Shown here: piece by piece, positions 1 through 64,000 of the stretch
Numbering within the stretch: the first letter of the stretch is position 1
How the letters are laid out: every line of letters starts with the position of its first letter
Source of the DNA: Sergeia podlipaevii
Taxonomy: Eukaryota; Euglenozoa; Kinetoplastea; Trypanosomatida; Trypanosomatidae
Direction: 5' to 3'
DNA: 64,000 nt
Assembly: GCA_030849805.1 (NCBI GenBank)
Contig: JASANZ010002269.1
Location: forward strand, 62,001 to 126,000
Notes under the pieces: generated by a model
Told to the model about the DNA's origin: nothing
Database searches by the model: none
Seen by the model: only the letters and a program-made list of their open reading frames with translations
Program-made: the position numbers and the translations under genes

Positions 1-715
1 CTGTTCTTATTATTATCATTTTTTTAGCATTGTTTCCGTTGCTTGGAATCTGCCATGCAGTTAGAACCTACAAAAAAAAAAATCTACTGGATTAACTGCC
101 CTTTGTATGTACCCGCCAGCGCGTGCACTTCTGCTCTAAGCGTGGGTGCGCAGTTTATTGATGCACTTGCTACTTTGCTTTTTTTTTTTCTTCCCCTCTT
201 CCTTCTTCCCTTTTTCATGAGGTTTTTATTGTTGTGCTCTCTTACATATATATACATATATCGGGAAGAGTTGAAGGAGTAAAAATTTTCTTCGTGAAAA
301 AAAAAGAGGACGCTATCAGTTGGTCGGTGCGAGTTTTGTGCTCTGGTCAAGTAGTTTTTATTCTCTTTATATTTATTTTATTTTCCTTTCACTTCAAGCA
401 CATTCAGACTAGGCTCGTCAGAGTACAATCAAGCTACTTCCTTCAGCACATTTTTTTCTCTATTTTAGTAAGGCACTCTCTTTTATATATAAGCAGGGCC
501 CTCGTTCAATTTCTTTTTTAAAAAAAGAATTCACAAGCGGAACACTGAAAAGGCTAATTTAAATACATATATTTTTTTTTCTTCAATTGCACGTTTTTTT
601 TTTGTCGCTTTTCTTATTACTTTTTTTTTTTTTACTTCTCTTATTGTGTTGCTCGAGTGACCAGCATTTTAATTCCGAACTAGGCAGTGCATGTGAAAAA
701 AAAAAAAAAAAGCAG
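1..715. other. Intergenic/leader DNA, no gene seen
   Basis: This is T-rich DNA without a credible reading frame; the short open frames here are built of Phe, Leu, Ile and Tyr, as expected from T-runs. A pyrimidine tract at about 620-650 precedes the helicase gene. The end of any upstream gene lies outside the window. Confidence 0.7.
656..657 (+). promoter_or_regulatory. Candidate spliced-leader acceptor for the helicase gene
   Basis: This is the first AG after the T-rich tract at about 620-650. It would leave a 5' leader of about 58 nt before the ATG at 716. AGs at 663-664 and 681-682 are alternatives. It is inferred from the general kinetoplastid rule of pyrimidine tract followed by AG. Confidence 0.4.
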
Positions 716-3700
716 ATGACAAGTCATCAAGCGTCATGCCCTCTTGCCTCCAACTGGACTGCTGAGAAGAATGCCTGTGTGGACTGGTCCAGTCCTGAGG
801 ATGCTCTCTGCAACGGCTTTACACTACTCCAGCTGCTAGAGATGCATCCAAAGTTAGCCACACACTTGAACGCACGCAAGGAGGAGAAGCAGTCACTCAA
901 GACTGTATTTCTGTCTCCACAGCAGCATGATGCGCAGGTCGCCGCGCTGCAGCAGTGGCACTCCGCTGGACTACTAAGCGAGCGCGCAGAAAGGTGGTGT
1001 CGATACTGTGGTAAGAAGGGACACACACGACTAGGCTGCTCGGTGCGCGAGACAGAGACAGCAGCTGGCGCAGTCGCAGACGTGGAAGCTGCCAGCGAGG
1101 CTACTGTTACCGGCTCTCAGGTCAAAAAACCAGTGTTCAGTGTAATTGCGAAGTTTCACGCGCACCAGCAGCACCTAGAACGTCTGAAGTTGCTAGAGGA
1201 GAAGAAACGCCACCTGGAAATGTCCAGCACTGGTAAGAGCATCGGGAGACCGCAGCAGCAGCAGCAGCGCTGGCAGAACCAAAAGCAGCAACAGCACCAG
1301 AGGCGAGGTGGGGGCAGACCTGGAGCTCAGTCGCCGTCTAGGCCCAACCGCGATCTTCAGCTCTTCTCAGAAGAGCGCCGCCGTGGTATTGTGGGCCGCA
1401 TGGATACCCAGTACAACATTGGCTTTGTACGTGTGGCAGATGTGGGCGACATAAAATTCTTTATTGACCGCGTTGACTACGGTGTGAAGGAGGTCGCAGT
1501 TGGGGATGCTGTCACGCTCAAAGTAGATCACAGTCGTGACTATCCGCTTGCTGTAGATGTGCGACCCGAGAGACCCGTGGTATCTTTGGATGACGCCATG
1601 CGCTTTGTGAATCGCTGCCGCACGTGTAGACAGCCGGTCACCGTTCTTGCGATGTTGCTCGCGCACCAACACGAGTGGTATGAGGTGCTGCGCTTGGTGC
1701 GCTCCACCGCGAGGACAGAGAGCACTGCATACGTTAGGGGTGTTCACACGCTTATTGAGCTCATCACCTTCACAGGGAACAGGGACCCCATTCATCTCAA
1801 TGTACTGCAGGAGTTTCTTAGAATGACGATATCGAGGCCTCCGCAGCGCCAGCAGGCCGGCGCAAGCGGCACTGTTCCTGCTTCTGCTGTGGTGCCTACA
1901 GCTAATGAGCCCGTGGGGGATCGATTTTTTCCTGACATGGTGCTTGCCGCGCTTGAGGTCCAGTTGCGTAGTCTCAATGATCTTGTGAGTAGTGCTGCCT
2001 CTCAGTCGCCGCCGCCGCCGCCGCCGCAGCAGCAGCAGCAGCTGCAGCCGCAGGTCCATTTAGCGGCAATGGTTGACCAATGGGTGGAGGTGGTTGTTTT
2101 TATAGTCTTGCTACGTCAATACACTGATATCAGCGTGGAAACGATAGCGCCACTGCGAGATGCCATCGAGGGTTTTGCTCGTCAATACACCCCCTCAGTG
2201 CCAGCGGTGCACCAGTATAAGATGGAGGTGGCGGTGCGTAAGTTGCACAAGGCGACGGCGGCTCGCGCTTTGATGGAGCTTATCCCCACCGCTGCCGAGT
2301 TTGCTGTGCCCGTGCCTAACCCCGACTCCCCCTTCTTTTCAACTAACCTACCAGTCAGTGGGCAGAAGGTATATACCAACACGGAAGAATTTGTAGAGGA
2401 CCAGTGCCGCTTGCTGCGCGCGGACACATTTGAGGCGGTCAGTCGCCTCCTCCCCGCAGCCTGCTTCAAGCTTCTTGGGTGGGAACCCACCGCCAGCACT
2501 ATCTCAGATCTCGAGCATGCCTGCGTGTACGACCACGTGCGTTTTATGGGCGAAGTTATAACACGCGACAAGGACTTCTCTAACCCTCTGAGTTATATGT
2601 TTCAGGTGAAGCCTCGCAGCAACAAGGCCAATCTCCGAGCCCACTTACATCAAGGCACCACCGTGTGCTTTTCTACAGGTCTTTATCCTACCGTGATGGA
2701 CGCGAGAGAGCTGTTCTGGGGTGTCGTGACCTCGTGTGACGCCACACTGATGAAGGCAGGTGTGATCGTAGTATCCCCGTGCGAGAGCAGCGCACCTTTT
2801 TCAAAGCTAATAGAGAATCTAGATCGTAATGTGAAAGGAGACAAGCTAACCAGCTCAGTGCTGCTGGAGACGCCTATCTTTATTGCTGGCTACATGGGTA
2901 TTATGAAGGCGCTCTACGCCTTTACAGGGCCTCTTGCGATGTCGCTCCCGCTTGCTCGTCACATCGTGGGTCCCCAGGCAGTCTCAGCCACAAGCGGAGG
3001 CGATGGCTTTGCGAAATCAGCTTCCGCGGTGCGGGATGGTAGCCACCTCATTGGGTATATCCCCCCGCACTGTGAATTTGCTTTTCGTGAGCTGGCGGAC
3101 GGCATGCGTAGCCGCTTCTCTCTCGACGCAGGTCAAGATGCTGTTGTCTCACGTCTACCGACATCAGAGGTGCTTCTTGTGCAAGGTCCTCCTGGCACTG
3201 GCAAGTCTTTCATTGGGTGTCGCGTCGTGGAAACGTACGTGCGGTACAAGCAGCTCGTCGCATCTGGCGATATTCTTCAGAAGGTGAGCATTGACATGTT
3301 GACCTCAACCAGACCCGAGGACCTGCTTCCCCACGTTGGACCTGTTGTGGTCATCACTTACAAGAATCATGCTCTCGATGAGTTCCTTGTTGACTTGCTT
3401 GACAGCGGCCTCTGGGACAACCCGAGACCACGTGTTGGACAGCAGCTGGCGGCTGGTGCGGCCGCTGCTCTAGCGACGAGTACAACGGCAGCGACGGCGG
3501 GTGGAAGTAAGAACGCTGCTGATGGCTTCCCCAACGGCCGTCGCCTCCTGCGTATTGGTGGTCGCTCCAAGGAGTCACGTCTTGCGCCACACAACCTCAA
3601 TAGTTTGCTGCACAGCGTAACGGACAAGTCCGCGATCAACAGCATGAAGGAGCGGATTTATGTGCTCAATCAGCGGTTGGAGAGACTCACCAAGGAGGTG

Positions 3701-5362
3701 CAGTACCTGGAAGCAGGCCGCGTGCCACGCTCCTACTTTGAGCGTTGGCTCACCCCGGAGCAGCGTCGGCACATCTCCTTTGAGGAGCGCGATGCATGGC
3801 TGCGTGGGGAGAAGTACATTGGCATTGCAAACACCACAGTCGATGCACGCACGGATGTTCTGCAGTTGTTGCAGACGCAGGTGGCATTTGCTATGAGTAG
3901 CAACGGTGCCTCGGCGACCACAGTAGCCGGTGGAGGTGATGCAGCAGACGGAGTTGCCTTACAAAAGCAGCAGCAGCAGGAGGAGGAGTCGATCAACGAG
4001 GACGTCTCGCTGAGTGTTTTTCAGGAAATGAAAATGGAGGATGAAAGCCGCGAGTTCAACGACCATCTGCATAGCACCTACCTCTCTGCAGAGGCGATCC
4101 ATCTTGCCCAGTTCCCGCCGGTGCGACCCCCATCTGTACCGGAGGACCTACAGTCCCTTTGGAGTCTGGATCCGGTCACCAGGCATCGATACTACGCCTA
4201 CCTCATTCAAGCAGCCATTTCCCTCAAGGCACGGGACTGCCTCATGATCATGGATGCCATCTGTAGCGCGGTCACGATTCGCAACCACGCGATTGACGAG
4301 GCAAAGTTGTCGCTTCTGATGGGTGCGGATGTGATTGGCCTCACCACGACGGGTTGTGCGATGAACCAGAACTTGTTGCGCTCACTGCGTCCCAGCGTGC
4401 TGGTTGTGGAAGAGGCCGCTGAGGTGTTAGAGTCCCAGTTGCTTGCCTGCATGACAGACTCACTTCAGCAAATTGTGCTCATTGGTGACCACTATCAGCT
4501 AAAGCCGAAGGTGGAGACGTTTGAGTATGAGAAGGTGAACCACCTCAACCTCTCCCTCTTTGAGAGACTGGCCCGGCACATCAAGCCGATCTGCCTTACA
4601 GAGCAGAGGCGTATGCATCCCATTATCGCCGCCCTCGTGCGTCCCTTTTACGATACTCAAGTACTGCTTGACCATCCGCTGCTCTCCACACGGCCGCTGC
4701 TCACTGCGAGCGGTACGGAGTACGTGGATCACGTGCCAGGACTTGCAAAGCGCGTCTTCTTCTGGCGACACCACCACCCCGAGGAGGAGGCGCCAACCAG
4801 CCGGAGTAAAATTAATACGCGCGAGATTCGCATGGTGCAGCAGATCGTGAGCCACCTCACCGCGGAAGGCGTTATGCAGAAGTCCGTGACGGTTATCACG
4901 CCGTATCTTGGGCAGTGCCGTATGCTGCGTAGTGTGATGCGGCTTGCTTCGCTTCCCGATGTGCGAGTGAGCACCGTGGATATGTATCAGGGTGATGAGA
5001 ATGATATTATTATCCTTTCACTGGTGCGTACGGAGAAGCTGACGGAGTTCATCCGTATGCGCAATCGGCTCATCGTGTCCTGCTCGCGTGCGCGATTCGG
5101 AATGGTTATTGTCGGTAACGATAAGTTGCTGCGTCAGTCGCCGCACTGGATGCAGGTACTGGACAGTCTCACCGCGCAGGGTTGCGTCGGCCATGAGCTG
5201 CCCATTACGTTCAGCAGTATGCCGGGCGTAGTGAAGATGATGCAAGTGCATGGCGTGACGTCTGCCCGTGCCCTTGAGCAGAGCTTTGAAGAAGACACGG
5301 TTCACGCCGCAGCGGCGGTTGAGCAGGAAGAGGAAGGCGCCACAGCAGCAGGAAGCTCTTAG
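716..5362 (+). CDS. UPF1/ZNFX1-like SF1 RNA helicase with CCHC zinc knuckle and cold-shock-like domain
   Basis: The product is 1,548 residues. A CCHC knuckle sits at Cys95, Cys98, His103 and Cys108. A segment at about 222-285 has the pattern of a cold-shock/OB fold (GIVGRMD..., GFVRV, DIKFFID, GDAVTLKV). The C-terminal half carries the superfamily 1 helicase motifs: Walker A GPPGTGKS with Lys830, motif Ia VVITYKNHALDE, motif II with EEAA at about 1232, motif III GDHYQL, motif IV EQRRMHP, motif V VSTVDMYQGDE and motif VI VSCSRARFG. About 400 residues lie between Walker A and motif II, as in UPF1- and ZNFX1-type helicases. The expected role is ATP-driven remodelling of RNA or RNP; the exact ortholog is not settled. 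The frame stays open upstream to a TTG at 587, but that part is translated poly-T, so the ATG at 716 is preferred. CAG and CCG runs encode short poly-Gln and poly-Pro stretches. Confidence 0.9.
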   Translation: MTSHQASCPLASNWTAEKNACVDWSSPEDALCNGFTLLQLLEMHPKLATHLNARKEEKQSLKTVFLSPQQHDAQVAALQQWHSAGLLSERAERWCRYCGKKGHTRLGCSVRETETAAGAVADVEAASEATVTGSQVKKPVFSVIAKFHAHQQHLERLKLLEEKKRHLEMSSTGKSIGRPQQQQQRWQNQKQQQHQRRGGGRPGAQSPSRPNRDLQLFSEERRRGIVGRMDTQYNIGFVRVADVGDIKFFIDRVDYGVKEVAVGDAVTLKVDHSRDYPLAVDVRPERPVVSLDDAMRFVNRCRTCRQPVTVLAMLLAHQHEWYEVLRLVRSTARTESTAYVRGVHTLIELITFTGNRDPIHLNVLQEFLRMTISRPPQRQQAGASGTVPASAVVPTANEPVGDRFFPDMVLAALEVQLRSLNDLVSSAASQSPPPPPPQQQQQLQPQVHLAAMVDQWVEVVVFIVLLRQYTDISVETIAPLRDAIEGFARQYTPSVPAVHQYKMEVAVRKLHKATAARALMELIPTAAEFAVPVPNPDSPFFSTNLPVSGQKVYTNTEEFVEDQCRLLRADTFEAVSRLLPAACFKLLGWEPTASTISDLEHACVYDHVRFMGEVITRDKDFSNPLSYMFQVKPRSNKANLRAHLHQGTTVCFSTGLYPTVMDARELFWGVVTSCDATLMKAGVIVVSPCESSAPFSKLIENLDRNVKGDKLTSSVLLETPIFIAGYMGIMKALYAFTGPLAMSLPLARHIVGPQAVSATSGGDGFAKSASAVRDGSHLIGYIPPHCEFAFRELADGMRSRFSLDAGQDAVVSRLPTSEVLLVQGPPGTGKSFIGCRVVETYVRYKQLVASGDILQKVSIDMLTSTRPEDLLPHVGPVVVITYKNHALDEFLVDLLDSGLWDNPRPRVGQQLAAGAAAALATSTTAATAGGSKNAADGFPNGRRLLRIGGRSKESRLAPHNLNSLLHSVTDKSAINSMKERIYVLNQRLERLTKEVQYLEAGRVPRSYFERWLTPEQRRHISFEERDAWLRGEKYIGIANTTVDARTDVLQLLQTQVAFAMSSNGASATTVAGGGDAADGVALQKQQQQEEESINEDVSLSVFQEMKMEDESREFNDHLHSTYLSAEAIHLAQFPPVRPPSVPEDLQSLWSLDPVTRHRYYAYLIQAAISLKARDCLMIMDAICSAVTIRNHAIDEAKLSLLMGADVIGLTTTGCAMNQNLLRSLRPSVLVVEEAAEVLESQLLACMTDSLQQIVLIGDHYQLKPKVETFEYEKVNHLNLSLFERLARHIKPICLTEQRRMHPIIAALVRPFYDTQVLLDHPLLSTRPLLTASGTEYVDHVPGLAKRVFFWRHHHPEEEAPTSRSKINTREIRMVQQIVSHLTAEGVMQKSVTVITPYLGQCRMLRSVMRLASLPDVRVSTVDMYQGDENDIIILSLVRTEKLTEFIRMRNRLIVSCSRARFGMVIVGNDKLLRQSPHWMQVLDSLTAQGCVGHELPITFSSMPGVVKMMQVHGVTSARALEQSFEEDTVHAAAAVEQEEEGATAAGSS

Positions 5363-6307
5363 AAGTATTTTTTTGTCTTTTGGTTTGCCCTATAATGAAT
5401 CTCGAGTAAGAAGTGTGTAGGGTGATGACTGACGATTAAAAAGAAAAAAGTGAAATGGTGGTGGAGGGGGGAAGAGAGAGAGGAAGAAGGTACAGCGATA
5501 AATCTCGAAACATAAAAGAAGTCGAAGATTTTCTTTTAGGTACCAATATTAATGATAGTCGTTGCTTTTATTGTGTTTGTGTGTATATGCGTGTGTGTGT
5601 GCGTGTGTGTGTGTGTGTGTACCTGGTGAGAGATGCAATGCTGAAGGTTATGTTCTTGCACTTGTTAATATTTACCTATCTATTCACCTATATATAAGGA
5701 AAGCGCGTATACTCTACTTAATCCGCGATCCAATCAACCAAACTGGGTTCTCATTCTTTAGCATTTTTCTTTTGGAAATGATATGGGATGGCAGTGTTAT
5801 CATTTTTCTTTCTTTTTTTTACGTACTTTGAGACTTTCGAATATAACCTAATTTCATTCTACAATTGTATCCCCCCCCCTCCCACACACACGTGCACATA
5901 CGCTGCATTTTCTCTCCTCTTCTTTCCTATATTTTTTTACAAGCGGCATTCTCTCTTGTTGTTTTTTGAGAAAGCTGTGCTCTTATTCATTAGTGTGAAA
6001 TCAAAGCAATAGTAACAAATCGCTTCGTTGTACTTTACCCATCACAACCGTTCTCATTTCTCTTCCTCTAGCTACATAAAGGTAACGTACATTCTTTCTT
6101 TCCTTTTTTGTTGTTATTTTTCCTTACTAGTGGTAGTATTTTTGTTTCTTACAATTCTTGCCACTGTCGTGTTCTTATAACCGCTCATTCTGCTAAGAAT
6201 TACCGTTACTGCACGAAGCCGACATTTTCCCCATACGCAAAAGCAAACGGACGAAAAAGAGAGAGAGAGAGAGAGAGAAGGGCAAAGAGAGAACGATAGA
6301 GACAACA
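5363..6307. other. Intergenic region, no gene seen
   Basis: This is 3' UTR and intergenic DNA with a GT repeat at about 5576-5620, a C-run near 5871-5879, and a GA repeat at about 6258-6279 in the 5' leader of the next gene. No RNA gene was recognised. Confidence 0.7.
6070..6071 (+). promoter_or_regulatory. Candidate spliced-leader acceptor for the dehydrogenase gene
   Basis: A clean pyrimidine tract (about 6051-6069) ends in TAG, 237 nt before the ATG at 6308. A second pyrimidine-rich stretch with an AG near 6129 is an alternative. Confidence 0.4.
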
Positions 6308-7732
6308 ATGTCGCACGAAAAGGAAGTTGATAGTGCTCTCTCACCCTCGACTACCTCTTCGCGTTTGCCAAGCTGGGGGCCCTCGCTGCCCATTCACTGG
6401 GGCAACGTGACCGAGTGGATTGAGTGGATTCTCTCCTATGCACTGTTTCTTGCCCGTGGCACCTTTATTGCCATTGCAGACTTTTACGTCATGTACGTGC
6501 GTGTAGGATGCGTGTGGCGACAGGGACGGGAGCGGGCCCCTTCTATGGAGCGCCGTGACCTTGTCATGCAGCTCGCTCCTCAATCTCCGTGCCACAGCAA
6601 GTTGGATACGAGTATCATACTTTTGCACCTCAACACGACGTTTATTGATCGTGCCCTGTGGAACGGCTTGAGTAGCAGCTCGGCACTTCCTTCTGCCGTC
6701 GTATCTGGCATCTCGTGCGGTGGAATTGGTTTTTACACAGCGATGAACCTGCTGCTCTGTGGGTTCAACGTGCATGGTGTGGGTCGCAACCCGAAGCGTC
6801 TCCTCCATGCACAAAGCATGATGGAGATGGCGGTGGCGCGGCAGTGCCGGCTGCACAAGGAGTGGGCGGGTCGCACAGGGCGGCTGAAGGTGTACCTGTG
6901 CAACATGAGTGATACCGCTGCAGTGAGTCGTGTGTGCGGGGAGATTGGCGCGGATGCAAACCTGCGCGTGGTGGTGTGCAACGCGGGTGCCATGTGCACA
7001 CCGCCTATGCTGTCTCCAAACCACCTTGAGGAGCAATTTGCAGCTCATCACGTAGGCCACAGTCTGCTTACTCTCCGCCTTCTTCAACACCGCCTGTCTG
7101 TGCAGCAGCGGCAATCGCGGCAGTTGCCACCGCTTAGGATTGTGCTGCTCTCCTCAGCAGCCGCTGCCACCGCTGCTCCGAGTGCGGAGACGACGTTTCA
7201 CGAATGGCGGTCGCAGGCAGAGCTAGAGGCAAACTTCAGTCGCTTCAGCGGGTACGGAAATGCGAAGATGTGCGAGTTGCTCTATGCCTTTGCTCTCAGC
7301 CGCTTTGTGGAAGGGGAGCGCCGCCTGGCGGGTCAGTGCACGGTGAATGTGCTACACCCCGGTCCTATTCGTAGCCGCGTTATCCCCAACAGTGGGCTGC
7401 CGCTGCAATGGCTGACAGATGGAGATCTGGCCGCGGTGTTCCGCATGACACCAGCAATTGCCGCCCTCTATGTGGCAGACCTCGCGCTCGGGAAGCGACA
7501 CGATCGCACTACCGGACACTTTTTCAGAATGGGCGAGGATCAGTCTGAATACTACGCAGACATGGTGAGTAGACCACGCCGGCGTCGTGGGTTCTTCCTC
7601 AATTCTACGATGTTTCCAGGTATCCCAGGTCCTGCTGTGTCACTATCGCTAGAGCAACAAGAATGGCTGTGGAAGGCGACACTGAAATACTTTGAGGACA
7701 GGGGGCTGATTGAACCTGGCGTGTTTTACTAG
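6308..7732 (+). CDS. Membrane-anchored short-chain dehydrogenase/reductase
   Basis: The product is 474 residues, an NAD(P)-dependent oxidoreductase of the classical SDR family. The cofactor-binding glycine motif (GISCGGIG) starts at Gly134. It is followed by the structural NAG motif (VVCNAGAM), the catalytic-region serines (LLSSAAAA), the active-site YxxxK with Tyr316 and Lys320, and the HPGPIRS loop after it. The family is usually 250-330 residues; here an N-terminal extension of about 110 residues contains a hydrophobic segment (about 35-60) that probably anchors it in a membrane. The arrangement resembles retinol-dehydrogenase or WW-oxidoreductase-like SDRs, but the substrate cannot be read from the sequence. 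The ATG at 6308 follows a purine-rich leader and is the first in frame. Confidence 0.88.
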   Translation: MSHEKEVDSALSPSTTSSRLPSWGPSLPIHWGNVTEWIEWILSYALFLARGTFIAIADFYVMYVRVGCVWRQGRERAPSMERRDLVMQLAPQSPCHSKLDTSIILLHLNTTFIDRALWNGLSSSSALPSAVVSGISCGGIGFYTAMNLLLCGFNVHGVGRNPKRLLHAQSMMEMAVARQCRLHKEWAGRTGRLKVYLCNMSDTAAVSRVCGEIGADANLRVVVCNAGAMCTPPMLSPNHLEEQFAAHHVGHSLLTLRLLQHRLSVQQRQSRQLPPLRIVLLSSAAAATAAPSAETTFHEWRSQAELEANFSRFSGYGNAKMCELLYAFALSRFVEGERRLAGQCTVNVLHPGPIRSRVIPNSGLPLQWLTDGDLAAVFRMTPAIAALYVADLALGKRHDRTTGHFFRMGEDQSEYYADMVSRPRRRRGFFLNSTMFPGIPGPAVSLSLEQQEWLWKATLKYFEDRGLIEPGVFY

Positions 7733-8393
7733 GAAGGAGTGAGGGGTATAAAGGATGAGAAGAGAAAAGTAAATGTCATTGAAAACATATTTTCCCTCTT
7801 TTTCTCTTTTTTTATACTTTGAGAAATGGAAAAAATATATATGAACTGGTATGTGCATTGGTGGAAGAGCTGCGTAATCTTTGTGTGTATCAATGACCAC
7901 ATGGACGATGCCTCAAGAAAAGTGGAGGAGAGAATGATCAGTTCTACCAATATACTTATTAGCATATCTTATCGACCACACGCTTTTATGTGTTTCTGTT
8001 ACAATGCCCTCAATAACCAAATACATAGTAATTTTCTTTTGCTGTTTGCTACTGTAATTCCGAAGGAAATGAGGCGCTTCCTTTTCATTTTATTCACCAC
8101 AGTCATGCTTCTGTGTATTTCAGCAGTTTCTACTCTCTGGATGTATCTTTTTGCGTTTCGTCTAAAATTTTTCTACTTTTTTTTTCCTTTTGATTGAATA
8201 GAGAAGTCAGGCAGTGCTGTGTTTTGAGGTCCTCATATCTCCCCCCCCCCTCCTCACCCACCGTTCTTTTCTTCTTCTTTGCGTCTTTATTCTACTGTCT
8301 CTTAATATATATTACGACACACGTCAACTGTCTATACATACTCACGTATACATACTTATTTTTTTTTATCTAAGGAAGAGCCTTTTCTTTTTC
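7733..8393. other. Intergenic region, no gene seen
   Basis: This is the 3' UTR of the dehydrogenase gene and T-rich spacer. A 123-codon open frame (7826-8197) is dominated by Phe, Leu, Met and Ile and is judged chance. Confidence 0.65.
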
Positions 8394-8694
8394 TGCAGTT
8401 CAAAAAAGGGTAGTTGCACGAGATAAAAGCGCTTGTTTTTTTCTTTTACACGCGTTTTTGGTGCTACTCTTTTTTTTTTCCAAAGAGACATTGCAAGACA
8501 CATCTTGTCTGCGCACATTCTGCTAGAATACTTTGAATGATAAGTATTTGTCTTGGCACATTGGAGTAGCTTTCCGATTTAGATATTTATGTATATTTAT
8601 TTACTTACTATACAATTGGCAATTGCTTTATATTGGTTTACTTCGTGAGGCACTGTATATAGGAGGGCGAACCGCCCAGCACTTATATATATAT
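8394..8694 (+). repeat. Direct repeat copy 1, upstream of the N
   Basis: This block of about 300 bp recurs almost perfectly at 8696-9006. Seen differences are A at 8418 versus G at 8720, T at 8505 versus C at 8809, a T-run of 10 versus 12, and the length of the terminal TA run. It holds a pyrimidine tract with an AG (8484-8485) and a short inverted repeat GGGCG/CGCCC (about 8665-8677). It may be a true tandem duplication or two alleles placed in series. Confidence 0.9.
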
Positions 8695-8695
8695 N
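8695..8695. other. Ambiguous base (N), probable assembly join
   Basis: A single N lies inside a TA microsatellite exactly between two near-identical blocks of about 300 bp. This is the signature of a gap closed to minimal length, so the distance between the two blocks is unknown. Confidence 0.85.
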
Positions 8696-9006
8696 TGCAG
8701 TTCAAAAAAGGGTAGTTGCGCGAGATAAAAGCGCTTGTTTTTTTCTTTTACACGCGTTTTTGGTGCTACTCTTTTTTTTTTTTCCAAAGAGACATTGCAA
8801 GACACATCCTGTCTGCGCACATTCTGCTAGAATACTTTGAATGATAAGTATTTGTCTTGGCACATTGGAGTAGCTTTCCGATTTAGATATTTATGTATAT
8901 TTATTTACTTACTATACAATTGGCAATTGCTTTATATTGGTTTACTTCGTGAGGCACTGTATATAGGAGGGCGAACCGCCCAGCACTTATATATATATAT
9001 ATATAT
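8696..9006 (+). repeat. Direct repeat copy 2, 5' leader of the beta-helix gene
   Basis: This is the second copy of the block at 8394-8694, ending in a longer TA run, then unique sequence. A pyrimidine tract with AG at 8788-8789 makes it the likely trans-splicing region of the next gene. The block contains a 10-codon upstream open frame (ATG at 8841, TAG at 8871-8873) that would lie in the leader. Confidence 0.88.
8788..8789 (+). promoter_or_regulatory. Candidate spliced-leader acceptor for the giant beta-helix gene
   Basis: The AG follows a run of 12 T after a pyrimidine-rich stretch. The same site occurs in repeat copy 1 at 8484-8485, so the gene may have two equivalent acceptors if the duplication is real. 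Confidence 0.35.
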
Positions 9007-9087
9007 CCTTTACAGGGGTAGTAGGTCAGCTTTGAATTCTCCTCCCTTCCCCAAGGTGTTCACATTGTTTTGAAAAAGGAAGTGGTA

Positions 9088-12000
9088 ATGCCGCTATACC
9101 CACCGTATAGCTCCCCCTTCTCTGGTCATCAGGGTCGTATTTTACGCGTTGGCAAAGGTCTCGCATGCCCCTTTCGGCAAATCTCCGACGCCATCAGTGC
9201 CTCTCAGCCGTATGATCGCATCGAAATTGAGAGCGGTGACTACTACGAGTCCATTTCCATTGTGCATCCTTTAGAAGTGTGTAGCTCTAAGGATGATGAG
9301 AGCCCTGTTATTGTGGCTAGGGGGCCATGTGTCACTGTCAACGATCTCGGCCCTATTCTCATTGAGGGATTACGTGTCATTGCCAAGGGAAGCAAGCAGG
9401 CGGATAGCATGTCCGTTCTCGTTGTGCATGGAAGTCCGCTCATCCGTAACTGCGTGCTCTCCGCTGTACACATTTCAAACGACTCGACACCGGTCATTCA
9501 GTACTGCAAAGTTGAGCACGCTGACTTTGGCTGTGGAATCCGCATTAGTGACACGGGGGGCGGCGAGATTGCGTATAACAGCATTGCCTTTCATCCTGAA
9601 GAATGTCTGCGCGTCCACACCGGTGGGTCTGTGAACATCCACAACAACACCTTTCTTCAGAAGGAGCAGCACCGTGCGATTGTGATGATTGCTGGCATTG
9701 ACGGCGGCAAACCATCAGAAAATAATATTTTCTTCTGCGACAACATCGTCTCTGGCAATGGTGAAGCCACTGTGGAGCAACACCTTGACCCGGTCCTTGC
9801 ACTCACGTCGCAGCAGCTTATTTCTGGTGATGTGTACTCTCCTGAGAGTCTTGTTCACATTTGCTGGGGAGTGAAGCCAATCATTCGCGGCAACTACTTG
9901 TGCAACGGTTTGCATGGTTTTCTCTTCGGTGGCATTAAGCTGCCGGAGGACAACTTTACCGATAATCGCATCTCAGCGTGCCGCGGTTGGGCCGTTGCCA
10001 TTAGAGAGAACACTGCATTGACGATGTTGCGGTGTGATATTCAAAAGTGCGCGGGCGCGATTCGTGTGGTGAGCAACACCATCAAAGCTAGCCCACATGG
10101 TATCCACTCTAGCGGCAGCGGCGCCAGCCGCTGCGTCTCGCAGGCCTCCTCTATGGCGGCAAGCAACATTGGTACGAGTAGCAAGCGGAGGCTGAGCTGC
10201 ATGACGCCTGGGGTTTTCTCCGCGGATGAGGCCCTTGACACGGACACTGAGGCGCCAACGGAGAACACAAACCTGGTACCTACTGTGATGCGAGGCATTA
10301 GCCTTCGTACTAGCGCATCACGTCGCCCCGTCACCCCACTCCCCCCTCCACACGAGATGAAGGAGCTCTTCTGCACTGAAATGTACAACGCGCTGTTTAG
10401 GAGAAGTCAATTAGAAGCCGCAGCTCTTGGCGCGGCACGGCAGAGCAGGCGTGCGACGATACGCAGTGCTTCGGCATTCATCCGCGATAATCCTTTCTTT
10501 AAGCAAGGCGAGTCAGTGAACATTCGAGAGTGTACTTTTCGTCGTATTCATCATTATGCTGTCTATCTCGAGAACTGCGTTGTGCAGCTCCTGGGATGCA
10601 GCTTTGTGGAGAACAGGTTTGGTCTCGTACTCAGCGGAAACTGCTCTGGATGCCAACTCAGTGAGAACAAGTTCGAGGCAAATGCAGCCGCGGCGATCTT
10701 GTGCATTCGTGAATCACGTGCTACACTTAGTGGCAACACCATCTCTGGTGGAGACGTGGTGGAGATACAGAGAAACTTCCGAAAGAAGGCGGATGATGAC
10801 GAGGGCAGAACAACTGAGGAGCGCTACTGTGGCTCCCACAAACCTGGGGAGGGAAACCCCTGCGTAAGCGCGTACGGCGTGTGCGTAGCGGATCGCTCCT
10901 ATATTAAGCTGTGTGGCAACACTATCTCTGGCAACAACACGAATATTATAGCACGTCGCGGAAGTCTCATACAGGTGGAGGATAATAATCTGCGACAGGC
11001 AAAGTTTAGTCACTTAACTCTTGTGAGGGACTCACAAGCAATCGTGTGCAACAACACGCTTAGTGAAAGCGAGCGACACGCGATGATGATAACGCGTAAT
11101 GCCAGGGCCATTGTCGTTCAAAACTCTTTTCAGGTCACTGGTGACGCTGGCCTCTGTACGCGCCGCACAAGTCATGTGGAGCTCCGCGACAACACCTTTC
11201 ACGCCTGTACGCGTGCGCTTCTTGTTCAGCGTGCGGGAAAACTCCACGCTGAGGATAACAAATTTTCTCTCGGTAACTACAGCGTAGTCGTTGAGGGCGA
11301 CTGCTCGGAGTGCACCATCGTTCGCTGCCAGTTCTATACCACCACCTCCAGCTTTATCAAGGCGTCTGGGATGTGCATGGTCGCATGCCGCGCCAACAAG
11401 TTCGATAGCTGTCTCGGCACCTCACTGATCTTCTCCAGCGGCGCTGAGGCCATGATCGAAAAGTGCTCGATGGTTGAAACGAAGAAAGGCTTTGTTCAAG
11501 TAGACGGGGCAGTACTAATGATGCGCGCATGCACGCTAGACCACAGCAAAGGCTATGGTGTGAGCACGATTGGGGAGTCAAGTGGCAGTATTCGAGAATG
11601 TGACGTGAAGCGGTGCAGTTACGCTGCCATCAGTCTTGGCGACCACTCTGATTTCACGGTTAGTGAGACCAACATCACGGGCTGCGAAGGGATTGGCATT
11701 GAGGTATTTGGCGGGAGCACCATACGCAGCAACCGTGTTGATGGCTGGGACCCAACAGCTGAGGAGAACACGCTCATTGGCATCAAGGCCTCTGGTACGT
11801 CTAGTGCAACTTTATCATGCAATTCTCTTTTGGACTGTCACTTTGGCATCGTGCTTGAACAGGACGCAGCGGTTGTTGTGCAAAACAGTACCATTACCAG
11901 CTCTGTCAATGCCGCCATCATGGTACATGGCAGCGCTGCGGGAAGTCACTTCACGGGGGTGAAAATTGAGGGATCAGACGCAGTGGGCGTTCATCTGCAG

Positions 12001-15000
12001 AATGGCGCTGCGTGCAGCTTCTCTGATTGCACTGTCGATGATGTAGGAACTCACAGTCTCACGCTGGTTGGGGCAGGTGCTGCTCACTTTACCCACTGCG
12101 TGCTGACCAGCTCCTCCGCGTGCGAGGTGCTAGCGGATATGCACTATACACTCCCAATTGTAATGAATAGCGTGCTCGTGCGAAAGCTGAGAAAGTTGCT
12201 TTCAGAGGAGCATGTGCAGCGGACGTTTCGGTCATCGCTTACGAGCACGCACTGCCTCACTGTTTGTCACAGCAACAGCAGTGAAAGAGACGGCCCTGCT
12301 GCGCTGCAGCAAACGCACAAGAAGAAGTTCTCCTCGACATTACCAGGATCAAGCCATGGAATCCGAAGCGGCAGCATGGGCAAGTCGACCGGGTGCACGT
12401 GTCTTGTAGATTGTGTAGTGGGAACTGATAGCACACAGCAGGGTGTTGTGTGCCGAAGTGGATCTGTCTCTTTATCGCACTGCAGGGTAGTAGCTAGTTT
12501 ATCCTGCGACGACAACCCGCGCGCCAACGCACACCCGCGACAAAAATTGAAGCGACGTTTGCATGCAGCAGGTACAGGAGGCCTGCTTTCTGCCGCGTTA
12601 GGAGCGACGCTACCAGGAGCAAGTAGCACTGGTACCTCTACAGTAGCGGCACGACTCTCTATCGGCGCTGCTGGTATCAGCACGCCCAGTGGGGCTCTCA
12701 CTCATACCAGCAGCGCCAGCAGTATGACGTATGATTATAAATACACCGATGGCGCCGCCAACACCGGTGTTGGTGTATACGTGGCAGATGGAGGGCGTCT
12801 GACAATGGATCAATGCCAGGTTGAGGAGTGCGCATTGGCTGCCTACATGGTAGAGCCGCTGGCACAAGCGTCAGTGAGCAACTGCACAGTTGCCAAATGC
12901 AAGGTAGGGCTTCTCTTTATCGCTACTCCATCGATAGCGGCGAGCGCGGCAACTTCGCGTCCACAGAGCGCGAGATTGGTGCCTACATTGAATAAGATTG
13001 ATACATGCCCGTCACGCTTCAGTTCCCTCACAGTGCAGGATTGCACCTTTGCAGCAGCGCACTACTTAACTGGGTCTTGCGCACTCATGGAGTCTTCTCT
13101 GGTACGACGGTGCGAGGTCGGCGTGCGAGGTGATCATGGCGCGACAATACTGATGGTGCGCTCCAAGATTGAGGACTGCCGCAGTCATGGCATCCACTTG
13201 CATGGTCGTCCATCCGCTTATTCACAATTTCACGGCGTACGAGTCTCACTCTGCAGCGGGCATGGCATATGGCAGGACGCTGGTGTTGGTGGCGGCGCTT
13301 TTGCGGTGAAGCCAATCATGAACATAGCCATGCCTTCAGTGTTGGTGTCACCTATGGAAACGCCGACACTGAATGCTTCTCCTTCCGCTGTGCACTCCGT
13401 GCCACCTGCTGCAGCAGCGACCGCACAGTCGCTTCGCCATGACGCATCAATGCCTTCCTTAGATGACGCCATGGCGCAGTGTATATCCTTCCATGGTTGC
13501 GAGGTGTGTGATAATGCAGAGGGCGGCGCTCACCTCGAAGCGGATGTTTGCCTAGCAGACTGTTTGTTTCGCGGGAACGGTGACGTTGGTTTGCACACTG
13601 CAGGATCAGCTGTCTGTGTTATGCTCTATCAATGTCACTTCACCACAGGTGACGATATCACCAGTACTTTCGCAGCAGATGATGTCGTTCCTTCCAGTGA
13701 AGACGGCGTCAGCGTACCAACGCATGATAAGAAGCGAGTTGGTGGATCGTATGGCGAGGTCGTGCACGTGAGAGTGGAAGGTGGTGCCTCTATCGCCCTT
13801 GCGCACTGTGTGACAGAGCGAGGCAGCACTGGGCTCGCCCTTGTTGGCGCCGCAGCGTGTCGTCTAGAACATTGTGTCTTGCAAGGCCACTCTCGAGCTG
13901 CAATCACACTTGCTTTTGGCGGAGCGACACTGGTGATGGTGAGCACCGCCTCTCCATACTCTTACATGACGCCATGGACAGAAGGTGGCAGGGAGACCTC
14001 TGAGGGGAAGGTGGTGGATCCCGTGACGCGGGCGAGCCCCAAGGCCACGATGAACCGCGTTCACTTCTCCCCAAATGATATGAAAGGCTTTGACACACCG
14101 CTACAGGGAATACGGATGACAAGCCCTAGTCCAGGTTTCCCACCACTTCCTATTTCATCTAATATGGCGGTGGACAGTACGCCTTCTGGTCTCGCAGCTG
14201 GAGGCAGTCAAATAGTAACGCATTGCCACTTTCTCAGCACGACATTTGAAGACTGCGCCACTGGACTACTCGTTGAGGAGAAGCCTGGCATGGAAGCCAC
14301 GGGGACTGCGCTAGCTGCTTCGTCCATGATGATGGCGCCACATTTGCCATCCCAACAGGCTACCCCGCTGCTCACTCCTGCTAGCACTACAACAGCAGCA
14401 GGTATACACCGCCGTAGCGTTGCAAGTCGTCCCCCTGCTTTAGTTAGCACCTCATCTGCGTACACCGCCGTGTTTGACCGATGCAGCTTTACCAACTGCT
14501 CCACGTCACATGTGACACTCAAGGAGAGGTGTATATCCGCACTCTTCGCGCGCTGCTTCTTTTCTTGCTCTCCAGTGGCAATCGAGCTGCCGCCAGCGCC
14601 GGTGCTGAATGCTGACCAAGTGAAGATACGACAGTGTGAGTTTCAGGCGTGTGATACGGGTGTGCGTGTGGCCAGTGGAACCCATGTGCGCGTGATGGAA
14701 TGTAACTTTCTTGGAAACAGAGAGTACGCCGTCAGTGTACGTGGAGGCTTTGACGTAGAGCTAGAACGTAATACCTTTAGCGGCCATAGAGGTCCTGCGG
14801 CAGTTCTGCTAGCCCCTAGTATCGCTAGTCTTGAAGTCGGCACGCTCCGAGCTCAGCTCGAAAAAACAAAGCAAAATACATACGCAGCTGTGCGTGAGTG
14901 GCGTGATCGCATTGCAGCTGCTGCATCCTCTTCGCCTCAGTGGGTTGTGATGGGGTGTACTTTCTCTCACGACGCACGTAGTATTGTCGCACTATCCTCC

Positions 15001-17059
15001 GGACACCTGCCCACCGTGATGACGCCTTCACTGATCGTCCGAGACAATCACTTTAGTGGGAGTACCGTCGCGGTCACGTGCAGACAGCTTGAGGCCGATC
15101 GGGAGCTGTGGCAGGCGGAGGTCAGTGCGCTAGCGCCCGTGCCTGTATCAGTACTTCGGGAGGCAGATGGTGATGCTGGTGGGCAGGAAGAGGCGGCGTT
15201 TCAGCGACAGGAGAGAGAAAGCAATATTGACACGGTAGACTCGATGCCTTCTTCTTCTTCCTCTCGGGAGCGGGTCGACCGCTGCAGCACCTCCTCTGGT
15301 GCAGGACTTGTGGATGCTGATGTGGCGCTCCTCGCCAATATCTTCAAGGGCTGCGAGGTTGGCTGCGAGGTGTTGGGGCATGTCAGGCCTCAGCTCTGGC
15401 GCAACCAATTTTATGCTAGTGTACGTGGCGGCCTTGTTGTGTCCGGTGAAGGCGCTCGACCAATTGTGGTGGAGAACTGCTTTGAGGAACATGGCGCGGT
15501 GACACCAAACGCAGAGAGAAAAGACGGGAGAGCAGACCGAAATGCTCTAGAAGTGTTGCTCGACGTTACGGAGGAGACCCTGCGCGTGATGGAGAGGCAG
15601 GCTGCGGTGCGTGTGCGCGATAGCGGTGGTGGCCACTTTTCCTGCAATGTGTGGCGCTGCAATCAAATGGCGTTGTATCTAGACGATGCAGAAGCTTCTT
15701 CGATGCGCAACGCTGTGACGGTCACCGATAACTACTTTCTCTGCAATCGAAATGCGTTGCGTGCTTCTGGCGCGTGCCGTGCAAGAGTGATCAACAATGT
15801 CTTTACTGGTGGCACGCTACATGACGTGAGCCTTTCCACTATTGGAGGCATTGACACGGCTGCGTCGGTGGCGGCTAGTGGTGGGTTCGCTGCCATTGCA
15901 CAGCCTACAGGCGTGTTGCTTGCCTACAATCGCTTTGGGTCCCTCAGCGTGCCTTGCGCGGTGCGCCTACACACAGAAGCGAGCGTATCACTTTACCGTA
16001 ACATTTTCTCCTCGAATGCACACGTTGCGGTATACATCGCGCCGCGCTGTGTTGTCTATGCCAGAGAGTGCCTGTTTTTTGGTGTTGACACCGCACTCCG
16101 CGCTGAGGCCGACGCGCTGTGCCACATTTCTCGATGCAGGTTTGTGCAGCACGCAGAGGCCGCAGTGCTTGCGCATCAAGGAAGTGCCGTGTACGCCACT
16201 CAGTGTGCCTTTGTCGCCTACCCGGATCACCGCACCGTTGTGCACAGCGATGAGTCCAGTGGGTGCTATGAGTACTGCACTTTTTACGCCCCTATGAAGT
16301 GGAGCGGCCCCGCTGACCCTGTGTTTGAAGTCAGTGCAGCGCAGGTGTCTATGCAGTGCTGTTACTTTCAAGGCAAAATGCAAGCATTGCACCTTGAGTC
16401 CAAGAGCGATGCCAGCGTCACTGCGTGTGGCTTTCTCGGTCCCGATGTAGGTGTATTGGTGCGGTCATACAACAAAAATGTGGTGCTTGATCAGAATATC
16501 TTCTGGGCAAACCGTCTGGCCGCAGTACGGCTGATGGAGCAGTGCACAGGTGAGATAAAGGGCAACGCCATGCCGAGCGGGGGTATCGTCGCGTTTGGTG
16601 CACACGCGGTGGAGATAACGAATGAGATAGCACTAGCGCAGTCGCCCTTTAGTGAGCCTACAACAATCACCATTCCAGAAAACGAAGAGTTCGTGCTGCA
16701 GCTGTATGCCGCCGCTGTGGGTGATGCCCCTGCATGGGCTGCCATTGTGGCACCCCCAGCAGCACTTGTTGAAGTTGATGGAGGAGGTCTCACCAGGGAA
16801 GCCTCGGGTCAGGAACAACTCGGGGAAGGAAGCGGGAATGCAGAGGATTGTAATGCAGGAGGCGAAGCTCAAAAGTACTCTGGGAAACAGCAGCGTGAGG
16901 GGCAGCAACGTGGAACAGGAGGCAGCCACGCCTTTGAAAAGCTGCAAGAGGCGTACGGTGGTGAAGCCAGCATGGACGCGTCTCGCAAAGCTGCGGCTAC
17001 GCAGAACGTACTATCTTCCAAGGCGAGCTCTCAGACTGTGATCAACAAGGCAGCAAAGA

Positions 17060-17090
<31 letters not shown>

Positions 17091-20000
17091 GGGTCAGAAA
17101 AAGAAAAATGTGCTGCAGCCCCCGCCCCCACCGCGCGCACGCCTCATCGAGGACACAGAGGCGATAAGAGAAGTAGATGCGGGGGAGCTTCTGCGCCAAG
17201 CGAAGAAGGCACTTGAGCAGCTTCAAGAGTGGCATGAATGCGAAAACGAAGCCTGTGCCACCTACAATCCGCTTCTACCACGTTCTGTTTCTGACAATAG
17301 GAAGAACTCTACAGCGCAGACGCAGGACAATACAACCGAGACTGCAGCTTCACCGAAAGTCGCTGTGATGACTCTCATTGACGCTCTCAGGCAAAGAAGA
17401 AAAAAGCAGCTGGGAGAAGAGAAGAGCACTTTTGGTCACGCACCTCCATCTTCCTCCGTCGCGGTACGCGATGAGTACGAGACATACACCTCGCCATTTT
17501 CTGTTGACCAACAGAGTAGTACCTTTAGAGGCGGCGCCTCCACGCGCAGCGATGTGGCCTCCTCACAGGGATGGGCAATGGGGATGAGCATTAGGAAGCG
17601 TGGCAGCACGCGGCCGATGAGTACGCACACCGCAGAGGATGGAGACAACGCAGGAGAAGGAAGCGGCGGTGGGCCCGCGAGGTCGCAGAAGACGTGGAAT
17701 CCTCACTTCTCCCGCGTCAAAAGGCCCACGGAGTACGCTAGCAGTGCGAGCATCGAGGCAGCTGCGGCGCAGCTAAGCGAGAAGCGGCAGCGGCGAAGAC
17801 GTCATCCACTCCTCAGCACCAATCTTCAGTATCAAGTGTGTGAAATGCAATACTTGAAGCCGCCTCTGAAATCTCTGAGGACCTATGTTCTTCAACGAGA
17901 AAACAAGGTGAACGGTTTTGATATTATTCCCTCCAGCAGCATGCGAGAACGGTTTCCTTCTTACGCAAAGCAACTTTATTTTCTCACGGACAATATTGGA
18001 TTTGATCTCTTTTACGGTGAGTTTTGTCTCAGGACAGAGGAGTACTGCGCGCCATACACGCCCCACTCAACTGTGCCAGAGGAGGAGGAAGCGGAAACCA
18101 AGAGTCAGCACAGTAATGAAAATGAAGCATATCATAACTATGTGGATTGGTCGTGGTTCCAGGGGGGTGACGATGCGCTGGATTCACAAAATAGATCAGG
18201 CGGGCTCTCGCTAGTTTCTCTCTACGCCGTTGAGTGCGAAGATCCGAAGTCGGTCCCCTCCTCACCTCATTCTACAGAGCTTCCTGGTAATAAGGCAGGC
18301 GGCACCAGACGTGTGAGGCGGGTAAGGTCAATGAAATTGGCCTCAAAGACAAGTAGCGGACGTGGTGAGGATACCGTCTCTCCTGCCGCCGTCGACGCCA
18401 TTGACGGGGACGATGCAAAGCGGATTGAAAATCGCGAAAAAGGCATCGAGGGAGGCAAAAACCCTGTAGCCTCCACCGTTCGGAAGAAGGAGAAGAAAAG
18501 TACAGCGGAGGGGTCCAGCAAGAAAGACGGACAAGATGCAAAGACAAAGGGCGAGGCCAACAACAAGAACAAAGACAAGAAGAAGAAGAAGAAGAAAATG
18601 AAGAAGAGACCAAGTTCGTCTGGAACAGATTTGATGCAGCTGCTCCTCGCTGCGCGAAAACGCGCCAGGCCGGAAGAGAAAAGTGTTGCCGCGAATGGAA
18701 AAGGGGTTCTGGCGGGAGAAGAAAGCAACTTGGTACACATCACCATCGACGAAACACCGCTACCTCTCGACAACAGCAGCAGCAAACACAACAAGGAAGC
18801 ACCACTCTCGCTCAATGATCAAATGAAAAAGGGAAAATCCTCGCTTTCATCTGATGTGAGAATGAAGAGTAGGAATGTATCGTCACCGCCCGACGAGAGC
18901 ACGCACATCAGCGAAGCATCCCTTTCGTGCAGCAGTCGAAACCACGTGAGCGAAGCACCGCTGCCACATGATGATCTTAAGCAGGTTCACGAAGTATCAC
19001 TGCTGTTCGATGATAGTGCGCACGCCAGTGAAGCACTACCGCTGTTCAGTAGTCAAAACCACGAAAGCGAGGTACCACCATCATGCACTGCACGGGCACA
19101 CAACAGCGGCGCACTGGTGCCGCCCAATAGCGGAAAACAAGACGGCGGGGAACCAAGAAAGTCGCTGAGCAAGTTCGGTGGCTCTAGCATTCACAATCTC
19201 GCACCTATGCTTCAGAGCGTCACCTCGCTTTTAGAACTGCAGCTGGACGAGAACGCGGCCATCATGGCAAGCCGCGACCATTCCTACCACCACCATCATA
19301 AGAAGCTGAGGAATCAGCAGCGATATCAAATGGAATCCCCTTCTGCGCATAATGAGTCCACCTCCTCCATGGCATTCAATGGCTCTCTGCGGCAGTCACA
19401 TCAGGAGACAGCAGCGTTCAGCTCAACACATCGATCATCCAATTTAGGGCAGAATGACTCCGAGACAGTACGACCATCCCGACGCTCCTCCTTCTTCTCC
19501 TCCATTGGGACCGCTGCCACCTCCGTCAAGCGCGAGAGTTCTGGAAATGCTAGCGTATCTGGGCAGCAGCAACAGACTGACTTCCAGAGAAAGAAGCGCT
19601 CGAAATTCACAGAGGGGCTGCCGCCACTGAGCCCCCACCGCGTTTCCAAGAGGATAGAGAAGTATTCCACATCCCTTTTATCACCGAATGGCATCACAGC
19701 AAATGCGCCACGAGAGCCTTCCACGATCAATGAAGGCATCATCAGCAGTTCTGGCAGTGTCAGCGACAATATTGGCGGCGTTAGTGGCGATGATGATCGG
19801 GGACACGGCAGCGAGAGTGCTGAGCAGCCTACCATCTCGACGACGCTCTCCTTAGAGGAGGACAACTCTTTTCATTCTTCTTGGACTTCTGATCATGTCC
19901 AGGGGTCAGCGCGGTCCCACCTCCCCACAGATCAGCAAGGCACTGCACATGAAGAAGGTAGAGTGGCTACGTCTCCGTTGCCTCAAATGGCGATTTCTGC

Positions 20001-21393
20001 ACTTCGTCGTGCAAATCCGCGCCGCTCCCCTGAGCTTGTCTCACCCTTCGCGGAAGAGTTTGCTCCACCACATACACCGCCGCTGCGACAGCCGTCACAA
20101 GAGCCCACAATGTCTGCAACGTTAAGCAAGTGGCACCAGGAGCGCATGGCGTGGTCTGCAAAACAACGGGAGCTGCAGCAGCAGCAACTGCTCCTCTCCA
20201 GCACAAGCAGCTCTACAATGGCAACGCAGGAACAGTCGCCAGATCACGGAGAAGGACATGGAAGGAAGCTGATGGAGGACGAAGACGTGTTCGGCATGGC
20301 CGACCTGCAGTTTGCGCAGACCCTGGAAGATGTGATTGAAATTCTGCATGAGCTAGCGTGCAAGCGAGCGGAGGCCGGGGGACCTCTGGATACCCACTCC
20401 ATTGAAGCTGTTCTGGATTGTACACATTTGGACTTCTTTGTGCGATCTCGCGTGCACTACAGCTGTGATCACAACAACAGTCGCAGCGGCAGCGCGGCGA
20501 CTACTGCATCGCGCAGTCGCATGAGCACGCGGGATGGCAAGGACCGCAGTAAGACCAGAGGACGACTTGGCGAGGGAGTGCACGTACCTTTCTTGTCAGA
20601 AGTTGTACGCTCCGCCACTGGTGCTGAGCGAGTAGAACAAGGGAAGGAGGATGTGGAGGAAACGGTGGTGTATATTCGGTTGGGAAATGCAAAGGTGAGC
20701 AGCGACCACGACGGGGACAAGGATGCTGTGCGAAGCAAGGCACGTGGTAAGGTGGTGGCACCTTATCTTGCGATCGTCATGCGTGAGGGTCGCATGGAGT
20801 TGAAACTTGCTACTGTGGAGTTGCCGCTTTGGTCTATCTCAGACACTTCCAAGGGACACCGAGCGTGTCAAGGGTACAAAGTGTTGCGTAGTTGCTGCTC
20901 CGCTGCATCATTGCAGCAGTTGTTAGAGCAGCGTCAAGCGGAGCAGGAGTACTCTCCCATTCTGATTCATGGAGATGCTTCAGACAACCTTCAGGGCTCT
21001 CTACCGTATGCGTCACGTACAACAGATGGAGCGCTAGACTTTACACGAGCTGAAAAGAAAACGCCCGTGCCGCCGCGCGCTCTTACGTTTGACGAATTGA
21101 AGGAGCGTCTGGCCGCCAGCACAGCAGCAAACACAGCGGCCGCCGGTAGAGCATCAGCAGCGGCGGTGGTTCATCCTGTCGCAGACAGCGCTGGCGTCTC
21201 TTACGCTTTCATAAAGCAAAATGGGGGACGTCGTGGTCCCGCTGCGCCGTCTCATCGTCCTCTCCATCACTTTAAGCGCCGACCCAAGCCAGCGGCTGCG
21301 GCACCGTTTAACCCTGCAAAGCCTGAAGAAACCACTCCGTTTAGTGAGAGCAGCAGGCCGCTTACGTACACAACCCGCCTTAAGTTAGAGTAA
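9088..21393 (+). CDS. Giant right-handed parallel beta-helix repeat protein
   Basis: The product is 4,101 residues, conceptually intact. About residues 10 to 2,510 consist of dozens of degenerate 20-25-residue coils of the parallel beta-helix (PbH1/CASH) type, with recurring patterns such as xNxFxxN, GIxxx, IxxCxFxxN and rows of Asn, Ser and Cys; they resemble NosD-, FBXO11- or SHCBP1-like beta-helices. No F-box is seen. The rest is mainly low complexity: poly-Gln near 2,660, Lys-rich near 3,165, Ser-rich segments and a ten-unit 13-residue repeat. Short ordered-looking islands lie at about 2,905-2,990 and 3,730-3,960. There is no signal peptide or membrane segment. Family members often bind proteins or glycans, or act as ubiquitin-ligase adaptors; here the role is unknown. 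The frame opens at TTG 9070; the ATG at 9088 is the first in frame. Confidence 0.85.
17061..17091 (+). repeat. CAA/CAG run encoding poly-Gln
   Basis: A mixed CAG/CAA trinucleotide run encodes about ten consecutive Gln near residue 2,660 of the giant beta-helix protein, just after the beta-helix region ends. It is likely a disordered linker. Confidence 0.85.
18748..19137 (+). repeat. Ten-unit 39-bp tandem coding repeat (13 residues per unit)
   Basis: Units start at 18748, 18787, 18826, 18865, 18904, 18943, 18982, 19021, 19060 and 19099 with no length change. The consensus is roughly His-x-Ser-Glu-Ala-x-Leu followed by six variable residues; clear units include HVSEAPLPHDDLK, HASEALPLFSSQN and HNKEAPLSLNDQM. 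Some units (second and third) are strongly decayed, but the phase holds. The repeat lies in the disordered C-terminal third of the giant beta-helix protein. Confidence 0.8.
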
Positions 21394-21965
21394 GCCAAGG
21401 CAAGAGAGGGAGGGGTACGAGTGTTGTGTTAAGGTGTACATGACCATTTTTATATATTTGTGTGTGTGTGTATATATTGTTTGTTGTATACTAGTAGCAT
21501 TTTTTGGCGACTTTAGCCACTTGAGGCATTGAACTTGAAGCATTCATGTAGAAAAAAAAAAAGAGATTGGCAAGCCTCGATTTAACTGCAGGACGCGCGC
21601 CTCGTTGCTTGCGCTACGCACGTATCATATCTTTTTTCTTCAGCCGCGCTTGAGTCGCTTTTGTTGCTGTTGTCTGACGCGCTCACGTGTTTGTTTGTTT
21701 GATTTCTGATATATAGTTATTCCATTTTTCTTTTCCCTCACTTCTTTCTTTCTTTCTTTTCTTGTCATGTTTTTTTTTACTTGCTAATTCAACACTTTGC
21801 GCGCGTGTGTATTTGGTACGGTGAGCACAAAGAAGTGAACGGGCAGAAGTGCAATCCACAACTCAGTTTCTACAAACAGTAAAAATATATATATTTGTGT
21901 GTGTGCGTGTGAAGGAAAAGGATAGGGTAGGGGAGGGTGGAAGTAAACAAGCTAAACTTTTGGAA
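21394..21965. other. Intergenic region, no gene seen
   Basis: This is 3' UTR with a GT/TA repeat (about 21455-21475), then a long pyrimidine-rich stretch (about 21721-21780) and the leader of the importin gene. No RNA gene was recognised. Confidence 0.7.
21824..21825 (+). promoter_or_regulatory. Candidate spliced-leader acceptor for the importin gene
   Basis: This is the first AG after the CTTT-rich tract (about 21724-21780). It would leave a leader of about 140 nt before the ATG at 21966. Confidence 0.35.
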
Positions 21966-24900
21966 ATGGACATTCTAGGGCTCTTAGATGCTGCCTATAA
22001 CGGCAACAAGGTAGAGCGCACGCAGGCCACCGCCAGCCTTGAGGAAGCCCTCAAATCATCGCAGGGGCCCGCTCACCTTCTCACACTTATCCGTGCTGGC
22101 GTGGACACGGCTCTCCCTGCGGAGCGTAGCCTCTCGGCCCTCATCTACGCCAAGAACTGCCTCATACACACAATGCCCGATGAACTGCTCGGCTCCGCCC
22201 CGGCGATGGTGGCAGCCATCGAGGAAGTCCTCCTGGAAGGTGTCTTCCGTGTGCCTGAGACTCACCGCCGTATCGTCTACGAGTGCGTCACGACTCTTAT
22301 CAGCGGCTTTCAGTGGAATTATTTAACTCAGCTCATGCCACTGCTCGGCATCAATCTTGAGGGGACGAGTGCGGAGTACTCATGCGCTCTCCTCGGTATG
22401 CTCTACGCCTTTATGAAGCGTTTCAAGACGATCAACTTAGTGCCTATGGATATCAAGATGGAAGTGTGCGAGGCCTGTATTAGAGCTCTCCCCGCGTACT
22501 TTGCCTACAACGACTTCCGCGTTTCTCACCTCACTCTGAAACTCATGGAGTGCGTTATTGAGACCGCTCTTCAGCTAGACAAGAGCAGTGGTATGTCCGG
22601 CAACACACTTGACGCGTGGCTCACATTGATGGCTGACTTTCCAGAGAGCCACTATCAGGCCGCCGCCACGGCAGGTGGGAAAGTGTATGAGGTGTACGTT
22701 CGTTGCGCGAAGCGCATCGCGATGATTTCCTTCTCTGTCATCAACGACGCCACCCGTCGCAAGAAACCTGCTCCTCTTGCGGCTCACTTTCTTCAGGCAT
22801 TTGGCGAGCGTTTCCTGAATGTCTGGCGGCAGTGGCTGCAGTCGTGCATCACCGCAAAAGACCGCGGCGCACACCGCAAGAGCGAGATGTTTGCGATCCG
22901 CTATATCAAACTCTGCACACTCAGCGAGACGCTTTATCGCCGCTGCGTGCGTCCTGCAGCTATTCAAATCATCGAGTCCCTCTTGTTCCCTTATCTCTGC
23001 TATGGGGAGGATGACGAGGAAGTGTTCGCGGATGAGGAAAACCTCTCCGAGTTTGTGCAGTACATGACCGACGAGGGCATCACCAGCGGAGAGCTCTCTC
23101 AGCGCCAGGCGGCGTCCAACGCCATCCTCGCTATTGTAGGCGGCAAGAAGAAGTTTCACGACCCAAAGACACTTCTTCAGGAGCTGATTAGTGTGCTCAC
23201 GCAAGGACTGGCACTCCCCGACAGCTCCGAGAACTATCCCCGTCTCTTCGGTTTTATGCATTTGCTTTCCATTCTGCGCAAGTACCTGCGTGATATTCCC
23301 GAGATCTGGTCTGGGCAGATGGCTCAGGTGCTGATGTCCTACGTGGCACCACGTATTGGTGCCCACATCCAAAGTGTGGCGCTGCGCTGCAAGGCGATCG
23401 TTGTGTGCATGCGCTACTCCAAGGTGCCCATGCCTACAGAGCAGGACTTCGCTAGCTTTGTCCACATGACCTGCGCCTTGGTTGGCGACACAGACCCTCG
23501 CATTCGTCTCTCTGGTATTGACGCCATCTGCACACTGCTTGAGATGAAGCGAGCACGACAGTATCTCATTCCAATTCTTGTGCCCCTCGTGGAGGAGTGC
23601 ATCTTATTCCTCAACCGGGTACAGACCACTTTTGTGCCTACTGTTATCTTGCACTTGGCAACGCACTTTGCTCCAGAACTGACCCCGGTGATGGGCAAAC
23701 TTGGCAGCACACTGGTGCAGCACTTCTTGAGCACCGCATTTGACCTTGAGCAGCAAGAGATGGGGGAGATGGATGATACTCAGCTCGCAACGTACGAGCG
23801 CGCCGCTTTCAGCGCGGATGCCTTGCTTGATGCCATCTACACTGTGGTCACATCGTGTAGTGAGAACATACCTGCGTTCGAGGCGATGCGGCCCGACATG
23901 ATTCGTCTAACTCGGCGCGTGCTGGAGCAGCCCGACTGCTTTGACTTTATGGATAAGACTCTGTGTATTTTTCTGCACGTCGTGAACTTCTCCAAGCCCA
24001 TCCCTGCCGAGTGCTGGGATGTGATGCCGCTTATCTTTCACTCGGTTGACGCCGGCATTGGCGTTGATTTCTTCAACACGATTGAAGAGGTACTTGACAA
24101 CTTCATCTCCAACGGCACTGTAGAGTATCTCACAAATCCCACCATCATGGAAGCTACATATGATGTCTGCCACAAGATGCTCATAGGAAACGTTGTGTGC
24201 AGTGCCGAGTGTCAGATGGCTGCTGCGCAGTTGATAGAGGCAATGCTGCATCAAGCAAAGGGCTGCGTTGAGCGCCAGGGTCTCTTTGACCTGTACCTTG
24301 CACGCTTCGCAAGTTTGTTGCTGCAGGCGCTTATCCACCCTGATGTTGCCTCGGGCGACGTACGCGTGCGCATATGGGTGATCGCAGCCATTATGGACTG
24401 CTTCTACTACAACGCTGGAGCCACGCTGGATGCTCTTGTGCAAGCGAACGCGTACCCGCAGTTTTTTGATGGTCTTCTGCACTTTTTTAGGGAATGCTTT
24501 GACACCTCCGCACAGCAGCAGCGAGAGGCGGCCGCTGTAAAGACAAAGAAGGGCAAGAAGTCAAAGAAGCGCGACGAGGCAGCGGAGGTGGTGGAGCAGC
24601 TGTCCCTCCTCACTCGCAAGGTGCTTATCCTTGGTCTCTCCTCACTGCTCTCTTTTCTTGTGAGCCCAGCCAGCGTTGCCCATCCGTGCTACGCCACTTT
24701 TGTGGCCCACTATCAAGAGCCTGTGATGTCGCTAGTGCAGTACTGCGTTTTTACAAATGAATCGACGTATGAGCCTCGCTGCCGTGTTTCCGAGGAGAAC
24801 CTCGCGAAAATTCGTGCCGGTGTCGAGGATGAGGTAGAGGACATCGACGTGAACGACGAGCAAGTTCTCGGTGTTGACGGCGGCGATGACACGGGTGATG

Positions 24901-25217
24901 CCTACGACGATCTCTCAGAGGCCGATGATTACGATGAAGCAGAAGGCATAAGTCTTGAAATCGATGAAGCGGATGACTACGAGAGTCCCATTGATGAAGT
25001 GAATGAGGTGCAGTTTTTCTTACAGTGGGCTTCCATGATGCCCACGCAATCTGCGGAGGTGCAGAAGCGCATGTCCAACGTCCTACGCTCAGAGACGGAG
25101 TACAGCAAGGCGGCCGCGGTCGCAGGGAGGTATCGAGCGCTATGCCTCGAGCTTGAGCAGGCGATGCAGGAGGACTTCAAGGCACGCAGTGCGCAGGTCA
25201 CTGCTCCACGTGCTTGA
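21966..25217 (+). CDS. Importin-beta family karyopherin, importin-7/8 (Sxm1/Nmd5) type
   Basis: The product is 1,083 residues, close to the length of importin-7/8 (about 1,040). The N-terminus (LLDAAYNGNKVERTQA...) fits the importin-beta N-terminal domain that binds Ran-GTP. The body is a continuous run of amphipathic helix pairs typical of HEAT repeats. Near residues 950-1,010 there is a long acidic stretch, followed by a tail (SPIDEVNEVQFFLQW...) that matches the C-terminal signature of importin-7/8. The expected role is Ran-dependent nuclear import, for example of ribosomal proteins or histones. A Lys-rich insert lies near residue 860. The frame opens with GTG at 21849, but the extra 39 residues are leader translation, so the ATG at 21966 is used. 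Confidence 0.85.
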   Translation: MDILGLLDAAYNGNKVERTQATASLEEALKSSQGPAHLLTLIRAGVDTALPAERSLSALIYAKNCLIHTMPDELLGSAPAMVAAIEEVLLEGVFRVPETHRRIVYECVTTLISGFQWNYLTQLMPLLGINLEGTSAEYSCALLGMLYAFMKRFKTINLVPMDIKMEVCEACIRALPAYFAYNDFRVSHLTLKLMECVIETALQLDKSSGMSGNTLDAWLTLMADFPESHYQAAATAGGKVYEVYVRCAKRIAMISFSVINDATRRKKPAPLAAHFLQAFGERFLNVWRQWLQSCITAKDRGAHRKSEMFAIRYIKLCTLSETLYRRCVRPAAIQIIESLLFPYLCYGEDDEEVFADEENLSEFVQYMTDEGITSGELSQRQAASNAILAIVGGKKKFHDPKTLLQELISVLTQGLALPDSSENYPRLFGFMHLLSILRKYLRDIPEIWSGQMAQVLMSYVAPRIGAHIQSVALRCKAIVVCMRYSKVPMPTEQDFASFVHMTCALVGDTDPRIRLSGIDAICTLLEMKRARQYLIPILVPLVEECILFLNRVQTTFVPTVILHLATHFAPELTPVMGKLGSTLVQHFLSTAFDLEQQEMGEMDDTQLATYERAAFSADALLDAIYTVVTSCSENIPAFEAMRPDMIRLTRRVLEQPDCFDFMDKTLCIFLHVVNFSKPIPAECWDVMPLIFHSVDAGIGVDFFNTIEEVLDNFISNGTVEYLTNPTIMEATYDVCHKMLIGNVVCSAECQMAAAQLIEAMLHQAKGCVERQGLFDLYLARFASLLLQALIHPDVASGDVRVRIWVIAAIMDCFYYNAGATLDALVQANAYPQFFDGLLHFFRECFDTSAQQQREAAAVKTKKGKKSKKRDEAAEVVEQLSLLTRKVLILGLSSLLSFLVSPASVAHPCYATFVAHYQEPVMSLVQYCVFTNESTYEPRCRVSEENLAKIRAGVEDEVEDIDVNDEQVLGVDGGDDTGDAYDDLSEADDYDEAEGISLEIDEADDYESPIDEVNEVQFFLQWASMMPTQSAEVQKRMSNVLRSETEYSKAAAVAGRYRALCLELEQAMQEDFKARSAQVTAPRA

Positions 25218-27858
25218 GGAAGCGACTAATGATTGAAGAGGAGGTGTATTTGCATGGAGGTGAAGGGTTCCGTGTGACCCCCCTTTTTTTGTGTATTTGC
25301 TTTTTTTTTTTTGGAGGGGAGGGGGAGGACATTGTCGTTGTTGGAGTATCCGCACACGCTTGACTCTTTTTTTTTTTCTTCTTCTTCTTCTTTGTTGAAT
25401 AGGACATGGCATTGGTGTCGAGGGCGCGTTTATGATTCCCATGCCTTATGTGAAACCGTTAAGAGTCTAATTTTGTATTTATCAATAAACGCGCTTTAAC
25501 AAGTCCATTATTTTCTCCCTTCTTTTCTCTACGTCTTATATATATACATAAATTGTTGTTGCTACCAATGGAAACGTAGATACGAAAGTGGGGGAGAGAA
25601 AGATGGAGAACTTATAAAATAAGATAAAGTAAAAAGAATTCAAAAATATACCAGCAAAGAATGCACATTAGTACTTCCACGGATAAGAAAGGCTGCCATA
25701 TGAGCATGCTGTCCTCCCACTTCGCATCAAGGAAGCTCTTTACGATTACTGTTATTTCTTCTCAGGTGCGAATCTATTTTGCCTCACTGGTTTGCTCTGT
25801 GTGTTATTATATATAAAGCGCTTTAAACTGGTATATCATTCAATGATTCTTTTCTTTTATTTTTCTTCTTTTCTTTTTCCTTTTATTGGTATTAGTAAAT
25901 AGTAGGGAAGCTGGTTCCCTCACTTTTTTTTCTACGTTTTTTTTTTTCTCTCTTCCCTACCCTTTTACCTGCTCTTTATAGTTGTTATCTTCTCCGCAAG
26001 CAAGAACAGCAAAAGGTCTGGTGAGGAGGGGATTTTTTTTTTCTATTAAGTAGATATTGCGCCTCCACAGTGTGCATTCGTAAGCTCTTTTTTTCAGCAC
26101 ACACTTTCTGTGTCAATATATATATATATATATATATATATCGCGTGAGTGGGGTGACTTTGACAGCAGTTTACTCGCCTAGTCAAAAAATTTCATAGCA
26201 AAAAGTCCGTCAATCCATTATCATCGCACTACTTACCTCCCACTATTGAACTCAAGTGTTCTGCTGCTTGAAAACAGGTCAAGTATATATATGGATTTAT
26301 CTTACATTCACATACACATTTCTCTTTTCCACCTTTGGTAGACAAACGAAAAAAATTGTTTAGCTCTTTATTGATCCTTTTCTTTCGTTTGCGATTGTCT
26401 TTGCTTGTGTGCGTGTGTGCGTGTGTGTGCTTCCCTTTTAATATAGCAGTACTACATCATTTTTTTTTCTTTTCATTTTTCTTTTTTATTCAGCTCACTG
26501 CCACCAAAAACAGTTTCTGTTTTTTTAAAAAAGAAAAAGAAAGACATTTTTCTCTTCATACCATCATCACAATCTTCTAATTTACGCAATAGTCGTTGTT
26601 GGTATACACACCGTTAGCGCAGAGAGATATAGGAGAGCAAAACAGCGCTTGTAACTTTTTAGTATATACCTCCCTGCAAACCTGAAGAAGTTTAGTTGAG
26701 AGCAATTCCCACAACGCCGGAGAATACAAAAAAAAAAAAAAAAACATAATAGAAAGTACAAAAGTAGTTTTGTTGTTGTTCTCACTAACTGTCGTCTTAC
26801 TATTTTTGTTGTTGTTGTAGGGTGTACGCTAGCGTTGGCCACTAACAGTTTAAAAGAGAAAAAAGAGAAATAAGCGTCACAATCAGCAGTTTGCCGCCCA
26901 CGAAACATATAGAAATATTGATTTGCTCGAGGCGTGTGCGTGTGTGTGTGCTGTGCTTTCTCCTTTATACTTCTAAGTTGTTTTTACGCTAGGAGAAGCA
27001 AGAGCTTCTATATATGGATCCTAGTATCTGTTTTTATTTTCTTTATTTCCCTTTTTATTAGGTGCTGATAGCGTGGAGCGCAACAGTGTTTTATTGTTGC
27101 TGTCATTCGCATAAATCTTTGGTAGTTTTTTTTTTTTTTTGAAGTTGTAGAAGTTTTTTTTTACTAAATTGCTTGTTCTTTTATTTTATTTCTTTAATCA
27201 TTATTATAATTTTTTATTATTGTTATTATTATCAGTTTTATTTGTGTGGTTTTATTCTATTTTTTTTTTTGAATCTTTTTTAAAAACGAAATATATTGGT
27301 TAATAACAAGTACAGGTCAAAGGTGGAGCATATATATATATATATCAGAATACTCAATATTTATTATTGCTATTTTCATCATTTAACCCCCTTTTTTAGT
27401 AGTCTGGGGCTTTGTGCTTTTCGTTACTTTACTTTTCTTTTCTTTTTTCAGTGTGTGTTTTTTTTTGTTTGCTTTTTGTTTTTTTTGCTTTCTTGAAAGT
27501 ACGCCAGTGTAGCGGATACTTTTCAGCTATTTTTTTTTTCCCTTTTTTTTGCTGCATTATCTTTTACTTCTTTACTTTTTTTTTACGGTGGTGGGTGATA
27601 TAACAACAGTTTTTTTTTTTTGCTGTTGTTGTTGTTGTTGTCGTCGTCGTTGGTGTTTTTCTTAGATTTTGCGCTTTTTTTTTTTTTTTTTGCTTTCCAA
27701 ATCTCTTTGACGTTGTTGGCCGTTCAAAAAAATTGCCAAAAAAAAAGAGAAAAAAAAAAGAGTGACCCCATTACTGCGCCAATTTAAGTCTTAATTAATA
27801 CTATTAAGAACAGGTCTTTTTCTCTTTCCCTTCCTTCCTTTCTGAGTTATACACTGGA
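25218..27858. other. Long gene-free region (2.6 kb)
   Basis: It is strongly T-rich with A/T homopolymers, a TA repeat at 26116-26141, GT-rich runs near 26407-26430 and 26937-26950, and GTT/GTC repeats near 27620-27650. No tRNA (A and B boxes sought by eye), snRNA or credible reading frame was found on either strand. It is far longer than needed for a trans-splicing and polyadenylation region, so it could hide a non-coding RNA or a transcription boundary. Confidence 0.65.
26116..26141. repeat. TA microsatellite
   Basis: Thirteen uninterrupted AT units lie in the long gene-free region before the Ser-rich protein gene. Confidence 0.9.
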
Positions 27859-30234
27859 ATGTCCTCGGAGGATCAGCCAGCACACTTCACTTCATCTTTA
27901 GATGGGGTCTCAACGCCTTGCCCGATGACATCGAAGGAGGTTCATAGACCAAGTGTGCGCTCGCACTCTGGCCTTGGGCGAAGCCGCATGTCTTTCTCTA
28001 GTCCCAACATCATCAGTAGTAATACCCCTGAGATTTCTTTATCACTAGGGGGGGACACGCATCAGCCAGAATGCCCGCGCAGTCCACCACGCGGAAATTT
28101 CTCACGCATTGAAGTCGTTCCGCACACCCATAAAGTGTCTAGCCGTCTCTTTTCCCTAGTAGGACTGCGTCAACAAACCAAGTTCTACACTGTTACAACG
28201 AGTGGCAACGCGAGTATCGCGAGCAACAGCACTTCCACAGCTGCGCGACAACCCGTCTCATCCTCCTCACTCCCCGACATCTTGGCACCCTCACCGAGGC
28301 TTAGGCATATGGCTCATAGTAGCAACCATCTGCCACAATCACCTGAGGTACCGAGGAAACCCTTGCATGAGACCTTTGTGCCTTCATATTACAAAATTCG
28401 TCGTGCCGCCGGCGGCGACAATGGTGGTAGCGACGCAGGTCATGATTTTGCCGCTGCCAGTGGTCCCCTGACAGACACCGTAGTGGCAAGCAACTATGGC
28501 AATAAGGATGGAACCAGTACCGTGGCAGCCACGACAGCTGTCGATAGCGATACCTCGAGCCTTTTCTCTCTGCAGTCAGACGGCGAGGAAGACAATAGCG
28601 CTGTAGAAGGAGTCGGTGGGTGCCGTGTGTTCCCGTCGTTGGCGCCGATGGATGCGGTGCGATCCGCCATTTTGCTTCCCACAGCAGCACCAGCAAGAGT
28701 TCAACAGGGTACGACAGTATATGGTGACAAGGGTCAAGACCCTCTTCAGGAGTTTCAGCACCCGCTGAGCATAGGCGGCGTGAGGAAAGACGCAGAGGAT
28801 GCGCAGCAACAGACAGCATCGACGATGGCCGTCTCACCTTCCACACAGTCCTCCTTTGTGGATGCGGCCACGACACTGACAGCTGATAGTTTGGGACTTC
28901 GCAGTGCGTCCGGAGGGGCAGTAAACGGTACAGCCGCGGCCACGAACCGGACATCTCGTACGGCTAGCAGCACACTTTTCAACTGTAGTTTTGACTCACG
29001 CGGGCTCAGAGATGCGGGATCAGAGATCGAGCGCACGAAATATCAGACGATTATTAAAAAGACTGAGCAGCAGGGCGTTAGCCTAGAAGATGCAGACACA
29101 GAGGCCGTTGACGAGTTGGCAGAGTACATCTCACATCACGTGCAGCATACCCAGCAGTCACGCACCGCGGTGGCGTGGTTCCGAGGAAGCCGCAGCGCAA
29201 GTGCAGGCGGTGCCACAACGCTGGATAATGTCGGGGATAGTGTGGTCGCAAGCAACGATAGCGACTGTGACAGCGGTACTACCTCACGTCTGGCTAACTC
29301 GATGAACCGTGTCTCGGTTCTCATTGCCGCAGGTGGTGGTGGTGGTGGTGGTCGGCAGCGCAGCGTACTGTGGACTCCCTTTGAATATCATGAAGATATG
29401 CCTCACTCTCCTACTAATCCTTTTCTTAGTCAAGATACTTCTATGCCATCGATCTACTGCGGCAGCCGTCTTGGCAAGGACAACTGTAACAGCACAAGTG
29501 CAAGTGGCTATGACTATTCCCCCTGTTACAGCAACGCTCCTACTGAAGCATCACACACAGGTAGCAGCTCGAGGTTGATGGCGGGGCACGGCTCTCTCTC
29601 AGTACGCGTGCTGCAGCAACCAGCAGTAGCGCCACCATCTGTGATGGTCCCTGCGGCTATGTCGACGTCAGCGATGGGGCGGTTGGGTTCTCCACTCCCC
29701 AACCCTCTCTCTCTCTACTCCAACCTTCCTACCGAGCGCTCGCACGGCTCATTTAGCTTTTCCAGCGGCGCTGCAACGCCGACTACCTCAATCGGTTCCT
29801 CCGCCACTTCAAGTGGGAACCCAGTGCACAGTGTTGCTGTTCCTAGCAACGTCCGCGGCACAGAAACGGCTTCCTTGCCTGCAAATAGAAACTTCAGCTC
29901 CGGGAACATCCCTGAAAGCAGTCCGTACGCAGGGTATCCAATCGCTCTCGTTAGCTCAAGGCCTGAACACCCTCTTAATCTTCCAGAAGACGATGAACAG
30001 TCAGACTGGGACGCGCCACTCAAGACAGCCATGCCACGTACCGCGTCCTTGGTGCGGCGTGTGCCATCAACAAGTAGTAGCGCTGGAAGTAGTCAAGTGG
30101 GCCGCACAGCAATCATATCTGAGACGGTACCGCACCGTGAGCAACTAGCGCGGCGAGCACAGGAGGATTATGAATTATATACCGCCATCATCAAGGGACG
30201 ATTAAAACTGGATGTAGCAATATCTACCCAATAA
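27859..30234 (+). CDS. Ser/Thr-rich low-complexity protein of unknown function
   Basis: The product is 791 residues and is not recognised. It is rich in Ser, Thr, Pro, Ala and Gly and looks mostly disordered, with many potential phosphorylation sites (for example GRSRMSFSSP near the N-terminus). A poly-Gly run is encoded at about 29334-29350. Two short segments look ordered: a helix-prone stretch around residues 390-430 (IERTKYQTIIKKTEQQGVS...) and the last 40 residues (REQLARRAQEDYELYTAII...), the most likely conserved parts. There is no signal peptide or membrane segment. Codon use and the intact 2.4-kb frame support a real gene. The ATG at 27859 is preceded by a pyrimidine tract (about 27816-27843). 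It stands alone between two gene-free stretches of about 2.5 kb. Confidence 0.75.
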   Translation: MSSEDQPAHFTSSLDGVSTPCPMTSKEVHRPSVRSHSGLGRSRMSFSSPNIISSNTPEISLSLGGDTHQPECPRSPPRGNFSRIEVVPHTHKVSSRLFSLVGLRQQTKFYTVTTSGNASIASNSTSTAARQPVSSSSLPDILAPSPRLRHMAHSSNHLPQSPEVPRKPLHETFVPSYYKIRRAAGGDNGGSDAGHDFAAASGPLTDTVVASNYGNKDGTSTVAATTAVDSDTSSLFSLQSDGEEDNSAVEGVGGCRVFPSLAPMDAVRSAILLPTAAPARVQQGTTVYGDKGQDPLQEFQHPLSIGGVRKDAEDAQQQTASTMAVSPSTQSSFVDAATTLTADSLGLRSASGGAVNGTAAATNRTSRTASSTLFNCSFDSRGLRDAGSEIERTKYQTIIKKTEQQGVSLEDADTEAVDELAEYISHHVQHTQQSRTAVAWFRGSRSASAGGATTLDNVGDSVVASNDSDCDSGTTSRLANSMNRVSVLIAAGGGGGGGRQRSVLWTPFEYHEDMPHSPTNPFLSQDTSMPSIYCGSRLGKDNCNSTSASGYDYSPCYSNAPTEASHTGSSSRLMAGHGSLSVRVLQQPAVAPPSVMVPAAMSTSAMGRLGSPLPNPLSLYSNLPTERSHGSFSFSSGAATPTTSIGSSATSSGNPVHSVAVPSNVRGTETASLPANRNFSSGNIPESSPYAGYPIALVSSRPEHPLNLPEDDEQSDWDAPLKTAMPRTASLVRRVPSTSSSAGSSQVGRTAIISETVPHREQLARRAQEDYELYTAIIKGRLKLDVAISTQ

Positions 30235-32662
30235 TGAGAAAGGGGGGGGGAACTGAAAGAGAGGGAGAAGAAAAGAAATATGAGGTACGCAATTGAGAAA
30301 AAAATGTTAATGTGGATGCTATTTTATGATTGTGTTGATCATTGTGGAGGCACGTGGTATCACTCGTTTTTTTCTGTTTTTTTTTCTCGATACGCACACG
30401 CGTGTGCGTACTGTAAGCGTTGTTTTATGAGTGGTAGTAGTAATGGTAGTGGTGGTGTGAATATATTGCCACGTCACACAGCTTGAGCATAAGCAATGCG
30501 TCGGAACTTAGTACCATACACATACATCCCCCCCTCCCGCCTTGCCTTTATCCATTATTCCAGTATTTTTTTCCTTCTTTTGTAGTGGAGAGAAAGAGTT
30601 CAAGTGACTGAACCAGAAAGCAAAAAAAAAACTAGGAAAACCTCTACATGATTAGTATTTTTTTGTTGTTGCTTTTCATCGGTGTATATTTGTCTTTTCA
30701 TTTTCATTTTCAACCTCACGCAATCATTCTGTCTATACCAATGATGCGCGCAAGATGGGAAAAGGCGTTGTTGTTTTTTTTGTTAAACTTTTGATTTTCT
30801 TATATTATCTTTGCTGCTTCATACACGTGCACAGATATCCATATATAATTCCTATTGCATTCCTATTTTATTATTAATTAATTATTTATTTATATATATA
30901 TATCTATTTTGCGAGTTTACGCAAGGTTTTTTTTCTTTTCTTCATTTTATTTACTTGCTAGTTACCATTGTGGGGGGGGGAGGGATACGCAAGAAAGCTG
31001 GTCTGGTGACACCAAAAGTTGAACAGTTTCGACAACGTGGTGCTCCCAGACAAATCAGTTCTTCACCTTTTTGCGGTACCTTTTCTTTTTTTGTGTGGCT
31101 ACGATATCTCTGATAGAGCAATTGATGTATGTTTACTTTTTCCCATTTCTTTTTGAAGGATAAAGAAAGGGCGTTTAGAGGCATTATGCATTGACACATT
31201 TAAAAAATATGTCAAGTACCTCGCAAAGACTCCTATATTGCTTTTTAAAGTTTCTATTTTTTTCTTTCTACTTACTTTGGTTCATGGGCTGAAAATCACT
31301 CCAGAGCGGAGAGCTCGCTCAGCTAGTCAAATCTATATATAAGTGAACTCATGAGAATATGCGTAAATTCATAACACGTGAGCTTTTTTTGTCTCTTTGC
31401 ACGTGTGTGTATGTGTTGTTGCTTTTTCCTCTGCATTGATTGTTTTTTACGTTTCAAATTACTCTCTATATATATACCTTTACAAAAGGTGTTTTTTTCT
31501 TTGCTCTTGTGTGCAGATGCGTGTTTCTTTATTGCTAACGTTGCATTTCAGGAAACTGCGAGCGTCCTTTTTTTTTTTCTTCTATATCTGTCCATTCAGT
31601 TGGATGCAAAGGATGACGTTATCTTGAGGATTTACTTATCAAGAAAAATATGGTAGCAAATATATATACCTATGGGTAACTTCCTGTTTGTTATTAATAT
31701 CATCACCTATGTATATATATACATATATATACATATGTGTGTATGTGTTTAATGAACAAGTGTTTGAGCGTCAGCATATGTGCTTTGGGCATATTGACAT
31801 GCTTTTATACTTGTGCATTCACTCGGTCGTGCATACGACATTGAACAACGTTTCTCTTTCCTTTTTTTTTATCTTTCTTTATTCCTATTCCAACAAAGTG
31901 TCTGGTTGTCTGTGACAGATGTTTTTTTTTTAATGTGCTTGAGAATGTGTTTTCTTTATTTTCTTTTCTGCTTTCTGTCAAGAGTGTGGGCAAGCAACGT
32001 ATTTAAAAAAAAAAAAATAGAAAAGTAAGATACGATTGTGAAAGCCAATTGGGAGACATCTAAATCATATGTGGCTCCCTATTTCATTTTTTCAATACAT
32101 ATGAAAATGTGTCAACCCTTTTTCCTATTTACCCTTTTACCCACTGAAATGCAACTTGAACACGAGAACAACATGGTGAGCACAACTGTGTGTATGCGTA
32201 GGAAGATATACCTCCTTTGTCAGGAGAAGAAACAACCACACGCGCACCTTTTACCACTTTCATTTATTTATTTATTTATTTATTTTGTATGTGTGTGTGT
32301 GTGTGTTCTACGCGTGTTTGGGTTAAGGTGCCTTGGCATACAGTCCTTTGATTTGTCTTTTCTTCTTTCTTTCTTTCTTTCTTTCTTTCTCTCTTTTGCT
32401 TTTATAGCTGTCAGTTGCTTTGGGTGACCCGGGGAAGCATCTCCTTTTATAGTGACTTCCAGCAGAATAGTCTATTGTGCGAGCTTGAGCACGCGCACGC
32501 ATATATATATAAAGAGAGACAAAAAGAACGTAAAGCAATATACTAGAATTAAAGTCAATAGTAAGAAGAGAAGGAAGAGAGGCATTCTCTGCATACTAGA
32601 GCTGTGAACCTATCTTCTTCTTTTTTAAGTTGAGTGGCTCACGATTACTGTTAAAACTCATC
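30235..32662. other. Long gene-free region (2.4 kb)
   Basis: T-rich spacer with TA-rich patches, a G-run at about 30971-30980, a TTTA repeat (about 32261-32284), GT runs and a TTTC repeat (about 32364-32390). Short open frames are Phe/Leu-rich and several begin with non-ATG codons. No tRNA or other RNA gene was recognised. Confidence 0.65.
32406..32407 (+). promoter_or_regulatory. Candidate spliced-leader acceptor for the acidic coiled-coil gene
   Basis: The AG ends a strong pyrimidine tract (about 32354-32405) made largely of TTTC repeats. The leader to the ATG at 32663 would be about 255 nt. Confidence 0.4.
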
Positions 32663-35600
32663 ATGTCTTCTTTTCCGCTGAGCGAAGATGCGACAGTAGC
32701 GGCTACTAGTGCAGCGCCTGCTGCTTTGGAATCTGGGACGCTGCACTTAGACGCTACCGATATGTCGCTGAAGCGCCAGCGCGAGGCAGACAAACCTGCT
32801 GGTGCTACCGCTGCCGCTGTAAGACGTGTGGAGCCTGCGCAACAAAATCAGGTTCCCGCAGTAGTCATGGGCTTTGCTGTCGCCGATGACGACGAAGACG
32901 AGGAGGAGGCTCAAGAAATTGATCAATATGACGGAGAAGATGAAGGCCTTTCAGGTGTGGAACTTGCTGAGGTGGAAGTGGGAGAAGGAGAAGAGGGCAA
33001 CGAGGAGGCAATGGGTGATGATGCAAAAGAAGGGGAGGGGGAAGATACACAGGATGACGATAGTCACAGCGCACTTGTGATGCGTCTTGCGGTAGCAGAG
33101 GTGAGAGAGCGGGAGCAGATGGATCGCTTTCGCTTTGTTCAGCGTACCGCCGTTGTTGAAGGCAAACTTCTTCAAGGATTTATTGATGAGCAGCAAGAGC
33201 AGCACCAGTTGTGGAAGGAACAGAAGGAAGCAGGGAGTCAGCAGCAGAAGCCGGCATACAGTAGTAGTGGTGATGTAGAGGGAAAGAACGATGCACGCGA
33301 ACTGACGCTAGACTGCGTAGAGGCTGCAGAACGACAGAATGTTCAGCTTTCTGCACTTCTATTAGAAATTGGTCATGTGCGTGATGAAGCGACTGCTCAA
33401 AAAGTTCACAGGGCGACTTTACAAGATTTAGATAGCCTGATTGCTGCCGTAGACACCGCGGCGCCTTCTCTTGAGGCAACGCGTCGTGCGCTAGGCAACA
33501 TGTGCGAGGCAGCTCGTATTTCTCCAGCTCTCAAGATCGCCGACGCTAACGATGGAGAGCCTGAACTGCGGAAGACGGAATCCCACGTGCTCATCCAGGG
33601 TAGTAAGCAGGACACCCGCGAGGGGGACGAACAGCAGAATGAGTCGTTATTTGTTGATGCTATATACACGCGTATGCTTAAGTATGCCAATGATAGCAGC
33701 CGTGTTGCCAATCTCTTGGATAGAGCTGTGCGTGAGATCACAGACGCGGAGCGTCGTGCGGCTGCGCAGGAGCTGCTCCACGCGATCAAAAAAGTAGAAG
33801 AAGCCAATGTGCAAAGTGTAGAACGGTTGGAGATTTTAGCAAAAGGAAGAGCGATTGTGCAGTCAACGCTAGATCGTTTATTACTTCCCGGGCAGGAGTG
33901 GGCTCTTATGAGTTCACAGGCTGCACTCGCAGATAGGGAGACACTTTTGTCATCTGCTGTCGCTCTCGCGGAACGGCGCATGCTCGCACGTAGCCACCTG
34001 CGAGCTGCACAAGTACAGCAGCTACGGGATGCTCTTGCACTCAAGCTGATCACTAACACTACTGGTGCTGGTGCGACATCGTCAGGTGCTGCCCCTACTA
34101 GCAACAGCAAGCAGAGTACCACTGACTCTGCCTCTTTAGCTACTATGCTGAAGGAAATTGAAAGCACAGAGGCACAATGCAAGCGTTTAGAGTACTTGCG
34201 CCGCAGTTTAGCACGGGAGGTGATGCTTCTGCGCAAGGACGTCCTTTCGCGTGGGATGAGACCTCCCTCAGCTTCTGTGTCTGCCTCCTCGTCTTCTGCA
34301 ATGGGCGTATGTTCTGCGTCATCTCCACTGCTGAAGTCGAGCCTGTGTGATCGTGCTGTTGCTGCTGCTCTGATGCGCGAGTGCAGTGCTAAATTCACCG
34401 CTGTAGCTGCCCACTGCATGGCTCACGCGGGAAGTGCGTCAACATCCAGCAGCAACTCCTGCTTGTCTGGCTCTGCGGAGCAGGCGCATCTGATGGCTCG
34501 TGAAGGTGTAGCAACGAGACAGAGAGCACTCAGCGCGATGCTAGCGAACAACATGGCCATGTGGCAGAAGCTGCAGGACGCGGTCATTACAGTGGACATT
34601 GCCTCCGATACTGATAAGGCAAGCGCGCTCGCACAGGCGCTACTGAAACGTTGTGGGTGCTCTACAGGAGGTGAAGAAGAGAGGGGTAGTGTTCCGGCAA
34701 TAAACGAAGAGGGAGAGCAAGGGGAAGATGAGCAACCAATGAATCTCCTTCAGCTCCAGTGCTGTGTTCTTCGCGCCTATCGACAGCGCCTTGAATTTAT
34801 GTGTGAAGCAGCCAGCGAGTACCTTGTACAGATACAACGAGAGGTGGTAGTACCAGAGGCGCGAGAAAAGATGGAGGTGGCGCTGCTTGTTAAACTTGCC
34901 TACCTCGCCGATCGTCACCATCTTGCCACCGCGCTAGCAGAAGACTTCGAGGAATTTGGCGGTGAAGCCGACGCGGACGATCTGTTTCCGCTAGTCCCTC
35001 CCTCTCCTCCAACGGCCTTCTTTGCTGCTTTGGAACCCTGTGAGGCTGGATTGCTCTCTTCTTTCGCAAATGGTGAAGAAAGAGAAGGGGAGAATGACGA
35101 TGAAGAAGAGGAAGGCCACCATCTGCTCGCCATACCTAGTCTCCCTACCAGTGTCGACAAGGAAATGAGTTTGTTTCAGTCTGTTTCTCAACAAGCGCAT
35201 GACTCTGTGCGAGGCGAGTGGGCTGCCGTCGGCGATGCATACGAGCGAACGAACGCACAGGTTGTCTGTCTAGCTAATCTTCCCGTGGCGGAGGCACCAG
35301 AGAAGCTGCAAGAGGCACATGCGACGCGGGAGGCGCTACTTAAGCAGTTGCAGGTGGCGCGCACCACAGGACAGCAGGTTGGTGCGATAAGACAGCAGAT
35401 TGCACAAACTGAAGCTCAGCTTGCGGATTTGCGAGCAGGACGCAAGGCACGCCTTACACAGCAGCTTGAACAGCAAAAGGCAAGGCTAGCAGAAATGCAG
35501 GCTTCTATTGAAGCCCAGCGCGTGGCTCATGAAGCGGCGGTGGCTTCAGCTGCTGCGATGAAGTCCGCTCAAGAGGCCCAGGATGCTCTAGCAAGTGCCA

Positions 35601-36256
35601 CGATCAAGGAAGAACGCATCTCAACACCAATGCAGCCACCAGACATGCTCACTGTTCCTCTGGACCACATTGGTAGTGGTGTCGCAACAAATAGTGACCC
35701 CATTATGCTACAGCATGTAGAGCCAGCTACTACGCAAATGGTAGGCAATGAGGAGAACGCCGAACCACAAGGGACGGAGTCGCATGCGACTGGGGTGGAG
35801 CTAGCCATAGATGTGAAGGTGGAAGAGGCATCTGCTGAGAACGAACAGAACGGTGCAGCAGCGACGCAACTGCCACCGCATGCGCAGTACTGGCATGGAG
35901 GGGAGGAACCGCTTGCTGGTGGGGAGGGCCCTGCAGAGGGAGAAGAATACGCAGGTAAGGAACAGTACGAAGAAGCAGAGGAAGAAGGTGGTGAGGAGCA
36001 ACAGCAGCTGCTTCAAGGAGAAGAGGAAATAGGGATGGAAGCATGTGACACTATGTCTGGAGAGCAAGAAGACGAGGTGAGTGATGCTTTTGTGCCGTCG
36101 TACATTGGCGAGGATGCGCACCAAAGTGCTGTAGAGTCGGTTGCTGTGAAGCAAGAACAACAGCAGCAGCAAGAAGCCTTGCCTTCTACCACAGCGGACT
36201 CCCCTTTTCAAGCTGACAATCCGTTCACCTCGGGGTTTGCCTACGATGATGAGTGA
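32663..36256 (+). CDS. Acidic coiled-coil protein of unknown function
   Basis: The product is 1,197 residues and is not recognised. The N-terminal 150 residues include a strongly acidic Asp/Glu block (about 70-140). The centre is helical, with long heptad-like stretches (for example about 330-450). A clear coiled coil lies at about 862-975 (QQIAQTEAQLADLRAG...). The C-terminal 150 residues are again Glu- and Gln-rich. The protein ends in DNPFTSGFAYDDE; the NPF tripeptide is a known ligand of EH domains, but one copy is weak evidence. There is no membrane segment or enzyme motif. The frame opens with TTG at 32630; the ATG at 32663 is preferred. A structural or cytoskeletal role is possible but only inferred from composition. 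Confidence 0.75.
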   Translation: MSSFPLSEDATVAATSAAPAALESGTLHLDATDMSLKRQREADKPAGATAAAVRRVEPAQQNQVPAVVMGFAVADDDEDEEEAQEIDQYDGEDEGLSGVELAEVEVGEGEEGNEEAMGDDAKEGEGEDTQDDDSHSALVMRLAVAEVREREQMDRFRFVQRTAVVEGKLLQGFIDEQQEQHQLWKEQKEAGSQQQKPAYSSSGDVEGKNDARELTLDCVEAAERQNVQLSALLLEIGHVRDEATAQKVHRATLQDLDSLIAAVDTAAPSLEATRRALGNMCEAARISPALKIADANDGEPELRKTESHVLIQGSKQDTREGDEQQNESLFVDAIYTRMLKYANDSSRVANLLDRAVREITDAERRAAAQELLHAIKKVEEANVQSVERLEILAKGRAIVQSTLDRLLLPGQEWALMSSQAALADRETLLSSAVALAERRMLARSHLRAAQVQQLRDALALKLITNTTGAGATSSGAAPTSNSKQSTTDSASLATMLKEIESTEAQCKRLEYLRRSLAREVMLLRKDVLSRGMRPPSASVSASSSSAMGVCSASSPLLKSSLCDRAVAAALMRECSAKFTAVAAHCMAHAGSASTSSSNSCLSGSAEQAHLMAREGVATRQRALSAMLANNMAMWQKLQDAVITVDIASDTDKASALAQALLKRCGCSTGGEEERGSVPAINEEGEQGEDEQPMNLLQLQCCVLRAYRQRLEFMCEAASEYLVQIQREVVVPEAREKMEVALLVKLAYLADRHHLATALAEDFEEFGGEADADDLFPLVPPSPPTAFFAALEPCEAGLLSSFANGEEREGENDDEEEEGHHLLAIPSLPTSVDKEMSLFQSVSQQAHDSVRGEWAAVGDAYERTNAQVVCLANLPVAEAPEKLQEAHATREALLKQLQVARTTGQQVGAIRQQIAQTEAQLADLRAGRKARLTQQLEQQKARLAEMQASIEAQRVAHEAAVASAAAMKSAQEAQDALASATIKEERISTPMQPPDMLTVPLDHIGSGVATNSDPIMLQHVEPATTQMVGNEENAEPQGTESHATGVELAIDVKVEEASAENEQNGAAATQLPPHAQYWHGGEEPLAGGEGPAEGEEYAGKEQYEEAEEEGGEEQQQLLQGEEEIGMEACDTMSGEQEDEVSDAFVPSYIGEDAHQSAVESVAVKQEQQQQQEALPSTTADSPFQADNPFTSGFAYDDE

Positions 36257-36673
36257 GTAAGCAGAGGATCACACACTGCATGTGCATCTGCGTGTGTGTT
36301 TTTGAAACAATTTGAGTGAGTACGTGAAATAATATTGTATATATAAAGAACGTTTGAGCGCGTCTACAAGTGAATGGCCTCTTGTACGATACCTTTTGAC
36401 TACCGTTTTGTGATTTGAGAGGAAAACTCAAAAGGAATAAAGACAAGGCAACAGACTATGGATTAATACATTATCTTGCCCCCCTCCCCTCCTCCTTTCT
36501 TTCTTTCCTCTCTTCACTTGCATTCCCTTTATTTTTTCCTATCTTTCTCTCTCTCTCTCTCTGGGCTTAGCTAGCATACATAAATTTGAAAAGAGGAAAA
36601 AAATATAAGCACACAAGGTCTTGTTCCACTTCTGTGTATCCCCTTTATTGAGAAAAAAAGAAAAAGTGCAAGC

Positions 36674-36716
36674 ATATATATATATATATATATATAAGAT
36701 AGATAAGATAGATAAG
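36674..36716. repeat. TA and GATA microsatellite
   Basis: A TA run of about 23 bp is followed directly by several GATA-type units. Confidence 0.85.
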
Positions 36717-36955
36717 AAGTATACGTAAGAGCCTCTTTGTCTTGTGTACCTGCTGACAGCGAAGCATAGCTCCAGTATTCAAGTATCAAGAGAAGAAAAG
36801 ATAGAAGGGGAAAAGGTTGATTTCCAAGCGCTGCATACGTATCTATTTCTTGTGACTGTCTTGGGATACTATATATTGAATCCCGTCGTTGCTCCTTTGG
36901 GTGGGGCTCTCTTCTTTTCTTTTTCTTCTTTTCTTCTTTTTTTTTCTTTTTCTTC

Positions 36956-36957
36956 AG
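36956..36957 (+). promoter_or_regulatory. Strong candidate spliced-leader acceptor for the PIG-Q gene
   Basis: A near-pure pyrimidine tract of about 48 nt ends in TTCAG. This leaves a 53-nt leader before the ATG at 37011 and excludes the upstream extension of the frame. A second AG at 37001-37002 follows another short tract. Confidence 0.55.
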
Positions 36958-37010
36958 CTACTTTGCTGCTGTTATTGTTGTTGTTTTTCCTTCCTCTCTT
37001 AGACGCGTAC

Positions 37011-40000
37011 ATGACTTTCACTTCTGATATATGCTCACTCGTGTGGCCTGTGATAGTGCCCAAAGATGGTGATGCGGCAGCACAGCACACAGACGTGAGT
37101 GGGTCTTGGATTGTGGGATGGAACCCACGTGGTCTCTCCGTGGTGGTGGCGTGCTTTCTGAAAGGAATGTGCTTCTCGGACGCGGAGGCGGAGCTTCGGC
37201 GTATCAAGTATGTGCTGCGAGACTGCCCGGTGCAAGCTGGAGTTCCGAAATACAGCACTCTGCAGCTGCTGGGCTACATTAGAGATCGCTCGACCTTTTC
37301 CATCTCCGCTAGTAGTCCCATCACTCCAGTTCCATCTATGGCTAGTGCGAACGCTAACGCGCACGGGGGTGGCTTTCCTGATGCAGAGACGCTCAAGGCT
37401 GACACCCACATCCGTCACATGCGACAATGCAACGATATTTGGCTAGAGCTCCTTCCTGGTCCTATGCTGGGTGAGGTTTGGTGCTGTGGGTATCGTGTGC
37501 AGCCGTGTCAACTTCATGTCATTCGACTAGACCCGGCACTGCGCTACTCGCTCAAGCCAACGGTCTACTCAGCCACCGCACTCTATTCTGCAAGCGGGGT
37601 GCGGCAGCTCATGACGGGCCGCAAGCCGCTCTGCATCCCCGGAGCTCTGTCCAATGTGGAAGGGGTGCTACTGCCTGATGTGATGAAGTCAGAGAGTGCA
37701 CCGAGGATCCAGCAGCAGCGACAACAGCGGCGAATGCAGAAGCCGCTGGCGGGCATACACGGCACGCCTCCTTCTTCACATCGTAGAGGCGTGGCCTCTA
37801 GCAGTCTCACTGGAGTCATTCCAAGTAGTGGTGGTGTCGGTCAAGGGCATCTCGGCGGGAGTTTTTCAACTTTTATCAGCAACCGGGACTCCATTGACGC
37901 ACACTCCCTTGACGGCTCGTCTGTCACGACCTCTAACTGTCTCGACAGTGATGGTGATGATGCCGTGTTTGCTCGGGAAGGCGGTAGAGAGCATGAGGAC
38001 TCGAGCAAGCGAACGAGTCGCACACGTCGTCTGGGCGACGCGGACACAGTCATCAGTGAAGCGACCACTGGCGTATTCTACGGCGGGGGCAGAAATAACA
38101 GCTTTTTTCAGGCAGAAGTCGGGTGCTCTTCTGTGATAAGCAAATCAGCACGCGCTGTTGTTGCCGCTGGTGAGGAGGCACGTGATGGTGCCTCAGATGA
38201 GCCTGAAGCGAAACCCGGGGTGCCGCCCAGACTAGACTTTCCAACAAGCGTTGATCAATCAGAAATGGGCGTCATGCTGGCGATGTGCAAGGCAGGCCGT
38301 AATGCGCGGCGTGTCGCATCTGGTGAGGCACCTCACAACTTTGACTACAGCGATACCATTACTCCTAGCGCACGCTGTGTATACGGCGGAATGTTTCCCT
38401 CCCCGCAGCCCTCTGCTGCGGCTACTCCGGTGCGAGGCGTAAGAGCATCCATCAACGCCAGCAGCAACACCGCGAGTACCGATGCGACGACGACGACGAC
38501 GGCACAGCCTCAACCAAACGGTGTGGCTTCAGCCGAAGATGATGAAGAATCTGGACGGAGATTGCAAGGCCTTCTCATGGGCTGCTTCGACACTGTTCTG
38601 CAGGTGCTTCTGCTTCTACTCAGGTTAGTTGCGCCACTCAGTCGTTTTTCGTGGACGATGGGGATATGTGAGCTCCGCCTACGTGAACTTGTTAACCTTG
38701 TTTCTCTCCTTCTCGGCCGAACCCAGTCCTGTGGTCTGCACCCTGCATTGCCACATATTGTCAGCAAGTCTGTCAGTGCTCGTAGTGTGTGTTACTACGC
38801 CTACATTGCACGCAGGGCAGTCGACATGGTGCTTGGCGGCCTCATTAGTGCTCTACTGGTGGCTGGTGGGCCTAGCTTATACGCCAACGCACAGCATTTG
38901 ACACGATTTTTCTTGTATGAAATTCACATGTCGTACATGGACTGGTTTGACGGGTGGCCTGCGGGCTTGAAGGTCAATGAGGATCTCAACATGACGCTTT
39001 GCTTTTTAGCGAAGCTAGTGCTTGAGTGCTGGGACACGCTCATGGTGTGGGCTCCGTCACGCTGGTTTGCCTTCTGTGTTCATCTCTTTTTCGGCCCATC
39101 CACCGCTGCAACAACGGCTACTATGGGTGGTATGAACCACGCGCTCGCCTTGCCTCCCCAAGGAGGAGGAGGAACGCTAGCAGAGATGAATGACAGCGTG
39201 CTGCAGTTTCACTTTGCCTCGTCTGATCCCCGCGCCAGCACGGACTACTTGTGGATTGTTCCAAGTTACAATGTGATTGTCACCATGTCTGTGTTAGGTG
39301 CAAGTTGCGCGGCTGCTATGGTAGCGGACCTCACCGGTCTTGTCTCGATGCATCTACGCTTCTTGTATCACGCCGTCGCGCTGCTCTACCGCTTTGCCAA
39401 GGCGCTCCTTAGTAGCCTCTTTAAGCAGTTTCGCGGCCTTAAATACAACCCTCTGCGTAGCCGTATTGACGCTTATGACTTCCAGGCGGATCAGATGCTC
39501 ATGGCGACCTTTCTCTTCACTATTATTATATTTTTGTTTCCCACACTCGCCGTTTACTACGTTTATTTTGCGTTGATTCGTGTCTCTGTGTGGCTTGTGC
39601 AGGACTCTCTGCTGGCCGTCGCCCACGTCGTGCTCTACCTGCCGGTGTTTCCGCTTCTCCATTGGTTCTTTCAAGGTCCAAAGCTCACGGGAGGCATCGT
39701 TCTCTCGACCCCTGTAGCAACAATGACACGTCAGTACCCAGCTCTCAAGACAGACGGCAACCGCGAGGTAGCCAGCCGTACGGTCGAGTTTGAGCTACGC
39801 TCCACGCGGCTGCCTGTCAGCTACGTTCTCACCGACTTTGCTGTGGTGGTTGGAGTGCTTGTGAGGCCCTTTGCACCAACCCGCGTACTCTCCCTCATTG
39901 TGAGTGGGACGCTGTCGAAGCCGACGAATTTATTGAAGGAACTGGTTCCTCATCTTGTCGCAGACTGTGTGAACCCTCCGTGCACGCTATGTGTGCACGA

Positions 40001-40037
40001 GTCTCACAGTCCAAACCTTGACTCTAAAAAGGCATAG
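37011..40037 (+). CDS. PIGQ: PIG-Q/GPI1 subunit of GPI N-acetylglucosaminyltransferase
   Basis: The product is 1,008 residues. The C-terminal 480 residues match PIG-Q/Gpi1 in order and spacing: several membrane segments, then the family signature at about 800-880 (LFKQFRGLKYNPLRSR followed by YDFQADQMLMATFLFT). PIG-Q is part of the ER complex that transfers GlcNAc to phosphatidylinositol, the first step of GPI-anchor synthesis, and stabilises the complex around the catalytic PIG-A. The N-terminal half carries a Gpi1-like region (about 1-120) and a long Ser-, Gly- and Arg-rich insert (about 210-520) that looks disordered and makes the protein longer than the human one. The frame extends upstream to a GTG at 36744, but those 89 residues translate the pyrimidine tract and contain no ATG, so the start at 37011 is firm. 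Confidence 0.9.
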   Translation: MTFTSDICSLVWPVIVPKDGDAAAQHTDVSGSWIVGWNPRGLSVVVACFLKGMCFSDAEAELRRIKYVLRDCPVQAGVPKYSTLQLLGYIRDRSTFSISASSPITPVPSMASANANAHGGGFPDAETLKADTHIRHMRQCNDIWLELLPGPMLGEVWCCGYRVQPCQLHVIRLDPALRYSLKPTVYSATALYSASGVRQLMTGRKPLCIPGALSNVEGVLLPDVMKSESAPRIQQQRQQRRMQKPLAGIHGTPPSSHRRGVASSSLTGVIPSSGGVGQGHLGGSFSTFISNRDSIDAHSLDGSSVTTSNCLDSDGDDAVFAREGGREHEDSSKRTSRTRRLGDADTVISEATTGVFYGGGRNNSFFQAEVGCSSVISKSARAVVAAGEEARDGASDEPEAKPGVPPRLDFPTSVDQSEMGVMLAMCKAGRNARRVASGEAPHNFDYSDTITPSARCVYGGMFPSPQPSAAATPVRGVRASINASSNTASTDATTTTTAQPQPNGVASAEDDEESGRRLQGLLMGCFDTVLQVLLLLLRLVAPLSRFSWTMGICELRLRELVNLVSLLLGRTQSCGLHPALPHIVSKSVSARSVCYYAYIARRAVDMVLGGLISALLVAGGPSLYANAQHLTRFFLYEIHMSYMDWFDGWPAGLKVNEDLNMTLCFLAKLVLECWDTLMVWAPSRWFAFCVHLFFGPSTAATTATMGGMNHALALPPQGGGGTLAEMNDSVLQFHFASSDPRASTDYLWIVPSYNVIVTMSVLGASCAAAMVADLTGLVSMHLRFLYHAVALLYRFAKALLSSLFKQFRGLKYNPLRSRIDAYDFQADQMLMATFLFTIIIFLFPTLAVYYVYFALIRVSVWLVQDSLLAVAHVVLYLPVFPLLHWFFQGPKLTGGIVLSTPVATMTRQYPALKTDGNREVASRTVEFELRSTRLPVSYVLTDFAVVVGVLVRPFAPTRVLSLIVSGTLSKPTNLLKELVPHLVADCVNPPCTLCVHESHSPNLDSKKA

Positions 40038-40921
40038 TATGGAAGAGGCGGGGAGAGAAGGAGGGACTTAGCTGAACGGCTGCGCGGCAACCAACTTGGT
40101 GAAGCTACCGTCTGTTAGTTTGGCGACGCATCTGCATCACCTCTTTATTATTAATACTCTTATTACTATTTTAGGGATGTTGCGTGACTGTAGCGATTTT
40201 GTTTCTGTTATTATGTGTGCGTGCATGCGTGTAAGTGGTTTGGTGCTGATGGTATACATATGTCAGCTTTTTGCCTATCTCCCCGCGTCTTTCTCTGTGA
40301 GGTTCGTAAGTATGCATACGCGCAACACATGCATGGCCATATATTTATATAACGTGTTTTTTTCTTCACGATGTCACACTGATGGCTTCCTTCATTAGTG
40401 CAAGTTACTGAACATCCCTCTCACTCTTCTCCCTTCCACGACGAAGGATGGGCCTTGCTAGCGGTTGCCTCCATCTATTTTATTTTCTCTCTTTTCTTTC
40501 AATCGCTTGCTTTCTTATCCCTCCTCGCTTGCTGCACTTTTTTTTTTCTTTGCGTGTGTGAATATATATCTGATGAAGCTGGTCAGCAAAAGGAGTAGTA
40601 TATAGGGATTTTCTTTTTTTTTCTTCTTGATTTTTCCCTTTCCTATATCGTAGATCACTGATATTACATATATATTTAACTCGATCTACGTAGTTAGTTG
40701 GTGCTTCGTCTTTAAATTGCTACTATACAAAGCTTTTATTTTATCTGTATTGCCTGGCATAAGGGGATCTCTTATTTAATCTTTTTTTTTAAAAGAGGAA
40801 GCAAACCTCTTTACTGTTGTTGTCACTTTTTTTTCTGGTTATCCAGCACAACTAATTTTTTTTAAAAAAAAAATTATATATATAAAGGGGAAACTGAGAA
40901 AAACTAGAAAAGTACAGTGGC
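40038..40921. other. Intergenic region, no gene seen
   Basis: This is 3' UTR and T-rich spacer. The pyrimidine-rich stretch at about 40811-40855 serves the downstream kinase gene. No RNA gene was recognised. Confidence 0.7.
40855..40856 (+). promoter_or_regulatory. Candidate spliced-leader acceptor for the kinase gene
   Basis: A pyrimidine-rich tract ends in ATCCAG, 65 nt before the ATG at 40922. Confidence 0.45.
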
Positions 40922-43171
40922 ATGACCACTTCCGTACCACAGGGAAGCAGGGGCGAGAGCTCTTCGCGGCATCATCCCTCCTTGTCTATGTTCCCTGAGC
41001 AAGTGATCGGTAGCTACGCTATTGGGGAAACTATCGGCCGAGGAAGCTTTGGAAAGGTAAAGAAAGGTCGTCACCTGCACACCGGCGAGACGGTTGCTAT
41101 AAAGATTCTCAATCGTCTAAAGCTGAAATCTGCCAATATGGACAAGAAGATTCATCGTGAGATTGAAATCTTGCGTCTCTTCTCACATCCAAACATTTGC
41201 CGACTGTATGAGGTCATCTCTACACCAACTGACATGTATCTCATCATGGAGTATATTGAGGGTGGTGAGCTATATGACTACATTGTGAACAAGGGCCGTG
41301 TGCGCGAGGCGGAGGCACGGTATATCTTCCAACAGGTCGTGTGTGCCATCGAGTATTGCCATCACTTCCGCGTCGTTCACCGCGATCTCAAGCCAGAGAA
41401 TATCCTTCTTGGGCCTGGACTTCAGGTAAAATTGATTGACTTTGGTCTTTCTAACATTATGAAGGACGGTGAGTTCTTGACGACGTCGTGCGGCTCCCCC
41501 AACTACGCCGCCCCCGAGGTTATCTCTGGCAAGCTTTACTTTGGTCCAGAGGTGGACGTGTGGTCTTGTGGCGTTATCCTCTACGCACTTCTGTGTGGTT
41601 GTCTTCCTTTTGACGATGATAGCATCCCGCTGCTCTTCAGCAAAATTAAAAAAGGAAAGTACTCTATTCCGTCCTCAATGGGGACTGGCCCGCGAGGGCT
41701 CATTCAACAGATTCTTATCGTCGACCCCCTCGTGCGTGTCACCATTCCTCAAATTCGCGACAACGCCTGGTTTAACCAAAATATACCCATGCGTCTCTCG
41801 TACAATGAGTCCCTCTTCGCTGCGCAGGAGGACCGCATTATATCTGTGCTGGCAAGCGAGACGGCAAAGCGACTTAATATGCGAGAGAAGGATGTCCGCC
41901 GGGAGCTGGACAAGGGGAGTGGGTCAGCGTACGTGGCGTACAACATCCTCCTGGACGCGCAGCGCCGTCGAGAAATCGCCGCTGAGGTGCGAGAGCTAGG
42001 CATGACCAACGAGGACCAACATCACCCACACCTGCACGGCGCTTCGGGTGCCGGTGGAGTCAGTGGTGTCAGTGGAGTTGGTGGTGTTGGTACTGGCATC
42101 ATGGGTGTGGCAGACGGCTTTACCCCAACGGCGACGGAGCGGGAGCTGAACCTGGGCCTTATGCTCACGCAGAGCCCCGCCATGGAGGTGATGCTGGAGC
42201 ACTCGGACGCAACCGCGAACAAGAGCACGTACAATACCGGGGCGTTTTTGCCCGCATCGTCTCATGAGGGTCGTAGTGCCGGTGGTCTGTCTGCGAGCGC
42301 AGGGACACAGCAGCAGTCCACCTCCCCGTCAGTTGGCTCCTTCCGCATGACGCGGTGCATCCAGAGCGCTGGCATGTGCGCCTCTCCTTCCTCGCCCCCT
42401 CAAGGCACGCTGTGCAGCACCAACAGCTTCAAGCGTACGAGCGCCGGCAGCATGGGCAGCGGCGGCGCGCCGTCCCAGCTGGGGGTGAGTTTTGGGGACC
42501 AACCCCGCGTTGGCTCAGTGGCCCGCAAGCACCCCATGTATACCGCAGAGGAAGAGCAGTTTCTTGTGGAGCACAACGTTGGCTGGCGTATCGGCCTCAT
42601 GACAGACTTTCACGCGGAGCAGGCGCTTCTTAGCATCTACGACGTTCTGCGAGTTTTTCACATGGAGTGGAAGGTCCTGTCGCCCTTCCAGCTCAAGACG
42701 CGTACAACTCGCGCAACATGGGAATTTATTGCGAAAGGCGGACCTTCGCGCCGCACAAGCCGCTCGGTAACCACCGAAGGCGCCTCCACGACTTCCACGC
42801 CAATCCCGATCGAAAATGCGAAGGCTGGCGATAGCAGCGATGACCCAGAAAGCAACGAGCTTGTAGGCTCTCTTGAGAGGGATGAACGGGGTCTGCGAGG
42901 TCGAGGAACCGGTGCAGTCCACACCTTTCAGGTGTCCCCCTCGCCCCCTTCACAGGCCACACGTAGTGAGGCGGCAGTGCTGCAGCAGACCGCACCTCTC
43001 GAAGTGAGCGAGCCCCCATCCACGCCGATTGTGATAACGATCCACTTGTTCCGCATTCATGAACGGCATGACAAGGGTTTTCTTGTGGACTTTGGTCTCG
43101 CACGTCATCACCTCGTCGGCATGGACATTATCTTGCGGCTCTCAGATGAACTTATCAGTCGTATTGGATAA
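40922..43171 (+). CDS. AMPK/SNF1 catalytic alpha subunit (Ser/Thr protein kinase)
   Basis: The product is 749 residues. The kinase domain (about 28-282) has the glycine loop GRGSFGKV, Lys61 in VAIK, catalytic Asp155 in HRDLKPEN, Asp173 in DFG, and an activation loop FLTTSCGSPNYAAPE whose Thr188 corresponds to the threonine phosphorylated by upstream kinases. The segment PEVDVWSCGVILYALLCGCLPFDDD is typical of the SNF1/AMPK subfamily. A UBA-like autoinhibitory region follows (about 295-360). Then comes a Gly/Ser-rich linker, and at the C-terminus a split regulatory-subunit-binding domain (WRIGLMTDFHAEQ..., and VITIHLFRIHERHDKGFLVDF near the end). Together with beta and gamma subunits it should sense energy status. 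The family is usually about 550 residues; the linker accounts for the extra length. All catalytic residues are present. Confidence 0.92.
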   Translation: MTTSVPQGSRGESSSRHHPSLSMFPEQVIGSYAIGETIGRGSFGKVKKGRHLHTGETVAIKILNRLKLKSANMDKKIHREIEILRLFSHPNICRLYEVISTPTDMYLIMEYIEGGELYDYIVNKGRVREAEARYIFQQVVCAIEYCHHFRVVHRDLKPENILLGPGLQVKLIDFGLSNIMKDGEFLTTSCGSPNYAAPEVISGKLYFGPEVDVWSCGVILYALLCGCLPFDDDSIPLLFSKIKKGKYSIPSSMGTGPRGLIQQILIVDPLVRVTIPQIRDNAWFNQNIPMRLSYNESLFAAQEDRIISVLASETAKRLNMREKDVRRELDKGSGSAYVAYNILLDAQRRREIAAEVRELGMTNEDQHHPHLHGASGAGGVSGVSGVGGVGTGIMGVADGFTPTATERELNLGLMLTQSPAMEVMLEHSDATANKSTYNTGAFLPASSHEGRSAGGLSASAGTQQQSTSPSVGSFRMTRCIQSAGMCASPSSPPQGTLCSTNSFKRTSAGSMGSGGAPSQLGVSFGDQPRVGSVARKHPMYTAEEEQFLVEHNVGWRIGLMTDFHAEQALLSIYDVLRVFHMEWKVLSPFQLKTRTTRATWEFIAKGGPSRRTSRSVTTEGASTTSTPIPIENAKAGDSSDDPESNELVGSLERDERGLRGRGTGAVHTFQVSPSPPSQATRSEAAVLQQTAPLEVSEPPSTPIVITIHLFRIHERHDKGFLVDFGLARHHLVGMDIILRLSDELISRIG

Positions 43172-44369
43172 GACCACCTTGAAGTCCCCCTTTTCATTTC
43201 CTTGAATTTTTTTTTTTTCAGTGTTTGGAGTCTATACACTTTCACAAGTTGTTATCAGTCAATGTCGCATGGGGCTAAGCACGTACGTACAGAAAAGGAA
43301 AAATTATAAAATCAGCAAGGACACTTCGGAGAAAGGAAGTAACTCAACGACAAGGTGTTCATTGTGTAGCATCACGCGCTTGTCAGTCCTTTCTATGGAT
43401 TTGAGTTGATTAACTGTTGATTCGAACGCTCAAAGAAAGAAAAAAGAAAAAAGGAAAGAGAAGGGAAAAGAGAGATGTCTTCAGGGTGAACTACTAAACG
43501 TGAAAAGAAGTCAGTGGGTGTGTGCGTGTGTCTTGAGCTGAATTCGGTAATTTCATTTTAGCGAGTGTTTCTTAACATGGTAACATTTATCGAATGCGTA
43601 CGTGTTGTTGTTGTTGGACTTCTTTTTTTTTCTTCTTCCTTTTTTTTTTCCCTTTCCTTCTTTCTTTGATCGGAAAGGCGAGGAGAGCATCACTGAGCGC
43701 ATACTCACACACACACACACACACACATACGCATATAACGCACAAATATGAATAGTAATCGCAGTGCATTTATTTTAAGAAAAATGCCAGAGATGGGAAA
43801 ATGTGCTTCTTTGAATGCTCTGGTTACAAAAATAACAACAAGAAAAATGAAATGAGAAAAAAAAAAAAAGCAGAATGAGAGGCACATACCGTGTTTGTGT
43901 TTTTGTGTGCGTGTGAGCATAGTGTTCATACTTGTTACTCCAGTCTCATATAGGGAAGTGTTCACTGTTGTATACATATTTTTTTTTACAGAAATCCCCC
44001 CACTTTCTTTCTCCTTTTTTTTTTAAAAAAAAAAAGGAGAGTCCACATATATTTGTACACGACAAATGGGCATTTATGTGACTCAATAAGATATCACGAG
44101 TGCGGGGGTGTGCGTCACGTTGCGTATGTTTAGGTATACTATTTCAGAAGAAGCTTTGCTGTTTTCTTTCTTTCTTTCATTGCTCTCCTCTGCGTACAGT
44201 AGCGAATCCAGATATGAAAAATAGTAAACGCTGGCAGTGGTGATAATGATGTTTGGTGTCACACTGATATTGTTGCCGTTGCTTTAATTGTTGCTATCAG
44301 ATATAAATATATTTATATATATACTTGCTTTTTTTTCCCCCTTGTTCTCGCCTACAATTTCATGTAGTG

Positions 44370-44410
44370 CCGTAGTGGCCGGTAGACTGTTAGTTCGTTA
44401 CCCACTACGG
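44370..44410. other. Perfect 9-bp inverted repeat (hairpin) with 23-nt loop
   Basis: The arms CCGTAGTGG (44370-44378) and CCACTACGG (44402-44410) pair perfectly. The loop contains TTAGTTCGTTACC, reminiscent of a tRNA T-loop or pol III B box but with a mismatch at the key A. The rest of a tRNA cloverleaf is not present. Confidence 0.6.
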
Positions 44411-44421
44411 ATGTAAGTCAG

Positions 44422-44424
<3 letters not shown>

Positions 44425-44460
<36 letters not shown>
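44425..44460. repeat. GT microsatellite
   Basis: About 18 TG units, directly after the hairpin at 44370-44410. Confidence 0.9.
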
Positions 44461-44465
<5 letters not shown>

Positions 44466-44931
44466 GCCTGTTTAATCGCAGTTGTCTCCATTGCAAAGGA
44501 TCTTAAGATGTTTGATGTTTTTTTTCAGGGAAATGATATATATTGTTTTCAATTATATAAACAGTGTTGTCGCTTACATTGCGGAATATAGGTGTCATGC
44601 GCGGGTCGCGAATAGTGGCAAAAAAAGAAAATGTAATGGACTAGTTTCCACAGTATGCAGATACTACTTTGAGGAAGTGTTGTTGTCGGTAAGTTGCTTA
44701 TCTGATCTTATCTTATCTTTTCATTTGTCCTTTTTAAAAAAAATTGAACACCTGAAATACTTTTACTTAACATTGCTGAATGCACACTCACGCTTTGCAC
44801 ATATATGCAAAGCATGGTTTAAAAAGTGTTCATGACTGAAGCTGCAGAGAAACTTCTGCTCACATTCAAGAGAGACACATTCATACGACGGTAGTGCCAC
44901 GTTGTATTTTCACTCTTTTTTTTTCTTTACG

Positions 44932-44933
44932 AG
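44932..44933 (+). promoter_or_regulatory. Candidate spliced-leader acceptor for the PPR gene
   Basis: This is the first AG after a pyrimidine tract at about 44911-44929, 55 nt before the ATG at 44988. Confidence 0.4.
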
Positions 44934-44987
44934 TCAGCACATAGATATAGAGTGAAGAGACGGGAATAAGGACTTTTCTACCTCTGT

Positions 44988-47066
44988 ATGTTGCGTTACT
45001 CGCTCTGGCAGTTATCGACAAATAGCCGACGACGCACACCAGATGTCGGTAAACTGCTCTACGGCAAGCGCAAGAACGTCGTGCACAAGGTCAGCTCCGC
45101 GAAGCCTTCTGTGTCGACTGTTCTTTCGCACACTCCCACCGAGAAGCTTGGCATGGCGGTAAAGCGTGCCTTGGCTGTTGACGAGCTATCTCGCGAGGAC
45201 ATCTTGGCAACCCTTAAGAGTAATCGTGCACTCAAGCGGTTTGACCGCAGTGAGGCTCTCGTGCAAGCTTTGTGTGAAGGGGGGTACCCTCTCACTGAGC
45301 ATCACTATTCCCTTCTCATGGCACACGCCAACGACAGAAAGGACACTGCCAAAGCTCTTGCCTTTTGGCATGCGGCTGTGAAGGAAGGCAAGGTGAGCCC
45401 GCCGCTGCACGGCGCGCTGCTCGCTGCGTATCGCAATGCAGGCCGCTGGCGCACCGCCCTAGATCACTGCACAGCCATGTGGGAGGACAAGTTGGTGTTG
45501 GATCCTTACGCTCTGCACGCGGTCCTTAACGCATGTAGGCAGCACAATAGATGGGCGGAGGGGATGCAAACGTTCTCTGCTGCAGTCGCGCGTGGGACGC
45601 AACCAAACACAGTGGTGTACTTGGAGCTTCTTAGACTCGTTGAGCACTCTCGTCTGCCGCAACGGTGGAAGTATAGTCTTTCTGTGGTGGAAGCACTCAA
45701 TGGTCAGGTGGACGTCACCGCAGGGCACTACAACTCCGTGCTCGCGACACTGCGTGGGCCCAACAACTGGGAGAGGGGCGTTGCTCTTTATCACACCATG
45801 CGCGAGCAAAGCGTTCTCCCAAGTCGCGAAACTCTCAACACGTTGATGTTGTTACATCCTCACAGCGTTTCTCACTGTATCCGCTGTGTAGCGGAGGCAC
45901 ACAGTATCGGTATGCCAGTGACAGACAGCATGTACCGCGCCGTCCTTGGCAATCTTTTTCGTCTCAAACTTGATCACGAGGCTTTGCATTTTGCGGAGCG
46001 TGAGTACCGCAATGATACGCGGGACACGAGCAACCCCGCCACCTCCACCCTTGCTTTAAGTATGGCGATGCTGGATGGTCTTCTCGCCCATCCTCGACCT
46101 CATGACGCACTTATGCTGTTGCAAACATTCGAAAGCAAAGTGGGCGACGTCGTCGCTGCCGCCTCGCGCGGTCTTGGGACGATGGGAGACCCATCACAGC
46201 GGTGGCTTGTACAAGGGCGGGTGGCCGTGGTGGATCACAACGTAGTTCTGAGCCCACGCTTTGAGTCTGTTGTGGCGCACCACTATGACTCCGTATTTAT
46301 TCCCTTCTCTAGCGTGCGGTTGCTGGTACGCCGCGCACGTGAGGTCGGGGGCACTAGTGTGCAAGGGCGTTACATGAAAACTGTTCTACAGCGCCTCAGT
46401 GTTTCACTGAAGAGCGAAGAGTGGCGCATGGCACGTGTGATGCCCCTCACTCATCAAATACTAGCGCACACCTACCTTACTGGTGGCGGGCCTACCTCGC
46501 CTGAAGCACTCGACGAGCTCCGCGCCGTGGCAGCACCACATACCAGTAGCTACTCGCAGCGGCTGCTTGACAGCATTAGTGACATCTACGACAAGGACGA
46601 TGGCAAGGTGACAGATGAGAAGAACTTGCTTGCAGAGCAACAGCAGCCACAATCCCACAGCATTGCCATCCGGCAGTCGGGTAGTGCTGTGACTAAAACT
46701 GGTTGCGACGCCAAGCGCGTTGCTCCGTTGGAAGAGACGATTCTCCATCATGCCGATCGCATCACATCCGCTGAACGCGTGCTTTCCGTCGCCGCGATGC
46801 TCAAGTCTCTGAATCCAGACTCCAACGTGCATCTTCTTTCAACCAACGATGTGCAGCTGCAGGTGGCACAGCGCTGGAACCGTCTGCGGCCCCACCTGCC
46901 TCTTACAGTAGTTGTATACCCTGAGGAGTTGCTTAGCAAAGCACCTCCAGCGGGATCAAAGATGCCGCATGTCGCGAGTGAAGAGGCCGACGCGCGTGGG
47001 TCTACTGGTGGAAGAGGGAGGGAAGGTAGCTCATCACCCAACAACCACTTATTCTTTCCTTCTTAG
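44988..47066 (+). CDS. Pentatricopeptide repeat protein with C-terminal PIN-like nuclease domain
   Basis: The product is 692 residues. The N-terminus (MLRYSLWQLSTNSRRR...) is basic, hydroxylated and without acids, like a mitochondrial targeting sequence. About residues 70-380 consist of helical PPR units (for example HYSLLMAHANDRKDTAKALAF and PYALHAVLNACRQHNRWAEG), which bind single-stranded RNA. From about 410 the fold changes: VAVVDHNVVL with Asp416 and then FIPFSSVRLLVRRA look like the first strand and helix of a PIN domain. Near the end LLSTNDVQLQV with Asp621, and the preceding ERVLSVAAML, look like its distal acidic motif. PIN domains are metal-dependent RNases. A variable insert (about 500-590) splits the domain. 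It is not the NYN-type domain of protein-only RNase P as far as motifs show. The substrate is unknown; organellar RNA processing is the likely field. Confidence 0.8.
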   Translation: MLRYSLWQLSTNSRRRTPDVGKLLYGKRKNVVHKVSSAKPSVSTVLSHTPTEKLGMAVKRALAVDELSREDILATLKSNRALKRFDRSEALVQALCEGGYPLTEHHYSLLMAHANDRKDTAKALAFWHAAVKEGKVSPPLHGALLAAYRNAGRWRTALDHCTAMWEDKLVLDPYALHAVLNACRQHNRWAEGMQTFSAAVARGTQPNTVVYLELLRLVEHSRLPQRWKYSLSVVEALNGQVDVTAGHYNSVLATLRGPNNWERGVALYHTMREQSVLPSRETLNTLMLLHPHSVSHCIRCVAEAHSIGMPVTDSMYRAVLGNLFRLKLDHEALHFAEREYRNDTRDTSNPATSTLALSMAMLDGLLAHPRPHDALMLLQTFESKVGDVVAAASRGLGTMGDPSQRWLVQGRVAVVDHNVVLSPRFESVVAHHYDSVFIPFSSVRLLVRRAREVGGTSVQGRYMKTVLQRLSVSLKSEEWRMARVMPLTHQILAHTYLTGGGPTSPEALDELRAVAAPHTSSYSQRLLDSISDIYDKDDGKVTDEKNLLAEQQQPQSHSIAIRQSGSAVTKTGCDAKRVAPLEETILHHADRITSAERVLSVAAMLKSLNPDSNVHLLSTNDVQLQVAQRWNRLRPHLPLTVVVYPEELLSKAPPAGSKMPHVASEEADARGSTGGRGREGSSSPNNHLFFPS

Positions 47067-47393
47067 AGAGCTGCTACAAGGAAGAGTGTATGTGAGTGTA
47101 TGTAAAGCACGCACACGCAAGAGTCACATCGGAGGAGATGGTGTCTTCACAGATGATAGCTAACAATTACGAGAATAATGAGCCACAATTTTCCCTCCCC
47201 CTTTTGATGTCGAGAAACGCACCGTGTTACGTACCGAGCAGCTCCTGTTGCTGATAGTCGGTGTTGTCCACACTTTGGAATATATCTCTTCTTGAAAAAA
47301 AAAAAAAATGCGTGCTGTCTTTTTTATATATATTGTTTTGCTTTATCTATATTCATTTTTTTTGCTTGTTTTCTTTATCTGGCAATAAGAGCA
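47067..47393. other. Short intergenic region, no gene seen
   Basis: This is 3' UTR followed by a T-rich tract (about 47309-47380). The next gene's frame is open through it from a TTG at 47292, but no ATG occurs before 47394. Confidence 0.7.
47388..47389 (+). promoter_or_regulatory. Candidate spliced-leader acceptor for the methyltransferase gene
   Basis: This is the first AG after the T-rich tract at about 47340-47380. It lies only 4 nt before the ATG at 47394, so the leader would be almost entirely the spliced leader. An upstream AG cannot be excluded. Confidence 0.3.
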
Positions 47394-49292
47394 ATGGCCA
47401 ACTTCCCGTCGACATTTCCGCCAGCTCTAGTCGCGCACTGCCTAGATGGCTCAGTGCCAGCCGAAGTCTTTACAGATGCGCACTCTCAACTTGCTATCAT
47501 GCCTCGTTATGTACGCGTGCACCCAAGCCACCTAGAGGAGGTGTGTGACGCGGGCGATGAAGAGGCAGTGAGCCTGTGGGGTAGCGCCTCCTCGCTCACC
47601 TCTAGTGGTAACTCGCATAGTGCCAACGATGACAAAGTTAAGGGGGACCATGATGACCTCAGTACTATTATTGAGGCACTCGTCTCTTTAAACAGTACCC
47701 CACTAGCTTCTTCTTATGACATCACATCACATCTGCCTCTTAGCACGCGTCTCCGCCTTGGTCTCTGTCGCCTCTTGGGACTTCCTCTTCATGACGTGGT
47801 GCCTGTGATGTGGCTTCCATGCTATTGCTTTGCTCTGCCTAGGCATTTTTCCTTGCATAACAGTCTGCCTTTTCAGCGTGCTGTGCTGGTAGGCATGGAT
47901 GCCGCGTCCATGGCAGCTGTGGTGGCACTACAGCCACGGAGAGGAGAAGCAGTGCTGGATCTCTGCTGTGCTCCGGGTATGAAACTTCAGCTTATCGCGG
48001 ATGCAGTGGCGCCTACTGGGGCTAGCACGAGTGATGGCACCTCAAGCGGCGGTGTTGCCGTAGGAGTGGACCTCAGCGTGGATCGCCTCTTTGCATGTCG
48101 CTCAGTCGTGAAGAAACACGCTGCTAGCAGCGCATCTGCTACATCCTCAGCCCCCATCGCCTTATTCGCCGCTGACGGGAGCACCTTCTCTCTTCACGAA
48201 GCACTTGGCAGCTTCGACACCGGCGAGAGGGCCTCTGTGAACGCTGGCACCGGTCTTACTGCTCGAGAGGAACGACGCCTGCGACAGATGCATACGTCGG
48301 GGAAGAAGCGACCACGCTCAGCCACTGGCTCCTTCTCTCCTTTCTCTCAGTCTGCGGCTTCGAACATGAACGAGGGTGCTCCACTCGTAGTATACGCGAG
48401 CGCGGAAGCGCGTCAGGTGCTGGTAGAACTCTGTCATGGAACCTCAGAGAATAGAGGCAGTGACAGCTGTGGATTAGGTTTGTTTGACCGTGTTCTCGTG
48501 GACGCAGAGTGCACGCATGACGGATCTCTGGCGCATCTTTGGTTAGGCAACGAAGGCACTATCAAAGGAAAGAGTGCAGGTATTGAAGTGGGGAAGTTTT
48601 ACGTCGCCGCGAATGCAAACATGGAACAACAAGAGGAACAAGATAGCAAAGGTGCGAGAGATACACGCCAAAACCTTCCGCATGGTGGTGGTATTGATAA
48701 TCTGCATCGGATGCAACGCATGAACGTGGCGCAGCTTGCAGGAGCCAATGACTCTCTTTTGGATCTTCAACTAGCCCTTCTTCTTAACGGCTACTCCCAG
48801 CTGCGACTAGGCGGGGTGCTAGTTTACTGCACCTGCTCCTTCTCCTATCAGCAAAATGAAAACATTGTGCATCGCTTTTTGCAGCTTGTTAACTCGTCAT
48901 CGCAAGATGAGCAGCAACAGCAGCAGCAGCAGCGGTACGTGTGTGGTGTGCGTGTACGCGCCGTCCTGGTACCTGCCTTCTCCCGTGCGCATGAGGCTGC
49001 CACAGCTACCTCCACCACAACAACTCCTACTGCTCCACTGAACAAGAGAAGAGAGAGCAGCGATGACCGTGTTGCCGCTTGTCTGCGTTTTGAGGATTCC
49101 TCAGCGGAACTCGCACTGCAGGACAGGTTGGATCGCACAAACAAGATGTATAGCGTAGTGGCACGTGGAGCAGCTACCGCCGGGCAGACAGAAGAAGTCA
49201 GCGGTTGCACGGTGGGATCGAGGCTGTGGCCAGCTGAGTTTCAAACAAGTTTTCAGTACATTGCGAAAATACACAAGATGGAAGTGGAGTGA
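47394..49292 (+). CDS. NOL1/NOP2/Sun-family RNA (cytosine-5) methyltransferase
   Basis: The product is 632 residues, an S-adenosylmethionine-dependent m5C methyltransferase of tRNA or rRNA. The SAM-binding motif DLCCAPGMK begins at Asp189 and is followed by VGVDLSVDR and FAADGS. Motif IV reads DAECTHDGS with Cys373, where the family usually has DAPCSG. Motif VI reads YCTCSFSYQQNE with the expected catalytic Cys481. Both cysteines of the family's two-Cys mechanism are therefore present. A Ser/Ala-rich, probably disordered insert lies between the SAM-binding half and motif IV, and a poly-Gln stretch near residue 510. Which NSUN subfamily it belongs to is not clear. The frame runs upstream through poly-T without an ATG; the ATG at 47394 is used. 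Confidence 0.88.
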   Translation: MANFPSTFPPALVAHCLDGSVPAEVFTDAHSQLAIMPRYVRVHPSHLEEVCDAGDEEAVSLWGSASSLTSSGNSHSANDDKVKGDHDDLSTIIEALVSLNSTPLASSYDITSHLPLSTRLRLGLCRLLGLPLHDVVPVMWLPCYCFALPRHFSLHNSLPFQRAVLVGMDAASMAAVVALQPRRGEAVLDLCCAPGMKLQLIADAVAPTGASTSDGTSSGGVAVGVDLSVDRLFACRSVVKKHAASSASATSSAPIALFAADGSTFSLHEALGSFDTGERASVNAGTGLTAREERRLRQMHTSGKKRPRSATGSFSPFSQSAASNMNEGAPLVVYASAEARQVLVELCHGTSENRGSDSCGLGLFDRVLVDAECTHDGSLAHLWLGNEGTIKGKSAGIEVGKFYVAANANMEQQEEQDSKGARDTRQNLPHGGGIDNLHRMQRMNVAQLAGANDSLLDLQLALLLNGYSQLRLGGVLVYCTCSFSYQQNENIVHRFLQLVNSSSQDEQQQQQQQRYVCGVRVRAVLVPAFSRAHEAATATSTTTTPTAPLNKRRESSDDRVAACLRFEDSSAELALQDRLDRTNKMYSVVARGAATAGQTEEVSGCTVGSRLWPAEFQTSFQYIAKIHKMEVE

Positions 49293-49546
49293 AGAGAACG
49301 AAACGTTTAACTTCTTCTGCATAAATAATTGTATACGGTTGTTACCTTTAAATATATATATATATATATAAAGAGACGTGGCAAGACACACAACCTCTAT
49401 GAGCTCACAAAGCCCCCAGTGATTTTTTTTTGTTATTTAGAATTGTTTCTGTCTTGTTCTTCGCTTATTTTGAATATATATTTTTTTTATACGTTATCCT
49501 TTCCCCCCCCCCCTCTTCATCCTTTCTTGGAAATGCACAGAAGCTC
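49293..49546. other. Short intergenic region
   Basis: It contains a TA repeat (about 49352-49370), T-runs and a C-run (about 49503-49513) that form the pyrimidine tract for the next gene. Confidence 0.7.
49539..49540 (+). promoter_or_regulatory. Candidate spliced-leader acceptor for the deaminase-like gene
   Basis: An AG follows a strong T/C tract (about 49476-49527), 7 nt before the ATG at 49547. Splicing here removes an out-of-frame ATG at 49533 and so favours the deaminase frame. Confidence 0.45.
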
Positions 49547-50554
49547 ATGTCTGGGGCGGTGCGCGGCTTGCGGCTGCTGCCGTGTCGTAGCCCTCAGTTA
49601 TTTTCTCAATCAGTTGCAGTGCGGCGCTTCTCAACTACTTTACGTTCGCCAGCACAAGCACTTCATGAAGCCACCGCAAGTGGCTCAACATCTCTTAAAG
49701 AGTCTTTCCAGTGCACTTTAGATTTTCCTACTAGAGTTGCTGCACGAATGTCTGTACCTTTCACCTGCAGCGTCACTAGAGTTAAAGGTGAGGAGCGGGA
49801 AGACGTGAGCCACGTTCAGTCGTTACGTGTAGGTGCCTTTAGTTCACTCAGCGCACGTCATCAAGAACAGTTGAAATACCTGGAGCAGCTACTCGCACGC
49901 GCTGCACAGCAGGTCACGCAGACTGCCTCTTCCGCCCCTTCGTTACCTCGCCCGGAAGGGGGTAGCACGCAAGTATTTGTTGTTTGTTCTGCAACGTCCG
50001 AGCTGGACGGCGATCATCCACAGGCACCGCATCACCATCACCACCACTACAGCTCTGATGTACACGACAGTACCGCTGGCAAGATGGTAACGAGTACCGG
50101 CGTGAATCATGCCTTTCACCGCAGCATGAATCCCGAGGGCGGCACACTGCGAGGCATCCTCAAGGGATGCGCTGAGCAGAACATGTTTGGCATGGTGGCC
50201 GCCCAAGGACTTCCTTACATATCCATCACGAACATCTATTTCATGTCGACTACAACTACCACTTCACAAGTCCAAGCCAATAGCAAAGCAAGTGACGACT
50301 CCTGTGCGAGCTGTAGCACTTGTGTCGGAGACCACACAGAGAAGCCGCGCACTGGTGGCGCATCATTCCCTTGCGCGGAATGCTGGCGGCACCTGGCGCA
50401 CGTCGGACACCTCAGGCAGCACAAGGGTCTTACCCCGCTAAGATTGTTTGTTCGTATTCTTCGTGAGGAGCCGTCAGCGATTCATGTGCTGAGCATTGCA
50501 CAACAACGACTGAAGGAGAGGCCAGCCCCTGTAGAGGTCATTTTGGTGACGTGA
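49547..50554 (+). CDS. Cytidine-deaminase-fold protein, probably mitochondrial
   Basis: The product is 335 residues. The N-terminus is Arg- and Ser-rich without acids (MSGAVRGLRLLPCRS..., then VRRFSTTLRS), as in mitochondrial presequences. The C-terminal half shows the zinc deaminase signature: Cys208-Ala-Glu210 (KGCAEQNMFGMVAAQG) and Pro-Cys276-x-x-Cys279 (PCAECWRHLAHV), with a beta-strand (ISITNIYFMS) between. The three Cys would bind zinc and Glu210 would shuttle the proton, as in the C-A-E and PCxxC motifs of cytidine deaminases. The gap between the two motifs is 68 residues, about twice that of small CDAs, because of an insert with a second Cys cluster (CASCSTC). A poly-His stretch lies at about 165-170. 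The substrate may be free cytidine or RNA. An upstream TTG-initiated extension (from 49430) is T-rich leader. Confidence 0.72.
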   Translation: MSGAVRGLRLLPCRSPQLFSQSVAVRRFSTTLRSPAQALHEATASGSTSLKESFQCTLDFPTRVAARMSVPFTCSVTRVKGEEREDVSHVQSLRVGAFSSLSARHQEQLKYLEQLLARAAQQVTQTASSAPSLPRPEGGSTQVFVVCSATSELDGDHPQAPHHHHHHYSSDVHDSTAGKMVTSTGVNHAFHRSMNPEGGTLRGILKGCAEQNMFGMVAAQGLPYISITNIYFMSTTTTTSQVQANSKASDDSCASCSTCVGDHTEKPRTGGASFPCAECWRHLAHVGHLRQHKGLTPLRLFVRILREEPSAIHVLSIAQQRLKERPAPVEVILVT

Positions 50555-50999
50555 GTGTAGGCATATATATACTCTCCTATTTTTCTTTGTCTCAGTGATG
50601 CTGTGTCACGCTGTGTCGTCACATATAACACTTTGTCTGCGTGAGTTTGTAACTTAACTAGTAAACTAACGGAAAAACTCCCACATATTAGGGAGCTAGT
50701 TGAGAATTGAAAGTGCAGGAGGCTGGAAACAACTGTTGGGTATCTAATCAAGACAGTGGAATGGACGACCTCTCCCTTTCAGTGCTATTTTATTTTTTTT
50801 AGAGGAAAAGCTTATTTCTTCGCAGCACTGGTGTTATTATTTGCTGATATTGTTACATTTGTTACTATTTTATTCGATTTGCTTTTTTTTTTTGGGAAAC
50901 AATATAGCACAATTGGAATCAAAGAAAAAAGTATCTCAGCAAAAAATCTTTGCTTTATATAAGTTTGGCTAAGTTTTGTAGCCTCCAGTTGGTCAAAAG
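50555..50999. other. Intergenic region, no gene seen
   Basis: This is 3' UTR and T-rich spacer. An AG at 50906-50907 after an 11-12-nt T-run (about 50882-50893) is the likeliest acceptor for the next gene. Confidence 0.65.
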
Positions 51000-52424
51000 A
51001 TGTGGGGCTTATTAGTGGAGGATGAAGGCGCTACCAATAGCACTGCAAATACACATGAGGCGCGTCCCGCGGCTCTGTCAGACCTCTCGGCTGTTCCATT
51101 AGCGGCCCATGCCGATAGCGTGCCTTGCTCTCGATGGAAAATGCAGTCTAGAAGTGATGCACGTTGCGCGCAGGTAGAAAGCACGGTGGAGGCCACTGCT
51201 ATGTCCGTTAAGAAGTCAAGAGGGGCCAATGTAGTCAAATCCATTGGTCCCTTGGCAGACTGGGAACGTGCCGCTGTGGAACTCTATCGGGCAATACGCG
51301 GAACGACGGCAACAGCGACAGCAGCACCCGGTGAAGGAGAAGAAGAAGAAAAGGCAGCGACTACAGATGCGCTGCCAGATGAGGCTCTTCTCTTTAGCGC
51401 CTTCTCTCTTTCTGAAGGCGCCACTACCTTTTCTCTTCCATGTCAACTGGAGCGGCAGGTGCGTAGTCAAATAGCACAAGATGAGCCTACAAAGGCATCA
51501 GCTCGCCCGTTGTTGCTTCAGTTTCTTTTACAGACAAATCTCTTGCCAGTGGCAAGTGTTGGGCTGAGCGCCACTACCACCGCAGAGTGGTTCATCAGAC
51601 ACAAGAGCTGCTTTTTGCAGAAGAAGGATCAAGACATTCCACACTGTGGCTCAACTCCCACATTATACGGCGCACCGCTCCTGCATGATATTGCGACTTT
51701 GCTGGTACGAACAGGCTGCTTGAACTTGGAGTCCGCTGTCGTGTGGCTTCTCACTCTCTCCGAGGCTCTTGTGCAAGGCTTGTGTCCTGCAGAAGGCAGT
51801 GAAGCAAACACTGCAAATACTCAGTGGAAGGTGGCGGCTGGCGTCGTGGCGACAGTCTTTTCTCTTCAGCAGCAGCAGCAGCCGCACGCTTCTTTGTCCT
51901 CCCGTGAGTGTTGGGAGATCTTCTCTGCATATTTTTATGAGGCGGCACTTACGGCTGCGTTCGATGCGCTTTTATCACACGGCGCAGACGGTGTCAGTGT
52001 ACTAAAGGCTGAAGGAACTGAGATTAATGCGCAGGAGGGCAGTATTCATAACCTCAACGAAGTCATCACAGAGACAAAAGCAGGCAGTCCAGAATATGCA
52101 AGGAAGGGAGCAAACGGTACAGCTTGTGCTACTCGCTCTGTAGAAAGCCGTGCAGCGCTATATTCCACAAGTGATGCTCTTCTACGCCTCTGCTTCCTTG
52201 CAAAACAGAACACAGCGTTTGCACTACCTTCAGTAATTGCCTTATCGGCATCAGCGACACAAGCAGAATTTGTTCTTTCGTCTCCCTCGATGGAAGAAGC
52301 TAGGTATCTGCTGCAGCGACGCTGGGCGGGCCTTGCTTGCCGTGCAGTTCAATGCACGGAGTTGCTACGTGAGCAAGCCGTGCATCTGCACCGTGCCATT
52401 CTGATTGACTTTCTTATATCTTGA
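51000..52424 (+). CDS. Conserved-looking protein of unknown function
   Basis: The product is 474 residues and is not recognised. After a low-complexity N-terminal 80 residues, the protein appears mostly helical (for example LLLQFLLQTNLLPVAS, LHDIATLLVRTG and SAVVWLLTLSEALVQG), rich in Ala and Leu, with a short poly-Gln run near residue 290. There is no signal peptide or convincing membrane segment and no enzyme motif. The C-terminal helix (LACRAVQCTELLREQAVHLHRA) looks the most constrained. The frame is intact and codon use matches its neighbours. The ATG at 51000 is the first in frame; an internal start at 51201 is possible, since the first 67 residues are weakly structured. Confidence 0.7.
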   Translation: MWGLLVEDEGATNSTANTHEARPAALSDLSAVPLAAHADSVPCSRWKMQSRSDARCAQVESTVEATAMSVKKSRGANVVKSIGPLADWERAAVELYRAIRGTTATATAAPGEGEEEEKAATTDALPDEALLFSAFSLSEGATTFSLPCQLERQVRSQIAQDEPTKASARPLLLQFLLQTNLLPVASVGLSATTTAEWFIRHKSCFLQKKDQDIPHCGSTPTLYGAPLLHDIATLLVRTGCLNLESAVVWLLTLSEALVQGLCPAEGSEANTANTQWKVAAGVVATVFSLQQQQQPHASLSSRECWEIFSAYFYEAALTAAFDALLSHGADGVSVLKAEGTEINAQEGSIHNLNEVITETKAGSPEYARKGANGTACATRSVESRAALYSTSDALLRLCFLAKQNTAFALPSVIALSASATQAEFVLSSPSMEEARYLLQRRWAGLACRAVQCTELLREQAVHLHRAILIDFLIS

Positions 52425-53282
52425 TGCCTCCTCCCTTCGTTCTTCCAGCAGGACTAAGAAAGGAAAAGTCGTATCACATTTGATTTTAGTTTGTTTGTTT
52501 TCTTTGTTTTTTTTTTTACCCAAACTAATCATCTAATCGCCCATTTATTATATCATATAAACACAAATTCTCTCGTCGCCGCTTTTTTCACGACTGTGAT
52601 ATACCCAGATTTTCTTCTTTTATATACGTCATCCCGTTCCAAAGCAAAAAAAAAAAATCGCTTGGTTCTATCTCATGTAGTCCTTTCTCTCATATATATA
52701 TATGTTCCAAAGAGGCAAACTTTTTTTTGACTCTTTTTTCTCTCTCTTTATCATTATTGCGTCCCATTTAATTTGTATCGATCCGCCTTTGTTATTCTTT
52801 TTTTTTTTTATGCTGCTTTGTTTCGTTTTTTTTTTTTTTGTAGTGCCTAGAACGCTAGAAAGCTCTTCATATCGCTATTCTGGGCAAAGTGATTCGATCA
52901 ACACAAACTTCTGTCTTTCAAGGGGGAAAAGAAAGCGGAGTGGAAGTAGGCTGAAGCTAACACTTTCATCTGCCCGCAATCACGAATTTTTTTATTTTAG
53001 ATTTATTTTTTCTCATTCATTCAAGTCAATTTTACGTACTGAGTGTTGTTTGATTAGCTGTTTCTCTATTTGCCTGTTTACGTACCGTAAAGCGTCTGTG
53101 TTTGTGCTGTTGTTGTTTTTGCTTTTTTTTTTTGCTGAATTCTATCTACTGCTGCTTACATCCATATATCACACACACACACACACACACACACATTTTG
53201 CTGTCGTTGGGTGCATAAGCGCCTTTTCATTATTATTCTTCAGTTGTAAGCGACATTAGTGAAACAAAAAAGAAAAAGCTGA
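52425..53282. other. Intergenic region, no gene seen
   Basis: T-rich spacer with a CA repeat (about 53170-53193). The 185-codon open frame at 52702-53259 is Phe-rich translation of T-runs. Confidence 0.65.
53242..53243 (+). promoter_or_regulatory. Candidate spliced-leader acceptor for the Sfi1-like gene
   Basis: A pyrimidine-rich tract (about 53222-53241) ends in TTCAG, 40 nt before the ATG at 53283. Confidence 0.45.
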
Positions 53283-56200
53283 ATGAGTGCACAAGCTTCT
53301 TCACCGGACCTCAAGTCCAAAAAGCGTGTGGCAGCAGCGCTCCATAATACCACCGAGGTCGCTCTCTTACGCACGCACTATTACAAATGGCTCGACTTTA
53401 TAAAGCGAAGACGACTTCACACACATCTGCAGCGGTGCTCAGTGAGCCTCAAGCACAACAATATGCGGCGTAGCTACTCTCGCGTGTTTATGCAATGGCT
53501 CTCGTGCACGCAGCGAAACGCTTCTCAGCAGGCACGAGAGGGCATAGTACTACGCAAGGACGTGCCGCTTCGCACGAAAAGTGACACGATAGCGGTGGTA
53601 CATCGCTACTTTCGTAAGTGGCGCTTGCACTTGCGGTATCGCAAACAGCGCACTATTGCCAACGTCGGCGCGCTCGAGAGAGCCAACACGCATCGTGTGA
53701 GACAAGGTGCATTTCACACGTGGCGCACTCACCTACTTACCAAGAAAGTAGAGGAACTGTCTAAAATAAACGCTAGAGAAGAGGAAGTGCAGGAGCTGCG
53801 TGGTGCAGCACTACGAGCCATTGAGGCCTTTGGAGGCTCGAACAAGCCACGAGATGCCATCCTTGCAGAAACGAAAGAGGATACCCCTGAGAGACTAGCA
53901 GGAAACACAAAACTTATCGGAGACGAACTCCGCAACTTGAGTGAGGATATGGTGGTGGTGCTTGTCCTGACATCAATGTGGTCTAGCGAAGGCGCGGATG
54001 AGCACGTCAGTGACATTTTAGAGAAGATGTGGGAGCGCATGAACGCCTCTGAGAAGCAGGCAGCCGAGGCGATGGAGGCAGTGGAGATGACGGACTGCGT
54101 GATGAAGGCCGCCCTTCAGGCACTGGAAGGTCTCTGCGTAGCCGCAACCTCTCTTAGTGGAAGTGGTGGTGCTCCTTGTGCGCCTGTTTCTTCTTCCTCG
54201 GCATTCTCTGCGAAGCATGAGGATGATAAGATGGAAGCAGCGCGCGCTCGAGCGCTAAAGGCGGTCCAGGAAAGTGGCAATGACACCCCACTTCGTCTTC
54301 TAGATCAGTGTGCAGAGGTGAAGGAGCTGCTACCGCGTATTCGACAGAAGGAAACCGAGTTGCTGCGTAGTGCCGCGGCCTTTGGCGTAGTAGCGCTGGG
54401 TGGAACGAAAGGTCTTCAAGCAGTTGAAGCGAATGCGGCAATTCCAGATGATACGGCAGAAGAAACAGCTGCAAAAGGAGCTAATATTGCGGAAATGTTA
54501 ATTGACTTGTGTAAAGCTGTGGAGCCGGTGGCTGTGCCCTGTGCTTTGGAGAAAAGTAGGCATGACGGTTGGGGCGAGGATTTCATTCCACCACTGGTTG
54601 AGCGGCTCACAGCACTGCAAAGACAGTCTGAGACGCTTGAAAACGAAAATGCCCGCATGCAACAGCAACTGCAAGACCGCGACGCAGCTATAAAGGAACT
54701 CCAGGTGCAAGGAGAGAAACTGCAGAAGGATTTAAATCAACTGGAGGAGCGGCGAGCAGCAGAGAAGCACAATTTAGAAATGGACGTGGCGGCGCTGGAT
54801 AAGAGTAACAAGGACCTTCAGCAAGAAGTGTGGGATGCGGAGGCGCGACAGCGCGCGCAGGAGGAGGCACTTGCAAGACACATGCAAGACTCCCTGTTGA
54901 AGGTGGACAAACTTGAGAAACAAATTGCCGAGGAGCGGGCTCACCAGGCTGAAGCCATCGCACGCATCATGAAGGCACTTGATCAGTTGCGTGAGGCCGC
55001 GCGCGCCACCGCTGCAAAGCTTTGTGGTGCGCAGACGTTGAACCTCAAGTCTAGCTTGAACTTAGGCTCACCGGTCCCCTTCTCTGAAGCTGAGGGAGAA
55101 GGGGGAGTGGAAGCAAAGGGTTCTGTCGACCCTCAGTTCGTCCTTTTGAGCACAAGTGATGCCACTCCCTCCTCCTCCTCCTGTCCACTGCTCACAGAGC
55201 GGGAAGAAATGGCGGAAGCACTACAAAGGGCACAGGAGTTCCTCGCTGCCGCTCTCAAGGGGGTAGATCTTGATAAGATACCTGTGCTGGAGGCAATCGA
55301 CGCGATGAAGGCGGAGGCACGCACTATGGTGAAGGAGAATGACACCCTGCATGAGCATATCAAGAACATGAGTGTACTGAATGAAGCCCTGCATGACGTA
55401 CTGGGAACCGTTTTAGTCATGTTGCAGACTCCCAGTGCAGTGGACGAGGCTGCCGTGGCTGAGGTTGCAGCCAAGGCCCAGAGTCTGTCTGAGCACGGCC
55501 GCGCTACCCCCTTGAATGTGCTCACAGCTGTCAATACCCTTCGCTTGCAAAGCGTGGAGAGCTCCTCGCAGCTATCTGACGGTGTATTGCAAGCGGACCA
55601 GACGCCACTGTCGTCTGCAGAGCTTCTCAAGTTGTATACCGACCTTTTCTCCAAGACAACGACGCAGCTGCATGAACGCACAGCGGACAGCTCACGCTAC
55701 CAAGCCCTTAGTGTTTTCCTGCGAGACATCATCCGCGATAGTATTGCAAGGCTAAGATTGGTGACCTCCTGCCACTCCCCCTCCGTTGGGAGCACTCCGC
55801 TATCTTCTCGGGCCTCGCTCACACTAGCATGTCATCCGCCACCACTGCTGCGAGGCGAAGACCCTTCCCTTTACGTGGAGTACATCCTGAAACTCGAGAA
55901 CAGCCCAGCTGAAAGCAAGCGTGCTGTTCAAGACCACCTTAGCCACGACTCTGCCCTAGAAAGCCACGATGAGGCTTCAGCGCCCTCAACGTGGGAAGTG
56001 GTTGCTGAGTACCACGACCGTCTCGCGCTTCTTATGGAGGTGCTTGCGCAGTACGACGAGGCGCTCTGTGAAGAGAAGGATCACACGGATCAGATCACCA
56101 CTGAGAACGCACAACTGCGAATGGACAGCAAGAACGCCTTGGCGGTGCTACAGGGGTGGTGTGGTACAGTATCAGGAGGAGGGAGAGGCAAAACGCCAGC

Positions 56201-58838
56201 TGCGAAGGAAGTACTGAATCCTACTCAACCCCCATCTGTGGCCAGCGGAGACGACGAGGCGGATGGGGGAGATCTCCTGCCGCTTGTGGAGGAAGTCCGC
56301 CGCACCCTTGCGGGGATCAAGAACGTGGCCGAGGAGAGCGTCAACCCGTTGGCGAGTACAGGGGCCAGCACTGTATCGCAGCCAGATAGTGGCCTCGACT
56401 CTACTCTGACGGCGTCCTCTAAGATACACATTACCGACCTTCCGACGCTGCTAACCACTGTAGAGACAATGGCGAGGAAGTTGCAAGAGTTCCGAGGGAG
56501 CGTGGCCGATGGCATTACTGCGCTTGGCGGGCAGCGGATAGATCCTAAAGTAGTAGGTGGAGTCGTTGCTGCTGGTGGTGCAGAGGATGGCACACCGGCG
56601 GCGGTGGCGGTGGTGGACGTTGATACAGCAATTGGCAGGCACCTTTCATCCATGTGTCAAGAGGTGGGGGATTCTATTCAGGAGGTGAAGAGGATGCTTG
56701 GCATTGAGGATGAAGAGCCGCGCCCGACCGCTGCTGATGCGGCTGCAGCAACGACGGCACCGAAGTCGGTGACGCTTCGCAGCATATTGCCTGCTATCAA
56801 GTTTAAGATTACCGAGCTGGAGGAGATGCGGCATGAGTCAGAGAGGCTGCTCAAAGGCCTGGATCACGCCTTTAACGACGATGCCGACTCCCTCAACAGC
56901 TCCTGCGCCTCTATCTTTACAATTGGACGCACTCTGAAGCCGAAGAAGAAGCCTTTTCCCGCCCTCGAGTCGAACCCGGGGAGCGAGATGATGTCCCTCT
57001 CTCACTCCGGCATACTTAACAAGAAACCGCGCCGTGAAGTGTTGACGACGACGCAAGGTCCTGTTTCAGTGGAAGCGCGCATGCGGGCTCTTCGCGCTAG
57101 TGCCCGCGGCAAGCTCGATGAAGTGCACGATCTTCGGCAGACGTGTCGGCTTGCGATCAACGTGATAGAAGGCACCTTTGTAAAAGGCGCTAAACCCCCG
57201 GCGTACGGCGAAGCGCTTGTACCACTTCTCATTACTCAGATTGAAGAAATCAAGCAAGCACTTCCCGAGGCTGAGGCTGCCCTAGCGGCATTCTCTTTTG
57301 ATCCAAACGACAAGAACTCCACAAGCGGCAATGCGACGACACCACCAAGCGCTATCACGGTTGGCACACGCCTCGCCACTCTCGCCAAAGCCTTGCAGTC
57401 TCTTGTGATCGAGCGCGATAGCCTGCAAGAGGCCCTGGATGGAAAAGCACGGCAGAGCAATATGATTTTGGAAAACTTGAATACCACTACTGCCACCCTC
57501 AACAGCCGTATTGATGGCCACCGTGCAGAAATTGAGAAGTTGACGGAGAAGTGTAGGGAGGTCGGCAAGCAACTCGCAGAGGAGCAGGAGACAGTGGCGC
57601 GGCTACAGTTCCAGCGGGAGCAGATGGCAGCTGAGAAGAAGGAAACTGAAGCGGCACTGGTGCAGGCGCGCACACGGGCAGATGGGATGGAGGCGAGGTT
57701 CATCACTTCTGTGAATGAAAAGAAGCAGCTGGAAGGCATGGCAGAGCAACTGGGTCGGGAAATCAACGTGATGGCCACCTCGCTTGCAAGAGCTCTTGTC
57801 GCGCTCCCCGGTTGCATAGAGACCACCACCACCACCATCAATACCTCCTCCTCTGCAGTGCCAAAGTTACAGCGCGGCCGCAGCGTAGGAGGAGAAGGCC
57901 AGCCGACTAAGGCGCCACAGAGCCGATCAGAAGAAGGAGAGAAAGGAGCACAGAGGGGGAGGGCAACCGAAGGAGAGGTGAAAAATGCGTTGATTGCGCA
58001 ACTTCATGCTGATCTTAAGGGGGAAGCGCTGGCAACACTAGTAACGGAAAGAGTTGCACAAGGCCGTGCCCTGGTACGTCGTTCCTGGGCTGATCAGCAG
58101 CACCTTCTCTCCAGCCTCCGCGCTGATCTTGAAGCACTGAAGGACTATGTGCGTAATGCCTACGTGACAGAGATGGAGCCTATCTGTCGCGCTGTGCTAC
58201 TCGAGGTCTGTGGTGAAGATACTGAGAACCTGCGCGTGGAGAATGAATTCTTGCGCACCCGCGCGCTGCAGCGAGAGGCATTCGCACGTGACAACAAGGC
58301 ACTTCAACGCTCTCTCGAGGTGGCCACAGCGCAGGTAGAGGCGATGGACGAAGAGAACATTGCACTGCGTCGCTCGCTCGCGGAAATGCAGGTTGCGCAG
58401 ACTCTTGAGCGGACAGCACCAGAACTAGGGAATAACGATGCTGCATCCGCGCGCTGCAAGGCTGCGGAGGCTGCGCTGGCGAAGGTGGAGCGCCGCATGA
58501 TCCAGAGAGCCACCGCACTCACTACAGAAGCCATTGTATCTATTTCTGGCGAGGAGCTCACGCGTGTGTTTGGTGTCACAGCGGAGCACACGCTTGAGCT
58601 ATACTCCCGTGTGCGCCAGTCTGTGGAGGAACTGTGCCGCGCGTACAACACTCTCAGTAGCGAGACGACAAGAAGTGTTGTGGCGCCTCCGCCGACGACC
58701 TCTCAGAGGCGGTTTGCTACTTCGCTGGATACTCAAATGCAGGAGCTGCGGCGCATGGTTGATGAAGCCGATAAGCTTTGGCAGTGCATTCCCCCTCTTC
58801 TCCGTGCTCCGTACAGCGCACGCTCTCTTGCCGTCTGA
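53283..58838 (+). CDS. Large coiled-coil protein with N-terminal Sfi1-like repeats
   Basis: The product is 1,851 residues. Residues about 30-160 hold four copies of an aromatic-x-x-Trp motif in basic helices (HYYKWLDFIKRR, VFMQWLSCTQR, YFRKWRLHLRY, AFHTWRTHLL), like the centrin-binding repeats of Sfi1 proteins. The rest is largely alpha-helical. Strong heptad coiled coils lie at about 450-580 and 1,390-1,500, and again near 1,640-1,700. Between them are Ala/Leu-rich helical modules that recur with similar phrases (for example ALRAIEAFGG, AALQALEGL, ARALKAVQESG, FGVVALGGTKG), suggesting degenerate internal repeats. There are no membrane segments. A basal-body, flagellar or other microtubule-associated structural role fits the architecture but is inference. 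Confidence 0.8.
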   Translation: MSAQASSPDLKSKKRVAAALHNTTEVALLRTHYYKWLDFIKRRRLHTHLQRCSVSLKHNNMRRSYSRVFMQWLSCTQRNASQQAREGIVLRKDVPLRTKSDTIAVVHRYFRKWRLHLRYRKQRTIANVGALERANTHRVRQGAFHTWRTHLLTKKVEELSKINAREEEVQELRGAALRAIEAFGGSNKPRDAILAETKEDTPERLAGNTKLIGDELRNLSEDMVVVLVLTSMWSSEGADEHVSDILEKMWERMNASEKQAAEAMEAVEMTDCVMKAALQALEGLCVAATSLSGSGGAPCAPVSSSSAFSAKHEDDKMEAARARALKAVQESGNDTPLRLLDQCAEVKELLPRIRQKETELLRSAAAFGVVALGGTKGLQAVEANAAIPDDTAEETAAKGANIAEMLIDLCKAVEPVAVPCALEKSRHDGWGEDFIPPLVERLTALQRQSETLENENARMQQQLQDRDAAIKELQVQGEKLQKDLNQLEERRAAEKHNLEMDVAALDKSNKDLQQEVWDAEARQRAQEEALARHMQDSLLKVDKLEKQIAEERAHQAEAIARIMKALDQLREAARATAAKLCGAQTLNLKSSLNLGSPVPFSEAEGEGGVEAKGSVDPQFVLLSTSDATPSSSSCPLLTEREEMAEALQRAQEFLAAALKGVDLDKIPVLEAIDAMKAEARTMVKENDTLHEHIKNMSVLNEALHDVLGTVLVMLQTPSAVDEAAVAEVAAKAQSLSEHGRATPLNVLTAVNTLRLQSVESSSQLSDGVLQADQTPLSSAELLKLYTDLFSKTTTQLHERTADSSRYQALSVFLRDIIRDSIARLRLVTSCHSPSVGSTPLSSRASLTLACHPPPLLRGEDPSLYVEYILKLENSPAESKRAVQDHLSHDSALESHDEASAPSTWEVVAEYHDRLALLMEVLAQYDEALCEEKDHTDQITTENAQLRMDSKNALAVLQGWCGTVSGGGRGKTPAAKEVLNPTQPPSVASGDDEADGGDLLPLVEEVRRTLAGIKNVAEESVNPLASTGASTVSQPDSGLDSTLTASSKIHITDLPTLLTTVETMARKLQEFRGSVADGITALGGQRIDPKVVGGVVAAGGAEDGTPAAVAVVDVDTAIGRHLSSMCQEVGDSIQEVKRMLGIEDEEPRPTAADAAAATTAPKSVTLRSILPAIKFKITELEEMRHESERLLKGLDHAFNDDADSLNSSCASIFTIGRTLKPKKKPFPALESNPGSEMMSLSHSGILNKKPRREVLTTTQGPVSVEARMRALRASARGKLDEVHDLRQTCRLAINVIEGTFVKGAKPPAYGEALVPLLITQIEEIKQALPEAEAALAAFSFDPNDKNSTSGNATTPPSAITVGTRLATLAKALQSLVIERDSLQEALDGKARQSNMILENLNTTTATLNSRIDGHRAEIEKLTEKCREVGKQLAEEQETVARLQFQREQMAAEKKETEAALVQARTRADGMEARFITSVNEKKQLEGMAEQLGREINVMATSLARALVALPGCIETTTTTINTSSSAVPKLQRGRSVGGEGQPTKAPQSRSEEGEKGAQRGRATEGEVKNALIAQLHADLKGEALATLVTERVAQGRALVRRSWADQQHLLSSLRADLEALKDYVRNAYVTEMEPICRAVLLEVCGEDTENLRVENEFLRTRALQREAFARDNKALQRSLEVATAQVEAMDEENIALRRSLAEMQVAQTLERTAPELGNNDAASARCKAAEAALAKVERRMIQRATALTTEAIVSISGEELTRVFGVTAEHTLELYSRVRQSVEELCRAYNTLSSETTRSVVAPPPTTSQRRFATSLDTQMQELRRMVDEADKLWQCIPPLLRAPYSARSLAV

Positions 58839-59647
58839 GCAAATGTTTTTTTTTGTGTGTGTGTGTGTGTTTGTCTGCGTGTCTGCCTGAGTCCTTTCTT
58901 CTGGCTTGCTTTCCATCTAACCTTTCGAAGAAAGAAGGATAACTTTGTCTGTATCAGTTCAACATATTTGTGTAACAATACTTCTCGATGCCCCTTTTGA
59001 GTGGAGGCAATATTCTTTTTCTTGCTCTAAAGAAGAGGAGCTTTGAGTGCTTTGACCTTGGCTATCTTAGCATTTATCTCCATTATGGTTTCTTCTTTGG
59101 TTAATATATTTTTTTTTTACGTTGTTGATTCAATCTATATATCTCGTACGTTATTGTGCGTGTATGTGCATGTGTGTGTGTGTGTGTGTGTGTGTGTTCG
59201 CAGCTAGTGGCACCAGTGGGTTATTTTTTTTCAATCGTATATCTGTATATTTACTATTACTATTACCGTATTTTTTTTTCTCTCTCTCAAGGTATCGTGT
59301 TTATCAAAATATCATTTAAATCTTCTAGAGTATTATGGTGCATATTTGCATTTTATTTATATAGTTATATCCTATATTGTTACGATGGTATATGTATGGT
59401 TTCTTCTTCTTCTTTTTTCACTATTCCTTGCTCTGTTCTACCCACTTTTGTCTGTCCGCTTTTTTTTTTTTTTTGAAAAGGAAACGTGCACAACATTTAG
59501 CATCTTCAACGGAAAAAAGGCATCTGTACAACGTCATCACATTTTTTTTAAAGTGAGGAAGGTCATTGTGTCTTTCATCCATTGAGGCATCTTTTTTTTC
59601 TTCTCTTTATTTATATTTTGAAAGCGTGCATTTTGTATTAGGCACTC
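58839..59647. other. Intergenic region, no gene seen
   Basis: It contains GT repeats (about 58854-58872 and 59168-59197), T-rich spacer and poly-T at 59461-59474. No RNA gene was recognised. Confidence 0.7.
59623..59624 (+). promoter_or_regulatory. Candidate spliced-leader acceptor for the DNA ligase IV gene
   Basis: An AG follows a T/C-rich tract (about 59591-59619), 24 nt before the ATG at 59648. Confidence 0.45.
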
Positions 59648-62600
59648 ATGAATGAAGGCAATACTGCGCTATCAAAAGACTTTGCATCTCCCTTCCAAAC
59701 TTGGAAGGGCACTGTGGGTGATGGCAGCACTACTCATAGCACGAGTCTCGTCGATGCTCCAAGAGCCTTGCAATTGATTTCACAACAAGAACAACAACAA
59801 CAACAACACTCTGGGCCGACACCATTGCAGTACCCGTTCATGCGCATATGTCAACTCTTTGAAAAAATACTGATCTCTGTGAGCAAGGCGCAGCAGTATG
59901 CGTATCTGGATATCTTTTGGAAAAGTCTACCGCGTGACTGTTCCTTCTTCCCATACATGCGCCTGCTCATCCCCCAGCTTGACAACGTGCGGCCAATGTT
60001 CCAGCTCAAGGAAAGTAAACTGGCGAAGCTCTACGTGGAGATTATGGGACTCTCTGGTCGCAGTCAAGACGCACAGCGCCTCTTACACTGGAAGGATCCC
60101 TCCAAGAGCGTTATTGAGACCACGTGCTTCAGTGATGTGATATACGTCATCCTCCAGCACAAGGGAGGGTTTAATCGTTTTGGGCAACGCTCTGCTGTCA
60201 CTTCCAAACGAGAGCGTGTTGATGGGAACGCTAGCAGTAGCGACAATATCAGCAACAATGATAGCAGCGCTTCAGGCTTTCTTTCCGTGGACGGGGTCAA
60301 CACTGCGCTTGACCGGCTCGCAGAGGCGCCGAGCACGGCAGTTCGCAAGGCCATTCTTCTTGATCTCCTCCGTCGCACCACAGCCCTTGAACAAAAGTGG
60401 CTACTGCGCATTATTCTTAAAGACATGAAGTTCCGCATGACGCACCAGTCCATTCTTTTCGCCTTTCACCCAAACGCACTGGACATGCACAACAGCACGT
60501 GTGACCTGCAATATGTCTGTGATACCTGTCTAGCCGAGATGAACACCCCAGTACCAGGGTCGGTGGCGAGTGGTATTTTTCTGTTCCAGCCACTGCGTCC
60601 TATGCTTGCAAGTCCAGTCTCGGCGCGGCGCCTTGAGCAGCTCCTTGCGTGTGATAAGATTATGTTAGAGCCCAAGTACGACGGAGAGCGAGTCATGATT
60701 CACGTGGACGCAGAGAAGGTGATGTACTGGACTAGGAACGCGAAGAACTTCTCTTCCTTGTACGGCCCTAAGTTTGATGACATGGTGCGGAAAGCATTTG
60801 CTGTGGGCAAACGCTGTGATATTCCAGGGTGGACGGAGCACCATCGCTCGTCCACTTTATCACAAGTCACGATGGATAATATCATTATTGATGGAGAGTT
60901 ACTTGTGTTCGATGGCGCGGCGAATTGTTTTGTGGGATTTGGTATGAACAGGGCCTTCGCCACCGCTGGCGAGGCCTCCCTCAGCGGGGGCGGCGATGTG
61001 GATGGCGTGCAACGTTGGTTCAGCTTTATCGCATTTGATATTGTGCTATTGAATGGGAAGTCGCTCATGCACTTACCGCTCGTGACGCGCCGAGCCCTCA
61101 TGAAGCGCGTCTTCACAGAAGAGAAGAACCACTTTGAGATTGTGCGTTCTGAACAAGTCCGCACAACGGCAGAGATCCTCTCAGGACTTGAGCAGGCCAT
61201 CGCAGATAAGAAAGAAGGCATTATTCTCAAAATGGGTGACAGTCCGTACGTGCCAGCGGAGCGAAAGCAACGCTGGGTGAAGATCAAGACAGACCACATC
61301 GCCGGTCTCGCTGACGCGGTGGACCTTGTTGTGGTGGGTGGATACTATGGCACCAAATTCGGCCAGCGACATATCTCTCACTTCTTGCTCGCTGCGTGGG
61401 TCAATGGGTCGTCAGCAACGCCAACGGATGCGGAGGCATTGTTTCATACCGTCTGTAAAGTTGGTAACGGGTACACGAGTGAAGAGTTGAACCTCATCAA
61501 CACGAATCTGCAGCCACATTGGGAGTCTATGCCGACGCGGCAGACGATTCCTGCATGGCTCGATGGGTGGAAGCCTCTTGGAAGCGACTTGACCCCTGAC
61601 GTTTACGTACACCCGCGTAACTCCCTTGTACTCGAAGTGTTTGGGTACTCGTTCACAGAGACGAACAACTATCGTGTTGGGTACACAATCCGCTTTCCCC
61701 GCATGTTGCATATTCGCTGGGATAAGTCACTTCAAGACGCCACGGACCTATGCACGTTGGCGGCCATACGGGACGCCTCACAAGACACGATACGACGCAA
61801 AGTGGCGGAAGGGAAAGATGAGCTGGTGACCGCGATGGCGCTCAAGTGGCGTCGCAGGCGAGATGGAGTAGCTGGGAAGATGGAAGGAGAAGGAGGCACT
61901 TTGGTCAAGGAGGAAGGGGACAACAACGATGGCGCCACCACCGCACTCCCGCCACGCACCATTGCCATGAGCGACGAGCAACTTGCTGTAGCTACTCTCA
62001 AGTCTTCCTCGGAAATCATTGATCACATTTTTGCCGGATACGAGTTTTGTGTTCTCTTTACAGCCTCTCAGTCCTGCCGTGATCGGGGCAGCGGCAGCAG
62101 TGTTGACGCTGCCACCGTGACGCGCAGCAAGACCTCCATTGAGCGCTTCCTGCTGCAGCATGGTGCCCAGGTAGTAGCCAATCCAGGCTCTCGTACCTCC
62201 CTCCTTCTGGCTTCCACCAAAGCGGCCCCCAAGGTGAGGAACTGGGTACGCATGTGCGAGAACAAGCCTGAGCAAGTACTCAAGAAGTATGCTGCCACCG
62301 ATGTCGCACACTGCGACTGGGCTCTGGACTGCGTAGAGGCTAGCACCGTGCTACCCTTGGCACCGAGAAACATGCTCTACAGCAGCCCCTCTCTGTGTGC
62401 AAAGTTCGACCTTGTGCTAGACCCTTTTGAAGACCACTACTATGAGCCTTGCACTTTGGAAAGCCTGCGGCACTCACTGAAGTTGGCGCGTAAGGCGGTG
62501 GTGAAACAAGAGGAGGAAGAGGAAGCAAAGGTGTTTTCTGCGATAAAGAGACGGAGAACAGAACAGGGGAAGACCTCCCGCACCCAAGGCGGTGACGAGG

Positions 62601-63226
62601 GAGCTTTCCCTGGAGATGGTCACCGCTCACTAGTGGCGGTTTCAACGTCTGTTTACGAAGGCAGGCACCGCCTTGGTCTCCTTCCGAGCACCGCAGTCCC
62701 TATTGCAGCCATCTCATGGACTCTGTTTGCCCCTCTCACAGGGCCTACTGAAGGTACTGCTACCATCACGCAGCTAGGCAGCATCATTACAACAACAGCA
62801 GCAGCAGCACAGTCACCATCTCTCTCCAACGCAGTGGCTGCTGCCTGGCTTGCAGCACGCCCGTCTGCCACTATGCTGCGCCTCATCGATGAGGAAAAGC
62901 AGGAGGTAGAGAAACAACGAAAGCGGCGACAAGGACAACGCGTGGCGAAAGGCGAAGAGAAGAAGATGGATATGATGAAACGGTCTGCCAGTAGTAGTGA
63001 AATTGGGGAGGCGACGGCACGTGAAACCACACGCAAAGCCGCGTTGCTTCCTTCTGACAGTTTATTTAGGGTACTGCCCAGCCCCCAAGAATGGACGTCC
63101 ATGCAGTTGGTGACGATTGCGAACTACATTGTAGAGGACGGCTGCTGCGTGGTGTCTGAGAGTGCGGAGGCGCGCATTTTCATAGATCCTGAAGGTCGTT
63201 CGTGGAGAAGAGATGTAGGTGCTTGA
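59648..63226 (+). CDS. LIG4: DNA ligase IV (ATP-dependent, non-homologous end joining)
   Basis: The product is 1,192 residues (human LIG4 is 911). The N-terminal DNA-binding domain has LIG4-specific stretches: FFPYMRLLIPQLD and KLAKLYVEIMGL at about 100-135, and ALEQKWLLRIILKDMKF near 250. The catalytic core is complete: Lys343 in KYDGER takes the AMP, then the TRNAKNF motif, IIDGELLVFD, FIAFDIVLLNGKSL, EGIILKM and WVKIKTDHIAGL, followed by the LIG4-like VVGGYYGTKFGQRHISHFL in the OB-fold. A BRCT domain follows (about 785-905). Next comes a segment near 920-945 (DPFEDHYYEPCTLESL) resembling the clasp that binds XRCC4. The second BRCT (about 1,000-1,190) is divergent and interrupted by low-complexity inserts. 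This domain order separates it from DNA ligase I, which has no BRCT domains. The frame is intact. Confidence 0.93.
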   Translation: MNEGNTALSKDFASPFQTWKGTVGDGSTTHSTSLVDAPRALQLISQQEQQQQQHSGPTPLQYPFMRICQLFEKILISVSKAQQYAYLDIFWKSLPRDCSFFPYMRLLIPQLDNVRPMFQLKESKLAKLYVEIMGLSGRSQDAQRLLHWKDPSKSVIETTCFSDVIYVILQHKGGFNRFGQRSAVTSKRERVDGNASSSDNISNNDSSASGFLSVDGVNTALDRLAEAPSTAVRKAILLDLLRRTTALEQKWLLRIILKDMKFRMTHQSILFAFHPNALDMHNSTCDLQYVCDTCLAEMNTPVPGSVASGIFLFQPLRPMLASPVSARRLEQLLACDKIMLEPKYDGERVMIHVDAEKVMYWTRNAKNFSSLYGPKFDDMVRKAFAVGKRCDIPGWTEHHRSSTLSQVTMDNIIIDGELLVFDGAANCFVGFGMNRAFATAGEASLSGGGDVDGVQRWFSFIAFDIVLLNGKSLMHLPLVTRRALMKRVFTEEKNHFEIVRSEQVRTTAEILSGLEQAIADKKEGIILKMGDSPYVPAERKQRWVKIKTDHIAGLADAVDLVVVGGYYGTKFGQRHISHFLLAAWVNGSSATPTDAEALFHTVCKVGNGYTSEELNLINTNLQPHWESMPTRQTIPAWLDGWKPLGSDLTPDVYVHPRNSLVLEVFGYSFTETNNYRVGYTIRFPRMLHIRWDKSLQDATDLCTLAAIRDASQDTIRRKVAEGKDELVTAMALKWRRRRDGVAGKMEGEGGTLVKEEGDNNDGATTALPPRTIAMSDEQLAVATLKSSSEIIDHIFAGYEFCVLFTASQSCRDRGSGSSVDAATVTRSKTSIERFLLQHGAQVVANPGSRTSLLLASTKAAPKVRNWVRMCENKPEQVLKKYAATDVAHCDWALDCVEASTVLPLAPRNMLYSSPSLCAKFDLVLDPFEDHYYEPCTLESLRHSLKLARKAVVKQEEEEEAKVFSAIKRRRTEQGKTSRTQGGDEGAFPGDGHRSLVAVSTSVYEGRHRLGLLPSTAVPIAAISWTLFAPLTGPTEGTATITQLGSIITTTAAAAQSPSLSNAVAAAWLAARPSATMLRLIDEEKQEVEKQRKRRQGQRVAKGEEKKMDMMKRSASSSEIGEATARETTRKAALLPSDSLFRVLPSPQEWTSMQLVTIANYIVEDGCCVVSESAEARIFIDPEGRSWRRDVGA

Positions 63227-63652
63227 TAATTTTCATTTGTCGCCTTTTTTTTTTCTAATCGTGTTGCGCAGCTACGCATCATTCATTTATTTATCTATCT
63301 GCGCATTTTGCCTTTTGCCCTATTTGGAAAAAAAAAAAGAAGCGTTTATAAATGTGTTTTTGTTGCTGTTGTTGTTATTTTTTGTACAGTTACTTTGCTC
63401 ATAGGCGTAGCACTTAGCACATAACCTTCACTATGATTGACAAATATATATATATTGCGTTTAAACCTTTCTTTAATGTCTTGTATCATCGTGTGTGATA
63501 CCATGGAAGGAACATTCTATTGCAATTTAGCTCTCTCTCTAGCATATACATATACATATACATTAATATATACAATTAGGAAGCGAAGAAAAAAAAAGGG
63601 AACTTAGTTCTTACACATATTCGCGAAACTCAAAAAGGTATTAAAAGATACA
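63227..63652. other. Intergenic region, no gene seen
   Basis: T-rich spacer with TA-rich patches. An AG at 63541-63542 ending a short CT repeat is the likeliest acceptor for the fumarase gene. Confidence 0.65.
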
Positions 63653-64000
63653 ATGGCAAGTCATATGTGTGACCAGTGTGACCTCGGCTGCCATGGCAAG
63701 GCCGGTGTTGCGGATATCGAAGACGCCAAGGCACAACAGGGTCAATTCCACTACTCCTCTATCTTCCAGCCCACCGACCCCAAGCACGAGAACTATCAGT
63801 ACTACACGGTCCCTGGAAGCGAGAAGTACGTGGAGGAAGTGGAAGTGTTCGGCAAGAAGGTTCTCAAGGTGGACCCCGAGGCACTCACCGTGCTCGCGCA
63901 CGACGCTTTTGCTGACGTGCATCACTTCTTCCGCAAGGAGCAGCTCGAAGGATGGGCTCGCATTTTGAAGGATCCCGAGGCCTCTGAAAACGAGAGATTT
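63653..64000 (+). CDS. FH: Fumarate hydratase, class I (iron-sulfur), N-terminal part
   Basis: The first 116 codons run off the window's end in an open frame. The sequence (DFHYSS-like QFHYSSIFQPTDP, then YTVPGSEKYVEEVEVFG and ALTVLAHDAFADVHHFF) matches the N-terminal part of class I fumarases of trypanosomatids, the Fe-S enzymes that interconvert fumarate and malate. The start (MASHMCDQCDLGCH...) lacks a mitochondrial presequence, which suggests the cytosolic isoform rather than the mitochondrial one. A second ATG 12 nt downstream is an alternative start. The catalytic Fe-S ligands lie beyond the window. Here CDS coordinates give only the visible part. Confidence 0.88.
   Translation, partial: MASHMCDQCDLGCHGKAGVADIEDAKAQQGQFHYSSIFQPTDPKHENYQYYTVPGSEKYVEEVEVFGKKVLKVDPEALTVLAHDAFADVHHFFRKEQLEGWARILKDPEASENERF

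Follow-up and report, generated by a model that had tools for sequence, protein, structure and literature searches.

According to published accounts, DNA ligase IV (LIG4), the enzyme that seals broken chromosome ends in classical end joining, has been lost in Trypanosoma and Leishmania. The loss of this pathway has been treated as a general trait of trypanosomatids and is invoked for features of their genomes and of their DNA repair. The question raised by the locus described here is whether the trypanosomatid Sergeia podlipaevii possesses a true ligase IV and, if so, where it came from and what it may do. The window, i.e. the whole stretch of 64,000 nucleotides that was analysed, contains a single uninterrupted frame at 59648..63226 (+ strand) which begins with ATG and encodes 1192 aa. 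The preliminary description had called it a full-length DNA ligase IV with intact motifs from Lys343 in KYDGER to WVKIK and at least one C-terminal BRCT domain, and the analysis bore out each of these points.

The ATP-dependent ligase core is complete, with an N-terminal DNA-binding domain (aa 63-274; 59834..60469), the KxDG lysine and the motifs through KxK. The nucleotidyltransferase domain (PF01068) covers aa 318-547 (60599..61288) and is followed by the OB-fold domain (PF04679) at aa 574-693 (61367..61726), all on the + strand. The three Pfam models DNA_ligase_A_N (8.1e-25), DNA_ligase_A_M (1.9e-36) and DNA_ligase_A_C (3.1e-9) each scored above their cut-offs. KYDGER starts at residue 343 and WVKIK at residue 543; the codon of K343, the predicted adenylated lysine, lies at 60674..60676 (+). 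None of the 20 aligned LIG4s deviates at K343, D345, G346, R348, E417, E523, K545 or K547.

Judged from its sequence, the window protein is an intact DNA ligase IV and neither LIG1 nor LIG3. In a phmmer search of the PDB, LIG4 chains (presumably those of human LIG4) ranked top at 2.4e-83, while LIG3 reached 6.5e-33 and the best LIG1 chain 6.8e-28. A structure prediction of moderate quality (mean pLDDT 68.2, pTM 0.44) also appears to match LIG4 best, LIG1 being near behind through the shared core. The whole assembly gave one LIG4-like match, plus LIG3 and LIG1. The LIG3-type gene (L009) belongs to the same superfamily as LIG4 and has relatives in Leptomonas and Bodo; the LIG1-type protein (L010, 764 aa) has the ATP-dependent ligase core in common with LIG4 and no BRCT domain by Pfam. 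A phylogeny, as proposed in the preliminary description, placed the window protein in the LIG4 clade, apart from LIG1 and LIG3: in a quick tree with SH-aLRT support only, LIG3 and LIG4 rows formed two distinct clades (100 each), while the outgroup, Sergeia's own LIG1 (L010), sat on a long branch and P0034 was paired with P0035. The PDB ranking and this tree rule out a LIG1 or LIG3 identity. The kinetoplast ligases LIG k alpha and LIG k beta were left out of the tree; such an identity is opposed by the best sequence matches and by the position in the LIG4 clade.

The resemblance to eukaryotic LIG4/Dnl4 extends beyond the catalytic motifs and the best sequence match to the order of the domains: DNA-binding, nucleotidyltransferase, OB-fold, BRCT1 and XRCC4-interacting region (XIR). 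BRCT1 (62036..62380, +; about aa 797-911, the limits being judged by eye) was located by alignment, by hhalign and by profile comparison with the LIG4 chains 3ii6 and 2e2w. A profile of 12 kinetoplastid-like rows matched BRCT1 plus XIR of LIG4 (3ii6, E 5.7e-16, chain residues 6-144); the match of the single window sequence to 3ii6 was weak (E 0.00095), and on this one sequence the Pfam BRCT models gave no score even when E values as high as 1 were admitted. G839, N845 and W891 of BRCT1 are invariant in the LIG4 alignment, and hhalign gave a probability of 99.9 for the window-side BRCT1 against BRCT1 of four other euglenozoan-type rows. The sequence also indicates that an XIR equivalent follows BRCT1, at about aa 923-973 (limits by eye; 62414..62566, +), where LDPFEDHYYEPCTLESLRHS... 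precedes a long helix, predicted at 937-973. The 3ii6 profile match extends into this region, D925 and D929 are invariant (20/20 aligned LIG4s), and the motif was present in 21 of 22 scanned proteins, the exception being P0018. When animal and plant rows were included, the profile also matched the XRCC4-bound peptide 1ik9 (9.7e-6); with the kinetoplastid-only profile, 1ik9 was absent from the matches at E 0.1.

Past the XIR the window protein departs from other LIG4s. No BRCT2 is recognisable in it by profile search or hhalign; the XIR is followed by some 200 residues of low conservation and by a short end motif. This motif (about aa 1146-1190; 63083..63217, +) is conserved in the alignment of trypanosomatid LIG4s at the position where other LIG4s have BRCT2, the domain that clamps XRCC4 in animals. 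A helix (1151-1164) and two short strands are predicted here with pLDDT of about 71-78, after a low-confidence linker. By eye it is tempting to see half a BRCT2 in this arrangement, a reading rejected on hhalign probabilities of only 0.6 and 0.5; controls gave 99.9 for BRCT1 against BRCT1 and 95.0 for BRCT1 against BRCT2. Three of the 12 kinetoplastid-like rows (P0009-P0011) stop shortly past the XIR.

As far as the sequences tell, conservation is concentrated where function needs it. The window LIG4 and its nearest row (P0001) share 429 of the 665 aligned core residues and 96 of the 152 aligned residues of BRCT1 plus XIR, whereas the linker shows 31 identities in 91 positions and the tail 19 in 84. 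In the other comparisons BRCT1 plus XIR was somewhat less conserved than the core: 85/153 and 386/648 with P0002, 85/150 and 398/677 with P0003, and 74/160 and 361/675 with Novymonas. Sergeia represents a different lineage from Novymonas esmeraldas and Angomonas deanei; the architecture is the same in the Novymonas LIG4 (P0005; 42% identity over 1192 columns) and in the probable A. deanei LIG4 (P0002; 54% over 900 columns).

A gene of this kind might have entered the assembly from another eukaryote in the culture, and the spliced-leader exon pattern was indeed not found in the assembly. We nevertheless regard contamination as extremely improbable and have rejected it. The gene lies on a 151-kb contig, and all 14 listed window ORFs of at least 374 aa share one strand. 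Its codon use resembles that of its neighbours (r 0.92 against the mean of the 13 other window ORFs). The downstream neighbour, a fumarate hydratase which starts in the window (63653..64000, +), continues beyond its end and comprises 571 aa in the full locus, matches PDB fumarate hydratase 2, which we take to be that of Leishmania major, with 1052.7 bits. Moreover, Ku80 from a separate contig groups with named trypanosomatids (98/99, midpoint root), and LIG4 itself falls within the trypanosomatid clade. The upstream neighbour is an ORF of 1851 aa (53283..58838, +) that matched no Pfam family at E 0.001 and appears by eye to be a coiled coil. Upstream of the LIG4 ATG lies a polypyrimidine tract (59590..59608, +), one of four in the 460 bases scanned, which would fit a kinetoplastid trans-splicing site.

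The preliminary description had left open whether this lineage kept or regained classical non-homologous end joining. The window LIG4 lies inside a trypanosomatid clade of six rows (100/100), itself inside a kinetoplastid-like clade of 13 rows (100/99), and this position favours retention by descent over a regain. It might still be argued, from the patchy distribution of LIG4 among named trypanosomatids, that the gene was lost in their ancestor and regained laterally from a free-living kinetoplastid. We consider this very improbable and have rejected it, because the six trypanosomatid rows form one clade that stands beside, rather than inside, the seven other kinetoplastid-like rows as their sister group (92/89). 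Any transfer would have to be older than the divergence of the trypanosomatids sampled and would then amount to retention. Within the clade, Novymonas and P0004 are sister to the four remaining rows, and the tree matches euglenozoan relationships as far as rows carry names. AU tests, for groups picked after inspection of the tree, rejected two placements of the window LIG4, one beside three animal-type rows (p 1.5e-13) and one beside the diplonemid-like rows (p 3e-8), which also opposes lateral gain. In this main tree no single branch set the three outgroup rows apart from the others, the branches of P0027 and P0032 were long, and several rows, including Novymonas, had odd composition.

Whether classical end joining has been retained along with the ligase, as the preliminary description proposed, depends on the partners of LIG4. 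Ku70 and Ku80, which it had suggested looking for, are both encoded in the assembly, as are DNA-PKcs, LIG1 and a separate LIG3, and the frames of Ku70, Ku80 and DNA-PKcs are intact. With the NCBIfam ku70 model, Ku70 reached 151 bits, below the cut-off of 194.25; Ku80 bears Ku_PK_bind (5.2e-20). DNA-PKcs, which is found in animals and not in yeast, gave matches above the cut-offs for PF20500, PF08163, PF19704, PI3_PI4_kinase and FATC, and its best PDB match was DNA-PKcs (1.2e-61), with mTOR at 2.8e-36. XRCC4 (PF06632) and XLF (PF09302) were not found in the assembly by Pfam, and no control genome gave a match with either model. Since XRCC4 evolves fast, its absence from the Pfam matches is weak evidence. 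The XRCC4_CC model (PF21924) reached 24.2 and 17.1 bits, under its 27-bit cut-off, in open frames of 2131 and 686 aa, the latter a coiled coil by eye across the 576 aa examined; this model also matched in the Bacillus subtilis control. The part of the proposal that concerns LIG4 stands, and Ku and DNA-PKcs accompany the ligase in the assembly; because neither XRCC4 nor XLF turned up in searches that had no working control, a working classical pathway in cells, with its XRCC4-like partner, is what we infer.

Co-presence alone is no proof of end joining. Trypanosomatids without LIG4 retain Ku, and Leishmania also has a putative DNA-PKcs (PMC8377203), although PMC9241504 describes DNA-PKcs as absent in Leishmania. 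The DNA-PKcs-binding domain of Ku80 was rejected as a tracker of LIG4, as PF08785 is listed for every Ku80 row with a Trypanosoma name (five) or a Leishmania name (two). One could therefore imagine a true LIG4 that, without XRCC4 and BRCT2, is uncoupled from classical end joining and acts in some other task, such as telomere maintenance, the sealing of nicks as a reserve ligase or joining through microhomology, Ku and DNA-PKcs being otherwise employed. The unrecognisable BRCT2, the unsuccessful though uncontrolled searches for XRCC4 and XLF, and Ku and putative DNA-PKcs in Leishmania without LIG4 (PMC8377203) would all fit, as would the Sergeia LIG3. In animals, LIG3 is an alternative end-joining ligase. 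We think such an uncoupled role rather unlikely, as BRCT1 and XIR are conserved nearly at the level of the core in an otherwise drifting C-terminus, a pattern that would be difficult to account for if no partner bound at that place, and the Pfam miss of XRCC4 counts for little. It is highly probable, in our opinion, that the gene is a LIG4 orthologue from the euglenozoan ancestor, held under purifying selection and most likely working with an XRCC4-like partner as in other eukaryotes, and that several trypanosomatid lines then lost it independently, among them the Leishmania line after it had split from Novymonas. Ku70/Ku80 would load onto a broken chromosome end and the C-terminal domain of Ku80 would recruit DNA-PKcs. 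An as yet unrecognised XRCC4-like partner would grip BRCT1-XIR and carry LIG4, which would seal the ends by adenylation of K343, transfer of AMP to the 5' phosphate and closure of the nick.

LIG4 is not unique to the Sergeia genome: Novymonas esmeraldas carries it, annotated as 'DNA ligase-like', and Angomonas deanei probably does. Could the gene then be ordinary across trypanosomatids and have been overlooked through poor annotation alone? The vague label of the Novymonas copy would agree with this, as would the main text of the Novymonas genome paper, in which 'DNA ligase' occurs nowhere. Among the 51 rows of the LIG4 search, for which the names are incomplete, most database proteins being unnamed, no visible name was that of a Trypanosoma, Leishmania, Porcisia, Leptomonas, Lotmaria or Phytomonas. 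A Ku80 search of the same database, with 26 rows, showed five Trypanosoma, two Leishmania and one each of Porcisia, Leptomonas, Lotmaria and Phytomonas, and PMC9241504 reports no functional classical end joining in Leishmania. On these grounds general presence is improbable and the distribution of LIG4 looks patchy; the general statement in the literature that Lig4 is absent from trypanosomatids should be revised.

If LIG4 is indeed patchy, the puzzle of Ku without Lig4 becomes a matter of recent, repeated loss. Novymonas, according to PMC8406214, is sister to Leishmania, Porcisia and Endotrypanum and is CRISPR-tractable, so that with LIG4 in Novymonas close relatives would allow tests of pathway loss. 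It seems reasonably likely that the last common trypanosomatid ancestor had a full pathway of the animal type, made up of DNA-PK (Ku70, Ku80 and DNA-PKcs) and of LIG4 joined to a partner resembling XRCC4, with LIG3 in addition, that several genera still use the pathway, and that LIG4 was lost separately in Trypanosoma, Leishmania-Porcisia, Leptomonas/Lotmaria and Phytomonas. If so, Leishmania lost LIG4 after the Novymonas split, and its Ku and putative DNA-PKcs are recent remnants. On the Ku80 tree, with losses only allowed, the minimum number of LIG4 losses would be three, or four if Trypanosoma and Phytomonas are counted as the separate lines that they are.

The 1192-aa protein encoded at window positions 59648-63226 (+) is in kind an ordinary DNA ligase IV (LIG4). 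A quick tree of 63 rows with SH-aLRT supports, rooted on the long branch of the host assembly's own LIG1, separated LIG3 rows (n=26) and LIG4 rows (n=36) into two clades with a support of 100 each, and the window protein was placed inside the LIG4 clade. The preliminary description, which had recognised a DNA ligase IV in a kinetoplastid and proposed a ligase phylogeny, was borne out by this result. A second tree (27 rows, mixture model) placed the protein in a six-row clade (100/100) with P0001, P0002, P0003 and P0004 from the LIG4 database search and with P0005 of Novymonas esmeraldas. Branching inside this clade was partly supported (80-89 bootstrap), except for the pairing of P0004 with Novymonas (100). 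The six rows were nested in a 13-row clade (100/99) together with seven unnamed rows, which from their position in the tree are taken as bodonid-type kinetoplastids. Next outward came a five-row group (join 94/95), likewise taken from its position as diplonemid-like, and then one row labelled EG_transcript, taken as Euglena.

Two other placements of the window protein were rejected by AU tests: a grouping with P0029 (Alosa), P0021 (Caerostris) and a third row that clustered with them, the unnamed P0020 (p 1.5e-13), and a union with the five diplonemid-like rows (p 3e-8). The trees and tests fit descent of LIG4 and speak against its late gain. Of the two alternatives suggested for this lineage, that the pathway was kept or regained, the first is favoured as far as LIG4 itself is concerned; the original observation was right and its interpretation largely right.

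The LIG4 search returned 51 rows, one of them named Novymonas esmeraldas, and we infer that P0002 is Angomonas deanei. No row was visibly named Trypanosoma, Leishmania, Porcisia, Leptomonas, Lotmaria, Crithidia or Phytomonas; a Ku80 search of the same database gave rows named for all those genera but Crithidia. Because about a quarter of the proteins in the database are named and scoring was limited to the 8000 candidates with most shared words, the case that LIG4 would be missing from the named genera is strong, not absolute. If LIG4 can only be lost, the named absences require at least three losses, counted by hand on a Ku80 tree with an unresolved backbone. Novymonas is the reported sister of Leishmania, Porcisia and Endotrypanum (PMC8406214), and since it has LIG4 the loss in the Leishmania line would postdate their split. 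The presence of LIG4 in this genome points to repeated loss. Both Angomonas (as inferred for P0002) and Novymonas are described as hosts of bacterial endosymbionts (PMC8022732, PMC8406214), which may be chance.

Two Ku-family proteins were found in the host assembly (23.39 Mb, 576 contigs): Ku80 (763 aa), with Ku_N, Ku and Ku_PK_bind all above cut-off, and Ku70 (917 aa), with Ku_N, Ku and Ku_C above cut-off and a SAP-like tail below its own (12.7 bits). Of the four partners proposed for a search, these two were thus found; XRCC4 and XLF were not found in the assembly, a result of little weight because the control genomes gave no signal either. An intact frame of about 4265 codons on contig C487 (L012:5931 to L013:8728) showed DNA-PKcs_N, CC3, CC5, PI3_PI4_kinase and FATC domains above cut-off, and its kinase end matched DNA-PKcs best (1.2e-61 versus 2.8e-36 for mTOR). 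By its gene content the host has a full DNA-PK beside LIG4. In one review DNA-PKcs is apparently missing from most kinetoplastids, while Leishmania and further Leishmaniinae are credited with a putative one (PMC8377203); in another paper it is described as absent, Leishmania included (PMC9241504). In the Ku80 tree the host did not fall among the Leishmaniinae rows, so its DNA-PKcs occurs outside the only kinetoplastid group named as having one in the relevant passage of PMC8377203.

According to Nenarokova et al. 2019, Lig4 is absent and both Ku proteins are kept in all trypanosomatids examined there, with the sole exception of the 'jaculum' lineage, in which Ku was lost too (PMC6635534). A 2025 review likewise lists T. 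cruzi, T. brucei and Leishmania with Ku and without Lig4 (PMC12578213), and a functional end-joining pathway is reported to be lacking in Leishmania (PMC9241504). The presence of LIG4 in the host, together with a full DNA-PK, contradicts the generalisation that trypanosomatids lack Lig4. No prior report of LIG4 in any trypanosomatid was found among the open-licence papers searched, most of them covered at title level, and earlier ones may exist; 'DNA ligase' does not occur in the main text of the Novymonas genome paper. The cells may use this LIG4 for end joining.

Two aspartates after BRCT1 (D925 and D929 in the window protein), in the XRCC4-interacting region (XIR), are common to all 20 aligned LIG4s, and a simple pattern for the motif matched 21 of 22 scanned proteins, P0018 being the sole miss. 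Between the window protein and P0001, identity in BRCT1 plus XIR (96 of 152 aligned) is about equal to that in the catalytic core (429/665), while the linker (31/91) and tail (19/84) downstream of the XIR are drifting. With P0002, P0003 or Novymonas as the reference, identity in BRCT1 plus XIR is somewhat lower than in the core but much higher than in the linker. Such conservation beside a drifting linker and tail argues for a partner protein at that site. No second BRCT (BRCT2) was recognisable in the window LIG4 by profile or alignment comparison, and three kinetoplastid-like LIG4 rows stop shortly beyond the XIR. A short conserved C-terminal motif at window positions 63083-63217 (+), also found at the ends of P0001-P0005, is perhaps a remnant of BRCT2. 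It reads W...Q ... then V..xx.A..xxDxxG and lies beyond the long drifting linker.

The genome is trypanosomatid in character. Its Ku80 groups with those of named trypanosomatids (98/99); the part of the tree that it shares with Angomonas, Phytomonas and Trypanosoma is unresolved. The gene 3' of LIG4 encodes a fumarate hydratase scoring 1052.7 bits to a PDB fumarate hydratase 2, the Leishmania major enzyme. Speaking against a trypanosomatid, a spliced-leader exon pattern, possibly a misfit for this species, was absent from the assembly; spliced-leader arrays are frequently absent from short-read assemblies.

The LIG4 query recovered three ligases in the assembly: LIG4, a LIG3-type (1285 aa; L009:781-4638, contig C214) and a LIG1-type (764 aa). 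The LIG3-type enzyme is a second BRCT-bearing ligase, its own BRCT matches being weak (Pfam 18.4 and 17.7 bits, below cut-off), and has relatives in Leptomonas pyrrhocoris, L. seymouri and Bodo saltans, among others. As no Trypanosoma or Leishmania name was visible among the matches listed (the best 120 of 1300), LIG3 may also be patchily distributed in trypanosomatids. Two Pol X palm domains lie in separate frames about 2 kb apart on contig C236 (10527-13293; L016, L017), open for 984 and 383 codons and possibly representing Pol beta-PAK and Pol beta, a side-by-side arrangement known from trypanosomes, which also fits the trypanosomatid character of the genome.

Elsewhere in the window, a 1591-aa ORF (587-5362, +) carries AAA_11/AAA_12 helicase domains, presumably of the Upf1/Sen1-type superfamily. 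A very large ORF of 4107 aa (9070-21393, +) contains five right-handed beta-helix stretches (PF13229, 1.5e-84), and its product is possibly a surface or secreted protein.
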